From Veillonella sp. DNF00869 (GTDB taxonomy: Bacteria; Bacillota; Negativicutes; Veillonellales; Veillonellaceae), in the NCBI RefSeq assembly GCF_001553345.1, contig NZ_KQ960771.1, positions 492,759 to 556,758 of the forward strand: DNA of 64,000 nucleotides. Direction: 5' to 3'. Below, one piece after another: positions 1 to 64,000 of the stretch. A program made the position numbers and the translations under genes. Positions within the stretch are counted from its first letter, which is position 1; the number at the start of each line of letters is the position of its first letter. The notes below the pieces were generated by a model. The model made no database searches. It was not told the DNA's origin and was given only the letters and a program-made list of their open reading frames with translations.

Positions 1-1399
1 GAATCACTGGATCCACTAAGACAGCGATAATACGCAAGGATTCTGCCAAATGATACATCACAGCTTCTAAGCGCTCTGCATCGCCTTCGTTAGCCCCTTT
101 TGCGAGTACCCAAGGCATCGTTTCATCAATATATTTATTCGTACGACCAATGAAAGCCCACACAGCTTTAAAGGCTTTGTTGTACTGCATATCTTCCATC
201 AATTGTTCGTAGTCTTTTACTGTTTGCTCAGCTAGAGCAATTAAATCCTTGTCAACATCTTCTGTTGGCGCATGTTTTGTAATAATACCACCATGATATT
301 TTTCAATCATCGCTACGGTACGATTCAACAAGTTGCCTAGGTCATTGGACAAGTCTGCATTGATTTTCGTAATAAAGTTAGGCAAGCTGAAATTACCATC
401 ATTGCCTAAATGTACTTCATTCACCAAGAAATAGCGCAATGCATCAGAACCGTAAGTATCAATCAATGGAATTGGGTCGATTACATTACCCAAGGATTTA
501 CTCATTTTTGTACCATCGACTACAAGCCAGCCATGACCATATACTTTTTTCGGCAATGGCAAGCCAAGACTCATGAGCATAATCGGCCAAATGATCGTAT
601 GGAAACGAACAATTTCTTTCCCTACTAAATGCAAATCTGCGGGCCAGTACGTTTCAAATAAATCACTGTTTTCATCCAATGGGTTTAAAGCAGAAATATA
701 GTTAATCAACGCATCAAACCATACGTACATAACATGTTTTTCATCAAATGGTACTGGAATGCCCCAGTTAAAGCTAGTACGAGATACTGCCAAATCTTCT
801 AGGCCTTGTTTCACGAATTGAATCATCTCATTACGACGAGATTCTGGTTGAATAAAATCAGGATTCTCTTCTATAAATTTGAACCATTGATCAGCGTATT
901 TATTCATGCGGAAGAAATAACTCTCTTCTTGTACTACTTCTAATGGACGACCGCAATCAGGACATGTTTTTTCTGGACCTAATTTAGATTCTGGCCAGAA
1001 TGTTTCGCATGGTACGCAGTATAAACCTTCGTATGAAGATTTGTAAATATCTCCATTATCGAATGCTTTTTGGAATAAATGTTGGCAATATTTGATATGT
1101 CTTTCATCTGTAGTTCTAATAAAATCATCATGAGAAATATTCAATTTTTCCCACAAATGTTTAAATCCATCAACAATTTGCGTCGTGTACTCTAAAGGAG
1201 TAATGCCCATCGATTCCGCCATACGTTGGATTTTTTGACCATGCTCATCAGAGCCTGTCAAAAATCGCACATCATACCCCGCTCTACGTTTAAAACGAGC
1301 AATTGTATCAGCAATGGACGTACAGTATGTATGCCCAATATGTAATTTCGCACTTGGATAATAAATTGGTGTCGTAATATAATACGGCTTCTTAGTCAT
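1..1399 (-). CDS. metG: Methionyl-tRNA synthetase (partial, C-terminus beyond window edge)
   Basis: The enzyme charges tRNA-Met with methionine in the cytoplasm. The protein starts MTKKPYYITTPIYYPSAK and carries the class I signature HIGH at about residues 20-23. Two CxxC pairs follow (CVPC and CPDC, the zinc-binding knuckle), and the KMSKS loop reads DGTKMSKSLGN. About 466 codons are visible with no break; the anticodon-binding region continues outside the window. The start ATG overlaps the stop codon of rsmI by 8 bases (ATGACTAA), with GGAGAG a few bases upstream, so the two genes are probably translationally coupled. Co-occurrence with rsmI, trmN6, ricT and holB matches the Bacillus cluster that ends in metS. 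Confidence 0.96.
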   Translation of the reverse strand, partial: MTKKPYYITTPIYYPSAKLHIGHTYCTSIADTIARFKRRAGYDVRFLTGSDEHGQKIQRMAESMGITPLEYTTQIVDGFKHLWEKLNISHDDFIRTTDERHIKYCQHLFQKAFDNGDIYKSSYEGLYCVPCETFWPESKLGPEKTCPDCGRPLEVVQEESYFFRMNKYADQWFKFIEENPDFIQPESRRNEMIQFVKQGLEDLAVSRTSFNWGIPVPFDEKHVMYVWFDALINYISALNPLDENSDLFETYWPADLHLVGKEIVRFHTIIWPIMLMSLGLPLPKKVYGHGWLVVDGTKMSKSLGNVIDPIPLIDTYGSDALRYFLVNEVHLGNDGNFSLPNFITKINADLSNDLGNLLNRTVAMIEKYHGGIITKHAPTEDVDKDLIALAEQTVKDYEQLMEDMQYNKAFKAVWAFIGRTNKYIDETMPWVLAKGANEGDAERLEAVMYHLAESLRIIAVLVDPVI

Positions 1400-2258
1400 C
1401 TGTTCTCTCCTTACTATACCATTCAATTTCATTATATATATCGCGCCGTGAAAGGCCACGCTCTTTTGCAATTTGACGGGCCGCCTCTTTTTTTTGCACC
1501 CCTTCTTCAATTAAGGCTAAGGCTGCCTCTAGTGGTGAAAGCACTACTTCCTCCACCTTTATTTCATCTGTCACAGTCTCCTTGCCACCCACCAAAAGGA
1601 CAAATTCCCCTTTTTCTACGATTTGACTGAAATCATTTCGTAAGGCTAGCAAGGTAGTTCGTGTAAAAGTTTCAAACTTTTTCGTCAGTTCACGACCTAC
1701 TGTGATAGGGCGATTCCCCAGTCCTTCATATAAGTTTTGGATAGTTTCTTCTATACGATGAGGAGCTTCATAGAAAATCAGCGTTCCTTCGTAGGTAGCA
1801 ATCCGTGATAACACCTCTTTTACATTCTGCTTTCGTTTCGGCAGAAACCCTATGAAGTGAAATTCCTTCGTATTTTGCCCCGATGCGATAAGCGCCGTTA
1901 AACCCGCATTCGCACCTGGTAAAGGAACAATGGGTATCCCCACATCGATAGCCTCTTTCACCAAATCTTCACCGGGATCAGAAATAGCAGGCATCCCCGC
2001 ATCACTGACTAAACCGATGGATTGACCATCCAATAAACGCTGGATGAGGTCATCCCCCTTCTCCGCTTTATTGTGTTCATGATAGGAAACCATAGGCTTA
2101 GCAATATTAAAATGTTGTAATAATACTCCTGTATGACGCGTATCTTCCGCTGCTACCACATCTACTTCTTGTAATGTACGCACAGCCCGATAGGTCATAT
2201 CTTCTAAGTTCCCAATGGGTGTGGGAATTAAAAATAATGTCCCTTTATGACTACTCAT
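1392..2258 (-). CDS. rsmI: 16S rRNA (cytidine1402-2'-O)-methyltransferase RsmI
   Basis: SAM-dependent methyltransferase of the tetrapyrrole-methylase fold that 2'-O-methylates C1402 of 16S rRNA. The N-terminus GTLFLIPTPIGNLEDMTYRA, the AAEDTRHT segment, the glycine turn SDAGMPAISDPG and the PLPGANA segment are family hallmarks. I chose the ATG at 2258 (MSSHKG, 288 aa) over the longer reading from 2291, because the longer one runs back across the end of the upstream gene. The chosen ATG overlaps the trmN6 stop by 8 bases (ATGAGTAG), and GAGGT lies 11 bases upstream. It is embedded in the minus-strand operon between trmN6 and metG. Confidence 0.95.
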   Translation of the reverse strand: MSSHKGTLFLIPTPIGNLEDMTYRAVRTLQEVDVVAAEDTRHTGVLLQHFNIAKPMVSYHEHNKAEKGDDLIQRLLDGQSIGLVSDAGMPAISDPGEDLVKEAIDVGIPIVPLPGANAGLTALIASGQNTKEFHFIGFLPKRKQNVKEVLSRIATYEGTLIFYEAPHRIEETIQNLYEGLGNRPITVGRELTKKFETFTRTTLLALRNDFSQIVEKGEFVLLVGGKETVTDEIKVEEVVLSPLEAALALIEEGVQKKEAARQIAKERGLSRRDIYNEIEWYSKERTDD

Positions 2259-2970
2259 AATATGCTTGTACCTCATCTGAATAGGAACCATCTACTTCGC
2301 AAATATATAAAGGTGGTTCCACCATCATACCTAGTTTTCCACCATATTTTAATTCTAGTAATACTAACTTGCTCACTTTATCTTGATTACCATGAATAAA
2401 GCGCATTCGTTTTACCCTAAATTGAGTCTGTTCTACAGCACTCAATAAGGATTCTAATCGTGGGGTTGTATAAATCATCCACAGTGTGCCGCCAAATTTT
2501 AAATATCGTTGGGCTTGTAGCAATCTATCTTTCATAGAATATTGTTGTTCATGTAAGGCTAATGCTACACTTTCTTCTTGTGATAGAAGTCCACTATTCG
2601 ATTCAAAATAGGGCGGATTCATGTAGATACCATCAAACTGACCATAATACAGTTTGCCAGCATCGGTCATGTAATCTAGGTCCACCATAGATACAGCATC
2701 TGCAATATCATTATGAATCACACTTTTCTGAGCTAACTCAATCACAGAGGAATTACAATCTACACCGACCACATGACGAGCTCCACGATGGTACAATACA
2801 TGAGGAATCACTCCTGTGCCTGTACCTAATTCTAAATAGTGCTTATTGGATTTTGCCTCTCCAAAATGAGCGAGCAAAATAGCATCAATGGAAAACTTAA
2901 ATTCTCCTTCATCCTGAAACAACTGAAACCCACTCAGAAGCAATTCTGTGACTGTAATATTACTCTTCAT
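2251..2970 (-). CDS. tRNA1(Val) A37 N6-methyltransferase family (TrmN6/YabB)
   Basis: Rossmann-fold SAM methyltransferase of 239 aa. Motif I is LELGTGTGVIPHVL and the adenine N6-methylase catalytic motif is MNPPYFE (NPPY), which places it in the YfiC/TrmN6 group that methylates A37 of a tRNA. An acidic residue after VVGVD is the expected SAM ribose contact. The start overlaps the end of the upstream PSP1 gene by 11 bases. B. subtilis yabB occupies the same place in its cluster. The specific tRNA target is assumed from the family and was not established here. Confidence 0.88.
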   Translation of the reverse strand: MKSNITVTELLLSGFQLFQDEGEFKFSIDAILLAHFGEAKSNKHYLELGTGTGVIPHVLYHRGARHVVGVDCNSSVIELAQKSVIHNDIADAVSMVDLDYMTDAGKLYYGQFDGIYMNPPYFESNSGLLSQEESVALALHEQQYSMKDRLLQAQRYLKFGGTLWMIYTTPRLESLLSAVEQTQFRVKRMRFIHGNQDKVSKLVLLELKYGGKLGMMVEPPLYICEVDGSYSDEVQAYYE

Positions 2971-3805
2971 CCGGTAATGCCACTTCCGACCAATGTAAGT
3001 CGATAGTTCGTCCCGCTTCTAATTGTACTTTTACTGTCTTTTTCATAGTATTGATTTTTAAGACTTTTCCTAACCCTTCATCGGTGACTACTTCTTTGCC
3101 GATACCAGGTGGCTCTGCTACAGGAGCTGGTTGTTTTGCTTTTTGCGAATACAAGTCTCCTCCTTTTAGGTAGGAGTCATTTTCATAGTTCAAACAACAC
3201 ATCAAGCGACCACAAATGCCAGAAATTTTTGTTGGATTTAAGCTCAAATTTTGATCTTTCGCCATACGAATAGATACAGACGCAAAATCGCCTAAGAAAT
3301 TAGCACAACATAATGGACGTCCACAAGCACCAATTCCATTTAATACTTTTGCTTCATCGCGCACACCAACCTGTCGCAATTCAATGCGCGTACGGAATAC
3401 ATTGGCCAAATCTTTTACTAATTCTCGGAAGTCAATTCGACCTTCTGCAGTAAAGAAAAATACAATTTTATTCATATCAAATGTGTATTCCACATTGATT
3501 AATTTCATAGGCAATCCACGATAAGCGATTTTTTCTAGTCCAATCTCAAAAGCTTTTTCTTCTCGCTCTCTATTTTTCTCCACTTGTTTAAAATCTTTTG
3601 GCGTGGCTTTACGCGTCACTTCTTTCAGCGGTTGCACCACGCTATCTTTCGATACTTTCCGTGGCCCAATTACGACTTCCCCAAATTCCAAACCACGAGA
3701 GGTTTCTACTATGACACCATCTCCTGTCGTAAGGGTTACAAACCCTGGGCTAAAGTAGTAGATTTTGCCAGCTTTTTTAAAGCGTACTCCTACTATAGTA
3801 ACCAC
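2960..3805 (-). CDS. ricT: PSP1-domain protein, RicT/YaaT family
   Basis: 281 aa PSP1 protein. Six clustered cysteines, C161, C166, C167, C198, C203 and C204 (ACGRPLCC and ICGRLMCC), match the conserved set that ligates an iron-sulfur cluster in the B. subtilis RicA-RicF-RicT complex. That complex affects RNase Y-dependent RNA processing and development; the role here is an inference from the family. The start is GTG (3803-3805), overlapping the holB stop by one base (TAGTG) behind a strong AGGAGG-type ribosome site, so it is probably coupled to holB. RicA and RicF genes are not in this window. Confidence 0.9.
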   Translation of the reverse strand: MVTIVGVRFKKAGKIYYFSPGFVTLTTGDGVIVETSRGLEFGEVVIGPRKVSKDSVVQPLKEVTRKATPKDFKQVEKNREREEKAFEIGLEKIAYRGLPMKLINVEYTFDMNKIVFFFTAEGRIDFRELVKDLANVFRTRIELRQVGVRDEAKVLNGIGACGRPLCCANFLGDFASVSIRMAKDQNLSLNPTKISGICGRLMCCLNYENDSYLKGGDLYSQKAKQPAPVAEPPGIGKEVVTDEGLGKVLKINTMKKTVKVQLEAGRTIDLHWSEVALPDEE

Positions 3806-4848
3806 TATATATCCTCCTTCACAGCCTCCCTTAAGGCTAATATAACTCCATCTATAACAAGGCCTAAGCGCACATTAAGGCGCAACGCCTGTTCTGCTTC
3901 TAATGTAATAGGCACAATTCGTTGCAAAGATTTTGATGACCATCGTGGTAAAATCATTTGCATTCGGAATTGATATTCACTTAATATCATCTTTTCACTC
4001 TCTGTACCATACCGCAAGGCTAACATATCTCTTGCTAACACACGTAACCAGCTCAATATATCGAGTACCACTTCTTTTGAAAGTCCCTCAAAGGATAGAG
4101 CTAAGGTAGTAAAGAAATGACTTCTTTCTACTACGCATTCTAGTACTTCCATAGCCTTTTCTAAACTTTCAATACCACCAGCCTGCGCCCACTGACGAGC
4201 TAATGTTGGATTTCCACGAGCACTTCGCACAGCACGTCGAATATCTCCTGTATACCCTTCTTTAGTTAAGGATTGCACCAATTCCTCTTCTGGCACTGGT
4301 TGCATACCAATGAGCATACATCTTGACACGATGGTGGGTAGTACATTGTCAATATTGGTAGTGATAATGATAAAATGCATATTCCGTGGTGGTTCTTCAA
4401 TCGTTTTTAGCATCGCATTCGCTAAGACAGTATTGGCTGTCTGAAAACCTTCTACGATAACCACCCGCGGTGTATCACTAGATACATTGATATACTTCTC
4501 TAATAAGGTATACCATTGTTCCACACTGAGCTGTGTTTTCATAGGGCGAATCCAAAAGGCTTGACCTTGATCAATATAGATTGGCAATCCTTTATCTTTG
4601 ACTGCGCTCTCACTTTCACCAGACTCAATGCGTTGTTGCTCTATAGTGGATAAAAAAGTTCGTCCTTCATCAGGAGAAAAAATCTGACGTCCCACTAATA
4701 GGGACCCAATGGCGATGGCCATGGATGTCGACTCTAAACCTGTTTCTCCGTAGAGCAGTAAGCTATGGGGCAAAGCAGAATCTCGGATTAATGTAGTAAT
4801 TTGTTCTTTCACTTGGTGTTGACCAAGTACAGTTTCAAAAAATGACAT
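3805..4848 (-). CDS. holB: DNA polymerase III delta-prime subunit
   Basis: Clamp-loader delta-prime subunit, 347 aa, of the AAA+ fold. The start MSFFETVLGQHQ resembles the usual 'F..iiGQ..v...L' opening. The SRC motif (IVSRCML) that supplies the arginine finger to the neighbouring subunit is intact. The P-loop is degenerate: where GxxGxGKT is expected the sequence reads GETGLEST, so the lysine is lost, consistent with a delta-prime that does not hydrolyse ATP. The region after the P-loop has none of the four zinc-binding cysteines of E. coli delta-prime. The gene precedes ricT, as in Firmicutes. A likely extended -10 promoter lies just upstream. Confidence 0.9.
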   Translation of the reverse strand: MSFFETVLGQHQVKEQITTLIRDSALPHSLLLYGETGLESTSMAIAIGSLLVGRQIFSPDEGRTFLSTIEQQRIESGESESAVKDKGLPIYIDQGQAFWIRPMKTQLSVEQWYTLLEKYINVSSDTPRVVIVEGFQTANTVLANAMLKTIEEPPRNMHFIIITTNIDNVLPTIVSRCMLIGMQPVPEEELVQSLTKEGYTGDIRRAVRSARGNPTLARQWAQAGGIESLEKAMEVLECVVERSHFFTTLALSFEGLSKEVVLDILSWLRVLARDMLALRYGTESEKMILSEYQFRMQMILPRWSSKSLQRIVPITLEAEQALRLNVRLGLVIDGVILALREAVKEDI

Positions 4849-4880
4849 ACATCCTCCTTTACCTCATAAGACTACCCTTT

Positions 4881-4888
4881 ATTATAGC
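4881..4888 (-). promoter_or_regulatory. Extended -10 promoter upstream of holB
   Basis: On the minus strand the segment reads TGCTATAAT, a consensus extended -10 (TGnTATAAT), about 35 bases upstream of the holB ATG. No good -35 hexamer is present, which is normal for this promoter class. The terminator-like hairpin lies just upstream (4908-4970), so holB and its followers may be transcribed separately from tmk. Confidence 0.5.
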
Positions 4889-4907
4889 ATGTTATGGCAA
4901 TAAATAC

Positions 4908-4970
4908 ACGAATAAAAGAAGAAACACCTCATGGTTTCAGCAAAATATTTGCACTCCATGTGGTGTTTCT
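4908..4970 (-). terminator. Probable terminator after tmk
   Basis: Long inverted repeat: AGAAACACC-T-CATGG at 4920-4934 pairs with CCATG-T-GGTGTTTCT at 4956-4970, with a smaller hairpin (GCAAA/TTTGC) in the loop. On the minus strand it is followed by TCTTTTATT, a modest U tract. It lies between tmk and holB. Confidence 0.5.
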
Positions 4971-4990
4971 ATCATATCCTTTTTTGAACG

Positions 4991-5054
4991 TGTGTCGTAC
5001 CATAACAGACTATCCATGATTATACTATTCACACTAGTGAATAGGTACGACACA
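4991..5054. repeat. Branched inverted repeat in the tmk-holB gap
   Basis: TGTGTCGTACC at 4991-5001 pairs with GGTACGACACA at 5044-5054. Inside it a second palindrome, CTATTCAC-acta-GTGAATAG, can form an alternative arm. Reading rightwards it is followed by TTTTATT, so it would be a better terminator on the plus strand, where no gene is visible. On the minus strand it is followed by A residues instead. Confidence 0.45.
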
Positions 5055-5070
5055 TTTTATTAGCTAGGGA

Positions 5071-5751
5071 CTAGCCTTTACATATATATTGTTTTGCAAT
5101 ACTATACACTTCCTCATGAATGTCATCAATAGTGCGTAACTGATTGCTTTCATTCTCGCAGTGCACACGGTGCCAATCATAGGTATTCACCAACATATCA
5201 TAAGCATCATGAACCGCCGTCAAATGAGAGGCATCCTTTTCATGTATATCACCCGTATTGCCACCTGTTTTGCCTGTGCGTTCTGCTAACAGGAATTTTG
5301 ACAAAGACAAAGGCATATCCAATAAGATAACCGCATCTGGTCTTGGCAACCCATATAAATCGTACTCTAATTGGTCAAGCCATTGTAAAAACGTATTTCG
5401 TTCTTTTTTATCAGTGTACTTTATCATTTGATGCACCATATTCGATGTAGTATACCGATCGGCAATAATGATGCCACCTTCTTCGTAAAAGCGTTGCCAA
5501 TCTTGACGATACGATGCAAATCGGTCTATGGCATAGAGCGTACTAGCCACATAGGCATTCACTGAGTTCGCCTCTTTTCCAAAGTCTCCTCGCAAGTACA
5601 TTTTAATTGGTTCTGCTGCTGGACTATCGTAATTAGGAAAACTTACAGACCGTACTGGGTATCCTTCTGCTTTTAGTCGTTCCAATAATTTTGCCGTCTG
5701 CGTGGCCTTACCACTGCCGTCGCCGCCTTCAATAATAATTAATTGTCCCAT
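5071..5751 (-). CDS. tmk: Thymidylate kinase (dTMP kinase)
   Basis: Phosphorylates dTMP to dTDP for DNA synthesis. 226 aa when started at the ATG at 5751, which has AAGGAG six bases upstream; an upstream in-frame start at 5775 would overlap the previous gene. The start MGQLIIIEGGDGSGKATQT carries the P-loop, with an alanine after the lysine (GKAT) where most TMP kinases have GKT. The DR motif (IIADRYTTSN) and a lid region (ERTGKTGGNTGD) follow. A yaaO-like decarboxylase lies just upstream and holB downstream; the yaaQ and yaaR genes found between tmk and holB in Bacillus are absent. Confidence 0.9.
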   Translation of the reverse strand: MGQLIIIEGGDGSGKATQTAKLLERLKAEGYPVRSVSFPNYDSPAAEPIKMYLRGDFGKEANSVNAYVASTLYAIDRFASYRQDWQRFYEEGGIIIADRYTTSNMVHQMIKYTDKKERNTFLQWLDQLEYDLYGLPRPDAVILLDMPLSLSKFLLAERTGKTGGNTGDIHEKDASHLTAVHDAYDMLVNTYDWHRVHCENESNQLRTIDDIHEEVYSIAKQYICKG

Positions 5752-5761
5752 ATGAATCTCC

Positions 5762-7234
5762 TTATTTACAAACAATGATTGTATCTAGATTGCGGTTCTT
5801 GGCACCATTCGGTACATACCCATCACATTGTTTCTGTTTCATATATGCCAATACTTCTTCCGTTATAGTCTCACCTACACCTAGGCAAGGAATTCCCGGT
5901 GGATAATACGTTATAGTTTCCCCACTAATTCGCCCTAGGGCTTCTGGTAAAGGGATTTCTTCCATCTCTGTATAAAATGCTTGCCGCGGTGAAAGTGCCA
6001 CGATTGGTGTAGGCAATGTTTCTACTGTACTTGCATAAGAATCAATAGAGTTAGTAATACTTTCAATCCTGTGTCTATATAGATCCGAAATATCTTGCAC
6101 TGCATCTATGACCTGTTGTATAGATGTATCCGTATCACCTATGGTAATCAATAACAAGACATGGTAAGCTTTCATGAGTTCCACTTCAATATGACGTGCT
6201 CGCAACTCTCGTTCTAACTCTTGTGCTGTCAGTCCAAGATCCTTTGCATCGATAATAATCTTAGTTTCATCTAAACTGAAAGCACCTTCTATGTCCTCAA
6301 CACTAGGACAAGCAATACCAGGAATCTCATTTAGAGCCCTTCGCAAAGTACGAGCTAAGTGCAATGTATCTTTCATAAGAGACTGTCTCTCTGTAACCCA
6401 TTGATGGCGCGCCATATCCAAAGATGCTAAGAAAATATAATTCGGACTAGTGCTCATCAAGATTTGTTGTAATCGTTGAATACGGTCTACATCAATACGA
6501 GACCCCTGTCCATGGAGCATCGAGGTCTGTGTTAAAGACCCTAATAACTTATGTGTACTTTGAGCGACTAAGTCTGCTCCACTCGTTAAAGCTGGCACTG
6601 GCATTCCTAAAGATGGCACAAGATGTGGTCCATGAGCCTCATCCACTAACACTAGCATATGTCTTTCATGAGCTACCTCTGCAATTCGTTTTGCATCTAT
6701 GCCCACGCCATAATAATTAGGATGCACTAGCAATATAGCCTTTGCCTCTGGGTGTGCATCCATCGTAGCGATGGCCTCCTCCGCTGTGACCCCTACTGGT
6801 ATACCCCAGCGCGGATGAAAGCGCCCTTTCATATAGATAGGTTTAGCTCCACTTAATACTAAGCTATTATGAACAGAACAGTGAGCTTCTCTAGGAATGA
6901 TGATGGATTCTCCTTCTTTCACTGCACTCATTATCATCATTTGAATCGCACCAGATGTTCCATTAATAGAAAACCATGTATGATCGGCTCCAAAGGCCTG
7001 TGCTGCCAGTTGTTGTGCTTCTAGCAGTTCACGCTCTGGCTCATGATAATCATCGATGGCATACATTACACCTAAATCATAGGGTAAGGCCTTTCCCATC
7101 CACTCTGTGAGTAATGCAGGAGCTCCCTTACCAATCTTGTGCCCAGGCGTATGAAAAGGCACCATATGTTGTTTTTTATATTGTTCTAAAGACTCCACAA
7201 AAGGAAGTCGATTTTGATTTAATCTTTGTTTCAT
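5762..7234 (-). CDS. Orn/Lys/Arg decarboxylase family protein (YaaO/SpeA-like)
   Basis: PLP-dependent fold type I decarboxylase of 490 aa, the short form lacking the N-terminal wing domain of the inducible E. coli enzymes. The start region has the family HTPGHKIGKGAP motif. The PLP-binding elements are DEAHGPH (about 198-204) and STHK with the Schiff-base lysine at about K229. The substrate (lysine, ornithine or arginine) cannot be read from sequence. B. subtilis yaaO occupies the same position before tmk. In related Negativicutes, cadaverine or putrescine is covalently attached to peptidoglycan; whether this enzyme supplies it is only a possibility. Confidence 0.85.
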   Translation of the reverse strand: MKQRLNQNRLPFVESLEQYKKQHMVPFHTPGHKIGKGAPALLTEWMGKALPYDLGVMYAIDDYHEPERELLEAQQLAAQAFGADHTWFSINGTSGAIQMMIMSAVKEGESIIIPREAHCSVHNSLVLSGAKPIYMKGRFHPRWGIPVGVTAEEAIATMDAHPEAKAILLVHPNYYGVGIDAKRIAEVAHERHMLVLVDEAHGPHLVPSLGMPVPALTSGADLVAQSTHKLLGSLTQTSMLHGQGSRIDVDRIQRLQQILMSTSPNYIFLASLDMARHQWVTERQSLMKDTLHLARTLRRALNEIPGIACPSVEDIEGAFSLDETKIIIDAKDLGLTAQELERELRARHIEVELMKAYHVLLLITIGDTDTSIQQVIDAVQDISDLYRHRIESITNSIDSYASTVETLPTPIVALSPRQAFYTEMEEIPLPEALGRISGETITYYPPGIPCLGVGETITEEVLAYMKQKQCDGYVPNGAKNRNLDTIIVCK

Positions 7235-7440
7235 ATATTTAACTATTGATTCTTTTACAATATTATTAAATTTATAGATCTACATACTCTATTTAGTATT
7301 CTACCTTACTCTGTACATCGATTCAAGGTATTCTATCACCATCTAATTGTAGATTTCCACCATATTACATAAGGATATTATACACTGCATGATTATAAAG
7401 TTTATATGTAATATACTATCTTCTAGCTTTTTAAGAAACA

Positions 7441-7486
7441 AAAAACTGTTACAATTTGTAATTTCTTACAAACTGTAACAGTTTTT
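7441..7486 (-). terminator. Terminator of the 65-aa gene
   Basis: AAAAACTGTTACA at 7441-7453 pairs with the TGTAACAGTTTTT arm ending at 7486, with a nested TTTGTAA/TTACAAA. The arms end in A/T runs on both sides, so it can act in both directions. It lies directly after the stop codon at 7489. Confidence 0.85.
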
Positions 7487-7488
7487 GA

Positions 7489-7686
7489 TTATTTACTATA
7501 TTCCGCAACGTATTGGGAACCTGCTTGCACATAGTGTTCCATTGTATTTGCCACTTGGTGTAAATCTTGACTAGTCAAAGCATTGATGTCTTGACCGCCC
7601 GTTGCACTATTGATAATTTGTGAAATTTCGTAACCACTATATCCTAGCACAGACAAGCGGTTGGATAAACTTTTAATTAAGCTCAT
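7489..7686 (-). CDS. Small hypothetical protein (65 aa)
   Basis: I do not recognise the family. The 65-residue product starts MSLIKSLSNRLSVLGYSGYE and is polar, without a membrane segment or cysteine. It resembles a small helical soluble protein. The gene is well supported: GGAGGT eight bases before the ATG, a consensus promoter 164 bases upstream (7858-7886) and a strong terminator directly after the stop. It forms a single-gene transcript with an unusually long leader. Function unknown. Confidence 0.75.
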   Translation of the reverse strand: MSLIKSLSNRLSVLGYSGYEISQIINSATGGQDINALTSQDLHQVANTMEHYVQAGSQYVAEYSK

Positions 7687-7720
7687 TGCTAACCTCCATT
7701 TGTGTAGTAATTATTTGAAT

Positions 7721-7807
7721 TCATTTCCAAAATTGGATCCTTCCGTGGTCGGGTTTAACCACCATAGCTAATAGTCCGTCATAAGAATGTTTACAATAAG
7801 CATCCAT
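7721..7807 (-). CDS. Possible leader ORF (28 codons) in the 5' UTR of the 65-aa gene
   Basis: Within the leader an open frame starts ATG GAT GCT TAT and ends TTT TGG AAA TGA, encoding 28 residues (ending DHGRIQFWK). It can be extended in frame to an ATG at 7831 (36 residues). No convincing Shine-Dalgarno precedes either start, so translation is doubtful. The coding-like composition and the position between a strong promoter and a strong ribosome site make it worth recording. Confidence 0.25.
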   Translation of the reverse strand: MDAYCKHSYDGLLAMVVKPDHGRIQFWK

Positions 7808-7857
7808 TTGTATACATATCTTAACTAGCATCAGACTATATTGCTATGTTAATTAAT

Positions 7858-7886
7858 ATTATAACGATTTTTTTCGATATTGTCAA
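7858..7886 (-). promoter_or_regulatory. Sigma70-type promoter for the 65-aa gene
   Basis: On the minus strand TTGACA (7881-7886), a 17-base spacer and TATAAT (7858-7863): a perfect match to both hexamers with optimal spacing. The predicted transcript start is near 7850, giving a leader of about 160 bases before the gene. Confidence 0.85.
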
Positions 7887-7912
7887 GCTTATTCTATAGA
7901 ATAAAATATATT

Positions 7913-7943
7913 AAAAAAATCGACCCCCAAAAGGGGCCGATTT
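7913..7943 (-). terminator. Terminator of the 62-aa gene
   Basis: AAATCG-a-CCCC pairs with GGGG-c-CGATTT around a short loop. On the minus strand the stem is followed by a run of seven T residues. Confidence 0.85.
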
Positions 7944-8006
7944 TCCATACTAACTTGTAATCAAAAGCGTTTACGCTAATTAAAACCGATAGTATTGAAC
8001 ATACAA

Positions 8007-8195
8007 TTATTTTCTACTTTTAGATGCTAATGTAGCCAACATTGCTTCTTCAGTACGACGTCGTACTGCGTCCACTAATGGTTTAACTTCTAAAAATTCA
8101 GCATCAGTCAAACGAAATGTACGTCCTTTACGTTCAAATAAGGATTTTTTGCGACCTGCACCAGCCCGCTTGCCGCCCCAATTATTACCTTTCAT
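8007..8195 (-). CDS. Small basic protein with GGKRAGAGRK motif (62 aa)
   Basis: Strongly basic 62-residue product starting MKGNNWGGKRAGAGRKKSLF. The WGG-x-R-x-GAGRK motif occurs at the N-terminus of many small phage, plasmid and chromosomal proteins thought to contact DNA; the remainder (FRLTDAEFLEVKPLVDAVRRR) resembles a short helical, possibly ribbon-helix-helix-like segment. The gene has GGGAGG eight bases before the ATG, its own promoter (8269-8297) and its own terminator (7913-7943). No phage genes lie nearby. Function unknown; a DNA-binding role is an inference. Confidence 0.7.
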   Translation of the reverse strand: MKGNNWGGKRAGAGRKKSLFERKGRTFRLTDAEFLEVKPLVDAVRRRTEEAMLATLASKSRK

Positions 8196-8268
8196 GATAA
8201 TGCCTCCCTCACAATAAGTAAAAATAAAGACGATTCACATTAAATACTAATTATACTGCTCTAGATTT

Positions 8269-8297
8269 AGTATATACTTTTATTTTCATAATTTCAA
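8269..8297 (-). promoter_or_regulatory. Sigma70-type promoter for the 62-aa gene
   Basis: Minus-strand TTGAAA (8292-8297), 17-base spacer, TATACT (8269-8274). The predicted start is about 65 bases upstream of the ATG. Confidence 0.7.
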
Positions 8298-8400
8298 GAT
8301 GAAAAAACATATATAGTGAATTTATTTGATTGAATTCCTTCATCAATTCAAAAGTCATGCAAGGATTAATCAAAATCACTTTCATATACACAGTATATGC

Positions 8401-8438
8401 AAAAGAAAAGCCAAAATAGAGCAAATGCTCTATTTTGG
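8401..8438 (-). terminator. Terminator after pth
   Basis: Perfect inverted repeat CCAAAATAGAGCA / TGCTCTATTTTGG at 8411-8438, followed on the minus strand by CTTTTCTTTT. It ends the glmU-prs-pth group. Confidence 0.85.
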
Positions 8439-8453
8439 TTGTTTCTGATTTTT

Positions 8454-9032
8454 TTAACGAGGCCGTCCTTTTTTAGGATTATATAGATTCATTCCTTTAT
8501 CGATACCTACTTCTACACAACCAAGAACAGCTTTCATCATAGCCTTAACGCCCTTCTTTACTGTATCCTGTTGTTCTTCTGGAAATCGTGATAATACATG
8601 ATCTACCACGGTCCACTCCGGCAAAGGTCGACCAATGCCAAAACGAAAATGTGGAAAACCGTCCGTTCCTAAATGACTAATCATAGACTTGATCCCATTG
8701 TGTCCACCTGCACTTCCATTTGGTCGAATTCTAATCTTCCCAACTGGTAAGTCCATATCATCATATATAACATAAACATCCTCAGGTGTAAGCTTATAAT
8801 ATCGCATTAAAGGACCTACAGACTCACCACTAAGGTTCATAAATGTTTGCGGTTTTACCAACAATACTTTTTCGCCCGCTATCGTGCATGAACAGAGTTC
8901 CGCTTTATAATCTTCTCTCCATGGTGTATGACTCACGCCATCAGCAATAGCATCCACTACCATGAATCCGATATTATGACGAGTTCCCTCATAGTCCCTA
9001 CCTGGATTTCCAAGTCCAACTATTAACTTCAT
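8454..9032 (-). CDS. pth: Peptidyl-tRNA hydrolase
   Basis: Releases tRNA from peptidyl-tRNA that has dropped off the ribosome. The start MKLIVGLGNPGRDYEGTRHN contains the conserved N (GLGNPG) and the catalytic His (RHNIGF). KPQTFMNLSG, DDMDLP and GSAGGHNG follow in order. The 192 aa length is typical. I chose the ATG at 9032, one base after the prs stop; the longer frame begins at a TTG inside prs. It is downstream of glmU and prs, a common Firmicutes order. Confidence 0.95.
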   Translation of the reverse strand: MKLIVGLGNPGRDYEGTRHNIGFMVVDAIADGVSHTPWREDYKAELCSCTIAGEKVLLVKPQTFMNLSGESVGPLMRYYKLTPEDVYVIYDDMDLPVGKIRIRPNGSAGGHNGIKSMISHLGTDGFPHFRFGIGRPLPEWTVVDHVLSRFPEEQQDTVKKGVKAMMKAVLGCVEVGIDKGMNLYNPKKGRPR

Positions 9033-9033
9033 C

Positions 9034-9987
9034 TTATTTATCAAACAAAGAGCTTACAGACTCTTCTCGGAAAATACGTAAAATCGCATCTCCCAATAAA
9101 GGAGCTACGGACAGTACTGTAATATTAGGTAATCGACGTTCTTCTGGAATATCAATTGTATTTGTTACAATTAACTCTTTAATGTTGGAGTTAGCAATAC
9201 GTTCGCAAGCTGGATCTGTTAATACTGCATGTGTCACACAAGCGGTTACAGATTTAGCGCCAAATTCTTGTAATGCTTTCGCCCCTTCTACAAGCGATCC
9301 TGCTGTATCTACAATATCGTCAATAATGATACAGTTTTTACCTTGTACATCACCAATTAAGTTCATTACTTTCGCAACACCTGGTTGTGGACGTTTTTTC
9401 TCGATAATTGCAATTGGTGCACCAATACGGTCCGCTAAATCGCGGGCACGCGTTACACCACCAAGGTCTGGAGATACAACGATGACATCTTCCATTTTCT
9501 TTTCATTAATATAGTTTGCAATAATGGAAGCCCCCATTAAATGGTCTACTGGCACATCAAAGAACCCTTGAATTTGACCTGCATGAAGATCTACAGTTAC
9601 AAGGCGAGTAACACCAGCAGTTTGTAATAAGTCTGCCATTAATTTTGCTGTAATTGGTTCTCTACCACGAGTTTTTCTATCTTGGCGAGCATATCCATAA
9701 TATGGTACAACGGCTGTGATATGACGAGCTGATGCACGTTTCAAAGCATCTGCCATGATGAACAACTCAACTACATTATCATTCACTGGATAGCTAGTTG
9801 GTTGTACGATAAATACGTCTTTACCACGTACACTTTCATCAATCATGACTTGTACTTCACCATTATTGAAGCGACCTACAAAGGCTTCTCCTATTGGAAG
9901 GTCCAAATAATCACAAATTTCTTTGGCTAATGCTGGATTTGCATTACCTGTAAAAATTTTGAGTCGTTTACCATCTTCTAATGTCAT
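9034..9987 (-). CDS. prs: Ribose-phosphate pyrophosphokinase
   Basis: Makes PRPP from ribose 5-phosphate and ATP for nucleotide, histidine and tryptophan synthesis. 317 aa, a normal length. Visible motifs are FNNGEVQV, the ATP-site region YYGYARQDRK, VDLHAGQIQGFFD and the PRPP loop CIIIDDIVDTAGS. The 115-base gap to glmU contains a weak A/T-rich inverted repeat (TGTGTAAA / TTTACACA, about 10069-10099). Co-location with glmU and pth supports a shared transcript, though a separate promoter in the gap is possible. Confidence 0.97.
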   Translation of the reverse strand: MTLEDGKRLKIFTGNANPALAKEICDYLDLPIGEAFVGRFNNGEVQVMIDESVRGKDVFIVQPTSYPVNDNVVELFIMADALKRASARHITAVVPYYGYARQDRKTRGREPITAKLMADLLQTAGVTRLVTVDLHAGQIQGFFDVPVDHLMGASIIANYINEKKMEDVIVVSPDLGGVTRARDLADRIGAPIAIIEKKRPQPGVAKVMNLIGDVQGKNCIIIDDIVDTAGSLVEGAKALQEFGAKSVTACVTHAVLTDPACERIANSNIKELIVTNTIDIPEERRLPNITVLSVAPLLGDAILRIFREESVSSLFDK

Positions 9988-10102
9988 GTCATTACTCCTC
10001 TAAAACAATTGACTTACAATTTGATGCACAAAGGCTCTATGTATATTGTACTTCATTTTCTCAATTTTGTGTAAACTATTTTATCATTTTTTTTACACAT
10101 TG

Positions 10103-11476
10103 TTATTTCTTGAAAGTATCATCTGTTACCCAGTTCTCTTTGACCACTTGGCGAGCCCGTCCGAATGCTAATCCACGGTTTGGCACATTCTTCGTTATAG
10201 TGGAACCTGCAGCCACATAACTTTCACTACCAATCGTTACAGGCGCTACTAAATTAGAGTTACAGCCCACAAATACGCCATCCTCAATGATAGTTCGATG
10301 TTTCTTTTTACCATCATAGTTCACCGTGATAGTTCCGCAACCAATATTAACTTTAGATCCTACATCACTATCACCGATGTAAGATAAGTGAGGAAGTTTG
10401 GTACCTACCCCTACCACGCTATTTTTAACTTCTACAAAGTTACCAATTTTCACTTTATCAGACAATACTGTATCTGGACGCAAATGAACAAATGGACCAA
10501 TCACCGTATCGTTCTTGATTTCGCAATCATGTGCATAGGAATCATGGATATGGTTATTATCTCCTACTGTTACGTTGGACAAGCGTGTATTTGGCCCCAA
10601 TATATTATTTGTTCCTACCACCGTATTGCCTTCTAGCGTTGTATTCGGATAAATAATGGTATCTGGTCCAACCACCACTTCTGGAGCAATGTATGTACTA
10701 TGAGGGTCCACTAGAGTCACGCCAGCTTCCATGAGCGCTAAGTTGGTGCGATTGCGCAAAATTAACTCTGCTTGTGCCAACTGCAAACGGCTGTTTACCC
10801 CTAAGGACTCATCACTATCCATAGTCATATATGCACTTACCGTTTTGCCAGCTCGTACAAGGATGCTCACCACGTCTGTAATGTATAGCTCACCTTGTGC
10901 ATTGTCATCTGACAATTGTTCTAAACAAGGCCATAATTCTTTAGAATCAAAAATGTACATACCTGTATTCACTTCATGCACTTTTAATTCATCTAGTTTG
11001 CCATCTTTTTCTTCTACGATGCGTTCAACAGACTTGGCATCATTGCGAATGATACGTCCATAGCCATATGGGTTATCCATATACGCCGTTAATACTGTAG
11101 CTGCTGCCCCTGTTTCTGTATGATGTGCCAACAATTGTTCCAATGTTTGTTGCGTTACCAATGGTGTATCGCCACACAACAACAAGATGAGACCTTCATG
11201 GTTACCCAATACAGATTCTGCTTGTTGTACCGCATGACCTGTACCTTTTTGCTCTAATTGTGTGACGTATTCCGCACGGTCACCTAAATAGGCTTTCACA
11301 TCATCGCCACCAAAACCAACGATAACCACATTGCGCTTCGCCCCTACAGATTGAGACGCTTCTAAGACACGTTCCACCATAGCTTTACCAGCTACTTTGT
11401 GCAATACCTTTGGAAGTTTAGATTTCATGCGCGTCCCTTTACCGGCCGCTAAAATCAAACCAACTAATTCACTCAT
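10103..11476 (-). CDS. glmU: Bifunctional UDP-N-acetylglucosamine pyrophosphorylase / glucosamine-1-phosphate acetyltransferase
   Basis: Catalyses the last two steps to UDP-GlcNAc, the precursor of peptidoglycan and lipid A. The N-terminal uridyltransferase shows LILAAGKGTRMKSKLPKVLH. The C-terminal left-handed beta-helix has repeated hexapeptides and the acetyltransferase segment HLSYIGDSDVG...NIGCGTITVNYDG. The length is 457 aa. The ATG at 11476 (MSELVG) is preferred over the one at 11482, because AGGTGG then sits six bases upstream and not against the start codon. Confidence 0.97.
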   Translation of the reverse strand: MSELVGLILAAGKGTRMKSKLPKVLHKVAGKAMVERVLEASQSVGAKRNVVIVGFGGDDVKAYLGDRAEYVTQLEQKGTGHAVQQAESVLGNHEGLILLLCGDTPLVTQQTLEQLLAHHTETGAAATVLTAYMDNPYGYGRIIRNDAKSVERIVEEKDGKLDELKVHEVNTGMYIFDSKELWPCLEQLSDDNAQGELYITDVVSILVRAGKTVSAYMTMDSDESLGVNSRLQLAQAELILRNRTNLALMEAGVTLVDPHSTYIAPEVVVGPDTIIYPNTTLEGNTVVGTNNILGPNTRLSNVTVGDNNHIHDSYAHDCEIKNDTVIGPFVHLRPDTVLSDKVKIGNFVEVKNSVVGVGTKLPHLSYIGDSDVGSKVNIGCGTITVNYDGKKKHRTIIEDGVFVGCNSNLVAPVTIGSESYVAAGSTITKNVPNRGLAFGRARQVVKENWVTDDTFKK

Positions 11477-11643
11477 ATGCATCCACCTTTATTGTTATTG
11501 AATAATAATCATATATAAATTAGCATACCATATTGTGGGAGATTTTTCGACTGTTAATTATAGTATGTATCGCCTAACATGTGATTATGATACACACTAG
11601 GATATTATACATTGGCATCTCCCTAAACGGTTATCTACCCTTG

Positions 11644-12867
11644 TTATCTTACGATGGAGTGGTCTAATAACCATTCTAATACATTTCTCTGTTGAATCCC
11701 ATTATAGCTTGCATTCTTATTAATCACATCGAAGGTTAATAGGAACTTAGGATAATGATCTTGTATTTGTTCTAACGGTTTAAGTTCTCGTTCTAACGTA
11801 TGAGGATCTAGTACACTTTGACTTACTTGGTAATATTCTATGATACCATGTTTTTGGGCAATAAAATCTATCTCACCTTTTTGTAGATGACCTACATAGA
11901 CCTTGTACCCTCTACGTATGAGCTCTAAAAATACGATATTTTCTAATATATGTCCTGTATCCTCACCACGATTGGGTAACAAGAATTGTTTTAACGCTAC
12001 ATCCGCTACGTAATATTTTGCATTCAGTTGTAATACTTCTTTTCCTCGTACATCATATCTATTGACTTGATACATTAACAACGCATCTTTTAGCCCACTC
12101 AGATAACGTTCAATAGTTCTACCATCCACTTTACGCCCTGCACTGATTAGGGAGTTCTTAATCTTGGTAGGATTGATAAGACTTCCAATATTAGCGAACA
12201 AATATCTAGCCACACTTTCCAATAATTGAGGGTCTCCAATTTTACTGCGAGTAATAATGTCTTTCAACACAATGGTGTTAAATATGCCCTGTAAATAATC
12301 TAGTATCATCGGCAGATTATCCCCTAACGTTAAAGTGCCCGGGAAGGAACTATATTGAATATATTTTTGATACAATTCCTCTAATAATTGGTGCTCATCG
12401 TTTCCATGAGCCTCACAAAATTCTTTGAATGAAAGTGGCAACATATCTAGCTGTACATAGCGTCCCGATAATAATGTGGCCATTTCAGAAGACATAAAAT
12501 ACGCATTAGATCCAGTGATGTATACCTTCACCTTATCTTTGATGTACAAACTGTCCACCACTTTTTCAAAATTAGGTACGTGTTGTATTTCATCAAGAAA
12601 TATATACATCTCTTGATTCGGTATAAGCCGTTCTAAAATATATTCGTACAATGTACGATACTCTTGTAAATGTTCATACTCTAAATCTTCAAAGTTAATA
12701 CTTATAATCCGCTCTGGCTGAACATCTTGAGCCAACAGCTCTTCCTTATACAATTGAAAGAGCGTTGACTTACCACAACGACGGATACCAGATACAACAA
12801 TAATCGCATCCGTGTACCGATGATTACGCAGAAAGTCTAAATACTGTTTACGTTCAATTAACTTCAT
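11644..12867 (-). CDS. AAA family ATPase with DUF4143 domain
   Basis: 407 aa ATPase of the AAA_14/DUF4143 architecture. Walker A is SGIRRCGKST (about 26-35) and Walker B is MYIFLDEIQH. The middle section LDMLPLSFKEFCEAHG and the C-terminal restriction-endonuclease-like DUF4143 segment (KGEIDFIAQKHGIIEYYQVSQS) are typical. These proteins are common, variably distributed and mostly of unknown role. The gene is single, with a 408-base, very AT-rich, repeat-bearing region upstream and glmU downstream. A good ribosome site (AAGGAGGG) precedes the ATG. Confidence 0.85.
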   Translation of the reverse strand: MKLIERKQYLDFLRNHRYTDAIIVVSGIRRCGKSTLFQLYKEELLAQDVQPERIISINFEDLEYEHLQEYRTLYEYILERLIPNQEMYIFLDEIQHVPNFEKVVDSLYIKDKVKVYITGSNAYFMSSEMATLLSGRYVQLDMLPLSFKEFCEAHGNDEHQLLEELYQKYIQYSSFPGTLTLGDNLPMILDYLQGIFNTIVLKDIITRSKIGDPQLLESVARYLFANIGSLINPTKIKNSLISAGRKVDGRTIERYLSGLKDALLMYQVNRYDVRGKEVLQLNAKYYVADVALKQFLLPNRGEDTGHILENIVFLELIRRGYKVYVGHLQKGEIDFIAQKHGIIEYYQVSQSVLDPHTLERELKPLEQIQDHYPKFLLTFDVINKNASYNGIQQRNVLEWLLDHSIVR

Positions 12868-13183
12868 ATGTTCCCTCCTTTGTATTATGGATTTTATTGC
12901 AAATTTCGTTTAACTTTTATATTTTATGGATTCGACAATATATTCTTGCAGTCATTTTATATATTCCATAACATATTTTTACAGGATTTTATCATTTTAT
13001 GTAATAGAATGTAGTTTTTTATTTATTTCACTATTTTTATGGATCTAATAACATTTTTACATAAATTAACCTTATTTTATGTAATGTAATGCAATATCTC
13101 ATTACATTTTATCATTTTTATGGTTTCTATGACAAATTCATTTAAATAAATTCTATCTTTTTCATTGAATATTGTTTTATACG
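12868..13183. repeat. AT-rich intergenic region with degenerate short repeats
   Basis: Gene-free stretch between the MFS carrier and the ATPase. TTATGGA occurs near 12888, 12924 and 13037, with a shorter TTATGG near 13118. The word ATTTTATGTAAT occurs twice, and ATTTTATCATTTT(T)ATG twice. Composition is almost entirely A/T. No open frame with a ribosome site is visible. It may hold the ATPase promoter and regulator sites, but no clear hexamers could be assigned. Confidence 0.4.
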
Positions 13184-13214
13184 AAAAAGGAAAGCCTACT
13201 TTTAGGCTTTCCTT
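13184..13214 (-). terminator. Terminator after the OPA-type MFS gene
   Basis: AAGGAAAGCCTA / TAGGCTTTCCTT with a four-base loop, followed on the minus strand by TTTTTCG. Confidence 0.85.
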
Positions 13215-13275
13215 CGTAACTTTCACTAGCGCATCCTACTAGTATCTATTCTTTTATTAGCATTGAAATATTTGT

Positions 13276-14598
13276 TTATACTTTATCAGCAGCCGCATAG
13301 ATTTTTTGTACCCCTCTATTAGATAAGTAGCAAGAGAACATACAAAGGACTACACCCACTAGCAATGTGTAGAAACCCATGTCCCAGCCCCAATGGTCTA
13401 CAACGAAACCAAAGAGTGTTGTTCCTAAGGAACTACCCACAAGGTAACTCATAAAACCACGCAAGCCCACGGCAGATCCTAAGGCAAAGGTTGGAATGAC
13501 TTCCATTGCCTGTACTGGAATCATAGATTGTGGAATGTAAATCAAGCAGCCTGTAATACAAGCAAATACAGTGGCCCACAAAATACTATCAGAGTTCATA
13601 TACCCAATGACACAAGCAAAGATAACCACCAAGCAATAGATTGGTAATTGCATAATGCGACCTTTGAAGTATTTGTCTACTAGGTAGCCTGCCAAGATAG
13701 TAGATGGAATAGCAGCCCATTCAAACAACATGTACGCTACACTCATCTCTGTTTTCGTAAAACCTTTTACTTTCAGTAGGTATAAAGGAATCCAGGTAAT
13801 CATGCCAAAGCGTACCATGTATACGAATACGTCGATTAATACCAAATACCAAGAGTTTGGATTTTTAAATACAAAGTTGTAAAACACCTGGAATGCATTC
13901 ATATTCTCTGGTTTGTCCGCTGCCATTTTAGCAGATTTTTGTCCTGCTGCTTCCTCTTGGAATACTTCCTCCACAGTTGGCAATCCTTCTTCGGTTGGGC
14001 GCTTACGAACAAAATACAAGACTAATAAGACACAAATAGCGGCCAAGATAGCTGGTACTGCAAATGTACCGATTCGCCAATGCTCTGTTCCTAAATAGCC
14101 AATCGCTACACCCACGATAGGTGCTACAATGCCACCGCCTAAATTGTGGGACATATTCCAAATCGTACTAGCACGCCCCCGCTGAGATCTAGGGAACCAA
14201 TAGCCTACCGTAATAATTGAAGGTCCAACACCCATCCCTTGGAATAAACCTAATAAAATAACGAGTCCGATAAATAAGGAATAATGTGTGGTGAATCCCA
14301 TCAATACATTTAAAATGACGCATAAAGTCAAACCGATAGCCATAAAATACTTCGGATTTGCTTTATCTGCCAACACAGACATAAACCCTTTGCTAAGTCC
14401 ATATGTAATCAATAAGCAGCTAGATAATAAACCTAATTGCGTTTTACTTAAATCTAGCTCACCAGATAAATAAGGCAACGCTAAATTAAAATTACTACGC
14501 ACTAAGTAATAGGCTGCATATCCAATCCATACACCAATCAAAGAATTCATTTGCAAGCGTAAAAAACGACTTTTTACCTCTTGACTAACAACTTCCAT
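13276..14598 (-). CDS. MFS transporter, organophosphate:phosphate antiporter (OPA) type
   Basis: 440 aa inner-membrane carrier with about 12 hydrophobic segments. The N-terminus (IGYAAYYLVRSNFNLALPYL) closely follows the GlpT/UhpT/UhpC pattern, and the MGVGPSIITVGYWFPRSQRG segment fits the same family. The likely cargo is a phosphorylated compound such as glycerol 3-phosphate or a hexose phosphate, exchanged for phosphate; the substrate is not determined here. It is a single gene with a ribosome site (AAAGGAGG) and its own terminator. No sensor or kinase genes lie nearby, so it is probably a transporter and not a UhpC-type sensor. Confidence 0.85.
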   Translation of the reverse strand: MEVVSQEVKSRFLRLQMNSLIGVWIGYAAYYLVRSNFNLALPYLSGELDLSKTQLGLLSSCLLITYGLSKGFMSVLADKANPKYFMAIGLTLCVILNVLMGFTTHYSLFIGLVILLGLFQGMGVGPSIITVGYWFPRSQRGRASTIWNMSHNLGGGIVAPIVGVAIGYLGTEHWRIGTFAVPAILAAICVLLVLYFVRKRPTEEGLPTVEEVFQEEAAGQKSAKMAADKPENMNAFQVFYNFVFKNPNSWYLVLIDVFVYMVRFGMITWIPLYLLKVKGFTKTEMSVAYMLFEWAAIPSTILAGYLVDKYFKGRIMQLPIYCLVVIFACVIGYMNSDSILWATVFACITGCLIYIPQSMIPVQAMEVIPTFALGSAVGLRGFMSYLVGSSLGTTLFGFVVDHWGWDMGFYTLLVGVVLCMFSCYLSNRGVQKIYAAADKV

Positions 14599-14725
14599 AC
14601 TAACGCCTCCTTTACATTGTATATCATGGCATAGTATATACCTTTTTCAATTGATAGGCTAGTAGTTTATTTCTAAAAGAGCCTCACCTTTTCTTACGAA
14701 AACCTATATACCTTTCTGTTAGGAA

Positions 14726-14774
14726 CACAAAACGCCATACAATTCTAACTACACGTAGTCAGAAGCATATGGCG
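14726..14774 (-). terminator. Terminator of the exbB-exbD-tonB group
   Basis: Long stem: CGCCATA...TTCT..ACTAC pairs with GTAGT..AGAA...TATGGCG at 14733-14774, followed on the minus strand by TTTTGTG. Confidence 0.75.
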
Positions 14775-14819
14775 CTATGTACATCATTTATGGTAACGCA
14801 TAAACGTATCTATTTAATT

Positions 14820-15536
14820 TTACAACGCAAACCGATAGGTTCTCGTTGCATAGGCCCGAACTGGTCGTCCGTTTCTAGTGGCTGGTACGAAAGTCCACTG
14901 ATATGCTACTTGCATAACGGCTCTTTCAAATTCAGGTTGTCCGCTACCGCCGATAATATCTACGGAGCTAACCGATCCATCTTTTTCTACCACTAATTGA
15001 ACAAGTACAGTGCCTGTTTTACCTTGGCGGAGCATTTTAGGAGGGTACGGTGCTTCTACATCATTGACCAGAGATAAACTACCAGCATCGACAATCACTC
15101 CATCATCGTTGCCGCCTCCCCCGTTACCATCTCCAGCGCCTTGGCCGTCGCCATCTCCGTTACTATCACCATTTCCATTGCTAGGTCCCGTACCTTCTCC
15201 ACTGCCTCCAGGATTTTCTGGAAGTGCTGATGGCGGTGCTACAATCGCTACATTTTTAGGGGCTTCCACTTTCACTTGTTCTAAAATTGCTTCTGCGTCA
15301 GCTAGATTCGTAATCGGTGGTGGAATTTCACGTTTTTCAGTATGGGGTGCTGTAATCGCTGGTCCTGCACTCGGTTGCCCTGCACTACCTTTGTCCTCAT
15401 GAACCAACTGCACCTCTACAATTTCATCCGATTCTGGTGTCGGTGTTTGGATATGACCCAATACGCCTAGAAGTACTACAAGACCTATATTTGTCAGTCC
15501 GGATATCACTGCGGGTATACGCCATCGTCTATCCAT
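14820..15536 (-). CDS. tonB: TonB family energy-transducing protein
   Basis: 238 aa. An N-terminal membrane anchor (about residues 8-28) is followed by a proline/glutamate-rich stretch. A Gly/Asn/Asp-rich linker (about 110-150) replaces the more usual Pro-Lys linker. The C-terminal TonB domain has APYPPKMLRQGKTGTVLVQ, VEKDGSV and the closing WTFVPATRNGRPVRAYATRTY. With ExbB and ExbD it would couple the proton gradient to outer-membrane receptors, which shows that the cell is diderm. Third gene of the group after exbD, with nine bases between them. Confidence 0.93.
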   Translation of the reverse strand: MDRRWRIPAVISGLTNIGLVVLLGVLGHIQTPTPESDEIVEVQLVHEDKGSAGQPSAGPAITAPHTEKREIPPPITNLADAEAILEQVKVEAPKNVAIVAPPSALPENPGGSGEGTGPSNGNGDSNGDGDGQGAGDGNGGGGNDDGVIVDAGSLSLVNDVEAPYPPKMLRQGKTGTVLVQLVVEKDGSVSSVDIIGGSGQPEFERAVMQVAYQWTFVPATRNGRPVRAYATRTYRFAL

Positions 15537-15545
15537 AGTACCTCC

Positions 15546-15950
15546 TTATTTACTATCTGTCGCAATGGATACTTTAACAATACCCATTTGTTTCAATGTG
15601 TCTAAGACAGTAACAAATGCGCCATATTCAGCTTTCGCATCACCACGCAAGATAACGACCATGTCATCGCCCTTCGCTTTTTCAGCTTGCAAGTAACGAA
15701 TCATTTGATCAAGCGTCACCGGTTGCGCTTCCACATAAATTTGTCCATTGCTAGTTACGGTAATTGGAATTTTACGTTGCAAGTCCACTTTCGATGCCAC
15801 TGCTTGTGGTAATTGAATTGGCACAGATTTTTGTACGACCATCGTCAACATACTCATCATGAAGAATACCAATAGAAAGAAGATGATATCAATCATTGGA
15901 ATAATCATGAGTTTCGGTTTAGACGTAGTCCGTAAGGATCTAAGCCGCAT
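15546..15950 (-). CDS. exbD: ExbD/TolR family biopolymer transport protein
   Basis: 134 aa with one membrane segment. The essential aspartate lies in IPMIDIIFFLLVFFM, followed by a periplasmic domain ending LDTLKQMGIVKVSIATD. The ATG at 15950 (MRLRSLR) is chosen: GGTG lies just upstream and it overlaps exbB by 11 bases, whereas the longer frame runs deep into exbB. It is the proton-channel partner of ExbB and passes energy to TonB. Confidence 0.93.
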   Translation of the reverse strand: MRLRSLRTTSKPKLMIIPMIDIIFFLLVFFMMSMLTMVVQKSVPIQLPQAVASKVDLQRKIPITVTSNGQIYVEAQPVTLDQMIRYLQAEKAKGDDMVVILRGDAKAEYGAFVTVLDTLKQMGIVKVSIATDSK

Positions 15951-16554
15951 GGTTGTCACCTGCCAATTCCGCCATATACATAGCACTTGCATCTTCGATT
16001 TGGCTAATCAAAATATCTTGTTGTTGCACTAAGTATGTATGTAAAATTAAAGCAATAATTGCCACGATCAAGCCTGTGGCTGTAGCAATCAAGGCTTCCC
16101 CTACACCGCCAGTAATGGCAAATGGTTGTCCTTCAGAAATAGATAATACGCTGAAAGAACCAATCATGCCTGTTACTGTACCCAACAAACCCAACAAAGG
16201 AGCCATTGTTACGATAGATTCGATGTAGTTTAAATATTGACGTAATTTTGCAGATTCACTAATGGCTGCTGCTTCCAACAATTTTTCTTGTTGCTCTTTG
16301 TTGTTGCCACCACGAGCTGCTTCTGCAATGACATGGGTAGCCATACCTTTGCTTGTTTCTTTTAAAGCTTGTAAGCCCTTCCAGTTGCTTTGTTGTACTA
16401 GTGGGATAATCTTTTCACGCAATGCATTTACATCATCTAACATAGAGCGATAGAAACGCAAGCGCTCAACGAAAATAATCACCGCAATAAAAGAACAGAG
16501 TAACAATGGATACATTACATATCCACCCTTAATAAATAATTCAAATAATTCCAT
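15940..16554 (-). CDS. exbB: ExbB/TolQ/MotA family proton channel protein
   Basis: 204 aa with three membrane segments: an N-terminal one (GGYVMYPLLLCSFIAVIIFVE) and two in the conserved core (APLLGLLGTVTGMIGSF and IATATGLIVAIIALI). AAGGAGG sits upstream of the ATG. It forms the proton channel with ExbD. The gene upstream on the same strand is a broken siderophore-type ABC ATPase, suggesting that the motor genes once followed an iron or B12 importer operon. Confidence 0.95.
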   Translation of the reverse strand: MELFELFIKGGYVMYPLLLCSFIAVIIFVERLRFYRSMLDDVNALREKIIPLVQQSNWKGLQALKETSKGMATHVIAEAARGGNNKEQQEKLLEAAAISESAKLRQYLNYIESIVTMAPLLGLLGTVTGMIGSFSVLSISEGQPFAITGGVGEALIATATGLIVAIIALILHTYLVQQQDILISQIEDASAMYMAELAGDNHAA

Positions 16555-16579
16555 GTGATACCTCCTTATACATAAATAC

Positions 16580-17044
16580 TTATTTCACTGTTTCCGTAAA
16601 AATAATATGAATAGAATCTTCTGTCGGACCTTCTACGATGCGACTATGTACACCATATAGATTTTGAATAAACTCTGGTGTCAACAACTCTTTTGGCGTC
16701 CCTGTGCCAACCACTCGTCCTTTTTCCAAGGCTACTAAACGATGACAGAATTGGGATGCCAAGTTTAAATCATGAACAGCCATCAATACAGTTACCCCAG
16801 CATCACGAACGATTTCCAACATTTCCAATTGGTACTTGATATCCAAATGATTCGTTGGTTCATCCAAAATCAAACATGGGCTTTCTTGTGTTAAGGCTCT
16901 GGCCAAAATCACACGCTGTTGCTCTCCCCCTGAAAGGCTCAAGAAATTCCGTGTTTCCATATGGTCCATCCCCACCTGTGCTAAGGCTTGTCTAGCTATA
17001 GTATAGTCCTCTGGATATACCTCCAAAAATTTCGTACGCCCATA
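16580..17044 (-). pseudogene. Truncated ABC transporter ATP-binding protein (FecE/FhuC type)
   Basis: Only the C-terminal part is present: signature LSGGEQQRVILARAL, Walker B CLILDEPTNHLD and the H-loop VHDLNLA. The Walker A segment and about 80-100 N-terminal residues are missing. Recognisable homology begins near 17044 (YGRTKFLE, matching the 'GR.p' segment before the signature). The frame upstream of that is unrelated and closed by a TGA at 17069-17071. The only early start is a TTG without a ribosome site. This looks like a deletion remnant of an iron-siderophore or cobalamin importer. It lies 25 bases upstream of exbB. Confidence 0.8.
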
Positions 17045-17290
17045 CGAATTAATATATATGTATTGCTTTCAATACATAATAACATGCTGTTTATAATTAT
17101 ACTTCATAGAATCTTCATTTTACAATATATTTTTCAAATATAACTAAATTTCATATTTAAGTCACTCTATATTATCTTAACTTATTATTTTTGTGATAGT
17201 ATCAGTTTTCTATGATACGTATTATTTTCCTATAGAACATGTATGTAATCTGTGGTACTATGATAACTGAATACACTAAAGGAGGTATCT

Positions 17291-18166
17291 ATGCAACAAA
17301 CCAATAAAAAAGGTCTCATCACCGCTTTAAGTTGCTATTTTATTTGGGGACTTTTACCCATCTACTGGGGTCTTCTCCACCATATATCAGCCTATAGCGT
17401 ACTGGCACACCGCATTATATGGTCTGCCCTCTTTATGTCCTTTGTGGCTATCGGACTGAATTACAAACAATTTAAGAAAGATTGCCTGCATTTAAGACAG
17501 AATATATCTCAATTGGGTCTACTATTTCTAGCTTCTATCTTCGTATCTAGTAATTGGGGCTTATACATCTGGGCTATCTCCAATAACCGCGTTATGGATA
17601 CTAGCTTTGGCTATTACATCAATCCGTTACTAAATGTAGTATTAGGGGTATTGGTATTTAAAGAAAAGCTAACATTTCCGCAGTGGTGTAGTGTAGGCTT
17701 AGCTACCATCGGCATCATCTTCATTTCTCTACAAATGGGAAGCACCCCTGATTTAGCACTTGCCATTGCCTTAACCTTTGGTCTTTACGGCCTAGTGAAG
17801 AAAAAACTATTGATTCATCCTTTTACAAGCATCGCTTTTGAAGCTTGGCTTGTAGCCCCTTTAGCACTAGCATACACGACGTATATCGACGCTAGTTCTT
17901 GGACAGCATTTCAAAATGATTCTTATACAGCTGCACTATTCGTAATCTCTGGTCTAACCACCTCGGCACCACTCGTTTTATTTACCTATGGAGCGCGATT
18001 ATTACCCTTAAACCTGTTAGGATTTCTGCAATACCTATCGCCCACCATCGCTTTACTTATTGCCATCTTCTATTTCGGTGAAAGCTTCGATACCAATAAA
18101 ATGATTGCCTTTTCTTTCATTTGGGTAGCCCTTGGAATCTATACAGCATCCAATTACACTAAATAA
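17291..18166 (+). CDS. rarD: RarD-type EamA family transporter
   Basis: 291 aa with about ten hydrophobic helices in the EamA/DMT fold. The opening KGLITALSCYFIWGLLPIYWGLL and the segment SNWGLYIWAISNNRVMDTSFGYYINPL are typical of RarD, formerly called chloramphenicol-sensitive protein. The substrate is unknown. AAAGGAGG precedes the ATG. The upstream region contains an inverted repeat, GTATCA-N8-TGATAC (17199-17218), that could be an operator. It is followed by a bidirectional terminator shared with the convergent AbiEi gene. Confidence 0.88.
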   Translation: MQQTNKKGLITALSCYFIWGLLPIYWGLLHHISAYSVLAHRIIWSALFMSFVAIGLNYKQFKKDCLHLRQNISQLGLLFLASIFVSSNWGLYIWAISNNRVMDTSFGYYINPLLNVVLGVLVFKEKLTFPQWCSVGLATIGIIFISLQMGSTPDLALAIALTFGLYGLVKKKLLIHPFTSIAFEAWLVAPLALAYTTYIDASSWTAFQNDSYTAALFVISGLTTSAPLVLFTYGARLLPLNLLGFLQYLSPTIALLIAIFYFGESFDTNKMIAFSFIWVALGIYTASNYTK

Positions 18167-18175
18167 ATACAAAAC

Positions 18176-18208
18176 AGCCTGTGCATCATTTGCGCAGGCT
18201 ATTTTTAT
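18176..18208. terminator. Bidirectional terminator between rarD and the AbiEi gene
   Basis: AGCCTGtGC pairs with GCgCAGGCT around a seven-base loop. It is followed by ATTTTTAT on the plus strand and GTTTTG on the minus strand. It overlaps the stop codon of the convergent gene. Confidence 0.8.
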
Positions 18209-18804
18209 AGCATGACCTCCGTATATTGTCTCAATTCATCTTCCATATCTAGTTCTACTGCATATTTAGACAGTTTTAATAAATTTATATCGTTACTAAA
18301 AAAATATGAACGTATTACTTCTCTGAAAACTTGTGCATCAACTCGCTTTTTATCACGAATTATGTCAAGTACCGTTCTTTCCTTATCATATGTTATGATA
18401 AGATGCCCAAAAGGGCTCAATTGTTCTACTTTCCCAACACTAAACTGATCCTTATTTACATATTTAAAGTTAATATTGTCTTTTACCTTCGATACTCGAC
18501 TAACATTATCTCCAACCATAACAGTCATAACAAAATTATTAGGTATTTTGGTCGTCAACCCATGTAAATAAGCAGCTGTCTCATGTGAAAAAGCCCCTTT
18601 TCTTATACGATGTGAGAAATATAAATACTCGTCAATATTCTCATGAGGAAATGCATATAATCCTGTCGCTACTTTTTCCAATGTATTATCTAGCACTAAT
18701 GCTTTTATCGTATCTTTATGAAACCCTAACTCTAAAACTTCTTTTGTTGTAATCACTCCACAATTATCTTCTATTGTTTTCAATAATCTTTCTTTTTTCC
18801 CCAT
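18205..18804 (-). CDS. AbiEi-type antitoxin (orphan)
   Basis: 199 aa. The N-terminal winged-helix region (GVITTKEVLELGFHKDTIKALVLDNTLEKVATGLYAFP) and the following SHETAAYLHGLT match the type IV antitoxin AbiEi family. In that family the antitoxin represses its own operon and counters the AbiEii nucleotidyltransferase toxin. No nucleotidyltransferase gene follows: the next gene downstream is rarD on the other strand. A ribosome site (AAGGTGG) and a promoter whose spacer holds a perfect palindrome support autoregulation. It could be a solitary antitoxin, a decoy or a general transcription factor. Confidence 0.8.
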   Translation of the reverse strand: MGKKERLLKTIEDNCGVITTKEVLELGFHKDTIKALVLDNTLEKVATGLYAFPHENIDEYLYFSHRIRKGAFSHETAAYLHGLTTKIPNNFVMTVMVGDNVSRVSKVKDNINFKYVNKDQFSVGKVEQLSPFGHLIITYDKERTVLDIIRDKKRVDAQVFREVIRSYFFSNDINLLKLSKYAVELDMEDELRQYTEVML

Positions 18805-18829
18805 ATATCCACCACCTTTTTATTCTTAA

Positions 18830-18858
18830 ATTTTATATCTTATAAGAACAATAGTCAA
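18830..18858 (-). promoter_or_regulatory. Promoter with palindromic operator upstream of the AbiEi gene
   Basis: Minus-strand TTGACT (18853-18858), 17-base spacer, TAAAAT (18830-18835). The spacer contains the perfect 10-base palindrome TCTTATAAGA (18838-18847), placed where a bound repressor would exclude RNA polymerase. Confidence 0.6.
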
Positions 18859-19190
18859 ATCATTAATTATTTATATTCTTATTTGCAACAGATTTTATCA
18901 CTAAAAATCACATTCTAAACTTCTTATACAATCATTCTCTTTCTTGCAAAACTTTTATAATTCTGTATCCCTAGCAACTGAAAATTATTTTTATTTACTG
19001 TATACTAAACACATAAAAGGAATTAACTCCCCTGAGAGTACGCTCCCTATACTTTATTACGCTAGACCTATGGTATCTATATTTGTAGCAATGTCTGTAT
19101 TCTTTCAGCAACTTTCAGTCAAAAAGTATCTGCAAATGATGATACCATAATAATGATTATACTAATAGTAAACACAGAAAGGACTCGCAC
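18859..19190. other. Intergenic region without a supported gene
   Basis: About 330 AT-rich bases between the AbiEi promoter and the DUF438 gene. An open frame at 18944 starts with TTG, lacks a ribosome site and has no coding character. Near its right end, about 50 bases before the DUF438 ATG, lies ATAATGATTAT (a perfect odd palindrome) overlapping a TATACT -10-like hexamer. It resembles half of a Fur-type box but is too short to assign. Confidence 0.4.
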
Positions 19191-20885
19191 ATGGACACAA
19201 TGAAACAAGCTCTTGGGCTTACAGGCAATGACAGAATGGAAGTTATGATCGATATTAAAGACCGCTTTCTCGGTGGCACCTTAGATTTAGAAACAGCTCG
19301 TACGTTATTGAAAGAAAAAATCGGCACTTGTACACCTGATGAATTTGCTTATGGCGAGCAACAATTAAAAGGGTCTTACACAGACGAAGAAATCACCCAT
19401 CGTATGGATGACTTATTAGAATTATTCGATGGCATTTTAATCCGTGCGAACAATGAATATCCTGAACACCATCCATTAACAGTGTACCTCAATGAAATCA
19501 ATGCCATGGAACAACAGTTGACGGAAATGGAAGCTTTGTTACAAGCACCTCACTTCATTCTGAATCCTTGGCTTGGCGTATACGATGCCCTCACCACTTG
19601 GCGCACCCATTTAGCCCGCAAACAAAATCAATTATATCCAGTCTTAGAGCGTTACGGTTTCGATCGTCCGACAAAAATCATGTGGACCTTCGACGATGCT
19701 GTTCGTGATGCTATCTCTGAAAGTAAACAACTACTAGAATCCGGGAAGGAATCTGAATTTTTAGCTAAACAAGCAGACGTCATCGATATTATCCGTGACC
19801 TCAATAACAAAGAAAAAGAAGTACTAATCCCAACAGCATGGAAGTTATTACAAGACAGTGACTTCATCACTATGAGCCAAGGCGATCATGAAATTGGATT
19901 TGCTTTCATCGCCCCTCCTCCATTTTATAAAGGCCGTCCTGATGCAGAACCTAAGAACCTTGGAGAGGCATCTGCAAATGTGGGACATGTAACAACACAA
20001 CATAATCACGCTGATGTGGAAAATCATGAAAACACCCAATTAGGTGGTACTGGTAACCCTACCGCTCTTTTACAAGAGTTAGCACAATTAGTGGGCAAGT
20101 ATGGCATTAACGGAAGCCCTGAACAAACGCATGACCTAGCTGTGGGGGCCTTAACGATTGAACAAATTAAATTAATCTTTAAATTCTTACCTGTAGATAT
20201 TACCTTTGTCGATGAAAACGACTTGGTTCGTTTCTATAATGATACAAAGCACCGTATCTTCCCTCGCAGTTCTAATATCATCGGTCGCATCGTACAAAAC
20301 TGCCATCCAAAGAAAAGTCTACCTTTAGTACAAGAAATTATCGATTCTTTCAAAGCTGGCAGACAAGATTACGCTGAAATGTGGATTAACAAGCCGGACC
20401 TATTCATCCACATCGAATACATCGCAGTGCGCAATGAACAAGGCCAGTTCAAAGGCATTTTAGAAATGGTTCAAGATTGTACGCATATTCGTAGCTTAAG
20501 CGGTTCTCGGAAAGAACTAATTTGGGAAGGTGCTAATTCTGCGTACCATGCCGTAGACCACATCGATTACAAGCATGTACGCCAAGAAGATAATACAACT
20601 AACTCAACTGAACAAGGCACGGTGCCAGAAAACACATCACAATCTACGGTCTATGAAAATGATCTAGGTTTAACAGGCGATACTAAACTATTCCCTCTAT
20701 TTGATATAATCCCTGGTCTAAAAGATCATATGATTCATATCAATCCAAACTTTAAAATGCTAAATTCTCCACTCGCTAAATTAATGAAACATAAAGCTAC
20801 TTTATCCATGGTAGCAGAACGCGGTGAGATGACATTAGATGCATTAATCCAAGCTATTTTAGCTTTCAAGTATAAGAACCAATAG
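19191..20885 (+). CDS. DUF438 / hemerythrin-like / PAS / DUF1858 multidomain protein
   Basis: 564 aa soluble protein. Residues 1-90 match DUF438 (LGLTGNDRMEVMIDIKDRFLGG). About 95-245 form a hemerythrin-like bundle (EYPEHHPLTVYLNEINAMEQ, THLARKQNQLYPVLERYGF, HEIGFAF). About 325-450 form a PAS domain (LPVDITFVDENDLVRFYNDTKHRIFPRS). The C-terminus resembles DUF1858. In the fourth helix the usual H-x4-E iron ligand pair appears as H-x4-Q, so metal binding may be altered. Related proteins are linked to redox, oxygen or nitric oxide sensing, but the role is unproven. It is a single gene with its own terminators. Confidence 0.82.
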   Translation: MDTMKQALGLTGNDRMEVMIDIKDRFLGGTLDLETARTLLKEKIGTCTPDEFAYGEQQLKGSYTDEEITHRMDDLLELFDGILIRANNEYPEHHPLTVYLNEINAMEQQLTEMEALLQAPHFILNPWLGVYDALTTWRTHLARKQNQLYPVLERYGFDRPTKIMWTFDDAVRDAISESKQLLESGKESEFLAKQADVIDIIRDLNNKEKEVLIPTAWKLLQDSDFITMSQGDHEIGFAFIAPPPFYKGRPDAEPKNLGEASANVGHVTTQHNHADVENHENTQLGGTGNPTALLQELAQLVGKYGINGSPEQTHDLAVGALTIEQIKLIFKFLPVDITFVDENDLVRFYNDTKHRIFPRSSNIIGRIVQNCHPKKSLPLVQEIIDSFKAGRQDYAEMWINKPDLFIHIEYIAVRNEQGQFKGILEMVQDCTHIRSLSGSRKELIWEGANSAYHAVDHIDYKHVRQEDNTTNSTEQGTVPENTSQSTVYENDLGLTGDTKLFPLFDIIPGLKDHMIHINPNFKMLNSPLAKLMKHKATLSMVAERGEMTLDALIQAILAFKYKNQ

Positions 20886-20896
20886 GATATTGAGGA

Positions 20897-20932
20897 CTGT
20901 AACAACCTATACATTTTTACATGTTGCTACAG
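20897..20932 (+). other. Stem-loop in the 3' region of the DUF438 gene
   Basis: CTGTAaCAAC pairs with GTTGcTACAG around a 16-base loop, 12 bases after the stop. No T run follows, so it is more likely an RNA-stabilising or processing hairpin than a terminator. Confidence 0.4.
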
Positions 20933-20957
20933 CCCCACTTATTAAAAATATAAAAGT

Positions 20958-21001
20958 AGAGGAAAGTTGATGCTGTTTGTTCAACTTTCCTCTATTTTAT
21001 T
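20958..21001 (+). terminator. Terminator after the DUF438 gene
   Basis: AGAGGAAAGTTGA / TCAACTTTCCTCT, a perfect 13-base-pair stem with a 10-base loop, followed by ATTTTATT. Confidence 0.88.
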
Positions 21002-21099
21002 GGTAGGCTATTTTGTTACAGCCCATTGTATTCTTATGTCTATTCTTTTCATATACCACTGTGCAGTTCGCCGAATGAACCATGTATTATATACATGTT

Positions 21100-21145
21100 A
21101 AAAAGACAGACACAGTTTTACTGCAAAACTATGTCTGTCTTTTTT
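21100..21145. terminator. Terminator after the aminotransferase gene
   Basis: AAAAAGACAGACA pairs with TGTCTGTCTTTTTT, with a nested AGTTTT/AAAACT. A/T runs on both sides make it usable in both directions; it lies right after the minus-strand stop at 21147. Confidence 0.88.
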
Positions 21146-21146
21146 A

Positions 21147-22334
21147 TTACTCAATCTCTTTATTTTTAATTTTTTCCAAGAATATTTCGATTCGTTTTAC
21201 CGCTTCTTTAATATTCTGCAAAGAGTTAGAATAAGCTACACGTACAAAGCCTTCACCACAATCGCCAAAGGCATTACCAGGAACAATGGCAATACGTTGA
21301 TCATAGAGTAGTTTTTCACAAAACTCTTCCGATGTCATGCCTGTGCTCTTAATAGACGGGAATACATAGAATGCCCCTTCTGGCTCGAATGTATGAAGTC
21401 CCATACGATTGAAAGCGCTCACCAACAAGCGACGACGCATATCGTATTCTTCACGCATGTATTGGATATCTTTATCCCCATTTTTTAACGCTTCGATAGC
21501 TGCATATTGAGACATAGACGGAGCACTCATAATACCATATTGATGCATCTTCGTCATTTGTGCAATAATCGGTGCTGGACCTGTGGCAAATCCAAGGCGC
21601 CAACCAGTCATCGCATAGGCTTTGGAAAATCCATTAATTAAGATTGTCCGCTCTTGCATACCTGGTATAGATGCAATAGATACATGTGGTTCATCACCAT
21701 AGGTAAGTTCACTGTATAACTCATCGGACAAAATAAATAAGTCATGCTTGATAACCACTTCTGCAATAGCTTCCAAATGCTCACGGCGTAATACCGCTCC
21801 TGTTGGATTATTAGGGAATGGTAATACTAACAGCTTTGTCTTCTCTGTTACAGCCGCTTCAATCGCCTCTGGAGTCAAACGAAACTCATCTTCTTCTTTC
21901 GTAATAATCTGCACTGGCTTTGCATTACACAATTCTGCTAATGGCGTATAGCACACAAAGCTCGGCACAGGAATCAATACTTCATCCCCTGGGTTGAGTA
22001 AGGTACGACAGGTTAAGTCAATGGCCTCTGAGCCACCTACGGTTACAATCACTTCCGTAGTTGGATCATAAGACACATGATACTTTCGTTCTAACCAGTT
22101 AGAAATCTCTTCTCGTAATTCCATAAAACCACGATTAGGAGAATACCAAGTTTTTCCCTTTTCTAATGTATTAATACCTTCTTCACGAATATGGTAGGGC
22201 GTAGCGAAATCTGGTTCACCAATACTAAGGGAAATGACATTATCTAATTCATTAGCAATTTCAAAAAAACGTCGAATCCCCGATGGTTTAACTGCTTTAA
22301 TTTCAGCATTTAAATAGTTGTCATAATTAATCAT
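21147..22334 (-). CDS. PLP-dependent class I/II aminotransferase (PatA/AspC-like)
   Basis: 395 aa fold type I aminotransferase. Visible motifs are SIGEPDFATP, the FPNNPTGAV segment, DELYSELTYG and the PLP lysine in NGFSKAYAMTGWRLG. The substrate is uncertain: aspartate, alanine or an aromatic amino acid. I chose the ATG at 22334 (MINYDNYLN), which overlaps the stop of the upstream Lrp/AsnC gene by 8 bases (ATGATTAA) and has GGAGAA upstream. The longer frame would lie inside the regulator gene. Coupling to an AsnC-type regulator suggests amino-acid-responsive expression. Confidence 0.9.
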   Translation of the reverse strand: MINYDNYLNAEIKAVKPSGIRRFFEIANELDNVISLSIGEPDFATPYHIREEGINTLEKGKTWYSPNRGFMELREEISNWLERKYHVSYDPTTEVIVTVGGSEAIDLTCRTLLNPGDEVLIPVPSFVCYTPLAELCNAKPVQIITKEEDEFRLTPEAIEAAVTEKTKLLVLPFPNNPTGAVLRREHLEAIAEVVIKHDLFILSDELYSELTYGDEPHVSIASIPGMQERTILINGFSKAYAMTGWRLGFATGPAPIIAQMTKMHQYGIMSAPSMSQYAAIEALKNGDKDIQYMREEYDMRRRLLVSAFNRMGLHTFEPEGAFYVFPSIKSTGMTSEEFCEKLLYDQRIAIVPGNAFGDCGEGFVRVAYSNSLQNIKEAVKRIEIFLEKIKNKEIE

Positions 22335-22836
22335 CGAATACATTTCTCCGATCTTCACGAACTCCACCCGTGTGGAACACAATATTATTATCTTTATAAC
22401 GCGTTAAGATAAAGTTTGTTGTGGTGGAAAGCACTGAATCTAATGTAGATAAACGGCGAGATACAAACAAAGCAATATCACGCATGCTGGCCCCTTCCAC
22501 GATAACCGTCAAATCATAGCTACCAGACATAAGGTATACACCTTGTACTTCTGGAAATTCCATAATTCGTTCTGCCACTTTATCAAAACCTTGATCTGGA
22601 GCAGGAGTCACACCTAATTGGATAAGCGCAGTAGATTTATTTTGGTCTACTTGTTCCCAATCAATGACTGCTTGGTACCGTTTAATAATACCAGACTCCT
22701 CGAAGGCTTGAATACGACTCGCCACATGCGCTTCTTCACTATTGAGCATAATGGCGAGGTCGGCGGCCGACATGGAGGCGTCCTCATCTAATAAACGTAA
22801 TAAACGATGATCCAATGTGTCTAATTGTACTGTCAT
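22327..22836 (-). CDS. Lrp/AsnC family transcriptional regulator
   Basis: 169 aa. An N-terminal helix-turn-helix (LDHRLLRLLDEDASMSAADLAIML and VASRIQAFEESGIIKRYQAVID) is followed by a RAM/AsnC ligand-binding domain (VQGVYLMSGSYDLTVIVEG). The ATG at 22836 (MTVQLD) follows AGGAG at good spacing; the longer version begins at a GTG with no ribosome site. It is coupled to the downstream aminotransferase and is probably its local regulator, responding to an amino acid. This is an inference from position. Confidence 0.9.
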   Translation of the reverse strand: MTVQLDTLDHRLLRLLDEDASMSAADLAIMLNSEEAHVASRIQAFEESGIIKRYQAVIDWEQVDQNKSTALIQLGVTPAPDQGFDKVAERIMEFPEVQGVYLMSGSYDLTVIVEGASMRDIALFVSRRLSTLDSVLSTTTNFILTRYKDNNIVFHTGGVREDRRNVFDD

Positions 22837-22863
22837 AAGGGAGACTCCTTTCTTATGATTCAC

Positions 22864-23252
22864 ATCTATGTTTTATAAACCATAGCATTGTACATATATT
22901 CTCAATGCTTATCTTTTTATTATAGTCAGTTTCTCTGAAAGTCGCAATACGTTATGTTACACCTACACAATTTAATTACAAGATAGTCTACTCGAAGCAA
23001 GTCTATACTGATGATCGAACTAGAGATACAACATATCCCCTCATATTAATATTTCTTTTATACCAGTTTCTAACTTCATGGATAATTACACTCTAAAAAA
23101 ATTTTATATCTTTTCTTTCCTTATCTCCTGAAGTGTACGAAATTGATTCATATAATATGCTCATATCCCCATTCTTGCGTACTCGTTTCTCCTGTTTACC
23201 TATTTGTACATTGTTAACTTAGTTAAGTCCTATAGAAAATATTTATATAACC
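22864..23252. other. Intergenic region without a supported gene
   Basis: Divergent gap between the Lrp/AsnC gene and an MFS gene. It is AT-rich, and no open frame with a ribosome site, RNA structure or long repeat was found. Confidence 0.4.
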
Positions 23253-23281
23253 TTTACAAGATTCGCAATTAGGTATATTCT
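23253..23281 (+). promoter_or_regulatory. Possible promoter of the MFS gene
   Basis: TTTACA (23253-23258), 17-base spacer, TATTCT (23276-23281), 32 bases before the ATG. Both hexamers deviate from consensus. The nearby word CTATAGAA also occurs about 50 bases upstream. Confidence 0.4.
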
Positions 23282-23312
23282 ATAGAACGTATTACAAAAG
23301 GAGGAGTTATCC

Positions 23313-24539
23313 ATGAATGCCCAATCGATACAAAATCAAGAAGAAACTCTATTTAATTCCGGGTTCATCAGTATTACTGTCATTAATTTTATTGTCTTTT
23401 TAGTGTACTACTGCTTTGTAGTTATCACTGCAAGCTATGCTACGAAAGAACTTCATTCCACCGTTGCGGAAGCAGGATTCGCTACTGGTATCTATATTAT
23501 TGGTACCTTATTCGCTCGCCTTATCATGGGACAACGCTTAGAACTTATCGGCCGTAAAGAGGTACTTCGGTACGGAGCCATATTTTATTTTCTCACTACC
23601 CTGGCGTATCTCATTGCCAAAGATATTCTAATCTTGGATACAGTCCGTTTCCTAAACGGTTTTGCTTACGGTACTGTATCCACTGCAGCCAATGCGGTAG
23701 TCACTGCTTACATTCCAAAATCGAAAGATGGAGAAGGTATCAATTATTATGGTCTTAGCACTAGTTTAGCAGCGGCTATTGGCCCTTTCATTGGCATGAT
23801 TTTATTACCTGCCGTTGGTTTTACTTGGATTATTTATTTAGCCGTCCTATTATCCATTGGTGTTGCCATCGCTTGTTTACGATTCCCTGTACAAAATTTA
23901 GTGCTATCCTCTACGGAAGCAGCCTCCATGACATCTTGGTCTATGAAGAATTTCATTGAACCACGTGTATCCTTCATCGCCTTTCTTGGATTCCTAATGG
24001 GCTTAGCCTATTCTAGCGTACTCGGGTTCCTTTCTATCTTTACCCATGAAATCGGTCTCATTACAGCAGGAGCCTTCTTCTTTGTGGTTTATGCCCTTGT
24101 GATTACCGTGACCCGTCCTATTGCAGGTCGTATCTTCGATGAACGTGGCGAAAATGCTGTCATGTATCCTAGCTATATATGTTTAACAATTGGTCTTTTA
24201 CTCATCGCTTATAGCTTCAATGCAGCGTTACTACTTATCGCCGGAGCCTTTGTAGGCTTAGGTTATGGTACCTTTATGTCTAACGGACAAGCTATTTGCT
24301 TGAAAGCTGTAGAACCTGCCAAAATTGGGGTGGCTCTTTCCACCTATTTTATTGGTCTAGATCTTGGATTAGGCGTCGGACCTTATACATTAGGAATCTT
24401 ACATGGCCTACTATCCTACAGCGGAATCTATATTGTATCTGCCATCATTCCAGTCATTGTCTTAGTACTCTATGCCTTCTATTATCGTCCTGTGAAAGAA
24501 CAATCTATCTACGAAGAAGAGATGCCACAACATCAATAA
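23313..24539 (+). CDS. MFS transporter
   Basis: 408 aa with about 12 hydrophobic segments and the MFS loop 2-3 motif in degenerate form (GQRLELIGRKEVLRYG). The centre has ARNAVVT-like FAYGTVSTAANAVVTAY and the C-terminal half repeats the fold (TRPIAGRIFDERGENAVMYPS). The overall pattern fits drug or metabolite efflux permeases of the YfkF/YwoG type, but the substrate cannot be told. AAAGGAGGAG lies upstream of the ATG. It is a single gene with a strong terminator after it. Confidence 0.82.
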   Translation: MNAQSIQNQEETLFNSGFISITVINFIVFLVYYCFVVITASYATKELHSTVAEAGFATGIYIIGTLFARLIMGQRLELIGRKEVLRYGAIFYFLTTLAYLIAKDILILDTVRFLNGFAYGTVSTAANAVVTAYIPKSKDGEGINYYGLSTSLAAAIGPFIGMILLPAVGFTWIIYLAVLLSIGVAIACLRFPVQNLVLSSTEAASMTSWSMKNFIEPRVSFIAFLGFLMGLAYSSVLGFLSIFTHEIGLITAGAFFFVVYALVITVTRPIAGRIFDERGENAVMYPSYICLTIGLLLIAYSFNAALLLIAGAFVGLGYGTFMSNGQAICLKAVEPAKIGVALSTYFIGLDLGLGVGPYTLGILHGLLSYSGIYIVSAIIPVIVLVLYAFYYRPVKEQSIYEEEMPQHQ

Positions 24540-24551
24540 GTATATACACAT

Positions 24552-24616
24552 AAAAATTGCCATATACCCTATGCTATAACTTACATATGCATATCGGTAT
24601 ATGGCAATTTTATATT
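24552..24616. terminator. Bidirectional terminator between the MFS gene and the 114-aa gene
   Basis: AAAATTGCCATATACC (24553-24568) pairs perfectly with GGTATATGGCAATTTT (24596-24611), with A/T runs on both sides. It serves convergent genes. Confidence 0.85.
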
Positions 24617-24959
24617 ATTCTTTTTTTACAAATATACGAATTTTATTCGTCCTATCGATCAAATTAGTATCATTACACCAAAATTTAAGAGTATCATAGC
24701 CAATATATGTTTCTATATAAACTGTCCTCTCATTACTATAGATTATAGTACCTAACTCATCATAACAGTTTACGATAACCTCTAAATTACAATTAAATTT
24801 TCCATTCATGATTTCAAGTAAAATATAAAAAAATTGTGTGCTTCCTTTATTTACTTGTTGTATTCCATAGGACTGTACATCGATTTGAAAAAACTGAAAT
24901 GTTTTTTCATTAATTTCAATAGCATTATATAATCGATCAACATCATTAACTGTATTCAT
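24615..24959 (-). CDS. Hypothetical protein (114 aa)
   Basis: Unrecognised. The product starts MNTVNDVDRLYNAIEINEKT and alternates hydrophobic and polar residues in a way that suggests a beta-rich soluble fold (for example NLEVIVNCYDELGTIIYSNE). It has no signal peptide or membrane segment. GGGAGGG lies six bases before the ATG, and the gene ends in a bidirectional terminator. Composition is more AT-rich than its neighbours, which may point to recent gain. It lies between an MFS carrier and the tRNA operon. Confidence 0.65.
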   Translation of the reverse strand: MNTVNDVDRLYNAIEINEKTFQFFQIDVQSYGIQQVNKGSTQFFYILLEIMNGKFNCNLEVIVNCYDELGTIIYSNERTVYIETYIGYDTLKFWCNDTNLIDRTNKIRIFVKKE

Positions 24960-25014
24960 AGTCCCTCCCTAAGCCCACTCATTATATGCTACTTACATTA
25001 TAGTCCATTTAGAC

Positions 25015-25045
25015 ATAAAAAAATAGACCAACCGAAGTTGGTCTA
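25015..25045 (-). terminator. Terminator of the tRNA operon
   Basis: AGACCAAC-CGAA-GTTGGTCT with a tetraloop; on the minus strand it is followed by ATTTTTTTATG. Confidence 0.92.
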
Positions 25046-25047
25046 AA

Positions 25048-25136
25048 TGGTGCCGAGGACCGGAATCGAACCGGTACGGTTATCTCTAACCGACGGATTT
25101 TAAGTCCGTTGCGTCTGCCTGTTCCGCCACCCCGGC
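25048..25136 (-). tRNA. tRNA-Leu (anticodon TAA)
   Basis: Acceptor GCCGGGG pairs with CCTCGGC plus discriminator A and an encoded CCA. The anticodon loop CTTAAAA gives TAA. A long variable arm, as expected for tRNA-Leu, and the T loop GGTTCGATTCC are present. Fifth and last tRNA of the operon. Confidence 0.95.
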
Positions 25137-25151
25137 ATGGGTGGAATGTTG

Positions 25152-25226
<75 letters not shown>

Positions 25227-25233
25227 AAAAAAG

Positions 25234-25308
25234 TGGAGCGGAAAACGAGATTCGAACTCGCGACCCCCGCCTTGGCAAGGCGGTGCTCTACCGCTGAGCT
25301 ATTTCCGC
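25234..25308 (-). tRNA. tRNA-Gly (anticodon GCC)
   Basis: Acceptor GCGGAAA pairs with TTTCCGC, with discriminator T and encoded CCA. The anticodon stem-loop CGCCTTGCCAAGGCG gives GCC. Third in the operon. Confidence 0.95.
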
Positions 25309-25311
25309 AAA

Positions 25312-25387
<76 letters not shown>

Positions 25388-25393
25388 AAGTAG

Positions 25394-25469
25394 TGGCGAC
25401 CCCGATCGGATTTGAACCGACGATCTTCGCCGTGACAGGGCGACATGTTAACCGCTACACCACGGGGCC
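25394..25469 (-). tRNA. tRNA-Asp (anticodon GTC)
   Basis: Acceptor GGCCCCG pairs with CGGGGTC, discriminator G, encoded CCA. The anticodon stem-loop CGCCCTGTCACGGCG gives GTC. First tRNA behind the operon promoter. Confidence 0.95.
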
Positions 25470-25485
25470 ATTTGACTACTTTGTT

Positions 25486-25514
25486 AGTATACCCTATTTC
25501 ATATTTCTCGTCAA
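25486..25514 (-). promoter_or_regulatory. Promoter of the tRNA operon
   Basis: Minus-strand TTGACG (25509-25514), 17-base spacer, TATACT (25486-25491), about 17 bases before the first tRNA. An A/T-rich stretch upstream could act as an UP element. Confidence 0.85.
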
Positions 25515-25595
25515 TACTTTTTTATATTTTTTTATAAACATTTTTTATTTCTCTGAAATCAGTTGTACAAGCCATTTCATGCATTATGGGAGTAC

Positions 25596-26186
25596 CTACA
25601 GATATGGATTAGTCGCTAATTCATATCTCAATGTAGTACTCGAACCATGTCCAGGATATATCACATAAGACGGGTCTAAAGTCATAATTTTTTGCAACGT
25701 CTTTTCCATAGCCTTTGAATCACCATTATAGGTATTCACTTTTCCTATAGTTCCCTTAAATAATGTATCTCCTGTAAACAAAATATGTTTATATCCAACA
25801 AATACACTACCTGCACTATGTCCAGGCACTTCCCATACGTTCAGAGAAAAGGATCCTATCTGTAAAGGTCCCTCTTCCAACGCAATGTATGGCGACGTAA
25901 ACCGTTCTTTATACCCCGATGGCATGCGCCGTTTGACTAACAACAGTTCTTCATCCTTAGGATGCATGTATACAGGGATATGATACGCCTCTACTAGGGT
26001 ATCCACAGCGCATATATGGTCTGCATGACCATGGGTCAACACAATACCTACCGGCACCATGTCCTGTAATTCTTTCATAATACGTTGACCGTGAAAGCCT
26101 GGATCAATAATAAGGGCGTATCCATTTTCTTTCAGAATATAACAATTTGTTTTATACAAGCCTTGAGGCGTTCTTACGATGTCCAT
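25596..26186 (-). CDS. MBL-fold metallohydrolase (glyoxalase II-like)
   Basis: 196 aa metallo-beta-lactamase fold protein. The metal motif is LTHGHADHI (HxHxDH), the third ligand region is VPGHSAGSV, then FTGDTLF and the terminal VIYPGHGSST. It fits the small bacterial hydrolases of the YcbL/hydroxyacylglutathione hydrolase group; the substrate is unknown. The ATG at 26186 lies 35 bases inside the end of trkH with only a weak ribosome site, so translation probably depends on trkH. Confidence 0.85.
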   Translation of the reverse strand: MDIVRTPQGLYKTNCYILKENGYALIIDPGFHGQRIMKELQDMVPVGIVLTHGHADHICAVDTLVEAYHIPVYMHPKDEELLLVKRRMPSGYKERFTSPYIALEEGPLQIGSFSLNVWEVPGHSAGSVFVGYKHILFTGDTLFKGTIGKVNTYNGDSKAMEKTLQKIMTLDPSYVIYPGHGSSTTLRYELATNPYL

Positions 26187-27666
26187 CGAATCGTCTATAT
26201 CCTTTTTCTTTCTTTGTAAAATATCCGCGCCAAAATCCTGGGTGTAATAGTACCAATAAGGTAAACAACTCTAACCGTCCTAATAACATATCAATAATAC
26301 AAACTATCTTTGCAATAGGTGCCAATATGGTAAAACTTTCCGTAGGTCCTAATGAGCCAAATGCAAGGCCTACATTTCCTAGACTACCTGCAACTAATGG
26401 CAGCACATCTGCCAAGGGTAACCCTGTGGAAGAGATAATCACCGAGGAAATGCCAAAGATGAGCATATAAAGAAAAAAGAACTGTTGCGTAATTTGTAAC
26501 CATTTATTAGGTAATACATAACCGTTGAGTCGTACCAATTGTACCATATCGGGATGAATAGCTTTTCGTAGATAGAGAATGCTACTTTTTGCCAAGATAA
26601 TTATTCGTATGATTTTAAGTCCCCCTGCAGTTGAACCACTACAACCACCAAAGAACATTCCCATAAATAATACCATTTGCCCTAAGCTAGGCCATAAGTT
26701 ATAATCTGCAATGGCAAATCCAGTCCCAGTCTGCATAGAAACAAGTGTAAAAATAGCATTTCGTAAATGTTCAATATTAGCATCTCCAGCTTCCCATACT
26801 AATGCAAATAATACTAAACTTGATCCAATTGCTAGAGTAATGAGATAAATTCTGTATTCAAAATCTCGCCAAATCTCTTTAATACCTCGTTGCCAGACAG
26901 ATTGATAGACTGCAAAATTTCCACCCGCCAATATCATAAATACTACTAATATGATGCAGACCAAATAGGAATCAGCATATCTAAATGTACTGCCAGTAAT
27001 TGGTGACAATCCACCTGTAGCTACCGTAGCAAAGGTAAAATTAAGTGCTTCAAATAAACCGATGCCACTTAGCCATAATAGAAAAGTACAAGTAAATGTA
27101 AATCCCAAATAAATTCTCAGCAAGTTCCCGGCCATAGATTGGATTCTTGGTAATACAACCCCAGGTCTTGGTACAGAAGCCTCTGCTTCAACTAATGGAG
27201 CTACTCCAGTCCCTAAATTACGCAAGAATGCTAACACTAAGACAATCATCCCCATACCACCAATCCAATTGGTAAGCCCCCTCCACAAAATAAAGGCTCT
27301 TGGTAAAGCACTTACATCATCAATCATGCTTGCCCCGGTAGTCGTTATACCTGACACAGACTCAAATAAAGCATCTACAAATTGCTCAAGTACTCCACTA
27401 AAATAAAAAGGCAACGCCGAAAATATAGAGGCCAGAATCCAAGTTGCACTCACTACTAGAAATCCATCTCGTACACTATACACATTCGTATTTGTTCCAT
27501 AATGATATAATAGAAACCCTACTCCTCCTGCTATACATGATGTGATAAGAAACGAGTAGTAAAAAACCCCTTCATCTAATATACCAAAGAAAAAGGGAAC
27601 CATAATGAAGGAAGCTAAAATGAGCATCACTTGTCCAACGACTCGCATAATATTTTGAATGCGCAT
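26152..27666 (-). CDS. trkH: TrkH/KtrB family potassium uptake membrane subunit
   Basis: 504 aa potassium-translocating subunit. The four pore-loop filter segments are visible in order: SGITTTGASM, ATGGLSPI, MQTGTGFAI and GNVGLAFGS, each with the central glycine. The start at 27666 (MRIQNIM) follows AAAGGAGAAGG, so I prefer it to the in-frame start at 27684. It lies 27 bases downstream of trkA, its cytoplasmic regulatory subunit. Confidence 0.93.
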   Translation of the reverse strand: MRIQNIMRVVGQVMLILASFIMVPFFFGILDEGVFYYSFLITSCIAGGVGFLLYHYGTNTNVYSVRDGFLVVSATWILASIFSALPFYFSGVLEQFVDALFESVSGITTTGASMIDDVSALPRAFILWRGLTNWIGGMGMIVLVLAFLRNLGTGVAPLVEAEASVPRPGVVLPRIQSMAGNLLRIYLGFTFTCTFLLWLSGIGLFEALNFTFATVATGGLSPITGSTFRYADSYLVCIILVVFMILAGGNFAVYQSVWQRGIKEIWRDFEYRIYLITLAIGSSLVLFALVWEAGDANIEHLRNAIFTLVSMQTGTGFAIADYNLWPSLGQMVLFMGMFFGGCSGSTAGGLKIIRIIILAKSSILYLRKAIHPDMVQLVRLNGYVLPNKWLQITQQFFFLYMLIFGISSVIISSTGLPLADVLPLVAGSLGNVGLAFGSLGPTESFTILAPIAKIVCIIDMLLGRLELFTLLVLLHPGFWRGYFTKKEKGYRRFDGHRKNASRLV

Positions 27667-27693
27667 GATTCCTTCTCCTTTCAAAATTTTATA

Positions 27694-29034
27694 TCATTTA
27701 TTAATATATGCTAATAAAGTATTAATATTTTCTGGCAATGTAAAGATAACTATATGATCTCCTTCCAGGAGCACTGTATCCCCTTTAGGAACAATGGTTT
27801 GATGCTCTCTAACAATAGCTCCCACTAATGATTTTCCTGGCAACTTTAGGTCTTTTAAATGTTTATTTATCAGTGATGTTTTTTCTGTAACTTCTATTTC
27901 CACAGCTTCAGCTTTAGACCCTTCGAAGGTAAAAATATTAATAAGATTTTCATCTTCTCGAATTAACCGTAAAATTTGCCCCGATGTTAATAATCTCGGT
28001 GAAAATGCTACGTCAATACCCACCTGCTCCATCAAAGTAATATATTCTAATCGCCCTACACGAACAAATGCTTTAGGCACCCCCATATGTTTCGCTAATA
28101 ATGCCACTAATAAGTTCAATTTATCATCATCTGTTAAGCAAATGATAACATCATTATCGCTAATTTCCTCTGCTTCTAATAGGTCGATATCTGTGCCATC
28201 GCCATGAATGACAATAGACCGATCTACCATAGCGGCCAATTGTTCACAACGATCTAAATCTTTCTCGATAATCTTTACATCATACCCATCATTCTCTAGT
28301 AATACTGTTAGATTACGACCAATAAGACCAGCTCCAATAATAACCACCCTTTGCGTTGGTCTTGTTGTTTCATGCAACCAAGATTCTACCTCATCGATAC
28401 TGTCAGTAGCACCTAGAAAAAATACATTATCCATATACTCTAGAGTACTGTCACCATGAGGAATAATCATTTCCCCACCACGGAGAATCCCTACTACGAG
28501 AACATTCGGTGGCAACGTTAAAGAGCGTAAAGGAATTCCCATAATATCATGATTATTACGAATTTTAAATTCTACTAACCGCACGGCTCCGCTAGCAAAT
28601 TCTTCAACATCTAATGCAGCTGGCGTTTTTAGAATTTTATAAATTTCTTGAGCCGTTACCATTTCTGGATTTATAAAAAGGTCTATTCCTAATCTCTCAC
28701 GAATGAGTGCATTGGTATCATTTTCGTACTCTGTTTCCCGAACTCGAGCAATCGTCTTAGGAATACCTGCCGCTTTACCAAGCATACAAGCCAGCATATT
28801 AACTTCATCCGAATCCGTTACAGCAATAAGCATACCAATATCTTCGATTCCTATTTCTTGCAATAAGGCGATGCTACTACCATTCCCTTGCACTAAATTT
28901 ACATCTAAATTATTTTCTAAATTTTTTATGCGATCTCCGTTTTTTTCAATGACATATACATCATGTTGGTCTTGCGCTAATCGCTGAGCCAAGGAGTACC
29001 CTACTTTACCAGCACCTACTACCACAATTTTCAT
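27694..29034 (-). CDS. trkA: Trk potassium system regulatory subunit TrkA
   Basis: 446 aa with two tandem RCK_N/RCK_C units. The nucleotide-binding motifs are VVGAGKVGYSLAQRL at the N-terminus and VVIIGAGLIGRNLTVLL near residue 230, each followed by an acidic residue for NAD ribose (VIEKN, IIEKD). Four domains in one chain is the TrkA rather than the KtrA form. GGGGGATAGG precedes the ATG. Gates TrkH in response to nucleotides. Confidence 0.95.
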   Translation of the reverse strand: MKIVVVGAGKVGYSLAQRLAQDQHDVYVIEKNGDRIKNLENNLDVNLVQGNGSSIALLQEIGIEDIGMLIAVTDSDEVNMLACMLGKAAGIPKTIARVRETEYENDTNALIRERLGIDLFINPEMVTAQEIYKILKTPAALDVEEFASGAVRLVEFKIRNNHDIMGIPLRSLTLPPNVLVVGILRGGEMIIPHGDSTLEYMDNVFFLGATDSIDEVESWLHETTRPTQRVVIIGAGLIGRNLTVLLENDGYDVKIIEKDLDRCEQLAAMVDRSIVIHGDGTDIDLLEAEEISDNDVIICLTDDDKLNLLVALLAKHMGVPKAFVRVGRLEYITLMEQVGIDVAFSPRLLTSGQILRLIREDENLINIFTFEGSKAEAVEIEVTEKTSLINKHLKDLKLPGKSLVGAIVREHQTIVPKGDTVLLEGDHIVIFTLPENINTLLAYINK

Positions 29035-29045
29035 GACCTATCCCC

Positions 29046-29963
29046 CTATTTGATTTCCTCTATAGTAGCCGATTGTTCATCCGCCTCTAGTAAAGTGGCT
29101 TGCCCTTTCTCTGTTAATAGGGTCCATCCATCTTCTTGCACAATGAATCCTGCTTTCATCAGATGTCCTAAGGCACGTTTAAAAGCGGCCTTGCTGATGT
29201 TGAATTTATCTTTAATGATAGGTGTCGACGTACTATCACCATAAGGCATACGTCCATGACGACTACCTAAATAGGTCATAATTTTTGCACCATCCGTAGC
29301 CAATGCCTCTTCTTTGACCGGGCGCATAGAAATATTGATACGTCCATCATCACGCTTAAAGGTAATACGGCCTTCAATAAGTTCCCCTACTTTTAAAGAT
29401 CGTGTCATTTCACTACGATGCATGAACGCAATCCATCGTTCAGGGGTAATTAAGAATGCCCCTTCGCTGGTCATGTTATAAATGGCACCTTTCACCATGC
29501 TCCCTATTTTAGCATCTGTAGCAGGTTTTGAAGCACGCCGCATCGCATCATCCACATCCATGGATACAGCTAAACGACCTGACTTATCACTATAGAGACG
29601 AACCCAAACTTTTTCACCATTTTGAGGGCGACCACGCATTTCTGCATGGGGCATAAAAATCCCCCGTTCTGTTCCTACTTCTACGAAACAGCCAAAGTTT
29701 GTCGTATTGATAACCTCAACATAACCAATTTGACCTTCCTTCATAGCTGGTAAACGCATACTCGCTGTCAAGCGGCCTTTGGGATCTTTGTATAGAAACA
29801 CTGTCACTTCATCGCCAATCGCAACGGAACTAGTTTGTTGGTCTTTATGCAACAAAATATCGTCATTCGTATTGCCTGTTTGACCATCTAAAAAAGACCC
29901 TTGATCACTTTGACGCAATACCTTTAGCGTAGCAATAGTATTTTCTGATAAAGTACTAGCCAT
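29046..29963 (-). CDS. cvfB: S1-domain RNA-binding protein, CvfB family
   Basis: 305 aa. Tandem S1-like modules (about residues 60-210, for example GQIGYVEVINTTNFGCFVEVG and GSMVKGAIYNMTSEGAFLI) are followed by a C-terminal winged helix (FNISKAAFKRALGHLMKAGFIVQEDG). This is the architecture of CvfB/YitL, an RNA-binding virulence-linked regulator in staphylococci. The ATG at 29963 has AAGGAG upstream and follows the rsfS stop by one base. Confidence 0.87.
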   Translation of the reverse strand: MASTLSENTIATLKVLRQSDQGSFLDGQTGNTNDDILLHKDQQTSSVAIGDEVTVFLYKDPKGRLTASMRLPAMKEGQIGYVEVINTTNFGCFVEVGTERGIFMPHAEMRGRPQNGEKVWVRLYSDKSGRLAVSMDVDDAMRRASKPATDAKIGSMVKGAIYNMTSEGAFLITPERWIAFMHRSEMTRSLKVGELIEGRITFKRDDGRINISMRPVKEEALATDGAKIMTYLGSRHGRMPYGDSTSTPIIKDKFNISKAAFKRALGHLMKAGFIVQEDGWTLLTEKGQATLLEADEQSATIEEIK

Positions 29964-29964
29964 A

Positions 29965-30324
29965 TTAGACTCCTTCAAAGGATTCTCTTGGTGCATCCTT
30001 CCACAATTCTTCTAAGCCATAGAAATGGCGGTATTCACCTGTAAATACGTGGGCAATGACATCACCAAAATCAAGTAAAATCCAATCTCCTTCACGATAT
30101 CCTTCGCGATGTAATACGGTCATACCTTGCTCTGCACCGGCATCTTCAATGGCATCAGCTACACTTTGTGCATGTTTCACATTGTTTGCTGTAATCACTA
30201 AGAAATAATCTCCTAACATGGTAAGACCTTCCATATCCATAATGGAAATGTCTTCTCCCTTTTTATCATATCCAGCTTGTGCTAAGATTTTTACTGTTCC
30301 TAAAATATCTTGTTTCTGTTTCAT
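29965..30324 (-). CDS. rsfS: Ribosomal silencing factor RsfS
   Basis: 119 aa. The DUF143 core is complete: KKGEDISIMDMEGLTMLGDYFLVITANN, VKHAQSVADAI and the C-terminal WILLDFGDVIAHVFTGEYRHFYGLEELW. It binds uL14 and blocks subunit joining when nutrients are scarce. Its neighbours LCP, yqeK and nadD give the common nadD-yqeK-(lytR)-rsfS order. Confidence 0.95.
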   Translation of the reverse strand: MKQKQDILGTVKILAQAGYDKKGEDISIMDMEGLTMLGDYFLVITANNVKHAQSVADAIEDAGAEQGMTVLHREGYREGDWILLDFGDVIAHVFTGEYRHFYGLEELWKDAPRESFEGV

Positions 30325-30333
30325 TCTAACTCC

Positions 30334-31446
30334 TTATCTTGTTGTGGGACTCCCTGGTTCTGATTTTTCTGTATCCATAGACTTATCTTCTTTCGTAGCT
30401 TTAGTCTGTTTTTCAGCATCTTTTAAAGAATCATCAGCACTATCTTTTCCAATACCTTTTGGAGTATCTCCAATCACTGGAATCACTTCAGCATCACTTG
30501 GAATATCTCCCACAGTAATTCCTACCAATTGTTGTAATTCTATAGGCTCTACATTCCAATAGTCTACATGATCAATTGTTTCTGGTGACCCTGGTAAAAT
30601 ATACCACCGCACTTTATCTTTAGGAAAGTCAATCACTTTTGTGATAAACCGAACACCATCCCATGTACTAATATTAGTACTAATATGACTCCATTGTCGC
30701 CACACTCGAAAAGCGGTTCCCAAGCTAACGTGATTTCGTTCTCTCTCCCACATAGTCTTTAATAATCGTTCTTGATGCATAGTCCTTGCTAATGTATCAC
30801 CTTCTTGATTGACGTATCTCATATATCCAAAGGCGGTATCATTAGTCATATCTTGGTACCCTTGATGAATGTTGATATCCACTTCACCAGAAGCTGCATC
30901 TCGATGTACCATAGATTGCTCCACATATAGGCTTGGAGTTCCAAAAATGTTCATCATAGACTGGAAACTCTCTTGATCTACCACTGCATAATAGGGGATA
31001 ACTATATGAAACATATCTTCCACTACGGCTTTCGTTAATTCTATTCCACCTTGTGCATACATATCATTAATTCGTTGCGGTGTATCACTGTGACGGTTAA
31101 TTATTTTACTATTACTCGGTATACCAATAATCTGCAAAGTTTTTGCATCCATATTGAAAGCTATCACATACAAAGCATCTGCTTGCTGTGGTTGACTTTT
31201 ATCAACGCCAACAAGCAACATATAGGATGTTTTAATGGAGCTCATATCCATAGGTATTGTATTAGTCACAACCGGCAATGGATGCGACTCTTGACTAGTA
31301 GTACTCGGTTGAGATACAGCACTCACTGCACTACGTATTCCCCATACTAGAAGGCCTACAAAAACTACTAATAAAATTAGGGCCCCTATAATGCGTCCCC
31401 ATCGCAGTCCATGTCGGCGCGGCTTTCGTCGTATATTTCGCTCCAT
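30334..31446 (-). CDS. LytR-CpsA-Psr (LCP) family protein, divergent
   Basis: 370 aa. The N-terminus is a short basic cytoplasmic tail, then a membrane anchor (about 18-38). The extracytoplasmic LCP domain spans about 70-270 (LLVGVDKSQ, NDMYAQGGIELTKAVVEDM, AFGYMRYVNQEGDTLARTMHQERLL). LCP enzymes transfer glycopolymers to peptidoglycan. The usual 'SiPRDt' phosphate-binding motif appears here as GIPSNSKI, losing its arginine, so catalysis is uncertain. The C-terminus is a charged Lys/Asp/Ser-rich tail. It starts one base after the yqeK stop region and precedes rsfS. Confidence 0.82.
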   Translation of the reverse strand: MERNIRRKPRRHGLRWGRIIGALILLVVFVGLLVWGIRSAVSAVSQPSTTSQESHPLPVVTNTIPMDMSSIKTSYMLLVGVDKSQPQQADALYVIAFNMDAKTLQIIGIPSNSKIINRHSDTPQRINDMYAQGGIELTKAVVEDMFHIVIPYYAVVDQESFQSMMNIFGTPSLYVEQSMVHRDAASGEVDINIHQGYQDMTNDTAFGYMRYVNQEGDTLARTMHQERLLKTMWERERNHVSLGTAFRVWRQWSHISTNISTWDGVRFITKVIDFPKDKVRWYILPGSPETIDHVDYWNVEPIELQQLVGITVGDIPSDAEVIPVIGDTPKGIGKDSADDSLKDAEKQTKATKEDKSMDTEKSEPGSPTTR

Positions 31447-32031
31447 TTATGTATCCGACCTTTCTAACAATACACTATTTCTACCTCGAATCGTATCTAC
31501 ATGTATACTTAACCCTTGATCAAGCAAATGACGTATCGTTCCATCATAGGCGCGAATCACAGCAGCGTTCAAATCTTTAAATGCTAACGCACGTAGTTCT
31601 TCCACACCAGGAAAATCACGATTTGGTTCAATATAATCAGCTAAAAAAATAATCTTATCTAATAAGCTCATATGGGTACTCCCTAATGTATGAACTCGAA
31701 TAGCCTCGCAAATCGATTCATCTTGAATCTGCAACTCTAACTTAGCATAGGCTGCCGCTGCAGGTCCATGTAGTAATGCCCCGTTGTTAAGCATTTCTGA
31801 ATCCACCGCTATCTGTGCATCCATCACCATTGCTTGCATTTCTTGTAAAGGTCTTTCTTTCATAGCATCATGCAATACAGCTGCCACTTCTGCTTTCTCT
31901 ATAGAAACACCATAATGATTGGCTAATCGTCTTGCCATATCTAGCACACCTAATGTATGAGCAAATCGTTTTGGTGAAAGCCGGACTTTCACAACATTTT
32001 GTAAATTTTCTATTGTTGTTATATCTTTCAC
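31447..32031 (-). CDS. yqeK: HD-domain hydrolase, YqeK family
   Basis: 194 aa HD phosphohydrolase. Motifs are RFAHTLGVLDMARRLANHYG, the HD pair in AAVLHDAMKERP and FLADYIEPNRDFPG. Family members hydrolyse diadenosine tetraphosphate. The GTG at 32031 (VKDITTIENL) is chosen because GAAAGG lies upstream and the resulting protein length and opening match the family; the longer frame from 32073 adds 14 unrelated residues. It sits between nadD and the LCP gene. Confidence 0.88.
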   Translation of the reverse strand: MKDITTIENLQNVVKVRLSPKRFAHTLGVLDMARRLANHYGVSIEKAEVAAVLHDAMKERPLQEMQAMVMDAQIAVDSEMLNNGALLHGPAAAAYAKLELQIQDESICEAIRVHTLGSTHMSLLDKIIFLADYIEPNRDFPGVEELRALAFKDLNAAVIRAYDGTIRHLLDQGLSIHVDTIRGRNSVLLERSDT

Positions 32032-32090
32032 AAGCCTATACCTTTCTAGGGTTATCCATAAAACAAGCATCAACCTAACAACAAATACCC

Positions 32091-32702
32091 TTATGTATTA
32101 TATATTTTATGTTCCTTAATGTATTGATACACCAATTTAGGTAACATGTATCGTGTAGATAATCCATACCGCAGTCGGCGACGCAATTCCGTAGCAGATA
32201 ACTTCATTTCTGGCACCTCTAATATGTGAATACGACCGCCTCGTTGAGCAAGCCATTCGATACTTTCACCAATATCAGCAGTGGCACCAGGGCGGATAGC
32301 CCCAATAAACTCACACATATCTAAGAGCTGTTCAATATATTTCCAGGTTGGTAAATTCTGAATCGTATCCGTGCCGGCAATAAAGAAAAATTCCGTATCT
32401 GATCCATACAAATCATGAAAATATCGCAATGTATCAATGGTATAAGATTTCCCATCCCGCCGCATCTCTACATCAGAAACTACAAAATTAGGATTATCCA
32501 ATACTGCTACACGTACCATTTCTAAGCGATATTTCGCCTCAATCACATCCGATTCCTTATGAGGAGGTTCCTTAGCAGGCACAAAAATTACCCGATTCAA
32601 ATCAAATGCTTCTGATGCCATTTCTGCAATCATAAGATGGCCCAAATGAATCGGATTAAAAGTGCCACCCAAAACACCAACTCTCTTTTTCTTATCTACC
32701 AT
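32091..32702 (-). CDS. nadD: Nicotinate-nucleotide adenylyltransferase
   Basis: 203 aa. Adenylates nicotinate mononucleotide in NAD synthesis. The nucleotidyltransferase motif GGTFNPIHLGHL is near the start, followed by PAKEPPHKESD and the late motif MKLSATELRRRLRYG (ISSTxIR type). The ATG overlaps the last codons of the small membrane protein gene just upstream, suggesting coupled translation. Confidence 0.95.
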   Translation of the reverse strand: MVDKKKRVGVLGGTFNPIHLGHLMIAEMASEAFDLNRVIFVPAKEPPHKESDVIEAKYRLEMVRVAVLDNPNFVVSDVEMRRDGKSYTIDTLRYFHDLYGSDTEFFFIAGTDTIQNLPTWKYIEQLLDMCEFIGAIRPGATADIGESIEWLAQRGGRIHILEVPEMKLSATELRRRLRYGLSTRYMLPKLVYQYIKEHKIYNT

Positions 32703-32835
32703 GTAACCACGCCCCTATACACACTAGAGATACAATACCTAGTATGACTATTACGATTCCGTAGGACTTCCATTCATAAGCTCCTTTGGGAGACTTCATA
32801 TAATGAAAGTAAGCTTTTACATCTGCTAATTTCAT
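32692..32835 (-). CDS. Small membrane protein (47 aa) between proA and nadD
   Basis: This frame starts MKLADVKAYFHYMKSPKGAY, contains one strongly hydrophobic segment (about residues 26-43, SYGIVIVILGIVSLVCIG) and ends WLHGR. Its ATG overlaps the proA stop (ATGA) and its TAA lies inside the first codons of nadD, so it is tightly packed between two real genes. The proA 3' end provides the upstream context; there is no separate promoter. I do not recognise the family. The single helix with a short basic N-terminal half suggests an inner-membrane protein of unknown role. Confidence 0.65.
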   Translation of the reverse strand: MKLADVKAYFHYMKSPKGAYEWKSYGIVIVILGIVSLVCIGAWLHGR

Positions 32836-34088
32836 CGTACCTGTCCATGGCCAAAGACAAAATATTTATAGCTTGTCAACGCATCTAGTCCCATAGGTCC
32901 TCGAGCATGGAGTTTTTGTGTACTAATGCCAATCTCAGCCCCTAAGCCAAATTCAAAACCATCTGTAAATCGTGTAGATGCATTCACATAAACTGTGGAA
33001 GCATCCACTAAGTTCATAAATCGCTCTGCCTCGGTTGGGTCTTCTGTAATAATCATTTCAGAATGTTTTGTACCAAATGTATTGATATGAGTAATAGCAT
33101 CATCAATGGAAGATACCACTTTGAAATTCACAATATAGTCATTATATTCTGTAGCCCAATTATCCTCTGTGCCAGGTTTCACCTGAGAAGACAAGCTTTG
33201 AATTTGTGTATCCCCATAGATGGCAACACCTTTTTCTTCTAACATAGATACAATCTTAGGCCCTAAATCTTGCAGTCTTGCTTCATGTAACAAAATTGTT
33301 TCCATCGCATTACATACAGATGGTCGTGACAATTTTGCATTTTCCAATACCTGTAATGTCATCGTTTCATCAGCAGATACATCCACATAGCCATGAACAA
33401 CACCACTCCCTGTTTCTATAACAGGAATTTTACTGTTATTCACGACAAATTGAATCAATCCTGCTCCACCACGTGGAATCATCACATCAATCCATTTGCG
33501 TTGTGCTAACAATTCACCTACAGCTTCTCTCTCAAGAATAGACACTAATTGAACTAGCTCTTTCGGAGCTCCACACTGCTCTAAAGAACCTTGCATAATA
33601 TGTACCATCGCCTCACTCGTATGGTATGCCTCTTTTCCTCCGCGAAGAATGATCGCATTGCCTGTCTTAATGGCTAAGGCAGCTGCATCCACTGTCACAT
33701 TAGGGCGAGCTTCATAAATCATGCCAATAACTCCGATAGGGATTTGCCGTTTTTCAATACGCAAGCCATTGTCTAAGGTTCTACTTTCTAACACAGTACC
33801 AATGGGGTCATGCAAATGAGCCACTTGACGAACACCTTCACAAATACCTTCGATGCGCTCCTTCGTCAAACGAAGGCGATCCATCATCACAGATGGAACT
33901 CCATTCTCTTTAGCTTGGGAACAATCGATAGTATTCGCTTCTAAAATCATTGGTATAGCATTTTCCAAATCATAAGCAATCTGTTCCAAGATACGATTCT
34001 TATCTTCTGTACTTAGCACTTGTCCTACCATAGAAGCTGACCGTGCTGCTTTGCCTAAATTTTCAAAATATGCAGTATATGGATTCAT
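32832..34088 (-). CDS. proA: Gamma-glutamyl phosphate reductase
   Basis: 418 aa. Second step of proline synthesis: reduces glutamyl 5-phosphate to the semialdehyde with NADPH. Family motifs include IPIGVIGMIYEARPNVTVDAAALAIKTGN (written here in part), the catalytic cysteine in LSRPSVCNAMETILL and the end segment EFGLGAEIGISTQKLHARGPMG. AGGAGT precedes the ATG; it lies three bases after proB. Confidence 0.97.
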   Translation of the reverse strand: MNPYTAYFENLGKAARSASMVGQVLSTEDKNRILEQIAYDLENAIPMILEANTIDCSQAKENGVPSVMMDRLRLTKERIEGICEGVRQVAHLHDPIGTVLESRTLDNGLRIEKRQIPIGVIGMIYEARPNVTVDAAALAIKTGNAIILRGGKEAYHTSEAMVHIMQGSLEQCGAPKELVQLVSILEREAVGELLAQRKWIDVMIPRGGAGLIQFVVNNSKIPVIETGSGVVHGYVDVSADETMTLQVLENAKLSRPSVCNAMETILLHEARLQDLGPKIVSMLEEKGVAIYGDTQIQSLSSQVKPGTEDNWATEYNDYIVNFKVVSSIDDAITHINTFGTKHSEMIITEDPTEAERFMNLVDASTVYVNASTRFTDGFEFGLGAEIGISTQKLHARGPMGLDALTSYKYFVFGHGQVR

Positions 34089-34091
34089 AAT

Positions 34092-35219
34092 TTACTCCTG
34101 TCGTAAGACAACTAAGTTATCTCGATGCACCACTACATGATAGGTATCACGAACACCTAGTATAGTAGGAATATCCTGTGATTTACGTCCTTTAATCTTT
34201 AACAAGTCAGATAGATTAAAGTTCACAATACCGCGGGCAATTTCTTCTCCACCGTGAACAATAGATATGGTATCCCCTTCTTCAAATTGTCCTTCACCAG
34301 ATAGAATACCTACCGGTAAAACACTAGATCCATTGGTGAGTAATGCATCACGGCATCCTTTATCTACATGAATGGTACCTTGTAAACGTGTGCCAAATGC
34401 CATCCAGCGCTTTTTAATTTGCGGTACATCTCGATGAGGCCAAAAATGCGTGCCTCGTTCTTCTCCATTCATAATAGCTTTAATACTATCTGGATGGTCA
34501 CCAGAGGCGATAATCATATGAACTCCAGAGTTCGTTGCAATATGAGCAGCTTGAATCTTCGTATACATACCACCAGTGCCCAAAGAAGACCCTGCACCAC
34601 CAGAAATTTCATAAATGTACGGAGTAAGAGCCTCTACTTCATGGATTAATGTAGCATTTGGGTCTGTAGACGGATTCGCTGTATATAGGCCTTCAATATC
34701 CGATAAAATAATCAATGCATCTGCATCAATAATGCTAGCAATATTAGCAGATAATGTATCATTATCACCAATTTTAAACTCATCGATAGCCACTACATCA
34801 TTTTCATTGATAATAGGAATAACTCCTAATCCAATGAGGGCCGTCAATGTATTCCGTAAATTAAGATAATGACTACGTTTCACCGTATCTTCACGGGTTA
34901 CAAGAATTTGTCCTACCGTATGTCCATATTCAGCGAATAGTTTTTCATACATATGTAACAAGATTCCTTGTCCCACAGAGGCTGCGGCTTGTTTTAAAGC
35001 AATGTCATCGGGTCTTGATGTAAATCTCAATGAGGGAAGACCAGCAGCAGTAGCCCCAGAAGAAACTAAAATCATTTCTTTTCCTGCATTAGCTAAATTG
35101 CAAATTTGTCGGACCAACACTTCAATTTTATCAATGTTGATGCGTCCATTTGCATGGGTTAGTGAACTTGTTCCTACTTTCACAATCACTCGTTTCGCCT
35201 GTCGTAACTCTTCTCTCAT
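34092..35219 (-). CDS. proB: Glutamate 5-kinase
   Basis: 375 aa. First step of proline synthesis. The amino acid kinase domain shows VIVKVGTSSLTH, VSSGATAAG, INENDVVAIDE and GTGGMYTKIQAA. The C-terminal PUA domain (about 280-375, GTIHVDKGCRDALL...) is present. Proline feedback is typical of the family. It is transcribed with proA. Confidence 0.97.
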   Translation of the reverse strand: MREELRQAKRVIVKVGTSSLTHANGRINIDKIEVLVRQICNLANAGKEMILVSSGATAAGLPSLRFTSRPDDIALKQAAASVGQGILLHMYEKLFAEYGHTVGQILVTREDTVKRSHYLNLRNTLTALIGLGVIPIINENDVVAIDEFKIGDNDTLSANIASIIDADALIILSDIEGLYTANPSTDPNATLIHEVEALTPYIYEISGGAGSSLGTGGMYTKIQAAHIATNSGVHMIIASGDHPDSIKAIMNGEERGTHFWPHRDVPQIKKRWMAFGTRLQGTIHVDKGCRDALLTNGSSVLPVGILSGEGQFEEGDTISIVHGGEEIARGIVNFNLSDLLKIKGRKSQDIPTILGVRDTYHVVVHRDNLVVLRQE

Positions 35220-35241
35220 CGCTTCACCTCATATGGATTGA

Positions 35242-35529
35242 TTATCTTGGCAACTCAATTTTTGGATCTTTTGCTTTTTTATACAACACACCGTTATGTC
35301 CGATGATTTGTACTAACTCTGCTCCTAACATATCCGCTAAGTGAGGCAAAATTTCTCTTGGATCTTCCAAGCAGTTATTTAACACTTTTACTTTAATTAA
35401 CTCACGTTTTGTAATGGCAGCTCGTGCACTGTCGATAACAGGATTTTCCAATCCTCCTTTACCAATCATCACAACCGCCGGCATAGTACTTGCTAAGGCA
35501 CGTAAATATCGCTTTTGTTTACCTGTCAT
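35242..35529 (-). CDS. yhbY: YhbY family (CRM domain) RNA-binding protein
   Basis: 95 aa with a single CRM domain: KQKRYLRALAS, VVMIGKGGL (the GxxG loop) and ELIKVKVLNNCLEDP. It binds pre-50S ribosome particles in E. coli. It lies nine bases downstream of obg, another 50S assembly factor. Confidence 0.93.
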   Translation of the reverse strand: MTGKQKRYLRALASTMPAVVMIGKGGLENPVIDSARAAITKRELIKVKVLNNCLEDPREILPHLADMLGAELVQIIGHNGVLYKKAKDPKIELPR

Positions 35530-35537
35530 TCTATCTC

Positions 35538-36809
35538 CTAATCATGGAATGTAAATCGTTGATCACCGATGACTACTTCATCGCCATCTTGGATACCACG
35601 TTTTTTCAATTCCGCATCTAAATCCATGTAACGCCAAATCTTTTGGAATCTTCGCAATGCTTGTTCATCATCAAGATTTGTCATAGCCACCAATTTCTCA
35701 ATACGAGAACCACTGATAATATAGGATGCATCATCGCCACGAGTAATGACGAAGTCAGTATCAGGTTTTGCTTCATAGTATACAGTGTCATCCACCACTT
35801 CTGGCTCTGGCACGTAATTTTCAACATAATACCATGCGCGTTCAACTAATGATGGCAACCCTTCTCCAGTCAATGCATTCACCGCAAATACTTCATAGTC
35901 TTGATCAGCAAAGTATTTTGTCACTCTTGGCAATGTTTCTTCGTCTTGTAACAAGTCTGTTTTATTCAATACGATTAATTGTTTTTTCTTGCTCAATTTT
36001 TCGCTATATTTAGCTAACTCTTCATTGATTTTATGAAAGTCTTCAATAGGGTCACGACCTTCTAATCCAGATACATCCAATACATGGAGCAAAATATTAC
36101 TACGTTCTACGTGACGCAAGAAGGAATGTCCTAAGCCAATGCCTTCACTAGCCCCTTCAATCAAACCTGGAATATCTGCCATAACGAAACTTTTACCTGG
36201 TGCTACAGAGACTACCCCTAATACTGGAGTTAATGTAGTAAAATGGTACGCAGCCACTTCTGGTTTTGCAGAAGACACTTTGCGGATGATAGAGGATTTA
36301 CCCACGCTTGGATAACCTAGTAATCCCACGTCAGCCAGCACTTTAAGCTCTAAGTTTAACCAACGCTCTTCCCCAGGCTCTCCTTTTTCAGCAAACGTTG
36401 GTACACGGTTAGCACTATTTTGAAAGCGTGCATTACCACGACCACCGCGACCACCTTTGGCTACCATGTAAGTTTGTCCATCTTCGACTAAATCAGCCAT
36501 TAATTTACCAGACTCTTCATCTGTTACCGTTGTTCCTAATGGAACAGAAACAATTAAATTTTCAGCACCACGACCATGCTTATTAGCACTTTGTCCAGCA
36601 CCACCGGTATCGCCTTTAAATTGACGTTTATATCTAAAATCAACAAGTGTATTGATATTTCTATCAGCTTCTAAAATGATGTCGGCACCTTTACCGCCAT
36701 CGCCACCATTCGGTCCCCCTTGTGGCACATATTTTTCTCGACGGAAACTACTCATACCGTTACCGCCATCTCCCGCTTTTACTAATATACGGGCACGATC
36801 TATAAACAT
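35538..36809 (-). CDS. obg: GTPase Obg/CgtA
   Basis: 423 aa. The N-terminal glycine-rich Obg fold (about 1-158, DGGNGMSSFRREKYVPQGG) is followed by the G domain with GYPSVGKSS, DIPGLIEGA and NKTDLL. The C-terminal OCT domain (about 345-423) is present. It acts in 50S assembly and stress responses. A very stable hairpin lies in the 46-base gap upstream. Confidence 0.97.
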   Translation of the reverse strand: MFIDRARILVKAGDGGNGMSSFRREKYVPQGGPNGGDGGKGADIILEADRNINTLVDFRYKRQFKGDTGGAGQSANKHGRGAENLIVSVPLGTTVTDEESGKLMADLVEDGQTYMVAKGGRGGRGNARFQNSANRVPTFAEKGEPGEERWLNLELKVLADVGLLGYPSVGKSSIIRKVSSAKPEVAAYHFTTLTPVLGVVSVAPGKSFVMADIPGLIEGASEGIGLGHSFLRHVERSNILLHVLDVSGLEGRDPIEDFHKINEELAKYSEKLSKKKQLIVLNKTDLLQDEETLPRVTKYFADQDYEVFAVNALTGEGLPSLVERAWYYVENYVPEPEVVDDTVYYEAKPDTDFVITRGDDASYIISGSRIEKLVAMTNLDDEQALRRFQKIWRYMDLDAELKKRGIQDGDEVVIGDQRFTFHD

Positions 36810-36836
36810 ATTTTTTTCCTCTAGCCCTATAGATAG

Positions 36837-36852
36837 AGCGGCCGAAGCCGCT
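36837..36852 (-). other. C(UUCG)G hairpin between ctp and obg
   Basis: Minus-strand AGCGGC-TTCG-GCCGCT, a six-base-pair stem closed by the exceptionally stable UUCG tetraloop, without a T run. It lies a few bases after the ctp stop and upstream of the obg ribosome site. It could protect or process the transcript. Confidence 0.55.
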
Positions 36853-36855
36853 ATA

Positions 36856-38121
36856 TCATAGAGTTTTTACAATTTCAACAGCCCGTTCCAACTGTACATC
36901 CTCTTCAGGATTTGCTTTGGACGGCTCCACAATTTCATCTGGTATAATACCAATACCATCGATGACCCTATCATTAGGTGTATGATAGCGAGCAATAGTA
37001 ATTTTTAAACCTTCTTCATCAAGACCTTGTACTACACTTTGCACAGTACCTTTACCATAGCTTTTTGTACCCACAATAATGCCAGATTTCGTATCTTGCA
37101 CCGCACCAGCAATAATTTCTGAAGCGCTTGCAGAGTTACCATTAATCAAAACCACTAATGGCATTAGACTATGGTCACCTCTAGACATATAGGCGCTATT
37201 TCGGCCTTTTCTAGTTTGTACCGTTACAATCGGCCCTTTAGGTATCAAATATTGCCCTATACCATGGGCAGTAGTGATTAAACCACCTGGATTATCACGC
37301 AAGTCTAATACTAAGCGTTTCATCCCCTTAGCTTGAAGATCCTCATAGATTTTAGTAAACTCATCTACTGTTTTTTCAGCAAACTGCGTTAACCGAATAT
37401 AACCGACACTATCGTCTAGCATCTTACCTCTTACAGTAGGCATGACAATAGTTTTTCGTTCAATGGAAATCTCTTGCTCTTCTCCGCTACGAAGGATGCG
37501 AAGCACTACAAATGTACCTGCTTCACCACGTATATGATTAGCTACTTCTTCTTTTTCTATATCAGATATAGGTGTCCCATCAATCGCAAGAATTTGGTCT
37601 CCTTTTTGAAGTCCTGCTGCTTCTGCTGGTTGCCCTTCCATAGTAGCACCTACTTTGAGAACTTTACCATCGGAAAAATCCAATAATAAACCAATACCGC
37701 TATAGGTAGAAGATGTATGCATCTCAAGTGCTTTCATATCTTCTTTATCCAAATAAACAGTATGTTTATCATGGGTACCTTTAGCTAATCCCTTTAACAT
37801 ATTCACAAAAAGTTCTTCTTTAGATGGTGAGTCCATAGCCCATTGTGTAGTGATGTAATAGGTGTAACCAAATTTAGCAAGGCCTAAGGGGGATCCAGAA
37901 ATATACCAAAAGAAACCAGTAAGCATAATAAGGAATACAATTAATAACTTTATCAGCTTACCTATTAACTTATAGATTCTATCTTTAAAACTTAGCTGCT
38001 CTATTTTAGGAGCAACCTCTTTTGACATCTCCATAGTAGTATAAGCTTCATCGTGTTTTTCAGAGATAAACAAATACTCTTTTATTCGTATCCAATTAGA
38101 TTTTTTTTTCTTATCTTCCAT
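36856..38121 (-). CDS. ctpA: S41 family carboxy-terminal processing protease
   Basis: 421 aa. A long N-terminal cytoplasmic tail (about 55 residues) precedes one membrane segment (about 57-75). The PDZ domain follows (GIGLLLDFSDGKVLKVGATMEGQPA). The S41 catalytic region has the nucleophile in INGNSASASEIIAG and the general base lysine in TKSYGKGTVQ. It cleaves periplasmic proteins. It is directly downstream of an M23 hydrolase gene and ftsEX, so a role in controlling division hydrolases is plausible. Confidence 0.93.
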   Translation of the reverse strand: MEDKKKKSNWIRIKEYLFISEKHDEAYTTMEMSKEVAPKIEQLSFKDRIYKLIGKLIKLLIVFLIMLTGFFWYISGSPLGLAKFGYTYYITTQWAMDSPSKEELFVNMLKGLAKGTHDKHTVYLDKEDMKALEMHTSSTYSGIGLLLDFSDGKVLKVGATMEGQPAEAAGLQKGDQILAIDGTPISDIEKEEVANHIRGEAGTFVVLRILRSGEEQEISIERKTIVMPTVRGKMLDDSVGYIRLTQFAEKTVDEFTKIYEDLQAKGMKRLVLDLRDNPGGLITTAHGIGQYLIPKGPIVTVQTRKGRNSAYMSRGDHSLMPLVVLINGNSASASEIIAGAVQDTKSGIIVGTKSYGKGTVQSVVQGLDEEGLKITIARYHTPNDRVIDGIGIIPDEIVEPSKANPEEDVQLERAVEIVKTL

Positions 38122-38129
38122 AGTCTCCT

Positions 38130-39311
38130 CTATAAGTATCCCATCGGATCTGTTGGTTCCCCATTAATACGTACTTCAAAATGAAGATGTGGACCTGTAG
38201 AACCTCCGGTATTACCAGAATAGGAAACAACTTGACCTTTTGATACCGTTTGACCTGGACTTACTGCTACCTCACTATTATGAGCATACAAAGTAGACAT
38301 ACCATTTCCATGGTCAATGATGACTGTATATCCATAACCGCTGACCCATCCAGCTTCTACGACAACGCCACCATCCGCTGCATGCACTGGTGTACCTTCA
38401 TCCACACCAAAGTCAGTGCCCGCATGTAAACGACGTGTGCCATAAATTGGGTGAATACGCCAACCAAAGTCAGACGTAATAGGCGCCACGACAGGAGCTG
38501 CTAATTGACCAGATCCTTGTACCCATGTAGCACCACCGCCACCACCGCCTTGGCTAGCAGCCGCTGCTGCCGCTGCCGCACGTTCCGCAGCCCGCTGTTG
38601 CAACATGGCTGTAATACTTGCGGAGGACGCCATCAACTCATTATACGCACGTTCTGCTGTATCTCGGTCATTCATAGCCCGTTCTAAGACAGCTTGACGT
38701 TCTGCTTTTTTCTGATTGATCAAGTTTTGCTTTTCTTGCGCTACTTTTTCTAGTTCTAATACTTTAGCTCGATCTTCTTCTAATTTAGCTTTTTTGCTAG
38801 CAATATCTTCTCGCTCTGTTTTGATAGTGTTGATCAAATCCATATCGGATTGTAGAATGCGTTTCAACATTTCCATACGGTTTGCAAAATCGCTAAAATC
38901 TTTAGAACCCACTACTACATCTAAATAGCTTAAACGACCATTGATATAGATATCTCGTACTCGTTTATAGAATACTTTTTCTCGTGATTGTAAACGTTCC
39001 TGTGCTGCTTTTAATTCTGCCTCTGTTTTCGTAATATCTTGATCTAAACGAATACGATCTGCTTGCACTTGTTTTAAGTCTGCAGTGGCTGTATCTAATT
39101 CAATCTGTATAGCATGTAACTGTTCATATACGGTACCAATCGTTTTTTCTGCTTCCGACTTTTTATTGGCCTCATTTGTCAATTGTTGTTGAATATTTGA
39201 CAACTGATTCGTTAAGTCTTCATCTTGTGCTTGATACCAGTACGGTGTAGCCATCATGATAGAACCGCATAGTAAACTAGCTACTAGTGTTACTGTTTTT
39301 TTCTTCATCAT
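38130..39311 (-). CDS. M23 peptidase with coiled coil (EnvC-like)
   Basis: 393 aa. A signal peptide (about 1-25) is followed by a long coiled coil (about 30-240, rich in Glu/Lys/Gln heptads), an alanine-rich and glycine-rich hinge, then a LytM/M23 domain (about 275-393) with HPIYGTRRLHAGTDFG and HLHFEVR. The zinc-binding His and Asp are present, so unlike E. coli EnvC it may be an active endopeptidase. It follows ftsE-ftsX, which control such coiled-coil hydrolases. The start may be 39311 or the next ATG. Confidence 0.9.
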   Translation of the reverse strand: MMKKKTVTLVASLLCGSIMMATPYWYQAQDEDLTNQLSNIQQQLTNEANKKSEAEKTIGTVYEQLHAIQIELDTATADLKQVQADRIRLDQDITKTEAELKAAQERLQSREKVFYKRVRDIYINGRLSYLDVVVGSKDFSDFANRMEMLKRILQSDMDLINTIKTEREDIASKKAKLEEDRAKVLELEKVAQEKQNLINQKKAERQAVLERAMNDRDTAERAYNELMASSASITAMLQQRAAERAAAAAAAASQGGGGGGATWVQGSGQLAAPVVAPITSDFGWRIHPIYGTRRLHAGTDFGVDEGTPVHAADGGVVVEAGWVSGYGYTVIIDHGNGMSTLYAHNSEVAVSPGQTVSKGQVVSYSGNTGGSTGPHLHFEVRINGEPTDPMGYL

Positions 39312-39313
39312 TC

Positions 39314-40201
39314 CTACACTTTCATATATTGTTTTAACGAAATGGTACTACCAATAGCACCCACAATCACACCTATCCCAACTAATCCTGCAGATAGTTG
39401 ATAGATAAACGGCATCATTGGTACCAATGGCATAAAAGCAAAGTTTGCAATCACTTCCACTGTGATATAGCGATAGAATTGCCAGGTAGCAATGCCTGCA
39501 ATCGCACCACCAATAGCACCTAAGAACATACCTTCTAATACAAAAGGCCAGCGGATAAACCAGTTTGTGGCACCTACATATTTCATAATTCCAATTTCTT
39601 TACGACGGGCAAATACAGTCAAACGAATCGTATTGGAAATGATAAATAAGGTAGCCCCTGCTAGGAAGCCGATGAGCACAATACCACCGATACGAATAAT
39701 CTTTGTGACTTCAAAAATTTGTTCAATCACGTCTTGTCCATAGTGAGCACTTTCTACTTCTGGATATTTAGAGACAATTTCCGCTGTAGATTTCACTTGG
39801 TCTGGTGTATTGAATGTTAACACATAAGACGTTGGCAATGGATTATGTCCATCTAGGGAATCGACTAATTGCTGTTGCTCCCCTAAGCGCTCTTTAAAGC
39901 GTTTCATAGCTTCATCTTTTGTGACAAACTCAATGTCCTTTAGCTCTGGCAAGGCTTTTAACTTTTTACCTAATTCCATCACTTGTGGTGTTGTTAAGTT
40001 ATCCTTCAAGTAGATACTAATTTGTACTTGGCTCTCTAAATGGGATGCCAAATTGTTAAGGTTTACCACTCCACAGGCAAATACACCCAAGATAAACAAG
40101 GATAATGTGACAGTGGAAATAGATGCCAAAGACATCAATCCATTACGGCGCATGGATTGAACGGCTTCTTTTATATAATACTTAAATGTTCTAATTTTCA
40201 T
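39314..40201 (-). CDS. ftsX: Cell division protein FtsX
   Basis: 295 aa. The N-terminal helix is followed by an extracytoplasmic loop (about 45-165) and three further C-terminal helices (for example IIRIGGIVLIGFLAGATLFII). The RKEIGIMKYVGATNWFIRWPF segment is the family hallmark. It overlaps the end of ftsE by 11 bases. FtsEX transmits ATP hydrolysis across the membrane to activate peptidoglycan hydrolases, here most likely the adjacent M23 protein. Confidence 0.95.
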   Translation of the reverse strand: MKIRTFKYYIKEAVQSMRRNGLMSLASISTVTLSLFILGVFACGVVNLNNLASHLESQVQISIYLKDNLTTPQVMELGKKLKALPELKDIEFVTKDEAMKRFKERLGEQQQLVDSLDGHNPLPTSYVLTFNTPDQVKSTAEIVSKYPEVESAHYGQDVIEQIFEVTKIIRIGGIVLIGFLAGATLFIISNTIRLTVFARRKEIGIMKYVGATNWFIRWPFVLEGMFLGAIGGAIAGIATWQFYRYITVEVIANFAFMPLVPMMPFIYQLSAGLVGIGVIVGAIGSTISLKQYMKV

Positions 40202-40877
40202 GGAATGCGGCCCCTCTCATTTGATCACTTACTACACGACCACCTTCTAAGGCGATCACTCGTTTGTTTAGATAAGACACCATATCCATATCATGTGTTA
40301 CCATCACTACGGTTGTACCAGAGTTATTGATGGCTTTAAAAAGATCAGAAATATCGCGGCTTGTTTGAGGGTCCAAGTTACCTGTTGGTTCATCTGCAAT
40401 CAACACCAATGGTTTATTTACAATGGCTCTAGCGATAGCTACCCTTTGTTGCTCCCCACCACTAAGATCTTGTGGCAAATCATTAGCTTTATCGCTGAGT
40501 CCGACCAACTCTAATACATTTAAAACTTTCTCTTTGATTACTTTCGGTTTTTCCTCGATAACTTCTAGTGCGAACGCAATATTTTCAAACACTGTTTTTG
40601 ATGGTAATAATCGGAAATCTTGGAATACAATACCTAACTTTCTACGCAAGTACGGTACTTTACTAGATTTGATACGTGTTACATCAACATCATTCACAAT
40701 AACCGTTCCAGAATCTGGTGTGACTTCATGTGAAAGTAACTTAATAAATGTTGATTTACCTGCTCCAGAATGCCCACAGACTAATACGAATTCTCCTTTT
40801 TCAATATGAATCGATACATCCTCTAAAGCAATAGAACCATTGTCGTATACTTTATGGACATTTCTAAATTCTATCAT
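40191..40877 (-). CDS. ftsE: Cell division ATP-binding protein FtsE
   Basis: 228 aa ABC ATPase. Walker A is GHSGAGKST, the signature is DLSGGEQQRVAIARAI and Walker B is VLIADEPTGNLD with the H-loop MVTHD. The opening MIEFRNVHKVYDNG.ALEDV is FtsE-like. AAGGGA lies eight bases before the ATG. Confidence 0.96.
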   Translation of the reverse strand: MIEFRNVHKVYDNGSIALEDVSIHIEKGEFVLVCGHSGAGKSTFIKLLSHEVTPDSGTVIVNDVDVTRIKSSKVPYLRRKLGIVFQDFRLLPSKTVFENIAFALEVIEEKPKVIKEKVLNVLELVGLSDKANDLPQDLSGGEQQRVAIARAIVNKPLVLIADEPTGNLDPQTSRDISDLFKAINNSGTTVVMVTHDMDMVSYLNKRVIALEGGRVVSDQMRGAAFHEN

Positions 40878-40892
40878 TCTATCATTCCCTTC

Positions 40893-41825
40893 CTATTTTC
40901 GTGCTATACCTCGTTTGGTAGCTGCTACAATATCAGCTGCTGTTAATCCATATTTTGCCATCAATTCTTTTGGTGTACCAGATTCACCAAAGGTATCTTT
41001 CACACCGACAAATTCCATTGGCACTGGGTACTCTTTTACCACTACTTCGGCTACCGCACTACCTAAACCACCAATCACATTATGTTCTTCAGCGGTAATT
41101 AATAATCCTGTTTCTTTTGCAGCCTTCACAATTGCTTCTCCATCAATTGGTTTAATAGATGCCATGTTGATAACACGCACAGAAATACCTTCTGCTTCTA
41201 ATGTAGCTGCTGCTTCTACTGCAGGTCCTACTAAAGCACCACAGGCAATAATCGTAGCATCCTTACCGTCACGTAATTGTTGAGATTTACCCGGTACAAA
41301 TGTGTATCCTTCTGATGTCACATCTTCTACACCAGCACGGCCTAAACGTACATACACAGGACCATGATACTCTGCTGCCCAAGCAATCACAGCTTCTGTT
41401 TCTGCTGCATCTGCTGGTACCACAACTGTCATATTAGGTAATGTACGCATACAAGAAATATCTTCCAAACTTTGGTGTGTCGCACCGTCTTCACCGACAG
41501 TAATCCCTGCATGAGTAGCACATACTTTTACATTTAATTTTGGATAGCATACGGCGTTCCGCACTTGTTCAAAGGCACGACCGGTAGCAAACATAGCAAA
41601 GGAAGATACAAATGGCACTTTTCCTGCTGCTGCTAAGCCAGCACCTACAGAAATTAAGTTTTGCTCTGCAATCCCTACATTAAAGAATCGTTCAGGATAT
41701 GCTTTTTTAAATTCATCAGTTTTTGTAGATTTTGATAAATCTGCATCTAATACAACAACATCTTTATGAGTAGCCCCCACTTTTACTAAGGCTGTACCAT
41801 ATGCTTCACGAGTCGCTTTTCCCAT
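40893..41825 (-). CDS. Transketolase, C-terminal subunit
   Basis: 310 aa; pyrimidine-binding and C-terminal domains of a split transketolase. Visible are the catalytic glutamate region GIAEQNLISVGAGLAAAGKVPF, SSFAMFATGRAFEQVRNAVCYP and HAGITVGEDGATHQ. It needs the adjacent N-terminal subunit gene for activity. Two-gene transketolases are common in Firmicutes and archaea. It serves the non-oxidative pentose phosphate route. Confidence 0.95.
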   Translation of the reverse strand: MGKATREAYGTALVKVGATHKDVVVLDADLSKSTKTDEFKKAYPERFFNVGIAEQNLISVGAGLAAAGKVPFVSSFAMFATGRAFEQVRNAVCYPKLNVKVCATHAGITVGEDGATHQSLEDISCMRTLPNMTVVVPADAAETEAVIAWAAEYHGPVYVRLGRAGVEDVTSEGYTFVPGKSQQLRDGKDATIIACGALVGPAVEAAATLEAEGISVRVINMASIKPIDGEAIVKAAKETGLLITAEEHNVIGGLGSAVAEVVVKEYPVPMEFVGVKDTFGESGTPKELMAKYGLTAADIVAATKRGIARK

Positions 41826-41827
41826 GA

Positions 41828-42655
41828 TTACACCTCCAACAATTCCGCTACAAATTTGTCACATTCTTCTTGTGATGGCGCTTTACCATGCCAGCCTACT
41901 TGGCCTTCCATAGCTTGTACACCTTTCCCTTTAATAGTATTCATAATCACTATAGTCGGCTTATCAGTAGTTGCTTTTGCTTCTGTAACTGCTTCGTGTA
42001 AAGCATCAATGTCATGACCATCCACCACGATCACATGCCAACCGAAAGCTTTGAATTTTTCATCAATTGGTAATGGACTCATAACTTTTGTGATATCGCC
42101 GTCAATTTGTAATCCATTAAAATCTACAAAAGCTGTTAAGTTAGACAATTTATAATGTGCTGCAAACATCGCTGCTTCCCATACTTGTCCTTCTTCTAAT
42201 TCGCCATCACCTAGTACGGAATACACACGGTAGGAGGCTCCATCAATCTTACCTGCCAATGCCATACCACATGCTGCAGAAATACCTTGTCCCAAGGAAC
42301 CAGTAGACATATCTACACCTGGAATGTATTTCATATCTGGATGACCTTGCAAGATATGGTCGATTTTACGCAAGTTTAATAATTCTTCTGTTGGGAAGAA
42401 CCCTTTTTCTGCTAATGTAGCATATAGAGCTGGTGCAGCATGTCCTTTGGATAAGACAAAACGATCGCGATTTGGATCTTTCGGCTCATTTGGATTTACA
42501 TTCATTTCTTGAAAGTACAACAAACTCATTACATCAGCAATAGATAAGGATCCACCTGGATGACCAGATTTTGCTGCTGTAACAGCTTTCACGATGTTTA
42601 CACGAATCGCTTTTGCTTTTTCTTGTATCAATTGTTTTTGTTCAAGTGTTAACAT
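41828..42655 (-). CDS. Transketolase, N-terminal subunit
   Basis: 275 aa; thiamine diphosphate-binding domain. Motifs are HPGGSLSIADVMSLLYF, the cofactor motif GDGELEEGQVWEAAMFAAHY...NGLQ and the GHDIDAL segment. The ATG at 42655 (MLTLEQ) follows GGGAGGG; the longer frame lacks a ribosome site. It lies two bases before the C-terminal subunit. Confidence 0.95.
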   Translation of the reverse strand: MLTLEQKQLIQEKAKAIRVNIVKAVTAAKSGHPGGSLSIADVMSLLYFQEMNVNPNEPKDPNRDRFVLSKGHAAPALYATLAEKGFFPTEELLNLRKIDHILQGHPDMKYIPGVDMSTGSLGQGISAACGMALAGKIDGASYRVYSVLGDGELEEGQVWEAAMFAAHYKLSNLTAFVDFNGLQIDGDITKVMSPLPIDEKFKAFGWHVIVVDGHDIDALHEAVTEAKATTDKPTIVIMNTIKGKGVQAMEGQVGWHGKAPSQEECDKFVAELLEV

Positions 42656-42693
42656 ACTATACCCTCCCGTGTTATACACAATTCTAAGGTAAA

Positions 42694-43785
42694 TTATTTA
42701 TCATGCAGCATGCCAATGGCAATGCGGGCATTCTCTAAGGCATTTCTTCGTAGTTCATGGATGTTTTCTAACACAGTTTTGGTGAAAGTCTTTCGTTCCA
42801 ACACTTCTACTGTACGTGCCACAATAGGTTCTACTGTTAATGTATGTAAATCACCTACTGGCACTTCCCCAATCATATGAAGAAAGTTTAAAATTTTAGG
42901 ATCATAAGAGATCCCTAAGCAAGGTGTTTCCATTAACGCACTAAATACTAATGCATGGAGCCGTACACCTATCATGACATCCACACAACTACTCAATGAC
43001 AGTAGCTCTGTTGTGCTATAGGCATCAGCCAAAACCGTCGATCTAACTGTCATCCGTTTGGCAATGGCTTCTGCCTCCATCGTATCTTCCCTATGTTGCA
43101 TAGGAATAAACACGATATGAGTCTCTGTTTCTCGATGAATCTGATCTAGAGCCTCTGCTAATGTAGTTTGATACTCTGTGCAATCTTTCCAAGCACGTAC
43201 GGAAACGCCCACAATTGGTTGGTCTAGAGGCACCCCATACGATGCCAATATATCACGACCTGCTGTGGCCTCCACTGGGTGCATCCCTAACACAGCATCA
43301 GCAGTTACTGTAATTGGTACATGATGTATACCTAGTGAAAGCAGCTCTTCTTTTGAGGCATGATCTCGTACAGTAATCATAGACACTTGATTCAAGACAC
43401 GCCCCACCGTACTACGGGCTAAGGATTTACGCAAAGGTCCAATACCTTGTGCATAAATCATCACTCGTTTTCCCAATGTATTCGCTAACGCAATAATGCT
43501 TAAGTAATAATACAAACTGCGAGCACTTGTTACATCTTGCAACAAACTACCACCGCCACTGATGAGCATATCACAAGAATATACAGCTTGGTATATCTTC
43601 CACATATCAAAACGACCAATGGCTTTCACCTTATGAGTGCTCATAGTTTCACTGGGATTTCCAGAAATCACCGTAATCTCGGCCTTCGGTTCTAATTCCA
43701 GCAATGCTTGCAAAATAGAACTCAATAGGGCTTCATCTCCGGCATTACCAAATCCATAATAACCGGAAATGAGTATCTTACACAT
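42694..43785 (-). CDS. csaB: Polysaccharide pyruvyl transferase CsaB
   Basis: 363 aa GT-B-like pyruvyltransferase. Typical features are the start KILISGYYGFGNAGDEALL, the ISGGGSLLQDVTS segment and the C-terminal GVRLHALVFSAL. CsaB adds pyruvate ketals to cell-wall polymers that anchor SLH-domain proteins. The ATG at 43785 overlaps the DUF5693 gene stop by 8 bases with GAGGTG upstream. The two are coupled and probably act in one envelope pathway. Confidence 0.88.
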   Translation of the reverse strand: MCKILISGYYGFGNAGDEALLSSILQALLELEPKAEITVISGNPSETMSTHKVKAIGRFDMWKIYQAVYSCDMLISGGGSLLQDVTSARSLYYYLSIIALANTLGKRVMIYAQGIGPLRKSLARSTVGRVLNQVSMITVRDHASKEELLSLGIHHVPITVTADAVLGMHPVEATAGRDILASYGVPLDQPIVGVSVRAWKDCTEYQTTLAEALDQIHRETETHIVFIPMQHREDTMEAEAIAKRMTVRSTVLADAYSTTELLSLSSCVDVMIGVRLHALVFSALMETPCLGISYDPKILNFLHMIGEVPVGDLHTLTVEPIVARTVEVLERKTFTKTVLENIHELRRNALENARIAIGMLHDK

Positions 43786-45802
43786 GACTTTCACCTCGTA
43801 CTTGGAACCAACGAATGCCATAGCCGATGAAACGTACCGCTATAATCGCTACTAAACCTATGACGATACCTAATAATAATCCATCATAACCACGAGCAAT
43901 GGACATGTACACTGGTGTACGTAAATGACAGAATGTTTCCACCATAGAAGCAATACCTATGACTGCCGCTATGGATAAAGCAAAATGCATGACCATTGGA
44001 ATACGGCGTCCCACAGCATAGGCTGCCAGCATAAACGCTGGATGACCGATTAAAAACTCTTTTTCACGAGGGCGAGCATACATCGTGTTTTCTAAAAATC
44101 TACGTAAAGCTAGTTCCCAAGACGGTACTGGTACGCCAGCTGTATGACCACTACGCCCTACAAAGACATAGGCCACTACCGCTAAAGCCCCAACGATTAA
44201 TAAACTATAGACTTTAATATCAATTTGAACAAATTCTGTAATAAAAGATTTCACATCACTTACAGAAGATATAGTTCGTCCTTTCCAAATCGGAAAGCGT
44301 TGCAAATATGCTATGGCAGTCAATAGTACTGGTGCCACAAAGGTTAATTTTACGCCTCGGAATAATGCAAATTCCATGAAGAACTGCGTACTACCTAACA
44401 TGGCAGCAATACTAATTCCCCCAATAGCTGCAATCAAGGCTGCCACGACTAGATATACCACAGATTCTAAGGTACTTCTCCAAGGAGATATACCCGTGTG
44501 GTTCCGTTTTGACCAACAATCAAAGATCATCGTCATTGCCAATACTGGAGCAGAAATAGCGGCTACTAATGCCCAAGCCGACATAATTTTTGTCCCTGTA
44601 GTCAATATATAGATACCAACAGAAACGATACTGCCCAGTGCGAATAAACCTAGTAAATATGATTTACGTATATGTACGAACTGACCTAATGTAAGTGTTG
44701 CCAAGCTTATGACACCTGTCATCGTTAATAATCGCAACAGGGTATTCGGGAAGTACACTGGATATACAGAGGCTTCTCCAGTAGTAAAACCACGAGCTTG
44801 TAGTTTGTCTGTCACTTGTTTCGCCACAAACAATGTAGTTTCTAAAGCAGTTTTATTATCTACACCTTGTTCATAAATTGGAAATAAGTTATACCGTATA
44901 TTTCGTTCAATATCGCTAATATAGAACCATTGAATTAACTCAGCTGGGGTTAATTTACGTACTTCTTCCTTAGATACTGTGTACAATCTTCCTACTTTAT
45001 AATGATTGGCATTGGCCATCTCCAAGAACCCTGCTTGTGGAAAATATTGCAATTGATTCACCGCTTCAATTCCTACTAGCGGAATTTGGCGTTTCTCTAA
45101 TTGCTCCAGTGTGCGATCCACATGTAATGGATATCCTAACGCTTCTTTTCCAACAAAAATCATGCCTGTTACACCAGATATACCATCAATACGTTGGAAT
45201 ACATGATCTACGTCTTCTACTGTGGCACCTTTATAATTTGTTGGTCGAACAATCACATGAAAGCCAAGTTTAGCTACTTCTTCAGCTTGTAATCTAGAAA
45301 TACCTAAATTCATATCTTTTAAAGAATCACTTGGTAAAGCTAATCCTAACATAGGGCCTAGCTCTGTTTGCAATATATGTACTTTATTTTGACCTAAACG
45401 GCGTAATAAATCATCCTGTACTTCTTGAAAGTAAGCTTCTTTACCTGGAATCATTCCGATATAGGTAGTACCTGGTTGCACTCCTGTGATTTGTAATTGT
45501 TGTAAATCATTAGATGTATACATACGAATATGACCAGCATCGGTTTCCTTTTGTAAGGTTCTATCATAAATAGCTAATGCTGTAATCCCAGACTCCTTGG
45601 CAGATGCAATTGCCTCCCCTAAAGATCTTTTTTCATAGGCATTAGCACGAAGTAAACCATCATAATCTATAATATTTTCAATTTGTTCTTGCTGAGCCTC
45701 AATGTAATGACGCTCTTTTACTAATAGTAATCCACTTACAATACCAGCAACAAGAAAAGCTAATAAAATCCATGTATAGAAAGATATGTTTTTTAACTTC
45801 AT
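43778..45802 (-). CDS. DUF5693 family multi-pass membrane protein
   Basis: 674 aa. One N-terminal membrane segment (about 8-26), a large extracytoplasmic domain to about 360, then roughly eight to ten helices in the C-terminal half. The N-terminal domain resembles a TIM-barrel-like fold seen in DUF5693 proteins (IDYDGLLRANAYEKRSL..ALAIYDRTL). Function is not established. Its tight coupling to csaB suggests a role in assembling or exporting the pyruvylated polymer. Confidence 0.78.
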   Translation of the reverse strand: MKLKNISFYTWILLAFLVAGIVSGLLLVKERHYIEAQQEQIENIIDYDGLLRANAYEKRSLGEAIASAKESGITALAIYDRTLQKETDAGHIRMYTSNDLQQLQITGVQPGTTYIGMIPGKEAYFQEVQDDLLRRLGQNKVHILQTELGPMLGLALPSDSLKDMNLGISRLQAEEVAKLGFHVIVRPTNYKGATVEDVDHVFQRIDGISGVTGMIFVGKEALGYPLHVDRTLEQLEKRQIPLVGIEAVNQLQYFPQAGFLEMANANHYKVGRLYTVSKEEVRKLTPAELIQWFYISDIERNIRYNLFPIYEQGVDNKTALETTLFVAKQVTDKLQARGFTTGEASVYPVYFPNTLLRLLTMTGVISLATLTLGQFVHIRKSYLLGLFALGSIVSVGIYILTTGTKIMSAWALVAAISAPVLAMTMIFDCWSKRNHTGISPWRSTLESVVYLVVAALIAAIGGISIAAMLGSTQFFMEFALFRGVKLTFVAPVLLTAIAYLQRFPIWKGRTISSVSDVKSFITEFVQIDIKVYSLLIVGALAVVAYVFVGRSGHTAGVPVPSWELALRRFLENTMYARPREKEFLIGHPAFMLAAYAVGRRIPMVMHFALSIAAVIGIASMVETFCHLRTPVYMSIARGYDGLLLGIVIGLVAIIAVRFIGYGIRWFQVRGESHV

Positions 45803-45810
45803 AGTTCCTC

Positions 45811-46536
45811 CTACTGTGTTACTGGATGAACAAATACGTGAATCTCTTCACGCCCCGTTTCTACACGATCCAAATGAACAGGAATTGGGAAGTTTTCAAA
45901 ATTATAAAGAGGTATCGCTTTCACAGCTCCGCTAGACAAGCGATTCAAACTAGCACCACCAATGGATAACTTTTCAGTAGAAAATTGTAGTGTATTACCT
46001 TCAATCTCCAAATGACCTTGTATAGTTACCTTACCTGATAAAAAGCCACCTACATCAATCTGACCACTCATAACAACACCTCGATCAGATATATCGACTG
46101 TTTCAATCGTCAAACCTTTTGTACCTTTTTCAGATAACTGCTGTTCAATATATTGTTTCAAATCATCTTGATGTATGATTCCCTCAATATGACCTTGCCC
46201 AAAACTAGTGAAGTGCAATCGTTCCTCTAAAAACAGCTCTACTGGCTCCACTTTAATTTGTCGTAAATCAAAAGCTAGTCGTTGGACTTTCAATTTACCT
46301 AGCATAACACCATCCAAATAGCCGCGAAATGAATCAATGTCTCCTAAGGTTAACTTAATTCCTGGCGATGATTCAATGCGCATAGATTGCGCTTCTGGAT
46401 GTAAAGCCCCTTGCAATCTAGATTCCACCTGACTACTTACGAAAGATGGTAATACTAAGGAAGAAAGCCCTAGGATAATACCGACTACTACTAAGATAAA
46501 CACTATTGTTTTTAAAAAGAAATTTCTCACGGTCAC
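45811..46536 (-). CDS. DUF2993 (LmeA-like) family protein
   Basis: 241 aa. An N-terminal membrane anchor or signal (about 8-30) is followed by a beta-rich domain typical of DUF2993 (SFRGYLDGVMLGKLKVQRLAFDLRQI). LmeA of actinobacteria binds phospholipids at the cell envelope; similar lipid binding here is an inference. It lies eight bases upstream of the DUF5693 gene and downstream of prfB. Confidence 0.78.
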   Translation of the reverse strand: MTVRNFFLKTIVFILVVVGIILGLSSLVLPSFVSSQVESRLQGALHPEAQSMRIESSPGIKLTLGDIDSFRGYLDGVMLGKLKVQRLAFDLRQIKVEPVELFLEERLHFTSFGQGHIEGIIHQDDLKQYIEQQLSEKGTKGLTIETVDISDRGVVMSGQIDVGGFLSGKVTIQGHLEIEGNTLQFSTEKLSIGGASLNRLSSGAVKAIPLYNFENFPIPVHLDRVETGREEIHVFVHPVTQ

Positions 46537-46540
46537 TCCA

Positions 46541-47648
46541 TTATATTGATAAATTCGCTTCTTTCTTCAAGAAACCTTCCATAAATTGATCTAGGTTACC
46601 ATCCATAACTGCCTGTACATTACCAGTTTCCACACTGGTACGATGATCTTTTACCATATTATAAGGATGGAACACATACGAACGAATTTGACTTCCCCAT
46701 TCAATAGCTTGATACGTACCGCCTAATTGTTCTTTTAATTCAGCTTGTTTTTCTAACTCTAATTCAAATAATTTAGCTCGCAATAATTTTAAACATTGCT
46801 CTCTATTTTGAATTTGTGAGCGTTCACTTTGACACTGTACGACAATCCCTGTCGGAGTATGTGTCATACGTACTGCAGAGTCTGTTTTGTTGATGTGCTG
46901 TCCACCTGCACCGCTAGCACGGTATGTATCTACCTGTACATCTTTCATATCCAAATTAATTTCTACAGTCTCATCAATTTCAGGCATCACATCGACAGCA
47001 CAGAATGATGTGTGGCGACGTGCGGCAGAATCAAAAGGAGAAATACGAACTAAACGATGGACCCCTTTTTCAGATTTCATATACCCAAAAGCGTTTTCCC
47101 CTTTGATGAGGAATGTGGCACTTTTAATGCCCGCTTCATCACCTACTTGTTCATCCATAAGAGAAATACTATACCCTTGTTTTTCTGCCCAACGCAAGTA
47201 CATACGAATCAACATGGAGCACCAATCTTGTGCCTCCGTACCACCGGCACCAGCATGGAATGTAAGGATGGCATTGTTCTTATCGTATTCACCACTTAAT
47301 AAAAGCAATACTTCACGATGTTCTACTTCATGGGTCAACTGTTCTACCATAGTAGTCAATTCACCTTCCATAGATGTATCTTCCTCATCGATGGCCATTT
47401 CTAACATGAGCTTTGCTTCTTCAATGTCTGTAACAAGTTTTTTATATCCTTCTACGGCATCTTTTAATTGCGTAGCTTCTTGGGAAATATCACGAGCCGA
47501 ATCTGGATCATTCCAAAAATCAGGATCACTCATTTTTATATCTAATGTTAATATGCGTTCTTCTTTTTGAGCGATGTTAAAGTGAATCCCTCATTCCAAA
47601 AATACGCTCCTCTAAATTGTCAATAGGACCTTTTAAGTCTTCTAACAA
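46541..47648 (-). CDS. prfB: Peptide chain release factor 2 with programmed +1 frameshift
   Basis: Full product about 368 aa from two frames: 47648-47580, then, after skipping T at 47579, 47578-46541. Frame 1 starts at TTG (47648) behind AGAGGTG and encodes 23 residues (starting MLEDLKGPIDNLEERIF) before CTT TAA. The second frame continues LNIAQKEERILTLDIKMSDPDFW. RF2 motifs are the GGQ loop (RASGAGGQHINKTDSAVR) and the SPF tripeptide (ISPFDSA). The frameshift stop is TAA, not the usual TGA, and an SD-like GAGGG lies five bases before the CTT. The family autoregulates by slow termination at this stop. Confidence 0.93.
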
Positions 47649-47675
47649 TTTATTCACCTCTTTCTTTCATTCTAT

Positions 47676-47722
47676 AAAACAAATGGCCGCACAGGAGATG
47701 TGTCACCTCGCTGCGTGGCCAT
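47676..47722 (-). terminator. Hairpin between secA and prfB
   Basis: ATGGCCGCACAG pairs with CTGCGTGGCCAT (one mismatch) around an inner GAG/CTC loop, followed on the minus strand by TTTGTTTTAT. It is a terminator or attenuator that lowers read-through from secA to prfB. Confidence 0.65.
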
Positions 47723-47728
47723 GAAAGT

Positions 47729-50167
47729 CTAGTCTACGTTTTGTGGTTCCAACACGTCTTCATGGTGGGTCTTAGCATCAGCTAGATGATCAACCGGTTC
47801 TTCTTCTGCTATTGTATCCACATTAATTTGGATACGGTATAAATACATAATTGTTTCATCCGTAATAGCTTGTTTCATATTTTCGAACATGTCATAAGCC
47901 TCAAATTTATATTCTACTAATGGATTTTTTTGTCCATAAGCGCGTAGGCCAATCCCTTCTTTTAACATATCCATAGCATCCAAATGTTCCATCCATTTGC
48001 TATCCACAACTTTTAGCATGATTGCTTTCTCAAGCTCACGCATATTTGCTTCTCCAAATAAGGATTCACGTTTTTCATATTCTTTGTGGGCAATGTCAAT
48101 TAAGTGGTCCTGTAATTCTGCACGACCATACTCTTCCATTTGTTCCACTGTCAACATACCTGGTTCCAAGAAATAGATCTCTAAATGCTTTAATAAACCT
48201 TCATAGTTCCATTCTTCTGGATATAATTTTTCATCTGCATATTGATTCATAGCGTTGATAATTAAGTTATCTACCATATGTAAAATCGTTTCACGCAAGG
48301 ATTGGTTATTTAAGATCAAACGACGTTGTCCGTATAATACTTCCCGTTGTTGATTCATAACATCATCATATTCCAAGATATACTTACGAATATTAAAGTT
48401 ATGATTTTCTACTTTTTTCTGTGCTCGTTCGATGGATTTAGTAATCAAAGAATGCTCAATTGGCTCATCTTCTTCCATACCTAATTTATCCATCATACCA
48501 GCAATATTATCTGCGCCAAAAATACGCATTAAATCATCTTCCAAAGATAAGAAGAATTGAGAGGAACCATTGTCCCCTTGACGGCCAGAACGACCGCGCA
48601 ACTGATTGTCGATACGACGACTTTCATGTCGCTCAGTGCCCAAAATATGTAAGCCACCTAGTTCAGCTACTCCTTCTCCTAAGGAAATATCTGTACCACG
48701 ACCCGCCATATTGGTAGCAATTGTTACCATACCATACTGACCTGCATTAGCAACAATTTCCGCTTCTTTTTCATGATGTTTCGCATTCAATACATTATGT
48801 GGTACGCCAGCTTTCGTCAACATATCACTAAGCATTTCAGATTGCGTAATGGAAGTAGTACCCACCAAGATTGGTTGACCTGTTTTATGACGTTCCACTA
48901 CATCACGAACTACAGCACGATATTTAGCCTCTTTTGTTTTAAAGATTAAATCAGGCATATCAATACGCGCCAACACTTTATTCGGCGGAATTTCGTAAAC
49001 TTCCAAACCGTAAATGTTATTAAATTCTTGTTCTTCTGTTTTCGCTGTACCAGTCATACCAGACAATTTTTCATACATACGGAAATAGTTCTGGAAAGTA
49101 ATAGAGGCTAAGGTTTGACTTTCACGTTCTACACGTAAGCCTTCTTTTGCCTCAATGGCTTGGTGTAAGCCATCGGAATAGCGACGACCGAACATCAAAC
49201 GACCAGTAAATTCATCAACAATAACAACCTCGCCATCTTTCACGACATAATCTTTATCTCGCTCCATCATAGCATAGGCACGAAGAGAAGCACTTAACAA
49301 GTGATTCAATTCTAAGTTAGAGGAATCATATAAGTTTTCGATGTGTAACATTTTTTCAACTTTTGCAATCCCTTCATCTGTAGGGGCAATCGTTTTTTGT
49401 TTTTCATCAATAGTGTAATCTTCATCTTTCACCAAGTGTGGCACTATTTTAGCTAATTCATAATAGCGTTCTGTAGAGCGTTCCCCTGGACCAGAAATAA
49501 TGAGTGGCGTACGAGCTTCATCAATTAAGATAGAATCCACTTCATCGACAATAGCATAGTTCAATGGGCGTTGTACCATTTGATCTGCATGGATAACCAT
49601 GTTGTCACGTAAATAGTCAAAGCCAAACTCATTGTTTGTACCATACGTTATATCTGCTCCATAGGATTGTTTCCGTTGATCGTAATCTAAACCAGCTACG
49701 ATTAAGCCAGTAGATAAACCTAGGAAGTTATATAAACGTCCCATCCACTCGCTGTCACGCTTAGCCAAATAATCATTAACGGTTACCACGTGAACACCTT
49801 TACCAGATAGAGCGTTTAAATATACTGGTAAGGTAGCTACCAAAGTTTTACCTTCACCTGTACGCATTTCTGCAATATTACCACGATGTAATACAATACC
49901 ACCAATCATTTGCACATCGAAATGACGCATGCCCAATACCCGTTTAGATGCTTCACGAACTACAGCAAATGCTTCTGGCAAAATATCATCTAATGTTTCA
50001 CCTTTAGCCAATCTTTCTTTGAATTCTTCTGTTTTAGCTCGCAAAGAAGTATCGCTCAAGGATAACAAAGACGGTTCCAGTCCATTAATTTCTTCAACAA
50101 TGGACCGAATCCGTTTAATTTCTTTTGCATTTTTATTGCCCAATAGCTTTTGTATAAAACCTAACAA
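47729..50167 (-). CDS. secA: Protein translocase ATPase SecA
   Basis: 812 aa motor of the Sec pathway. The nucleotide motifs are [29 protein letters not shown] and the later [11 protein letters not shown] and RGRSGRQGD. The start is TTG at 50167 ([20 protein letters not shown]), which matches SecA openings and has GGAG nine bases upstream; the TTG at 50176 sits directly against the ribosome site. The C-terminus ends without the CxCxSG...CC zinc tail that binds SecB. A consensus promoter lies upstream. Confidence 0.97.
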
Positions 50168-50224
50168 ATATCTCAACTCCTTAAATATGGAAAGTATTTC
50201 AATTAAATACTATGTATCTAGATT

Positions 50225-50253
50225 ATTATAGCCTACTAGCACTTAATAGTCAA
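50225..50253 (-). promoter_or_regulatory. Promoter of secA
   Basis: Minus-strand TTGACT (50248-50253), 17-base spacer, TATAAT (50225-50230), about 60 bases before the start codon. Confidence 0.85.
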
Positions 50254-50291
50254 AAAGAACTGCGCTTTTTAAGACATCTTCATGGAACACT

Positions 50292-50336
50292 CACAAAACA
50301 AATACTAGGAAGTCTCCCGCAACGAAGACTTCCTAG
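50292..50336 (-). terminator. Terminator of the 145-aa gene
   Basis: CTAGGAAGTCT pairs with AGACTTCCTAG (50305-50336), followed on the minus strand by TATTTGTTTTGTG. Confidence 0.8.
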
Positions 50337-50355
50337 CATTCTATACTTATTATGA

Positions 50356-50793
50356 CTAATGCAGCAAAGTTTTACATGTACTTTGCATCCTTTGTTTCAT
50401 ATTCCAATACCGATAGGATCGTTGTAGCTCCCGTAGTTGTTCTGTCAAGGCTACTCCTTCTAATAAAGAACGAACTAAATCAGCAGACTTCATATATAAC
50501 TCATCGATCTTTACAGCCTGCACATAATTAATACTTCCTTCATTGCGAATAATTACATCCACCAAACTGACATACTCTTCTACAATTCCATCATTAAACT
50601 TAGCACTCTCCAATTGATTATGATTGATGGCCATATTCATACAGGTACAAAGCATGCACATATACTCCACCGCACCTGCTAACTTTTTCGGTGTTAAAGC
50701 CGTTTGCAGTTGTTCTTTGGCTACTGTCAACGACGTACTAAAAAGGATCTTATAAAAACCTGTTTTGTCTAATGTATAATCGTATTCATTCAT
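50356..50793 (-). CDS. Hypothetical protein (145 aa)
   Basis: Unrecognised. The product starts MNEYDYTLDKTGFYKILFST and looks all-helical and soluble, with a cysteine- and methionine-rich helix near residues 44-55 (YMCMLCTCMNMAIN). It has no signal peptide. GGGGGA precedes the ATG. A minus-strand TGTTATACT (extended -10, 50924-50932) about 130 bases upstream is a possible promoter. The leader contains a strong AAAGGAGGAG followed by a GCCC/GGGC hairpin but no useful frame. Confidence 0.65.
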   Translation of the reverse strand: MNEYDYTLDKTGFYKILFSTSLTVAKEQLQTALTPKKLAGAVEYMCMLCTCMNMAINHNQLESAKFNDGIVEEYVSLVDVIIRNEGSINYVQAVKIDELYMKSADLVRSLLEGVALTEQLRELQRSYRYWNMKQRMQSTCKTLLH

Positions 50794-50932
50794 AGGTATC
50801 CCCCTTACTGGTGTTTCTATTAATTCTATACGTTCTTATAGACCATCTTTCATATTCGCCCGGCCTAGGGCTCCTCCTTTCTCTTACTATTTCATTTCGC
50901 AAAAATATGGGCGTTCTTTACAAAGTATAACA

Positions 50933-51171
50933 AAAGTTGATATTTTGCTATTGATTATCATCCTGATTTGTATTTATAATATATATTTTTTCACTATTCG
51001 TCAATTATTTCCCACTATAAAAGTCATATAAAATACTCATAATGCTTTATATATCAGCACTTTTAATCATATATAGTAACATTATGTACTGACGCTATAT
51101 ATTTACATTAAAAACTACTGTCCAATATACAGCTAGAAATATCTCCAACTTTCTAGTAATATATATCAAAA
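50933..51171. other. Intergenic region without a supported gene
   Basis: AT-rich gap between the promoter of the 145-aa gene and the terminator of tRNA-Leu. No frame with a ribosome site, and no long repeat, was seen. Confidence 0.4.
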
Positions 51172-51206
51172 ATAAAAAAGCAGATACTGTTTACACAGTA
51201 TCTGCT
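51172..51206 (-). terminator. Terminator of tRNA-Leu(CAA)
   Basis: AGCAGATACTGT / ACAGTATCTGCT with a TTAC loop, followed on the minus strand by TTTTTTATT. Confidence 0.92.
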
Positions 51207-51212
51207 AATCCT

Positions 51213-51296
51213 TGGTGCCGGAGGTGGGACTTGAACCCACACGGTGTTACCCGCTTGATTTTGAGTCAAGTGCGTCTGCCATTCCGCCACTCCGGC
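51213..51296 (-). tRNA. tRNA-Leu (anticodon CAA)
   Basis: Acceptor GCCGGAG pairs with CTCCGGC, discriminator A, encoded CCA. The anticodon loop CTCAAAA gives CAA. A long variable arm and T loop GGTTCAAGTCC are present. It is a single-gene unit with its own promoter and terminator. Confidence 0.95.
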
Positions 51297-51310
51297 TCGT
51301 CAATGATATT

Positions 51311-51339
51311 AGTATACACAGGAGCAGAAAAATTGTCAA
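51311..51339 (-). promoter_or_regulatory. Promoter of tRNA-Leu(CAA)
   Basis: Minus-strand TTGACA (51334-51339), 17-base spacer, TATACT (51311-51316), 15 bases before the tRNA. Confidence 0.88.
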
Positions 51340-51408
51340 TCTTTTTCTACCCCTCTATTATACTTAAAACGCAAATTATTCTTGCATTTATATTTCTTAT
51401 AGTATCCC

Positions 51409-52788
51409 TCAAGATTTACCTTGTCCATAAGTCTCACAAGAATCTACAAAAGCTCTAGCCGCTGCCTCACTACCTGAAAAATTTATATGCAAATAAGAGG
51501 CTAAAATATTTTTATAGGAGTATCCCCCTTGATAGGCCTTAGGCTTACGCCCTCCTACTAACTCAAAGGCCCAAGGAAATGGACTTTGTGTAGGTGTCAT
51601 AGTAGAAAAATGAAACTCATGTCCCTGTAAAGTATCTTTCACAGACCCTAAAATACTTGGCTCCAACATAGTAGCACTTACATAACCTACACGTTGTAAG
51701 CTTTGCTGCATTTCACAGGTAGCTGGTACAATCCCCACCATAGGATACGTATTTCCTTCGAAATCAGTCACTGCTTCTGTCATATACATGAGACCGCCGC
51801 ATTCCGCATAGATTGGCATACCTTTTTCACTGGCCTTACGTATACTATCTTTCATAGATTCATTATTCCCTAATTGAGATAAAAACATCTCTGGAAAACC
51901 ACCACCAAAAAAGATCCCATCTACATCTGGCAAGGATTCATCTTGTAAAGGACTAAAATAATGCAACTCCGCCCCTTCTGCTTCTAACGCTGCTAGGCTA
52001 GCTGGATAGTAGAAGGAGAATGCTTCATCCAAGGCGATGCCAATGCGCGCGCGTTTTTCTATAGCCTCTACTACCTCCTCAGTTTCCACAGACAAGTCCG
52101 CCGCACTTTGAGCTAACTCTACTAAGGCTTCTAAATTCACCATGACTTTCACAGCTTCACGAATGGTAGCAATAGCCTCTGTAGGATCAACTTCTGTCAC
52201 TGGTGTCAATCCTAAATGACGTTCTGGTGATTGCATGCGCTCATCACGACGAATGGCACCTAGTACAGGAACCCCTAATTTCTTCATCGCCGTCCGTATC
52301 ATATGTTCATGATTATCCGATCCTAATCGGTTTAAGATAACCCCACCAAATTGTACCTCTGGGTCATAATCACGAAAGCCTTTAGCAATGGCTGCCGCAC
52401 TTTCTCCCATAGCCTTACAATCGATAACTAACACCACCGGAGCTTTTAAATCTTTGGCAACTTGCGCCGTGGAACTAACGCCTTCACGTCCCCCATCATA
52501 AAGACCCATTACACCTTCTATAATAGAAATATCAGCAGTCTCCGCTTGCCCCACAAAAAAGGGAATCAACTTATGTGGTGGCACAAGCCAGGTATCTAAA
52601 TTATAGCATTCTCGTTGACTAGCAATTTTATGAAAGCCCGGATCAATATAATCCGGGCCTACTTTAAATGCCTGTACCGCTTTGCCCTGCTCTGTCAAAG
52701 CCGCCAATAGCCCTGCTACAATGGTTGTTTTTCCAACACCAGAGTTGGTGCCTGCTATAACAATTCTTGGTCGTTGTACAGTGTTCAT
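51409..52788 (-). CDS. cbiA: Cobyrinate a,c-diamide synthase
   Basis: 459 aa. The N-terminal dethiobiotin-synthetase-like ATPase has IVIAGTNSGVGKTT and KVGPDYIDPGFH. The C-terminal glutamine amidotransferase domain has the nucleophile in MPIYAECGGLMYMTE and the late His (GHEFHFST). It amidates the a and c side chains during adenosylcobalamin synthesis. Last gene of a short minus-strand cbiK-cbiL-cbiA group. Confidence 0.94.
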   Translation of the reverse strand: MNTVQRPRIVIAGTNSGVGKTTIVAGLLAALTEQGKAVQAFKVGPDYIDPGFHKIASQRECYNLDTWLVPPHKLIPFFVGQAETADISIIEGVMGLYDGGREGVSSTAQVAKDLKAPVVLVIDCKAMGESAAAIAKGFRDYDPEVQFGGVILNRLGSDNHEHMIRTAMKKLGVPVLGAIRRDERMQSPERHLGLTPVTEVDPTEAIATIREAVKVMVNLEALVELAQSAADLSVETEEVVEAIEKRARIGIALDEAFSFYYPASLAALEAEGAELHYFSPLQDESLPDVDGIFFGGGFPEMFLSQLGNNESMKDSIRKASEKGMPIYAECGGLMYMTEAVTDFEGNTYPMVGIVPATCEMQQSLQRVGYVSATMLEPSILGSVKDTLQGHEFHFSTMTPTQSPFPWAFELVGGRKPKAYQGGYSYKNILASYLHINFSGSEAAARAFVDSCETYGQGKS

Positions 52789-52798
52789 AAAATACCTC

Positions 52799-53506
52799 TT
52801 AGCGATCTTTACGTTTCGCCAAAATTGTAGATAAATAGTTTAATTTTGTATCAGATGGCAAAGCATCTACATTACGATAGACTTCTTCCTCTGGTAATCC
52901 AACACGAGAAATCATCACAGCCTCTTCTGCCATATCATGTTTGCGAAGTGTTTCTTGCACTTCAGAGAAGTTTCGATACACTTTCATAATGACTGCATCA
53001 TCAGCTACGGCAAGTACAGCATCAATTTTTTCTTTTGGTGCTGTAGCTGGAATAATCGCTAATACTTCTTCTTTTTCTACAATTGGGTACCCCAAGTGGG
53101 ATCCGATTGCACAAAATGCAGTAACACCTGGAATAGTTTCAATATCAAAACCAGCAGATTCTACTAAGCGATATACATACATATATGTACTGTAGAACAT
53201 TGGATCTCCCAATGTTAAGAATACAACTTTTTTACCTTCTTCTAGTAATCCAGTAATGATTCTACGTGCTTCTTCCCAACCTTTAGATTGTTCAGTATCA
53301 TCCAATACCATTGGGAATACAACAGGTACGATTTCTGTATGTTCTTGAATATATGGTTCTGCAATATGTAAGGCTACAGAGCCATCTTTTTTTTCTGTTT
53401 TCGGTGTAATAATGACATCTGCTTCTCCAACAATGCGAGCAGCTTTTACAGTCATCAACTCAGAGTCCCCAGGACCTACACCAATACCATATAATTTACC
53501 TTTCAT
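52799..53506 (-). CDS. cbiL: Precorrin-2/cobalt-factor-2 C20-methyltransferase
   Basis: 235 aa tetrapyrrole methylase. The start KLYGIGVGPGDSELMTVKAARI, TLGDPMFYSTYMYV and the ETIPGVTAFCAIGSHLGYP segment identify the C20 enzyme. The ATG at 53506 has GAGGTG upstream; the in-frame extension to 53617 is non-homologous. It sits between cbiK and cbiA, consistent with the anaerobic cobalt-early route. Confidence 0.93.
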   Translation of the reverse strand: MKGKLYGIGVGPGDSELMTVKAARIVGEADVIITPKTEKKDGSVALHIAEPYIQEHTEIVPVVFPMVLDDTEQSKGWEEARRIITGLLEEGKKVVFLTLGDPMFYSTYMYVYRLVESAGFDIETIPGVTAFCAIGSHLGYPIVEKEEVLAIIPATAPKEKIDAVLAVADDAVIMKVYRNFSEVQETLRKHDMAEEAVMISRVGLPEEEVYRNVDALPSDTKLNYLSTILAKRKDR

Positions 53507-53667
53507 CAGGACACCTCTTTTATATATCAACATTGAACTAGTAAGAATCACTAATTCCAAACTACTATAATTAATTAGTATATCATGACTTGCTATGAAT
53601 GTACACGACACCACCAAGTATTTCTCTTATTAAGTCGCATAACCACCGACATACATGATTTATAGTT

Positions 53668-54492
53668 TTATAATCGTCTTTGGTATAAACCTTGCATAGC
53701 ATCTGCTAAGTGTTCTACATAGATGTCTTGAATTTCGGCATATTCACCAAGACCTTTTTCGTATTGTACCACTTCATAGCCTGCTTTTGTTAATTCAGAA
53801 AGTAAACTATCTTCTTCCTCTCCGAATAAATCATTCAATGCATGGTCACCACAAACTAATAATAGAGGATGTAAATGTACTTTCTTAGGTTCGTGACCTT
53901 CTCGTTCCCATCGTTCTAAAATATCTTCAGGTGTTGGGAAATTTTCCAATGTAGCAATGGATGTATTACGTAAACCGTCATGTTGTAATTTCAATTGTAG
54001 CACTGCATAGGATGCATTCCCTACATTAAATCCACCATGACCTACTAAGAGTAAATCTTCTGTTTCAGGAACCTGTAAGGCCTTAATAAAGCGATCAATC
54101 AAAATTTGGTAATCGTCTGGCACTTCCTCCTCTTGTCCCATAAAATACAAAAGTGGTCTGCCAAATACAATTTCTTGTACAGAGCCTTGTCCTTTGAACG
54201 CCATAATATTTTTTCGAAGCTTATCAAACTCTGCACCACCTACTAAATGTGTAGGCTGCACAATGATGCGCTCATAGCCTTCTGCCACAATCGATTCCAT
54301 CGCCTCAATTTCATTTTGGAATATAATATTTCTATCTTTCAAACGCTTAATGACAATACGTGATGTAAAGGCTAACCGTACTTCATGACTCGGATTTGCT
54401 TTACGAATGGCATCTACGACTGGGAAAATTTGATTTTCTCTTGCGCTGTCTACAGTAGAGCCAAAAGATGTAACTAATATAATCTCTTTCAT
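53668..54492 (-). CDS. cbiK: Sirohydrochlorin cobaltochelatase CbiK
   Basis: 274 aa chelatase. The opening KEIILVTSFGSTVDSARE, QPTHLVGGAEFDKL and VGHGGFNVGNASYAVL (metal-binding histidine) match CbiK. It inserts cobalt into sirohydrochlorin at the start of the anaerobic cobalamin pathway. No signal peptide is present, so it is the cytoplasmic form. No cobalamin riboswitch could be recognised upstream. Confidence 0.93.
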   Translation of the reverse strand: MKEIILVTSFGSTVDSARENQIFPVVDAIRKANPSHEVRLAFTSRIVIKRLKDRNIIFQNEIEAMESIVAEGYERIIVQPTHLVGGAEFDKLRKNIMAFKGQGSVQEIVFGRPLLYFMGQEEEVPDDYQILIDRFIKALQVPETEDLLLVGHGGFNVGNASYAVLQLKLQHDGLRNTSIATLENFPTPEDILERWEREGHEPKKVHLHPLLLVCGDHALNDLFGEEEDSLLSELTKAGYEVVQYEKGLGEYAEIQDIYVEHLADAMQGLYQRRL

Positions 54493-54580
54493 ATCTATAC
54501 CTCATACTTAAATTAAGAACATACCTATCCTATAGTGTATAAGAAAAACAGAGTTCTGTAAAATAAATATAAGTCATTAT

Positions 54581-54625
54581 AAAAGAGCTATACCCAGTTG
54601 TCTTCATAACAACTAAGTATAGCTC
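54581..54625 (-). terminator. Terminator of the ctsR-mcsA-mcsB-clpC operon
   Basis: GAGCTATAC-cc-AGTTGT pairs with ACAACT-aa-GTATAGCTC, followed on the minus strand by TTTTATAAT. Confidence 0.85.
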
Positions 54626-54635
54626 GTTTCTTATT

Positions 54636-57062
54636 TTACTTTACAGTAATCGCAATATCATCATTTTCTACTACTACATGAATTGTTTTACCTTCTCCTA
54701 CTTTACCTTCTAAGATAGCATCAGAAATTGGATCTTCTACTAACCGTTGGATAGCTCGTTTCAAAGGTCTTGCCCCCATAGCAAAGTCAGTTCCTTCTGC
54801 CACGATTTTATTCATAGCTTCATCAGATACTTCTAGTTCCATACCTTGTTCATGTAATCGTGTTGTCACAGATTGCAATAAAATACGCACAATACTTTGC
54901 AATTGTTCTGTTTCTAGAGCATGGAAAACAATCATTTCATCAATACGATTTAAAAACTCTGGGCGGAAATGAGATTTTACAGCTTGGAGTACATCTTTTT
55001 TCATAGACTCTTTATCTTTTCCACTTTCTTCTTCTCCTTTAGCCGCTAAGAATCCCATAGCTGCCGTATCTTCTTTGAGATATTGCGCTCCTAAGTTACT
55101 TGTCATAATAATCACTGTATTTCTGAAATCGACTGTACGACCTTGATTATCTGTCAAACGTCCATCATCCAAGACTTGTAATAAGATATTAAAGAAGTCT
55201 GGATGCGCTTTTTCCACTTCATCAAAGAGAACCACACTATATGGGCGACGACGAACAGCCTCAGTTAATTGACCTCCTTCATCATATCCTACATAGCCTG
55301 GAGGCGCTCCCACTAAACGGCTCACCGCATGTTTTTCCATATACTCCGACATGTCGATACGAATCATAGCATTTTCATCGCCAAATAAATTGGATGCTAA
55401 GGATCTAGCTAATTCTGTTTTACCAACCCCAGTAGGGCCTAAGAATAGGAAGGAACCAATTGGACGTTTTGGATCTTTTAATCCAGCTCTTGCACGGCGT
55501 ACCGCTTTCGATACAGCTACGACAGCTTCGTCTTGACCGATGACACGTTGATGCAATTCTTCTTCCAAGCGCAATAAGCGTTCCGATTCTTCTTCTGCCA
55601 CTCGTGATACAGGGATACCACTCCATTCAGAAACAACAGCGGCTATTTCAGACTCTGTCACTACTAGCTTGGATTCGCTGTCTTTTTTGCTATCTTCTTG
55701 TTTTGATGCAATGTCAGATTCTAATTCTTTTTCTTTATCACGAAGTGTAGCTGCTCGCTCAAAGTCTTGGGCTGTAACAGCTGCCTCTTTTTCTTTTTGT
55801 ACTTGCACTAACTCATCTTCTAATGCTTTCACATCTGGAGTTGCCGTAAATACAGCCATACGCACTTTCGATGCTGCTTCATCCATGACATCGATCGCTT
55901 TATCTGGCAAGAATCGATCTGCAATATAACGACTTGATAAATGTACAGCTGCTGCCAAGGCTTCATCTGTAATTTGCACCTTATGAAATGCTTCGTAGCG
56001 ATCACGTAAGCCCTTCAAAATAGATAACGCATCTTCTTCACTTGGTTCCCCCACTTGTACCGGTTGGAAACGACGTTCTAAGGCAGCATCTTTTTCAATA
56101 TGTTTTTTATATTCATCTAATGTAGTAGCTCCAATCACTTGGAAATTGCCACGTGCTAAGGCTGGCTTCAAGATATTCGCTGCATCCATGGCTCCTTCTG
56201 TAGCACCTGCTCCAATCAAAGTATGAATTTCGTCAATAAATACAATCATGTCATCATGATCCTGCACTTCATCCATCACTTTTTTCAAACGTTCTTCAAA
56301 TTCTCCGCGATATTTAGCTCCTGCTAACATGGAACTCAAGCTCACAGAAATAATGCGCTTATCTCGTAATACATCCGGCACATCACCACTGACAATGCGT
56401 TGTGCTAACCCCTCTGCAATGGCTGTTTTACCTACCCCAGGTTCTCCGATAAGAACTGGATTATTTTTCGTGCGGCGGCTTAAAATCTGAATCACCCGTT
56501 GAATTTCTGTATCACGACCAATGACAGGATCAATTTTACCTTGTTTTGCACTTTCATTAAGATCTATAGCATAGTCAGAAATTTCGCCTAAATCACTAGC
56601 TGTACCTTGTGTTGGATTAGAACTTGGTTCTTCTCCACCTACAATAGCATTTACTTTTTCTACTACATCTTCTGGACGAATTCCTTTTGCTGCCAATAAT
56701 TGCATGGCTACCCCACCACCATCGTACAATAGACCTAATAAAATGTGCTCTGTACCGATGTAGTTATGTCCACGACCATTGGCGGCTTGTTGCGCTAAAT
56801 CCAATACATGTTTCGTACGCGGTGTCATTTGTAATTGACCTCCTCTATGCGTACCTTTACCAACTGCACGAATCACTTCTTGTTCCAATGCCTTTCCTTC
56901 TACTCCTAAGGCTAGCAACGCACGCGCAGACACTGATTTTTCTTCTTCCACAAGACCTAACAACAAATGCTCTGTTCCTACATAATTATGTTTATATTCA
57001 ACTGCTTTTTCTTGGGCAATTGCTAACGCACGTTTTGCCCCTTCTGTATATCTTTCTATCAT
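54636..57062 (-). CDS. clpC: ATP-dependent Clp protease ATPase subunit ClpC
   Basis: 808 aa Hsp100 unfoldase. Two N-terminal Clp repeats (GTEHLLLGL twice), the first AAA module ([28 protein letters not shown]), a UVR-type middle segment ([20 protein letters not shown]) and the second AAA module ([26 protein letters not shown]). It delivers substrates, including arginine-phosphorylated proteins, to ClpP. The ATG overlaps the mcsB stop by four bases. Confidence 0.97.
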
Positions 57063-58132
57063 TTTCTTCCTCCTTTTGAACCTCGTAATAAGGTATCTCG
57101 TATTACTTGTGCCCTTTGACTATCACGTTCCTGCGAGCCCATCGACTCTTTCCCCACTAATTTGGCCAGGAAATTTGGTCTTGTAATAACTAGCATTTCG
57201 TGAAAGTTCATGGTCACATCTATTAATTTCATATCTATGCCTAACTGCACATCACTCAATAAAGCCAAGGCTTCTTCTCCTGAAATACGGCGTGCATGGG
57301 TCAAAATACCATAGGACCTCCACACCTTATCTTCTATGCCTTCTTTATCTGTAGTCCATAATTCAGACCGTGCTTTTTCTTCCTCTTTCACAACACCTTG
57401 TACAATCTGTGAAAGTTGGTCAATCGTTGCCTGTTCACTGATTCCCATCGTTTGCTGATTAGAGATTTGATATACATGGCCTAATCCCTCAGATCCTTCA
57501 CCATAGAGACCTCGTACAGAATAGCCCATGCGGATAATACTACGAATAATACGCTGTAATTTGCCCGTCATTGATAACGCTGGAACATGAACCATCACAG
57601 ATGCTCTCATCCCCGTTCCTACATTGGTAGGACAGGCAGTTAAGTATCCAAAGTCTTTTGAAAACGCATAATCGTATTTACTTTCTATCACATCATCAAT
57701 AGCTACCGCTCGTTCATAGGCTTTTTCTAATTGTAATCCTAATTCCATGGACTGAATCCGCAAATGATCTTCTTCATTCACCATAATGGCAATACGAGAG
57801 TCTTCAGAAATGATGGCACTTCGTTCTTGACTCTGGGTCGCCAAATTAGGAGAAATTAAGTGTTTTTCTACTAGTACATCTCGTTCCATAGGGCTTAATG
57901 ATGCCAAGTTAATTTTTGAAAAACTTTTACCATAGGCCATTTGTAAAGGGTTAATCATAGACCGCATATACCCATCAACCTTAGTTAAATCATTGAGATC
58001 TCCCCGATTTGTAAAGGATACTCCTTTAAAGTTTCTTGCTAGTCGAATGCGACTAGATAAAACAATGCGATGATCTAAGCCGGTTTCTTTCATCCAAGGC
58101 GACAACGCCTCATCTAAAATAGTGTGTAACAT
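57059..58132 (-). CDS. mcsB: Protein arginine kinase McsB
   Basis: 357 aa phosphagen-kinase-like enzyme. Motifs include the IVLSSRIRLARNFKG substrate-specificity region, the NEEDHLRIQSM segment (catalytic Glu) and LTACPTNVGTGMRASVMVHVPAL. It phosphorylates arginines to tag proteins for ClpCP. The length and context match the family. Confidence 0.96.
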   Translation of the reverse strand: MLHTILDEALSPWMKETGLDHRIVLSSRIRLARNFKGVSFTNRGDLNDLTKVDGYMRSMINPLQMAYGKSFSKINLASLSPMERDVLVEKHLISPNLATQSQERSAIISEDSRIAIMVNEEDHLRIQSMELGLQLEKAYERAVAIDDVIESKYDYAFSKDFGYLTACPTNVGTGMRASVMVHVPALSMTGKLQRIIRSIIRMGYSVRGLYGEGSEGLGHVYQISNQQTMGISEQATIDQLSQIVQGVVKEEEKARSELWTTDKEGIEDKVWRSYGILTHARRISGEEALALLSDVQLGIDMKLIDVTMNFHEMLVITRPNFLAKLVGKESMGSQERDSQRAQVIRDTLLRGSKGGRK

Positions 58133-58141
58133 AGACCCTCC

Positions 58142-58660
58142 TTAATTTGATTCTTTAGACTGTTCTAACGACTTAATTTCATCACGAATTTGTGCAGCTC
58201 TTTCAAATTGCTCTTCCTTTACCGCCTGAATTAGCTCATTTCGTAATTGCTTAATAGTTTGCTCTACTTTCAAATCTGCCGCTCCTCGTTGAGGAATGCG
58301 ACCTTCATAAGAAATAGATCCTTGAATACGCTTAATTAAGGGAACTAAGTGTGCTCGAAACGCTTCGTAGCATCTATCACAACCTAATCGACCTTGATGA
58401 TTAAACGCCGATATAGTCATGCCACATTGTGGGCAAGTAATCTGTTTGCTATTCCCCAATGCACTTTGAGGATACATAACATTGGCAAAAAATTGATTAT
58501 TAAAAAAGCTATCATCAAACATAGAGGAAAACATGTTTCCACCTCCCTGCTCTTTTTGATTCGCACATTGTTGGCAATAATGATGCTCCTCTTTTGCTCC
58601 ATTCACAATAGATGTCATATGAATGTTTGCATTTTCTTTACCACAAGAATCACATTTCAT
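58142..58660 (-). CDS. mcsA: McsA, activator of McsB
   Basis: 172 aa. Four CxxC pairs (CDSC, CQQC, CPQC and CDRC) would bind two zinc ions. The C-terminus holds a UVR motif (EQFERAAQIRDEIKSLE). It activates the arginine kinase and is transcribed with ctsR and mcsB. Confidence 0.94.
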   Translation of the reverse strand: MKCDSCGKENANIHMTSIVNGAKEEHHYCQQCANQKEQGGGNMFSSMFDDSFFNNQFFANVMYPQSALGNSKQITCPQCGMTISAFNHQGRLGCDRCYEAFRAHLVPLIKRIQGSISYEGRIPQRGAADLKVEQTIKQLRNELIQAVKEEQFERAAQIRDEIKSLEQSKESN

Positions 58661-58663
58661 AGT

Positions 58664-59140
58664 CTACACCTCCTCATTTATGATGTTCATAATGGCTTGA
58701 TAAAAACGCTCCGCTGCTTCTTTTCTACGTTCCACTGGTACATCTTGTAAAATTCTAACAAATGCTTCATGCAACATCGCTGCTTCACGTTTTGTAATAC
58801 GCGCTTCTTTCATATGTTGAAATAATACTTGGTCAATGCGACCAATTGTAATGGCAGGTTCATCTTCATTACGTTGTGGAGATTGTTCTAAAGGAATCAA
58901 GACTTGTTTTCTCACTGGTTCCATAACTCTAGTAATTGTGATAGATCCACCTAGTCCACGTCTAGACTGAACAAGGAACCCTCGATCATTAGAAAAACGT
59001 GTACTCAACACATAACTAATTTGTGATGGTGCACAATCCAAAGCCTCCGCTAGTTCGTTTCTCCTAAGCGTAATACCTTCCTGCTCCTCTAACAATTTCG
59101 TCAATATAAATTGTTCAATTTTATCTGCTAAAATACTCAT
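58664..59140 (-). CDS. ctsR: Transcriptional repressor CtsR
   Basis: 158 aa. The winged-helix N-terminus (LADKIEQFILTKLLEEQEGITLRRNELAEALDCAPSQISYVL) is followed by the wing with the thermosensing glycine loop (SRRGLGGSITI). It represses clp genes by binding tandem RGTCAAA repeats, which are found just upstream. GAGGA precedes the ATG. Confidence 0.96.
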   Translation of the reverse strand: MSILADKIEQFILTKLLEEQEGITLRRNELAEALDCAPSQISYVLSTRFSNDRGFLVQSRRGLGGSITITRVMEPVRKQVLIPLEQSPQRNEDEPAITIGRIDQVLFQHMKEARITKREAAMLHEAFVRILQDVPVERRKEAAERFYQAIMNIINEEV

Positions 59141-59239
59141 AGTATATCCTCATTTCTTTAATTCATGATGTACCATCATCACAACTAGACTTTTTTAAAG
59201 AATTAAGTTCCTTCTTATGATGAATGAGACACCCACTTT

Positions 59240-59319
59240 TTTGACTTTTTGTTCTTTTCTATGGTTAAAGTATATCTGACTTTTTGACCTTTGTCAAATA
59301 CTTTTTTGACTTTTTGACT
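59240..59319 (-). promoter_or_regulatory. CtsR operator array and promoter
   Basis: On the minus strand the promoter reads TTGACA (59292-59297), 17-base spacer, TATACT (59269-59274). Five RGTCAAA-like heptamers surround it: 59313-59319, 59305-59311, 59283-59289, 59275-59281 (AGTCAGA) and 59240-59246. Two pairs lie 8 bases apart, which differs from the 10-base period of the published consensus. One pair fills the spacer, as expected for a repressor. Confidence 0.85.
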
Positions 59320-59383
59320 TTTTTTGTTTAAAAAAATTGTAGGACCCTATTCATATACGAATAACGCCCCACATCGATGGCAC

Positions 59384-59427
59384 AATAAAAATAAGTAGCC
59401 CCTCTATTAGAAAGGCTACCTATTGTG
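59384..59427 (-). terminator. Terminator of the ferritin transcript
   Basis: GTAGCC (59395-59400) pairs with GGCTAC (59414-59419), with flanking CACAATA/TATTGTG. The minus strand continues TTATTTTTATTG. It lies about 180 bases after the ferritin stop. Confidence 0.6.
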
Positions 59428-59469
59428 TATTCCAGCAAACAACATCACTCTTACAAATATCATTATTTT

Positions 59470-59560
59470 GTTTAGTTATATGTGTTATATGTGTTGTGTG
59501 TTAGGTTTTGTATTATGTGTGTTTGTTATGTTTGTGTGTGTTTTATGTGTAATAGGTTTG
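59470..59560. repeat. TG-rich low-complexity tract (CA-rich on the ferritin strand)
   Basis: A tract of tandem TGTGTT/TATGTG-like words directly after the ferritin stop, with almost no C on the plus strand. If transcribed with ferritin the 3' UTR would be rich in ACA and CACA. There is no open frame of note. Confidence 0.6.
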
Positions 59561-59600
59561 ATATGAAGTTCTCACTTCACTGTAAGAGCGAGTGTAGCAA

Positions 59601-60086
59601 TTATTGACGGCTACCTAATTTGGAGTCCAAGAATAATTGTGCAGAACGGCTATCTTGTGCAAATGTGAATTGATCTACTAGGTCAGTTGCATTCGCTTCT
59701 TCTTCTACTTGTTCTTCTACGAACCAGTTCAAGAAAGATACTGTAGCATAATCTTTTTCTTCTAATGCTAATGCATACAAATTGTGGATTTTGCCAGTAA
59801 TCATTTGTTCATGAGCTAATACAGCTTTTGCTACTTCTAAAGGATTAGTCAATGTAGATGCTGTGTTTTTTACATCACCTAGTGTTACTTTTTCGTTGTT
59901 GCTTTGTAAGTAATCAATGAATTTGAAAGCGTGAGTTACTTCTTCTTGGTATTGTGCACGTAACCATGCGGAGAAACCTTTGAAGTTAGCATCAGCCATA
60001 GCTAAGGAAAGAGCTAAATATGTGGATGCTGCATTAAATTCGAAAATTACTTGTTCGTTAAGAGCTTGTGCTACTTTTTGATTCAT
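59601..60086 (-). CDS. ftnA: Ferritin
   Basis: 161 aa non-haem ferritin. Ferroxidase ligand segments are visible: NEQVIFEF, YQEEVTHAFKF, HEQMITGKIHNL and FVEEQVEEE. It oxidises and stores iron in a 24-subunit shell. The ATG at 60086 (MNQKVAQ) follows GAGGTA; the in-frame ATG at 60101 is too close to that site. It has its own promoter and a leader with a stem-loop. The gene is near metal-handling genes on the other strand. Confidence 0.95.
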   Translation of the reverse strand: MNQKVAQALNEQVIFEFNAASTYLALSLAMADANFKGFSAWLRAQYQEEVTHAFKFIDYLQSNNEKVTLGDVKNTASTLTNPLEVAKAVLAHEQMITGKIHNLYALALEEKDYATVSFLNWFVEEQVEEEANATDLVDQFTFAQDSRSAQLFLDSKLGSRQ

Positions 60087-60124
60087 ATTTTTATACCTCA
60101 TATACTATTTATAAATTGACAATA

Positions 60125-60147
60125 CACTGATGTGTTCCCACATCGTG
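60125..60147 (-). other. Stem-loop in the ferritin 5' leader
   Basis: CAC(tg)ATGTG-ttcc-CACAT(cg)GTG: on the minus strand GATGTG-GGAA-CACATC with outer CAC/GTG, a GNRA-type tetraloop hairpin a few bases after the predicted transcript start. Confidence 0.5.
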
Positions 60148-60152
60148 TTTTC

Positions 60153-60181
60153 ATTATAACAGATAAATCGAAATAAATCAA
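60153..60181 (-). promoter_or_regulatory. Promoter of the ferritin gene
   Basis: Minus-strand TTGATT (60176-60181), 17-base spacer, TGTTATAAT with -10 at 60153-60158 and an extended -10 TG. Confidence 0.8.
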
Positions 60182-60268
60182 TCTTCTTTTTCTATTTTTT
60201 TCGATTTTTTATCATTTATCCTGTATTTTGATAATAGTTGTGAGTTACACAGACTGAAATGCTCAATC

Positions 60269-60310
60269 ATTCATGCATAGCTGACTAAAAGAGAGTATAC
60301 TATTCATGCA
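60269..60310 (+). promoter_or_regulatory. Direct repeat and -10 upstream of the CobW operon
   Basis: ATTCATGCA occurs at 60269-60277 and again at 60302-60310, 33 bases apart (about three helical turns). Between them lies TATACT (60296-60301). The first copy covers the -35 region, where no consensus hexamer exists, so regulator-controlled transcription is likely. Confidence 0.5.
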
Positions 60311-60361
60311 AGAACTTTCATTTTATTATATATAGCATTATACACATTGGAGGTGAAATGT

Positions 60362-61402
60362 ATGATGAAGCTAATCAGTCGTGCTTTTACTAGAGCTAAA
60401 CAAAACTTAAGCTCTCATAAAGTAAAAGTCTATATCGTCTCTGGTTTTTTAGGTGCTGGGAAAACAACCTTTATTCAGCAACTAATACAAGAATTACCAG
60501 ATCCAACAAGAGTTTTAATCTTAGAAAACGATTTTGGTCAAGTCAATTTAGATGGAGCTATCCTCCGGGAAAAAGGCTATACTGTTCGCGAGCTCACATC
60601 TGGATGCATTTGTTGTAGCTTAGCCGGCGATTTTCGTAGAGCTTTAGTAGATATTTTAGACACCCAAGATGTGGATTATATTATTATTGAACCATCAGGA
60701 GTCAGTCAACTATCTGATATTCTAGCTATTTGCAAAGATTCATCTATTGCAAAACGCATTGAGCTCACCGGTTGTGTGTCCATTGTGGATGCTATGCGGG
60801 CGCCTATGTATTATAAAAACTTTGGTGTCTTCTTTAAAGATCAAATTGCTTACTCTAGCCAAGTCTTTATTAGCCACCAAGAAGATGAAGATTTGCTACA
60901 AAACACCTTAGAAATTATTCGTCTCTTAAACCCAGCAGCTCCTATATATATATTGCCTTGGAATGAGATTACCCTTTCAAAATATATTTCAATGTATCCA
61001 CGAGAACAAGCCGTGTCTGCCTTATCTCCTAACAAGAACATTGAAAACCATAAAGGTCATCATACAGCCCGGAATCATCCTGAGATTCCCCATCATGATC
61101 ACATCGCTCATCATGCACAAGCCAAAGATGCTTTCTTGACATGTACCGTGGAGTGTACCTTACCCCGCACCATCGATGAGTGGCAACATCATTTGAAAGC
61201 TCTCATTGAAACGAATACAACCGGCCATATATTACGCTTAAAAGGTTGCATCCCTCTTTCTACAGGTGGACAAGCTTTGGTACAATACAATGGAACTGGT
61301 TTAGAGATTACTCCTACCACGTTACATGATTCATATTTAACCATCATTGGTCCATCTTTGAACAATGATGCGTTACAGTCTTTTATTAACGGAACAATAT
61401 AG
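60362..61402 (+). CDS. CobW/COG0523 family G3E GTPase (metal chaperone type)
   Basis: 346 aa. The P-loop is VSGFLGAGKTTF, followed by the metal-binding CxCC motif (SGCICCSLAGDF), the IIEPSGVS element and a His-rich linker (about 220-255, HKGHHTARNHPEIPHHDHI). The C-terminal CobW_C domain follows. COG0523 proteins move zinc, cobalt or nitrile-hydratase metals. The ATG at 60362 has GGAGG eight bases upstream. It leads an operon with a fused GTPase-permease and a DUF1980 protein, pointing to zinc or another divalent metal. Confidence 0.9.
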   Translation: MMKLISRAFTRAKQNLSSHKVKVYIVSGFLGAGKTTFIQQLIQELPDPTRVLILENDFGQVNLDGAILREKGYTVRELTSGCICCSLAGDFRRALVDILDTQDVDYIIIEPSGVSQLSDILAICKDSSIAKRIELTGCVSIVDAMRAPMYYKNFGVFFKDQIAYSSQVFISHQEDEDLLQNTLEIIRLLNPAAPIYILPWNEITLSKYISMYPREQAVSALSPNKNIENHKGHHTARNHPEIPHHDHIAHHAQAKDAFLTCTVECTLPRTIDEWQHHLKALIETNTTGHILRLKGCIPLSTGGQALVQYNGTGLEITPTTLHDSYLTIIGPSLNNDALQSFINGTI

Positions 61403-61407
61403 AACTT

Positions 61408-62895
61408 ATGCAAACTATTCCCACCTATGTAGTGATGGGCTTTCTCGGTTCAGGAAAGACAAGTGCCATCACAGCTGGTATCGAAAGTCATAAAATTTCA
61501 AATGTTCTTCTCTTTCAATTTGAGCAGGGCTTACAAAGTCCTGCTCTTTCCAACGAAAGAGTACATACTTTCTCCATCGACGATGATCCCAAGAACACTA
61601 TCTCCACTTGTCAACAAATATTACAAGACCATCAGTATCGTGAACTTTGGATCGAATGGAATGGAATGGGGTCCCTAGAACAGTTTGAAACACTTTTTCT
61701 CCGCTCTCCCTTAGGAGATATGCTAACTATTAAACATGTCTATTATGTAACCCATCCAGAATGGGTGGAGTCACAATTACCGTATTTAGGGGAAATTCCT
61801 CTTTCACAAATTCGCTATAGCGATACGGTCATACTGGGCAATACTACGCAAGAAAAGGCTAAAGAGTATACTGAATTAGCTCCTAATAGCACTTGGATTG
61901 CCTGCCAAGATATGAAGCAATGGCCTATTACAAAACCAATACAAACGTCTAAACCTCAATGGAAACAATATGCGATCATCCCTATCCTATTGGCCTTGGG
62001 ATATATGTTTTATGCACAGCCTAATTGGGTAACTATGACCACGGCCATCTTATTACAGATGATACCATTCTTGCTCTTAGGGACTGGTATTTCCGTCATC
62101 GTAGAACAATATGCCTCTCCCTATCGTATCGAAAAATATTTACATCGGTCTCCTATATTTGCCTATATACTAGCTATTATCATGGCTTGTACTATGCCAC
62201 TCTGTGATTGCGCGGTAATCCCTATCTTACGCAGCCTAACACGGCAAGGTATGGAACCGAAAGTTAGTCTATTCTTTACGATGATTAGTCCTTTGCTAAA
62301 TCCCATTGTACTACTCTCCACGTATTATGCGTTCCCAAAAGAACCTACGATACTCTGGGGACGACCTGTACTAGGAATTTTGCTAGCTTTTATTGTAAGC
62401 CAATATTGTGGCTCTCGTATCTACGGTCGTACTGATGCATTCCCTCCATGGAAACAATTAACTCTAGTAAAATCACTGTCAAAAGACATAGGATTTTTCG
62501 GAAGATTACAAGAAGAAACCTTACGCCTATTGCCCTTTATCATAATTGGGTCTATACTAAGTAGTGGGTTACAATTATTTTTACCTAAACAATGGTTGCA
62601 AGATATATCCTTATCTGGCTCCATTTTAGTCATCTTCGGCATGATGGCACTCGCCTTTTGCGTATCCATCTGCTCTACTGCAGATGCCATTATCGCCCGG
62701 TCTTTTATGAACGTCATTCCTTTACCAGGAATCTTGGCATTCTTACTGTTTGGACCTTTATTAGACATTAAAAACTACGTCTTATTACGAAATCTGTTCC
62801 CTAATTCCTTTGTGAAAGTATATAGTATTTCCATTATTCTAGGAACAACGATTATATGTATACTATTTTCGATCATAGGAGGTTATGCACTATGA
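61408..62895 (+). CDS. Fusion of a degenerate G3E P-loop domain with a YraQ/ArsP-type permease
   Basis: 495 aa. Residues 1 to about 190 form a CobW-like domain: P-loop YVVMGFLGSGKTSA, an EWNGMGS where E-P-S-G is usual, and VILGN where NKxD is usual. The CxCC motif is absent. From about 190 on there are roughly eight helices of the UPF0718/DUF318 permease with hallmarks MPLCDCAVIPILRSLTRQG, SPLLNPIVLL, ICSTADAIIARSF and LLFGPLLDIKNYVLL. In Bacillus the permease (YcgR) and GTPase (YciC) are separate. The ATG is six bases after the first gene's stop, without a clear ribosome site, so translation is probably coupled. It is likely a metal transporter; the cargo is unproven. Confidence 0.85.
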   Translation: MQTIPTYVVMGFLGSGKTSAITAGIESHKISNVLLFQFEQGLQSPALSNERVHTFSIDDDPKNTISTCQQILQDHQYRELWIEWNGMGSLEQFETLFLRSPLGDMLTIKHVYYVTHPEWVESQLPYLGEIPLSQIRYSDTVILGNTTQEKAKEYTELAPNSTWIACQDMKQWPITKPIQTSKPQWKQYAIIPILLALGYMFYAQPNWVTMTTAILLQMIPFLLLGTGISVIVEQYASPYRIEKYLHRSPIFAYILAIIMACTMPLCDCAVIPILRSLTRQGMEPKVSLFFTMISPLLNPIVLLSTYYAFPKEPTILWGRPVLGILLAFIVSQYCGSRIYGRTDAFPPWKQLTLVKSLSKDIGFFGRLQEETLRLLPFIIIGSILSSGLQLFLPKQWLQDISLSGSILVIFGMMALAFCVSICSTADAIIARSFMNVIPLPGILAFLLFGPLLDIKNYVLLRNLFPNSFVKVYSISIILGTTIICILFSIIGGYAL

Positions 62896-63650
62896 AATAC
62901 ATTCCTACAATTAACATCCACGCAGCGGTAGAAGTCGTAGCCTCTGCTAGCTGCAGCCTGTCCTTGTTATATTTATTAACAACAGGCTCCATCTATCGCT
63001 TAATTGCCCCTAATTCCTATATCATCGCTTTACTATGGGCCTTGACATTATTACTATTATGGAGCACGATTAAAGCGAGCAAAAACATATTCCGTAAATC
63101 CTATGGCTCTTCTTATCGAAATGCTATCCTATACGGATTATGTACTTTACTATTAAGTCCATCCATCTTCCATGCCCAAGCCTTTGCATTACCAGCAGAA
63201 GAACCGGTAGATCAAGTTATTTCCATTACCAAAGAACCAGTTCCAACGAACGATTATAAAAACATTGGTGATGGTATCGATGATACGCATCGACACATTA
63301 CATTAACATCTAGAAATTATTACGATACCATTTTAAAAGTATCTAATCACATTGAAAAGTATAAAGGATATACCGTATCTGCTACAGGCTATATTTCTTA
63401 TCATGACAAAGCATTACAAGGTAACGATTTTGTATTAGCTCGTGATCTAATGATTTGTTGCGTAGCAGATATGTCACCATTCGGATTACCTACTGAGTAC
63501 TCCTCTACTACGCCATTATTAGAGCATACTTGGTATACAATGGAAGGAACTATCGGCACTCGTAACTTCCACGGCGTAGAACAGCCTTACATCGTAAACA
63601 GCAAAATTACACAAGCCGATGCTATCGATGGATATATTTTCCCTAACTAA
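62892..63650 (+). CDS. DUF1980 / TIGR03943 family membrane protein (YcgQ-like)
   Basis: 252 aa. Two to three N-terminal membrane segments (about 12-60 and 87-105) precede an extracytoplasmic domain with ENDFVLARDLMICCVADMSPFGLP-like cysteines (here LMICCVADMSPFG), the hallmark of YcgQ proteins. These always accompany a UPF0718 permease. The ATG overlaps the permease stop (ATGA) and has AGGAGG upstream. It is the third gene of the metal operon and closes at the 63677-63722 terminator. Confidence 0.88.
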   Translation: MKYIPTINIHAAVEVVASASCSLSLLYLLTTGSIYRLIAPNSYIIALLWALTLLLLWSTIKASKNIFRKSYGSSYRNAILYGLCTLLLSPSIFHAQAFALPAEEPVDQVISITKEPVPTNDYKNIGDGIDDTHRHITLTSRNYYDTILKVSNHIEKYKGYTVSATGYISYHDKALQGNDFVLARDLMICCVADMSPFGLPTEYSSTTPLLEHTWYTMEGTIGTRNFHGVEQPYIVNSKITQADAIDGYIFPN

Positions 63651-63676
63651 TAAGTAATAGATGATTAAGATATGAG

Positions 63677-63722
63677 AAAACCACGTATGTCAGTATTATC
63701 ACTGATATGCGTGGTTTTTATT
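63677..63722 (+). terminator. Terminator of the metal operon
   Basis: AAAACCACG...TCAGT pairs with ACTGA...CGTGGTTTTT with a short loop, followed by ATT. Confidence 0.88.
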
Positions 63723-63807
63723 AATATACTATTCATATCTGCTACTACCTATGTTAGAATAAATAATAAATATATTTCTATAGATGTAAATCGAAAGGAG
63801 TCTTCTA

Positions 63808-64000
63808 ATGAAACGAATGACTATCGCTTTAATTTCTTCTTGCTTTGCTCTGTTCTTATTTTGCTTTATGCAAATACCTGTAAATGCGACCGATATTTGG
63901 GTAAGCTACGATCGATACGAAAACCTAGATACTTATATTATGGATGACACAATTTCTTATGGCAAATCCCAAAATGGTCCTTGGATATCTGTATCTGTAA
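63808..64000 (+). CDS. Secreted protein of unknown function (partial, N-terminus only)
   Basis: The gene continues past the window end; 64 codons are visible. The start MKRMTIALISSCFALFLFCF is a clear signal peptide, with a likely cleavage after VNA (about residue 27). The mature part begins TDIWVSYDRYENLDTYIMDD. AAAGGAG lies eight bases before the ATG. No family recognised; the cysteine in the hydrophobic core is not in a lipobox context. Confidence 0.7.
   Translation, partial: MKRMTIALISSCFALFLFCFMQIPVNATDIWVSYDRYENLDTYIMDDTISYGKSQNGPWISVSV

Follow-up and report, generated by a model that had tools for sequence, protein, structure and literature searches.

A G3E-like domain joined to ArsP_1 permeases or to DUF1980_C, and its candidate role in docking a COG0523 metallochaperone

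The Veillonella operon and its flanks

The window analysed here, a stretch of 64,000 nucleotides from Veillonella sp. DNF00869, carries at 60362-63650 a tight operon of three genes, encoding in order a COG0523 GTPase, a protein in which a G3E-like domain (hereafter G3E') is joined to an ArsP_1 permease, and a DUF1980 protein, whose start codon overlaps the stop codon of the fusion (ATGA; Table 1).

Table 1. Features of the operon and its flanks in the window
Feature	Position	Strand	Basis
Ferritin gene, divergent	59601..60101	-	PF00210, 115.9 bits
Candidate promoter/operator, conserved block 5' of the operon	60253..60319	+	Alignment of 6 Veillonella sequences
COG0523 metallochaperone GTPase	60362..61402	+	346 aa; cobW 124.3 bits (Pfam), YjiA 1.6e-24
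Fusion ORF, one frame	61408..62895	+	495 aa; cobW and ArsP_1 (Pfam)
G3E-like domain of the fusion, residues 1 to ~181	61408..61950	+	Sequence, profile, AlphaFold2 model
ArsP_1 (PF03773/DUF318) permease part of the fusion	61951..62895	+	144 bits (cut-off 32.3) at residues 208-488; helical half of the model
DUF1980/TIGR03943 membrane partner	62892..63650	+	252 aa; DUF1980_C 85.9 bits, TIGR03943 95.0 bits (cut-off 88.8)
Strong hairpin with T run	63676..63719	+	-27.4 kcal/mol, z -8.2, 0/200 shuffles equally stable

Within the conserved block, positions 60253-60266 and 60269-60278 are identical across the window and the five Veillonella loci aligned with it (locus L002 was left out), and an Rfam search of the block gave nothing above the gathering score. 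The ferritin gene adjoins the operon in all six Veillonella loci inspected, the window included. The hairpin downstream, which is absent from the listing of a simple terminator scan, probably closes the operon as an intrinsic terminator.

The first gene product has a P-loop, ENDFGQ, CICC, IEPSGV and a His-rich linker, in agreement with its first-pass description as a full cobW-domain COG0523 protein with CxCC and a His-rich stretch; its CobW_C match is weak (20.8 bits, cut-off 22), and S-H-Q-E-D stands at the NKxD position. CxCC, E37 and E-P-S-G are each present in 29/29 of the neighbouring COG0523 rows that we compared. The profile scores likewise bear out the assignment of the residues after G3E' to a YraQ/ArsP-type permease, with conserved motifs P-x-C-D-C-A (264-269) and S-x-C-S-T-A-D-A (420-427), and of the third gene to a DUF1980 partner. 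The C-terminal domain of the latter reads R-x4-C-C-x2-D-x4-G in the window, and [C/H]-C-x2-D is found in 65/65 DUF1980_C domains, a comparison that left out 3 of the 20 rows of the second architecture described below. DUF1980_C is predicted to be an OB fold; judged by eye, it appears to be extracytoplasmic in the membrane form, and proteins lacking membrane segments probably have it in the cytoplasm.

The Bacillus-type arrangement of separate genes, which had been cited for comparison, does occur, with the permease and the TIGR03943/DUF1980 protein apart in a Priestia plasmid and with an ArsP_1 permease gene (BAS1632) distinct from yciC (BAS1633) in Bacillus anthracis (PMC6336718), and DUF1980 adjoins the permease gene in all of the 22 best-scoring stand-alone permease loci (1.5 kb flanks). 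We considered whether the fusion is simply YciC joined to YcgR and rejected this, because the operon has its own complete COG0523 gene, to which the fused domain adds a second G3E protein.

The fused G3E-like domain and its two architectures

A sequencing error joining two genes does not account for the fusion: in 26/26 loci examined it is a single open frame flanked by the same two genes, with all three contiguous and co-directional, and full-length matches occur in 6/6 Veillonella genomes (L002, one of these, is not among the 26 loci). Of the 26 matches in the class sample described below, four were flagged with internal stops; these are terminal, since the open frames run 515-516 residues to the protein end. 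In one other of these 26 (G753) the match spans only residues 2-359, though the open frame has 543 residues. The first-pass annotation had not met such a fusion before; it is not confined to the source genome, however, as the cobW plus DUF318 architecture was found in 49 full-length clusters. Five fusions were found in the phylum sample (398 genomes) and 26 in the overlapping class sample (380 genomes), counts that are lower bounds for these two samples, as matches weaker than the cut-offs (1e-60 and 1e-90) go unseen; the genome scan behind the Veillonella matches used exact query peptides and finds close relatives only. Seven near-duplicate fusions were dropped from the row set. Neither this fusion nor the second one, with DUF1980_C, was described in the literature searched.

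The single-sequence cobW match of the fused domain is weak (22.1 bits on the full fusion, cut-off 20.7; 26.3 bits on the domain alone), and no PF07683 (CobW_C) match was found on the fusion of the window at E up to 1. Independently of that match, a profile of 15 fusions matches YjiA in the PDB at 7e-14, and an AlphaFold2 model (mean pLDDT 82) has YjiA as its best Foldseek match (8e-5), with SRP54/FtsY, HypB and UreG among its structural neighbours. On profile and predicted structure, then, the fused domain is assigned the G3E (SIMIBI) fold, and the earlier call of a degenerate G3E domain at residues ~1-190 stands.

In the window, G3E' has the P-loop GFLGSGKT, FEQG and WIEWNGM. The P-loop had been called good, and it is: the pattern GxxGxGK[TS] occurs in 26/26 fused domains, and among 48 rows of both architectures the P-loop Lys is present in 47 (the other being an alignment gap), E39 in 48 and the Walker-B Glu in 48, followed two positions later by Asn (E-x-N-G/S) in 48. 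CxCC is found in 0/48, as had been noted for the domain in the window, and Glu at the YjiA-E37 position in 0/48. The missing NKxD, also pointed out earlier, is real but not diagnostic: [NT]KxD occurs in 1/28 permease-type and 0/20 DUF-type rows, a weak criterion given that all 29 neighbouring COG0523 rows lack it too, as do 16 of the 17 other COG0523 relatives chosen by hand from a listing of matches, although it is present in 3/3 other COG0523 rows of the same genomes. The informative changes, as read from the alignments, are the loss of CxCC, the loss of the E37 Glu and the fixed E-x-N-G/S, by which G3E' is a family distinct from COG0523. An alignment of 19 domains, 17 of them <30% identical to that of the window, shows no variation at the P-loop Gly and Lys, at E39 and G41, or at the Walker-B Glu and Asn. 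The fused domain is under purifying selection (dN/dS 0.14-0.20) and is the fastest-evolving part, compared with 0.05-0.08 for the permease and 0.02-0.03 for COG0523.

G3E' is also joined to DUF1980_C, in a protein of ~313 aa. Of 12 loci with its gene, 11 have it directly 3' of a COG0523 gene encoding CxCC, and one (L137) is without a COG0523 neighbour; no permease was recognised beside these genes. In the tree, which leaves out fragments P0161 and P0166 and retains three outgroup sequences after removal of candidate ORFs failing the profile filter, a single branch (SH-aLRT 91.5, not starred) has all 46 G3E' rows, drawn from both architectures, on the same side, and one starred set of 30 rows holds 28 of the 29 COG0523 neighbours. 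Tree distances of the fused domain and its COG0523 neighbour are correlated among the permease fusions (rho 0.55, n=18, 0/2000 shuffles), whereas the G3E'-DUF1980_C proteins show no such signal (rho 0.23, n=11, 303/2000 shuffles); shared ancestry alone can give such correlations.

Metal, direction and the role of the fused domain

The reading of the locus as a metal operon, proposed in the first-pass annotation, is supported. A Fur-family gene lies near the trio in 4/26 loci, accompanied in three of them by Znu-type ABC genes (ABC-3 permease and ABC ATPase in L065, and ZnuA in addition in L066 and L068, the ABC genes of L068 by eye) and in one by CbiM (L067); by eye, no metal transporter was recognised next door in the 22 other fusion loci. 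These Znu-type and Fur-family neighbours favour zinc. None of the Fur-family genes scores above a named Zur/Fur/PerR cut-off, and we found no convincing motif common to the operon block and the znuA-type or Fur-family genes of Veillonella. We prefer an outward direction because the nearest named NCBIfam relatives of the permease are the efflux proteins SO_0444 (NF033936, 52.4 bits, cut-off 300) and SaoE, both far below cut-off, although efflux sits uneasily with operons beside zinc uptake genes.

Taken together, G3E' is most likely a docking half, which would pair with the COG0523 chaperone that binds the metal and lead it to the permease/DUF1980 module. The strongest argument is the second architecture: the same domain on a permease and on DUF1980_C suggests a docking piece linking metal chaperones to their targets. 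CobW is reported to form a tight metal site from Mg and the gamma-phosphate of GTP (PMC7895991). For the 495-aa protein, we put slightly better than even weight on a full model of loading, pairing and hand-over, in which we infer the pairing, nucleotide state, metal and direction as follows. The neighbouring COG0523 protein would take up a divalent, thiophilic metal (most likely zinc) at a CxCC site that depends on nucleotide, and its G domain would pair face to face with G3E', which keeps the phosphate-binding residues and has no metal site. Pairing would bring the metal to where the permease opens to the cytoplasm (C266-D267-C268, C422), and hydrolysis would open the chaperone site so that the metal is passed on, with DUF1980, via its [C/H]-C-x2-D site, as partner or acceptor. 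Joined directly to DUF1980_C, the docking half would bring the chaperone to this domain without an adjacent permease gene. The earlier suggestion of a regulatory or docking module falls within the best class of explanation.

It is conceivable, though unlikely, that G3E' instead binds nucleotide itself and opens or closes the permease in cis without pairing with COG0523, in the manner proposed for the G domain of FeoB: the retained P-loop Lys and both acidic residues would suit such a gate, and in FeoB a single chain is described as driving metal permeation by nucleotide (PMC9164220), but the COG0523 gene is adjacent in 26/26 loci, and G3E' also occurs on a protein with no recognised permease beside it. 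We consider it very unlikely that G3E' is an inactive remnant that aids assembly, with neither nucleotide nor chaperone contact; its lost metal and base-recognition motifs and its faster evolution point that way, whereas the residues invariant in the 19 aligned domains would hardly be kept in a remnant.

Other readings concern the metal and its direction. A role of the pair in handling cobalt for cobalamin synthesis is highly improbable. The window does contain CobB, CbiL and CbiK-like genes (51.4-54.5 kb), but 6 kb and an unrelated operon separate them from the trio; CbiE/T, CobB, CbiC and CobQ directly precede the pair in L128, and CbiM is near the trio in L067, but these are one of 12 second-architecture loci and one of 26 fusion loci, the others being judged by eye. 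Besides, CbiK inserts cobalt early, independently of CobW. The permease and DUF1980 might alternatively form a Zur-regulated zinc importer from which the G3E pair receives incoming zinc, which would fit the Znu-type neighbours and the reported ties of COG0523 proteins to zinc limitation (PMC2770081; PMC6336718). In the account of Bacillus anthracis, Zur binds upstream of the ArsP_1 permease gene BAS1632 and of yciC BAS1633; however, the permease promoter has both Zur boxes on its upstream side, from which the authors infer positive regulation (PMC6336718). With the efflux character of the closest named families also against it, we regard import as improbable. The preferred docking reading can be tested on the COG0523 and G3E'-DUF1980_C pair, which seems to be without membrane segments, and hence without membrane proteins.

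Comparison with known systems

COG0523 proteins (YjiA, YciC/ZagA, CobW, ZNG1) share with G3E' the G fold, the P-loop and the hhhE-x-x-G Walker B, but G3E' lacks CxCC, the E37 equivalent and CobW_C, has Asn two positions past the Walker-B Glu, and is carried on a membrane protein. FeoB, like the fusion, has a nucleotide-binding domain and a metal permease in one chain; its G domain belongs to another class, and no FeoB family was found in the fusion of the window, whose Pfam matches with E up to 1 are cobW and ArsP_1 alone. SO_0444-type Cu/Zn efflux proteins and ArsP share a PF03773-type permease with the fusion, but have no G3E domain.

Two related G domains that pair, one of them tied to the membrane, are known from SRP54-FtsY and other paired SIMIBI GTPases, and are proposed here for families different from those. 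By this analogy, a previously undescribed family of E-x-N-G G3E paralogues lacking a metal site might complete a two-GTPase metal-delivery machine as its obligate second member, in the role that FtsY has for SRP54, partnered with one dedicated COG0523 clade and spread by domain shuffling to ArsP_1/DUF1980 or to an OB-fold DUF1980_C acceptor, a generalization to which we give somewhat less than an even chance. If true, COG0523 proteins would have membrane and effector receptors. The targets to which they deliver, and the route, are a standing question, and a 2022 review describes many COG0523 clusters as having no characterised member (PMC9164220); a putative paired domain without a metal site, fused in two ways to ArsP_1/DUF1980, names candidate clients for one chaperone clade. 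YcgR/YcgQ (ScfA/ScfB, SMU.746/747) are encoded by adjacent genes and belong to the same ArsP_1 permease and DUF1980 families, with no G3E domain on either protein; they are described as important for streptococcal fitness and of no known function (PMC5584981), and the G3E' fusions give a lead on them.

The fusion, its operon and its spread

Both a cobW-type domain (22.1 bits against a cut-off of 20.7, rising to 26.3 when the domain is scored by itself) and ArsP_1 (144 bits) are recognized by Pfam in the single fusion ORF, as the first-pass annotation had proposed, and its assignment of the N-terminal part to the G3E fold was borne out. A profile of 15 fusions matched YjiA in the PDB at 7e-14 across the G domain, a profile built from 19 fused domains did so at 7.8e-16, and the AlphaFold2 model of the window fusion (52-row alignment as input; mean pLDDT 82; residues 1–180 at 76–92 by tens) had YjiA as its best Foldseek match, followed by UreG and HypB. 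The fusion profile also matches the neighboring COG0523 gene from position 2/3 to 172/173 in 6/6 Veillonella genomes, which makes the G domains of the two genes paralogous. The window fusion is 80–96% identical to those in six named Veillonella genomes. Between Veillonella species, dN/dS was 0.14–0.20 for the fused domain and 0.05–0.08 for the permease part (five comparisons), and 0.02–0.03 for the COG0523 G domain (four comparisons); the fused domain is constrained, yet it is the fastest-evolving part.

The suggested search for further cobW plus DUF318 proteins uncovered a family, with at least 49 full-length clusters of 495–591 aa (query coverage 96% or higher, counted by hand) among the protein-search matches listed. 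Among those listed for the fusion profile, at least 44 fusions had scores of no less than 576 bits; below them came two shorter pieces (462 and 444 bits), the divergent member P0121 (347 bits), and stand-alone permeases at 324 bits and lower. The fusion occurs in 5/398 sampled genomes of the phylum and 26/380 of the class, one of the 26 being matched over 2–359 only. The coupling of the three genes held beyond the window: COG0523, fusion and DUF1980 follow in this order, contiguous and co-directional, at 26/26 loci examined (the window, 5/6 named Veillonella loci and 20 others), and the COG0523 neighbor carries CxCC at 25 of them, that of L068 being truncated by a contig end. DUF1980 also adjoins all of the 22 best-scoring stand-alone ArsP_1 permeases, seven of which have a COG0523-like ORF within 1.5-kb flanks.

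P0121 and the fusion at L068 are divergent; trees place them intermediate between the main group and the remaining sequences, and they may represent intermediates in the history of the family. At L035 (minus strand), the open frame of an ArsP_1 permease has 627 residues, and its N-terminal portion resembles PKD repeats by eye (WDFGDGT, WDFNDGT); this is perhaps another, different fusion of the permease.

Features of the operon and its flanks in the window
Feature	Position	Strand	Basis
COG0523 GTPase, 346 aa; first of three operon genes	operon 60362–63650	+	ORF call
Fusion ORF, 495 aa; starts five bases after COG0523 gene		+	ORF call
DUF1980 protein, 252 aa; ATGA overlap with fusion ORF		+	ORF call
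Stem and T run 3' of operon	63676–63719		−27.4 kcal/mol, z −8.2
Ferritin gene, 5' of operon, divergent			Pfam match
Cobalamin genes	51409–54492		CobB, CbiL over cut-off; CbiK-like under cut-off

The cobalamin genes lie 6 kb from the operon, with ctsR-mcsAB-clpC-like genes (by eye) and the ferritin gene in between. Upstream of the operon, the blocks 60253–60266 and 60269–60278 show no differences among six aligned Veillonella sequences, and the stretch 60253–60278 is possibly the operator of some regulator; alignment and motif comparison identified no operator in Veillonella. The sequence ATTCATGCA flanks TATACT on both sides in the window and in L001, and not in the other four Veillonella sequences. 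At 4/25 fusion loci (L072, L073, L082, and L084), an ACCC-N2-4-GGGT palindrome 65–71 bases before the conserved COG0523 start is a candidate operator for this sub-group. Directly 3' of the operon, 63808–64000 encodes a small secreted-type protein with the N-terminus MKRMTIALISSCF, and similar-looking ORFs hold the equivalent position in L001 (8279–8665) and L003. A short ORF at 16580–17026, resembling by eye the C-terminal half of an ABC ATPase and missing a start, is possibly a truncated gene.

A G3E' family in two architectures

Searching with the fused domain only retrieved proteins of about 313 residues comprising cobW (about 4–170) and DUF1980_C (about 192–310), both Pfam families being present on at least 49 of the 120 matches listed (hand count). 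These proteins carry the E-x-N-G signature of the fused domain (e.g., IEWNGT, IEYNGM) and have no membrane segment visible by eye. At 11 of 12 loci (two plasmid records and 10 loci from 9/398 sampled genomes), a CxCC COG0523 GTPase gene lies directly upstream; the exception, L137, is a second copy in a genome that also has a normal pair. No permease was recognized beside these pairs in the loci examined.

In an alignment of 48 G3E' domains from both architectures, 29 neighboring COG0523 proteins and 20 other COG0523 relatives, the good P-loop described for the fusion held (Lys in 47/48 G3E' rows, the remaining row being a gap), and the Glu matching YjiA E39, the Walker-B Glu, and a Gly/Ser three residues past it were each present in 48/48. 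An Asn replaces the COG0523 Ser/Thr in 48/48 G3E' vs. 0/49 COG0523 rows, and Glu at the E37 position is found in 0/48 G3E' rows, compared with 29/29 neighbors and 18/20 other relatives; the title of entry 4ixn, a YjiA mutant structure, names E37, C66, and C67 as the mutated positions. As the annotation had stated, CxCC is absent, its stretch being mostly deleted. Since CxCC is reported as a feature of every COG0523 protein (PMC7895991), the fused domain is, by its residues, G3E and not COG0523. The missing NKxD did not stand as a distinguishing mark: [NT]KxD occurs in 0/29 neighbors, 1/17 COG0523 relatives and 3/3 other COG0523 rows from the same genomes, [ST]KxD is recorded for COG0523 proteins (PMC7895991), and in these alignments the base motif cannot discriminate the two. 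His-rich stretches, with four His in 12 residues, occur in 32/35 neighbor ORFs and 0/26 fusions.

A tree of 95 G domains separated the 46 G3E' rows from the two architectures by a single branch with an SH-aLRT value of 91.5 (not starred) and grouped 28/29 neighbors in one starred set of 30 rows; several end branches are long, which makes fine detail unsafe. For the permease type, distances of the fused domain and its neighbor are correlated (rho 0.55, n = 18, 0/2000 shuffles); for the DUF1980 type, no such correlation was seen (rho 0.23, n = 11, 303/2000 shuffles).

Among 65 aligned DUF1980_C domains (26 fusion operons, 17 second-architecture proteins, 22 stand-alone operons), the Arg, second Cys, Asp, Gly, and Trp of R-x4-[CH]-C-x2-D-x4-G...W are invariant. 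At the first [CH] position, 59 domains have Cys and six have His, an exchange from which we infer a resemblance to a metal site. The C-terminal half of the model of protein P0184 is a beta barrel with OB folds as best Foldseek matches; its pLDDT (73 overall) is better there than in the second half of the G domain. At L125, L126, and L128–L137, DUF1980_C without evident membrane segments adjoins a presumably cytosolic G domain, whereas in the membrane form the domain by eye seems to face outward.

The metal and the proposed role of G3E'

Our best guess for the metal is zinc, because Fur-family and Znu-type genes lie beside the trio and because of Zur binding in B. anthracis. The trio adjoins Fur-family, ABC-3 permease, and ABC ATPase genes at L065, the same with ZnuA (PF01297) at L066, a Fur-family gene, ZnuA, and ABC genes (by eye) at L068, and a Fur-family gene and CbiM at L067; none of these Fur-family genes reached a named equivalog cut-off, and therefore a "Zur" label is putative. 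On the advised comparison with Zur regulons, Zur is reported in B. anthracis to bind upstream of BAS1632, which encodes an ArsP_1 permease, and of yciC (BAS1633) (PMC6336718). Cobalt is the main alternative, favored by B12 genes at 51.4–54.5 kb of the window and in L128. There (1148–8196), CbiE/T, CobB, CbiC, and CobQ are directly followed by the CxCC COG0523 and G3E'-DUF1980_C genes, which may tie the second architecture to B12.

Neither fusion was described in the portion of the literature searched, in line with the annotation, which knew of no description of the permease fusion. Both domain pairs already appear among the precomputed Pfam columns of the protein database, and the architectures are therefore visible in databases and undiscussed in that portion. 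A 2021 COG0523 review by Edmonds and others may mention this gene neighborhood. The name DUF1980 appears in a single paper of the literature searched, and TIGR03943 and UPF0703 are absent from all 24 papers retrieved with any of five family names. The words "permease," "fused," "fusion," "COG0701," and "COG3689" do not occur in the searched text of Haas et al. (2009; PMC2770081), and ScfAB, homologous to YcgR/YcgQ, is reported with a fitness phenotype and no assigned function (PMC5584981).

Two fusions of one domain, each beside the same chaperone clade, are hard to explain unless G3E' has a docking role, and we consider it most likely that G3E' serves as the docking half for the COG0523 chaperone, the pairing, the transport direction and the metal being putative. 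G3E' would be the non-metal half of a G-domain pair with the metal-loaded chaperone, which it would dock at the permease in the fusion and at DUF1980_C in the second architecture. Among known systems, CobW is reported to have a tight thiol metal site assembled by Mg and GTP (PMC7895991), and G3E proteins such as HypB to form dimers (PMC9164220).
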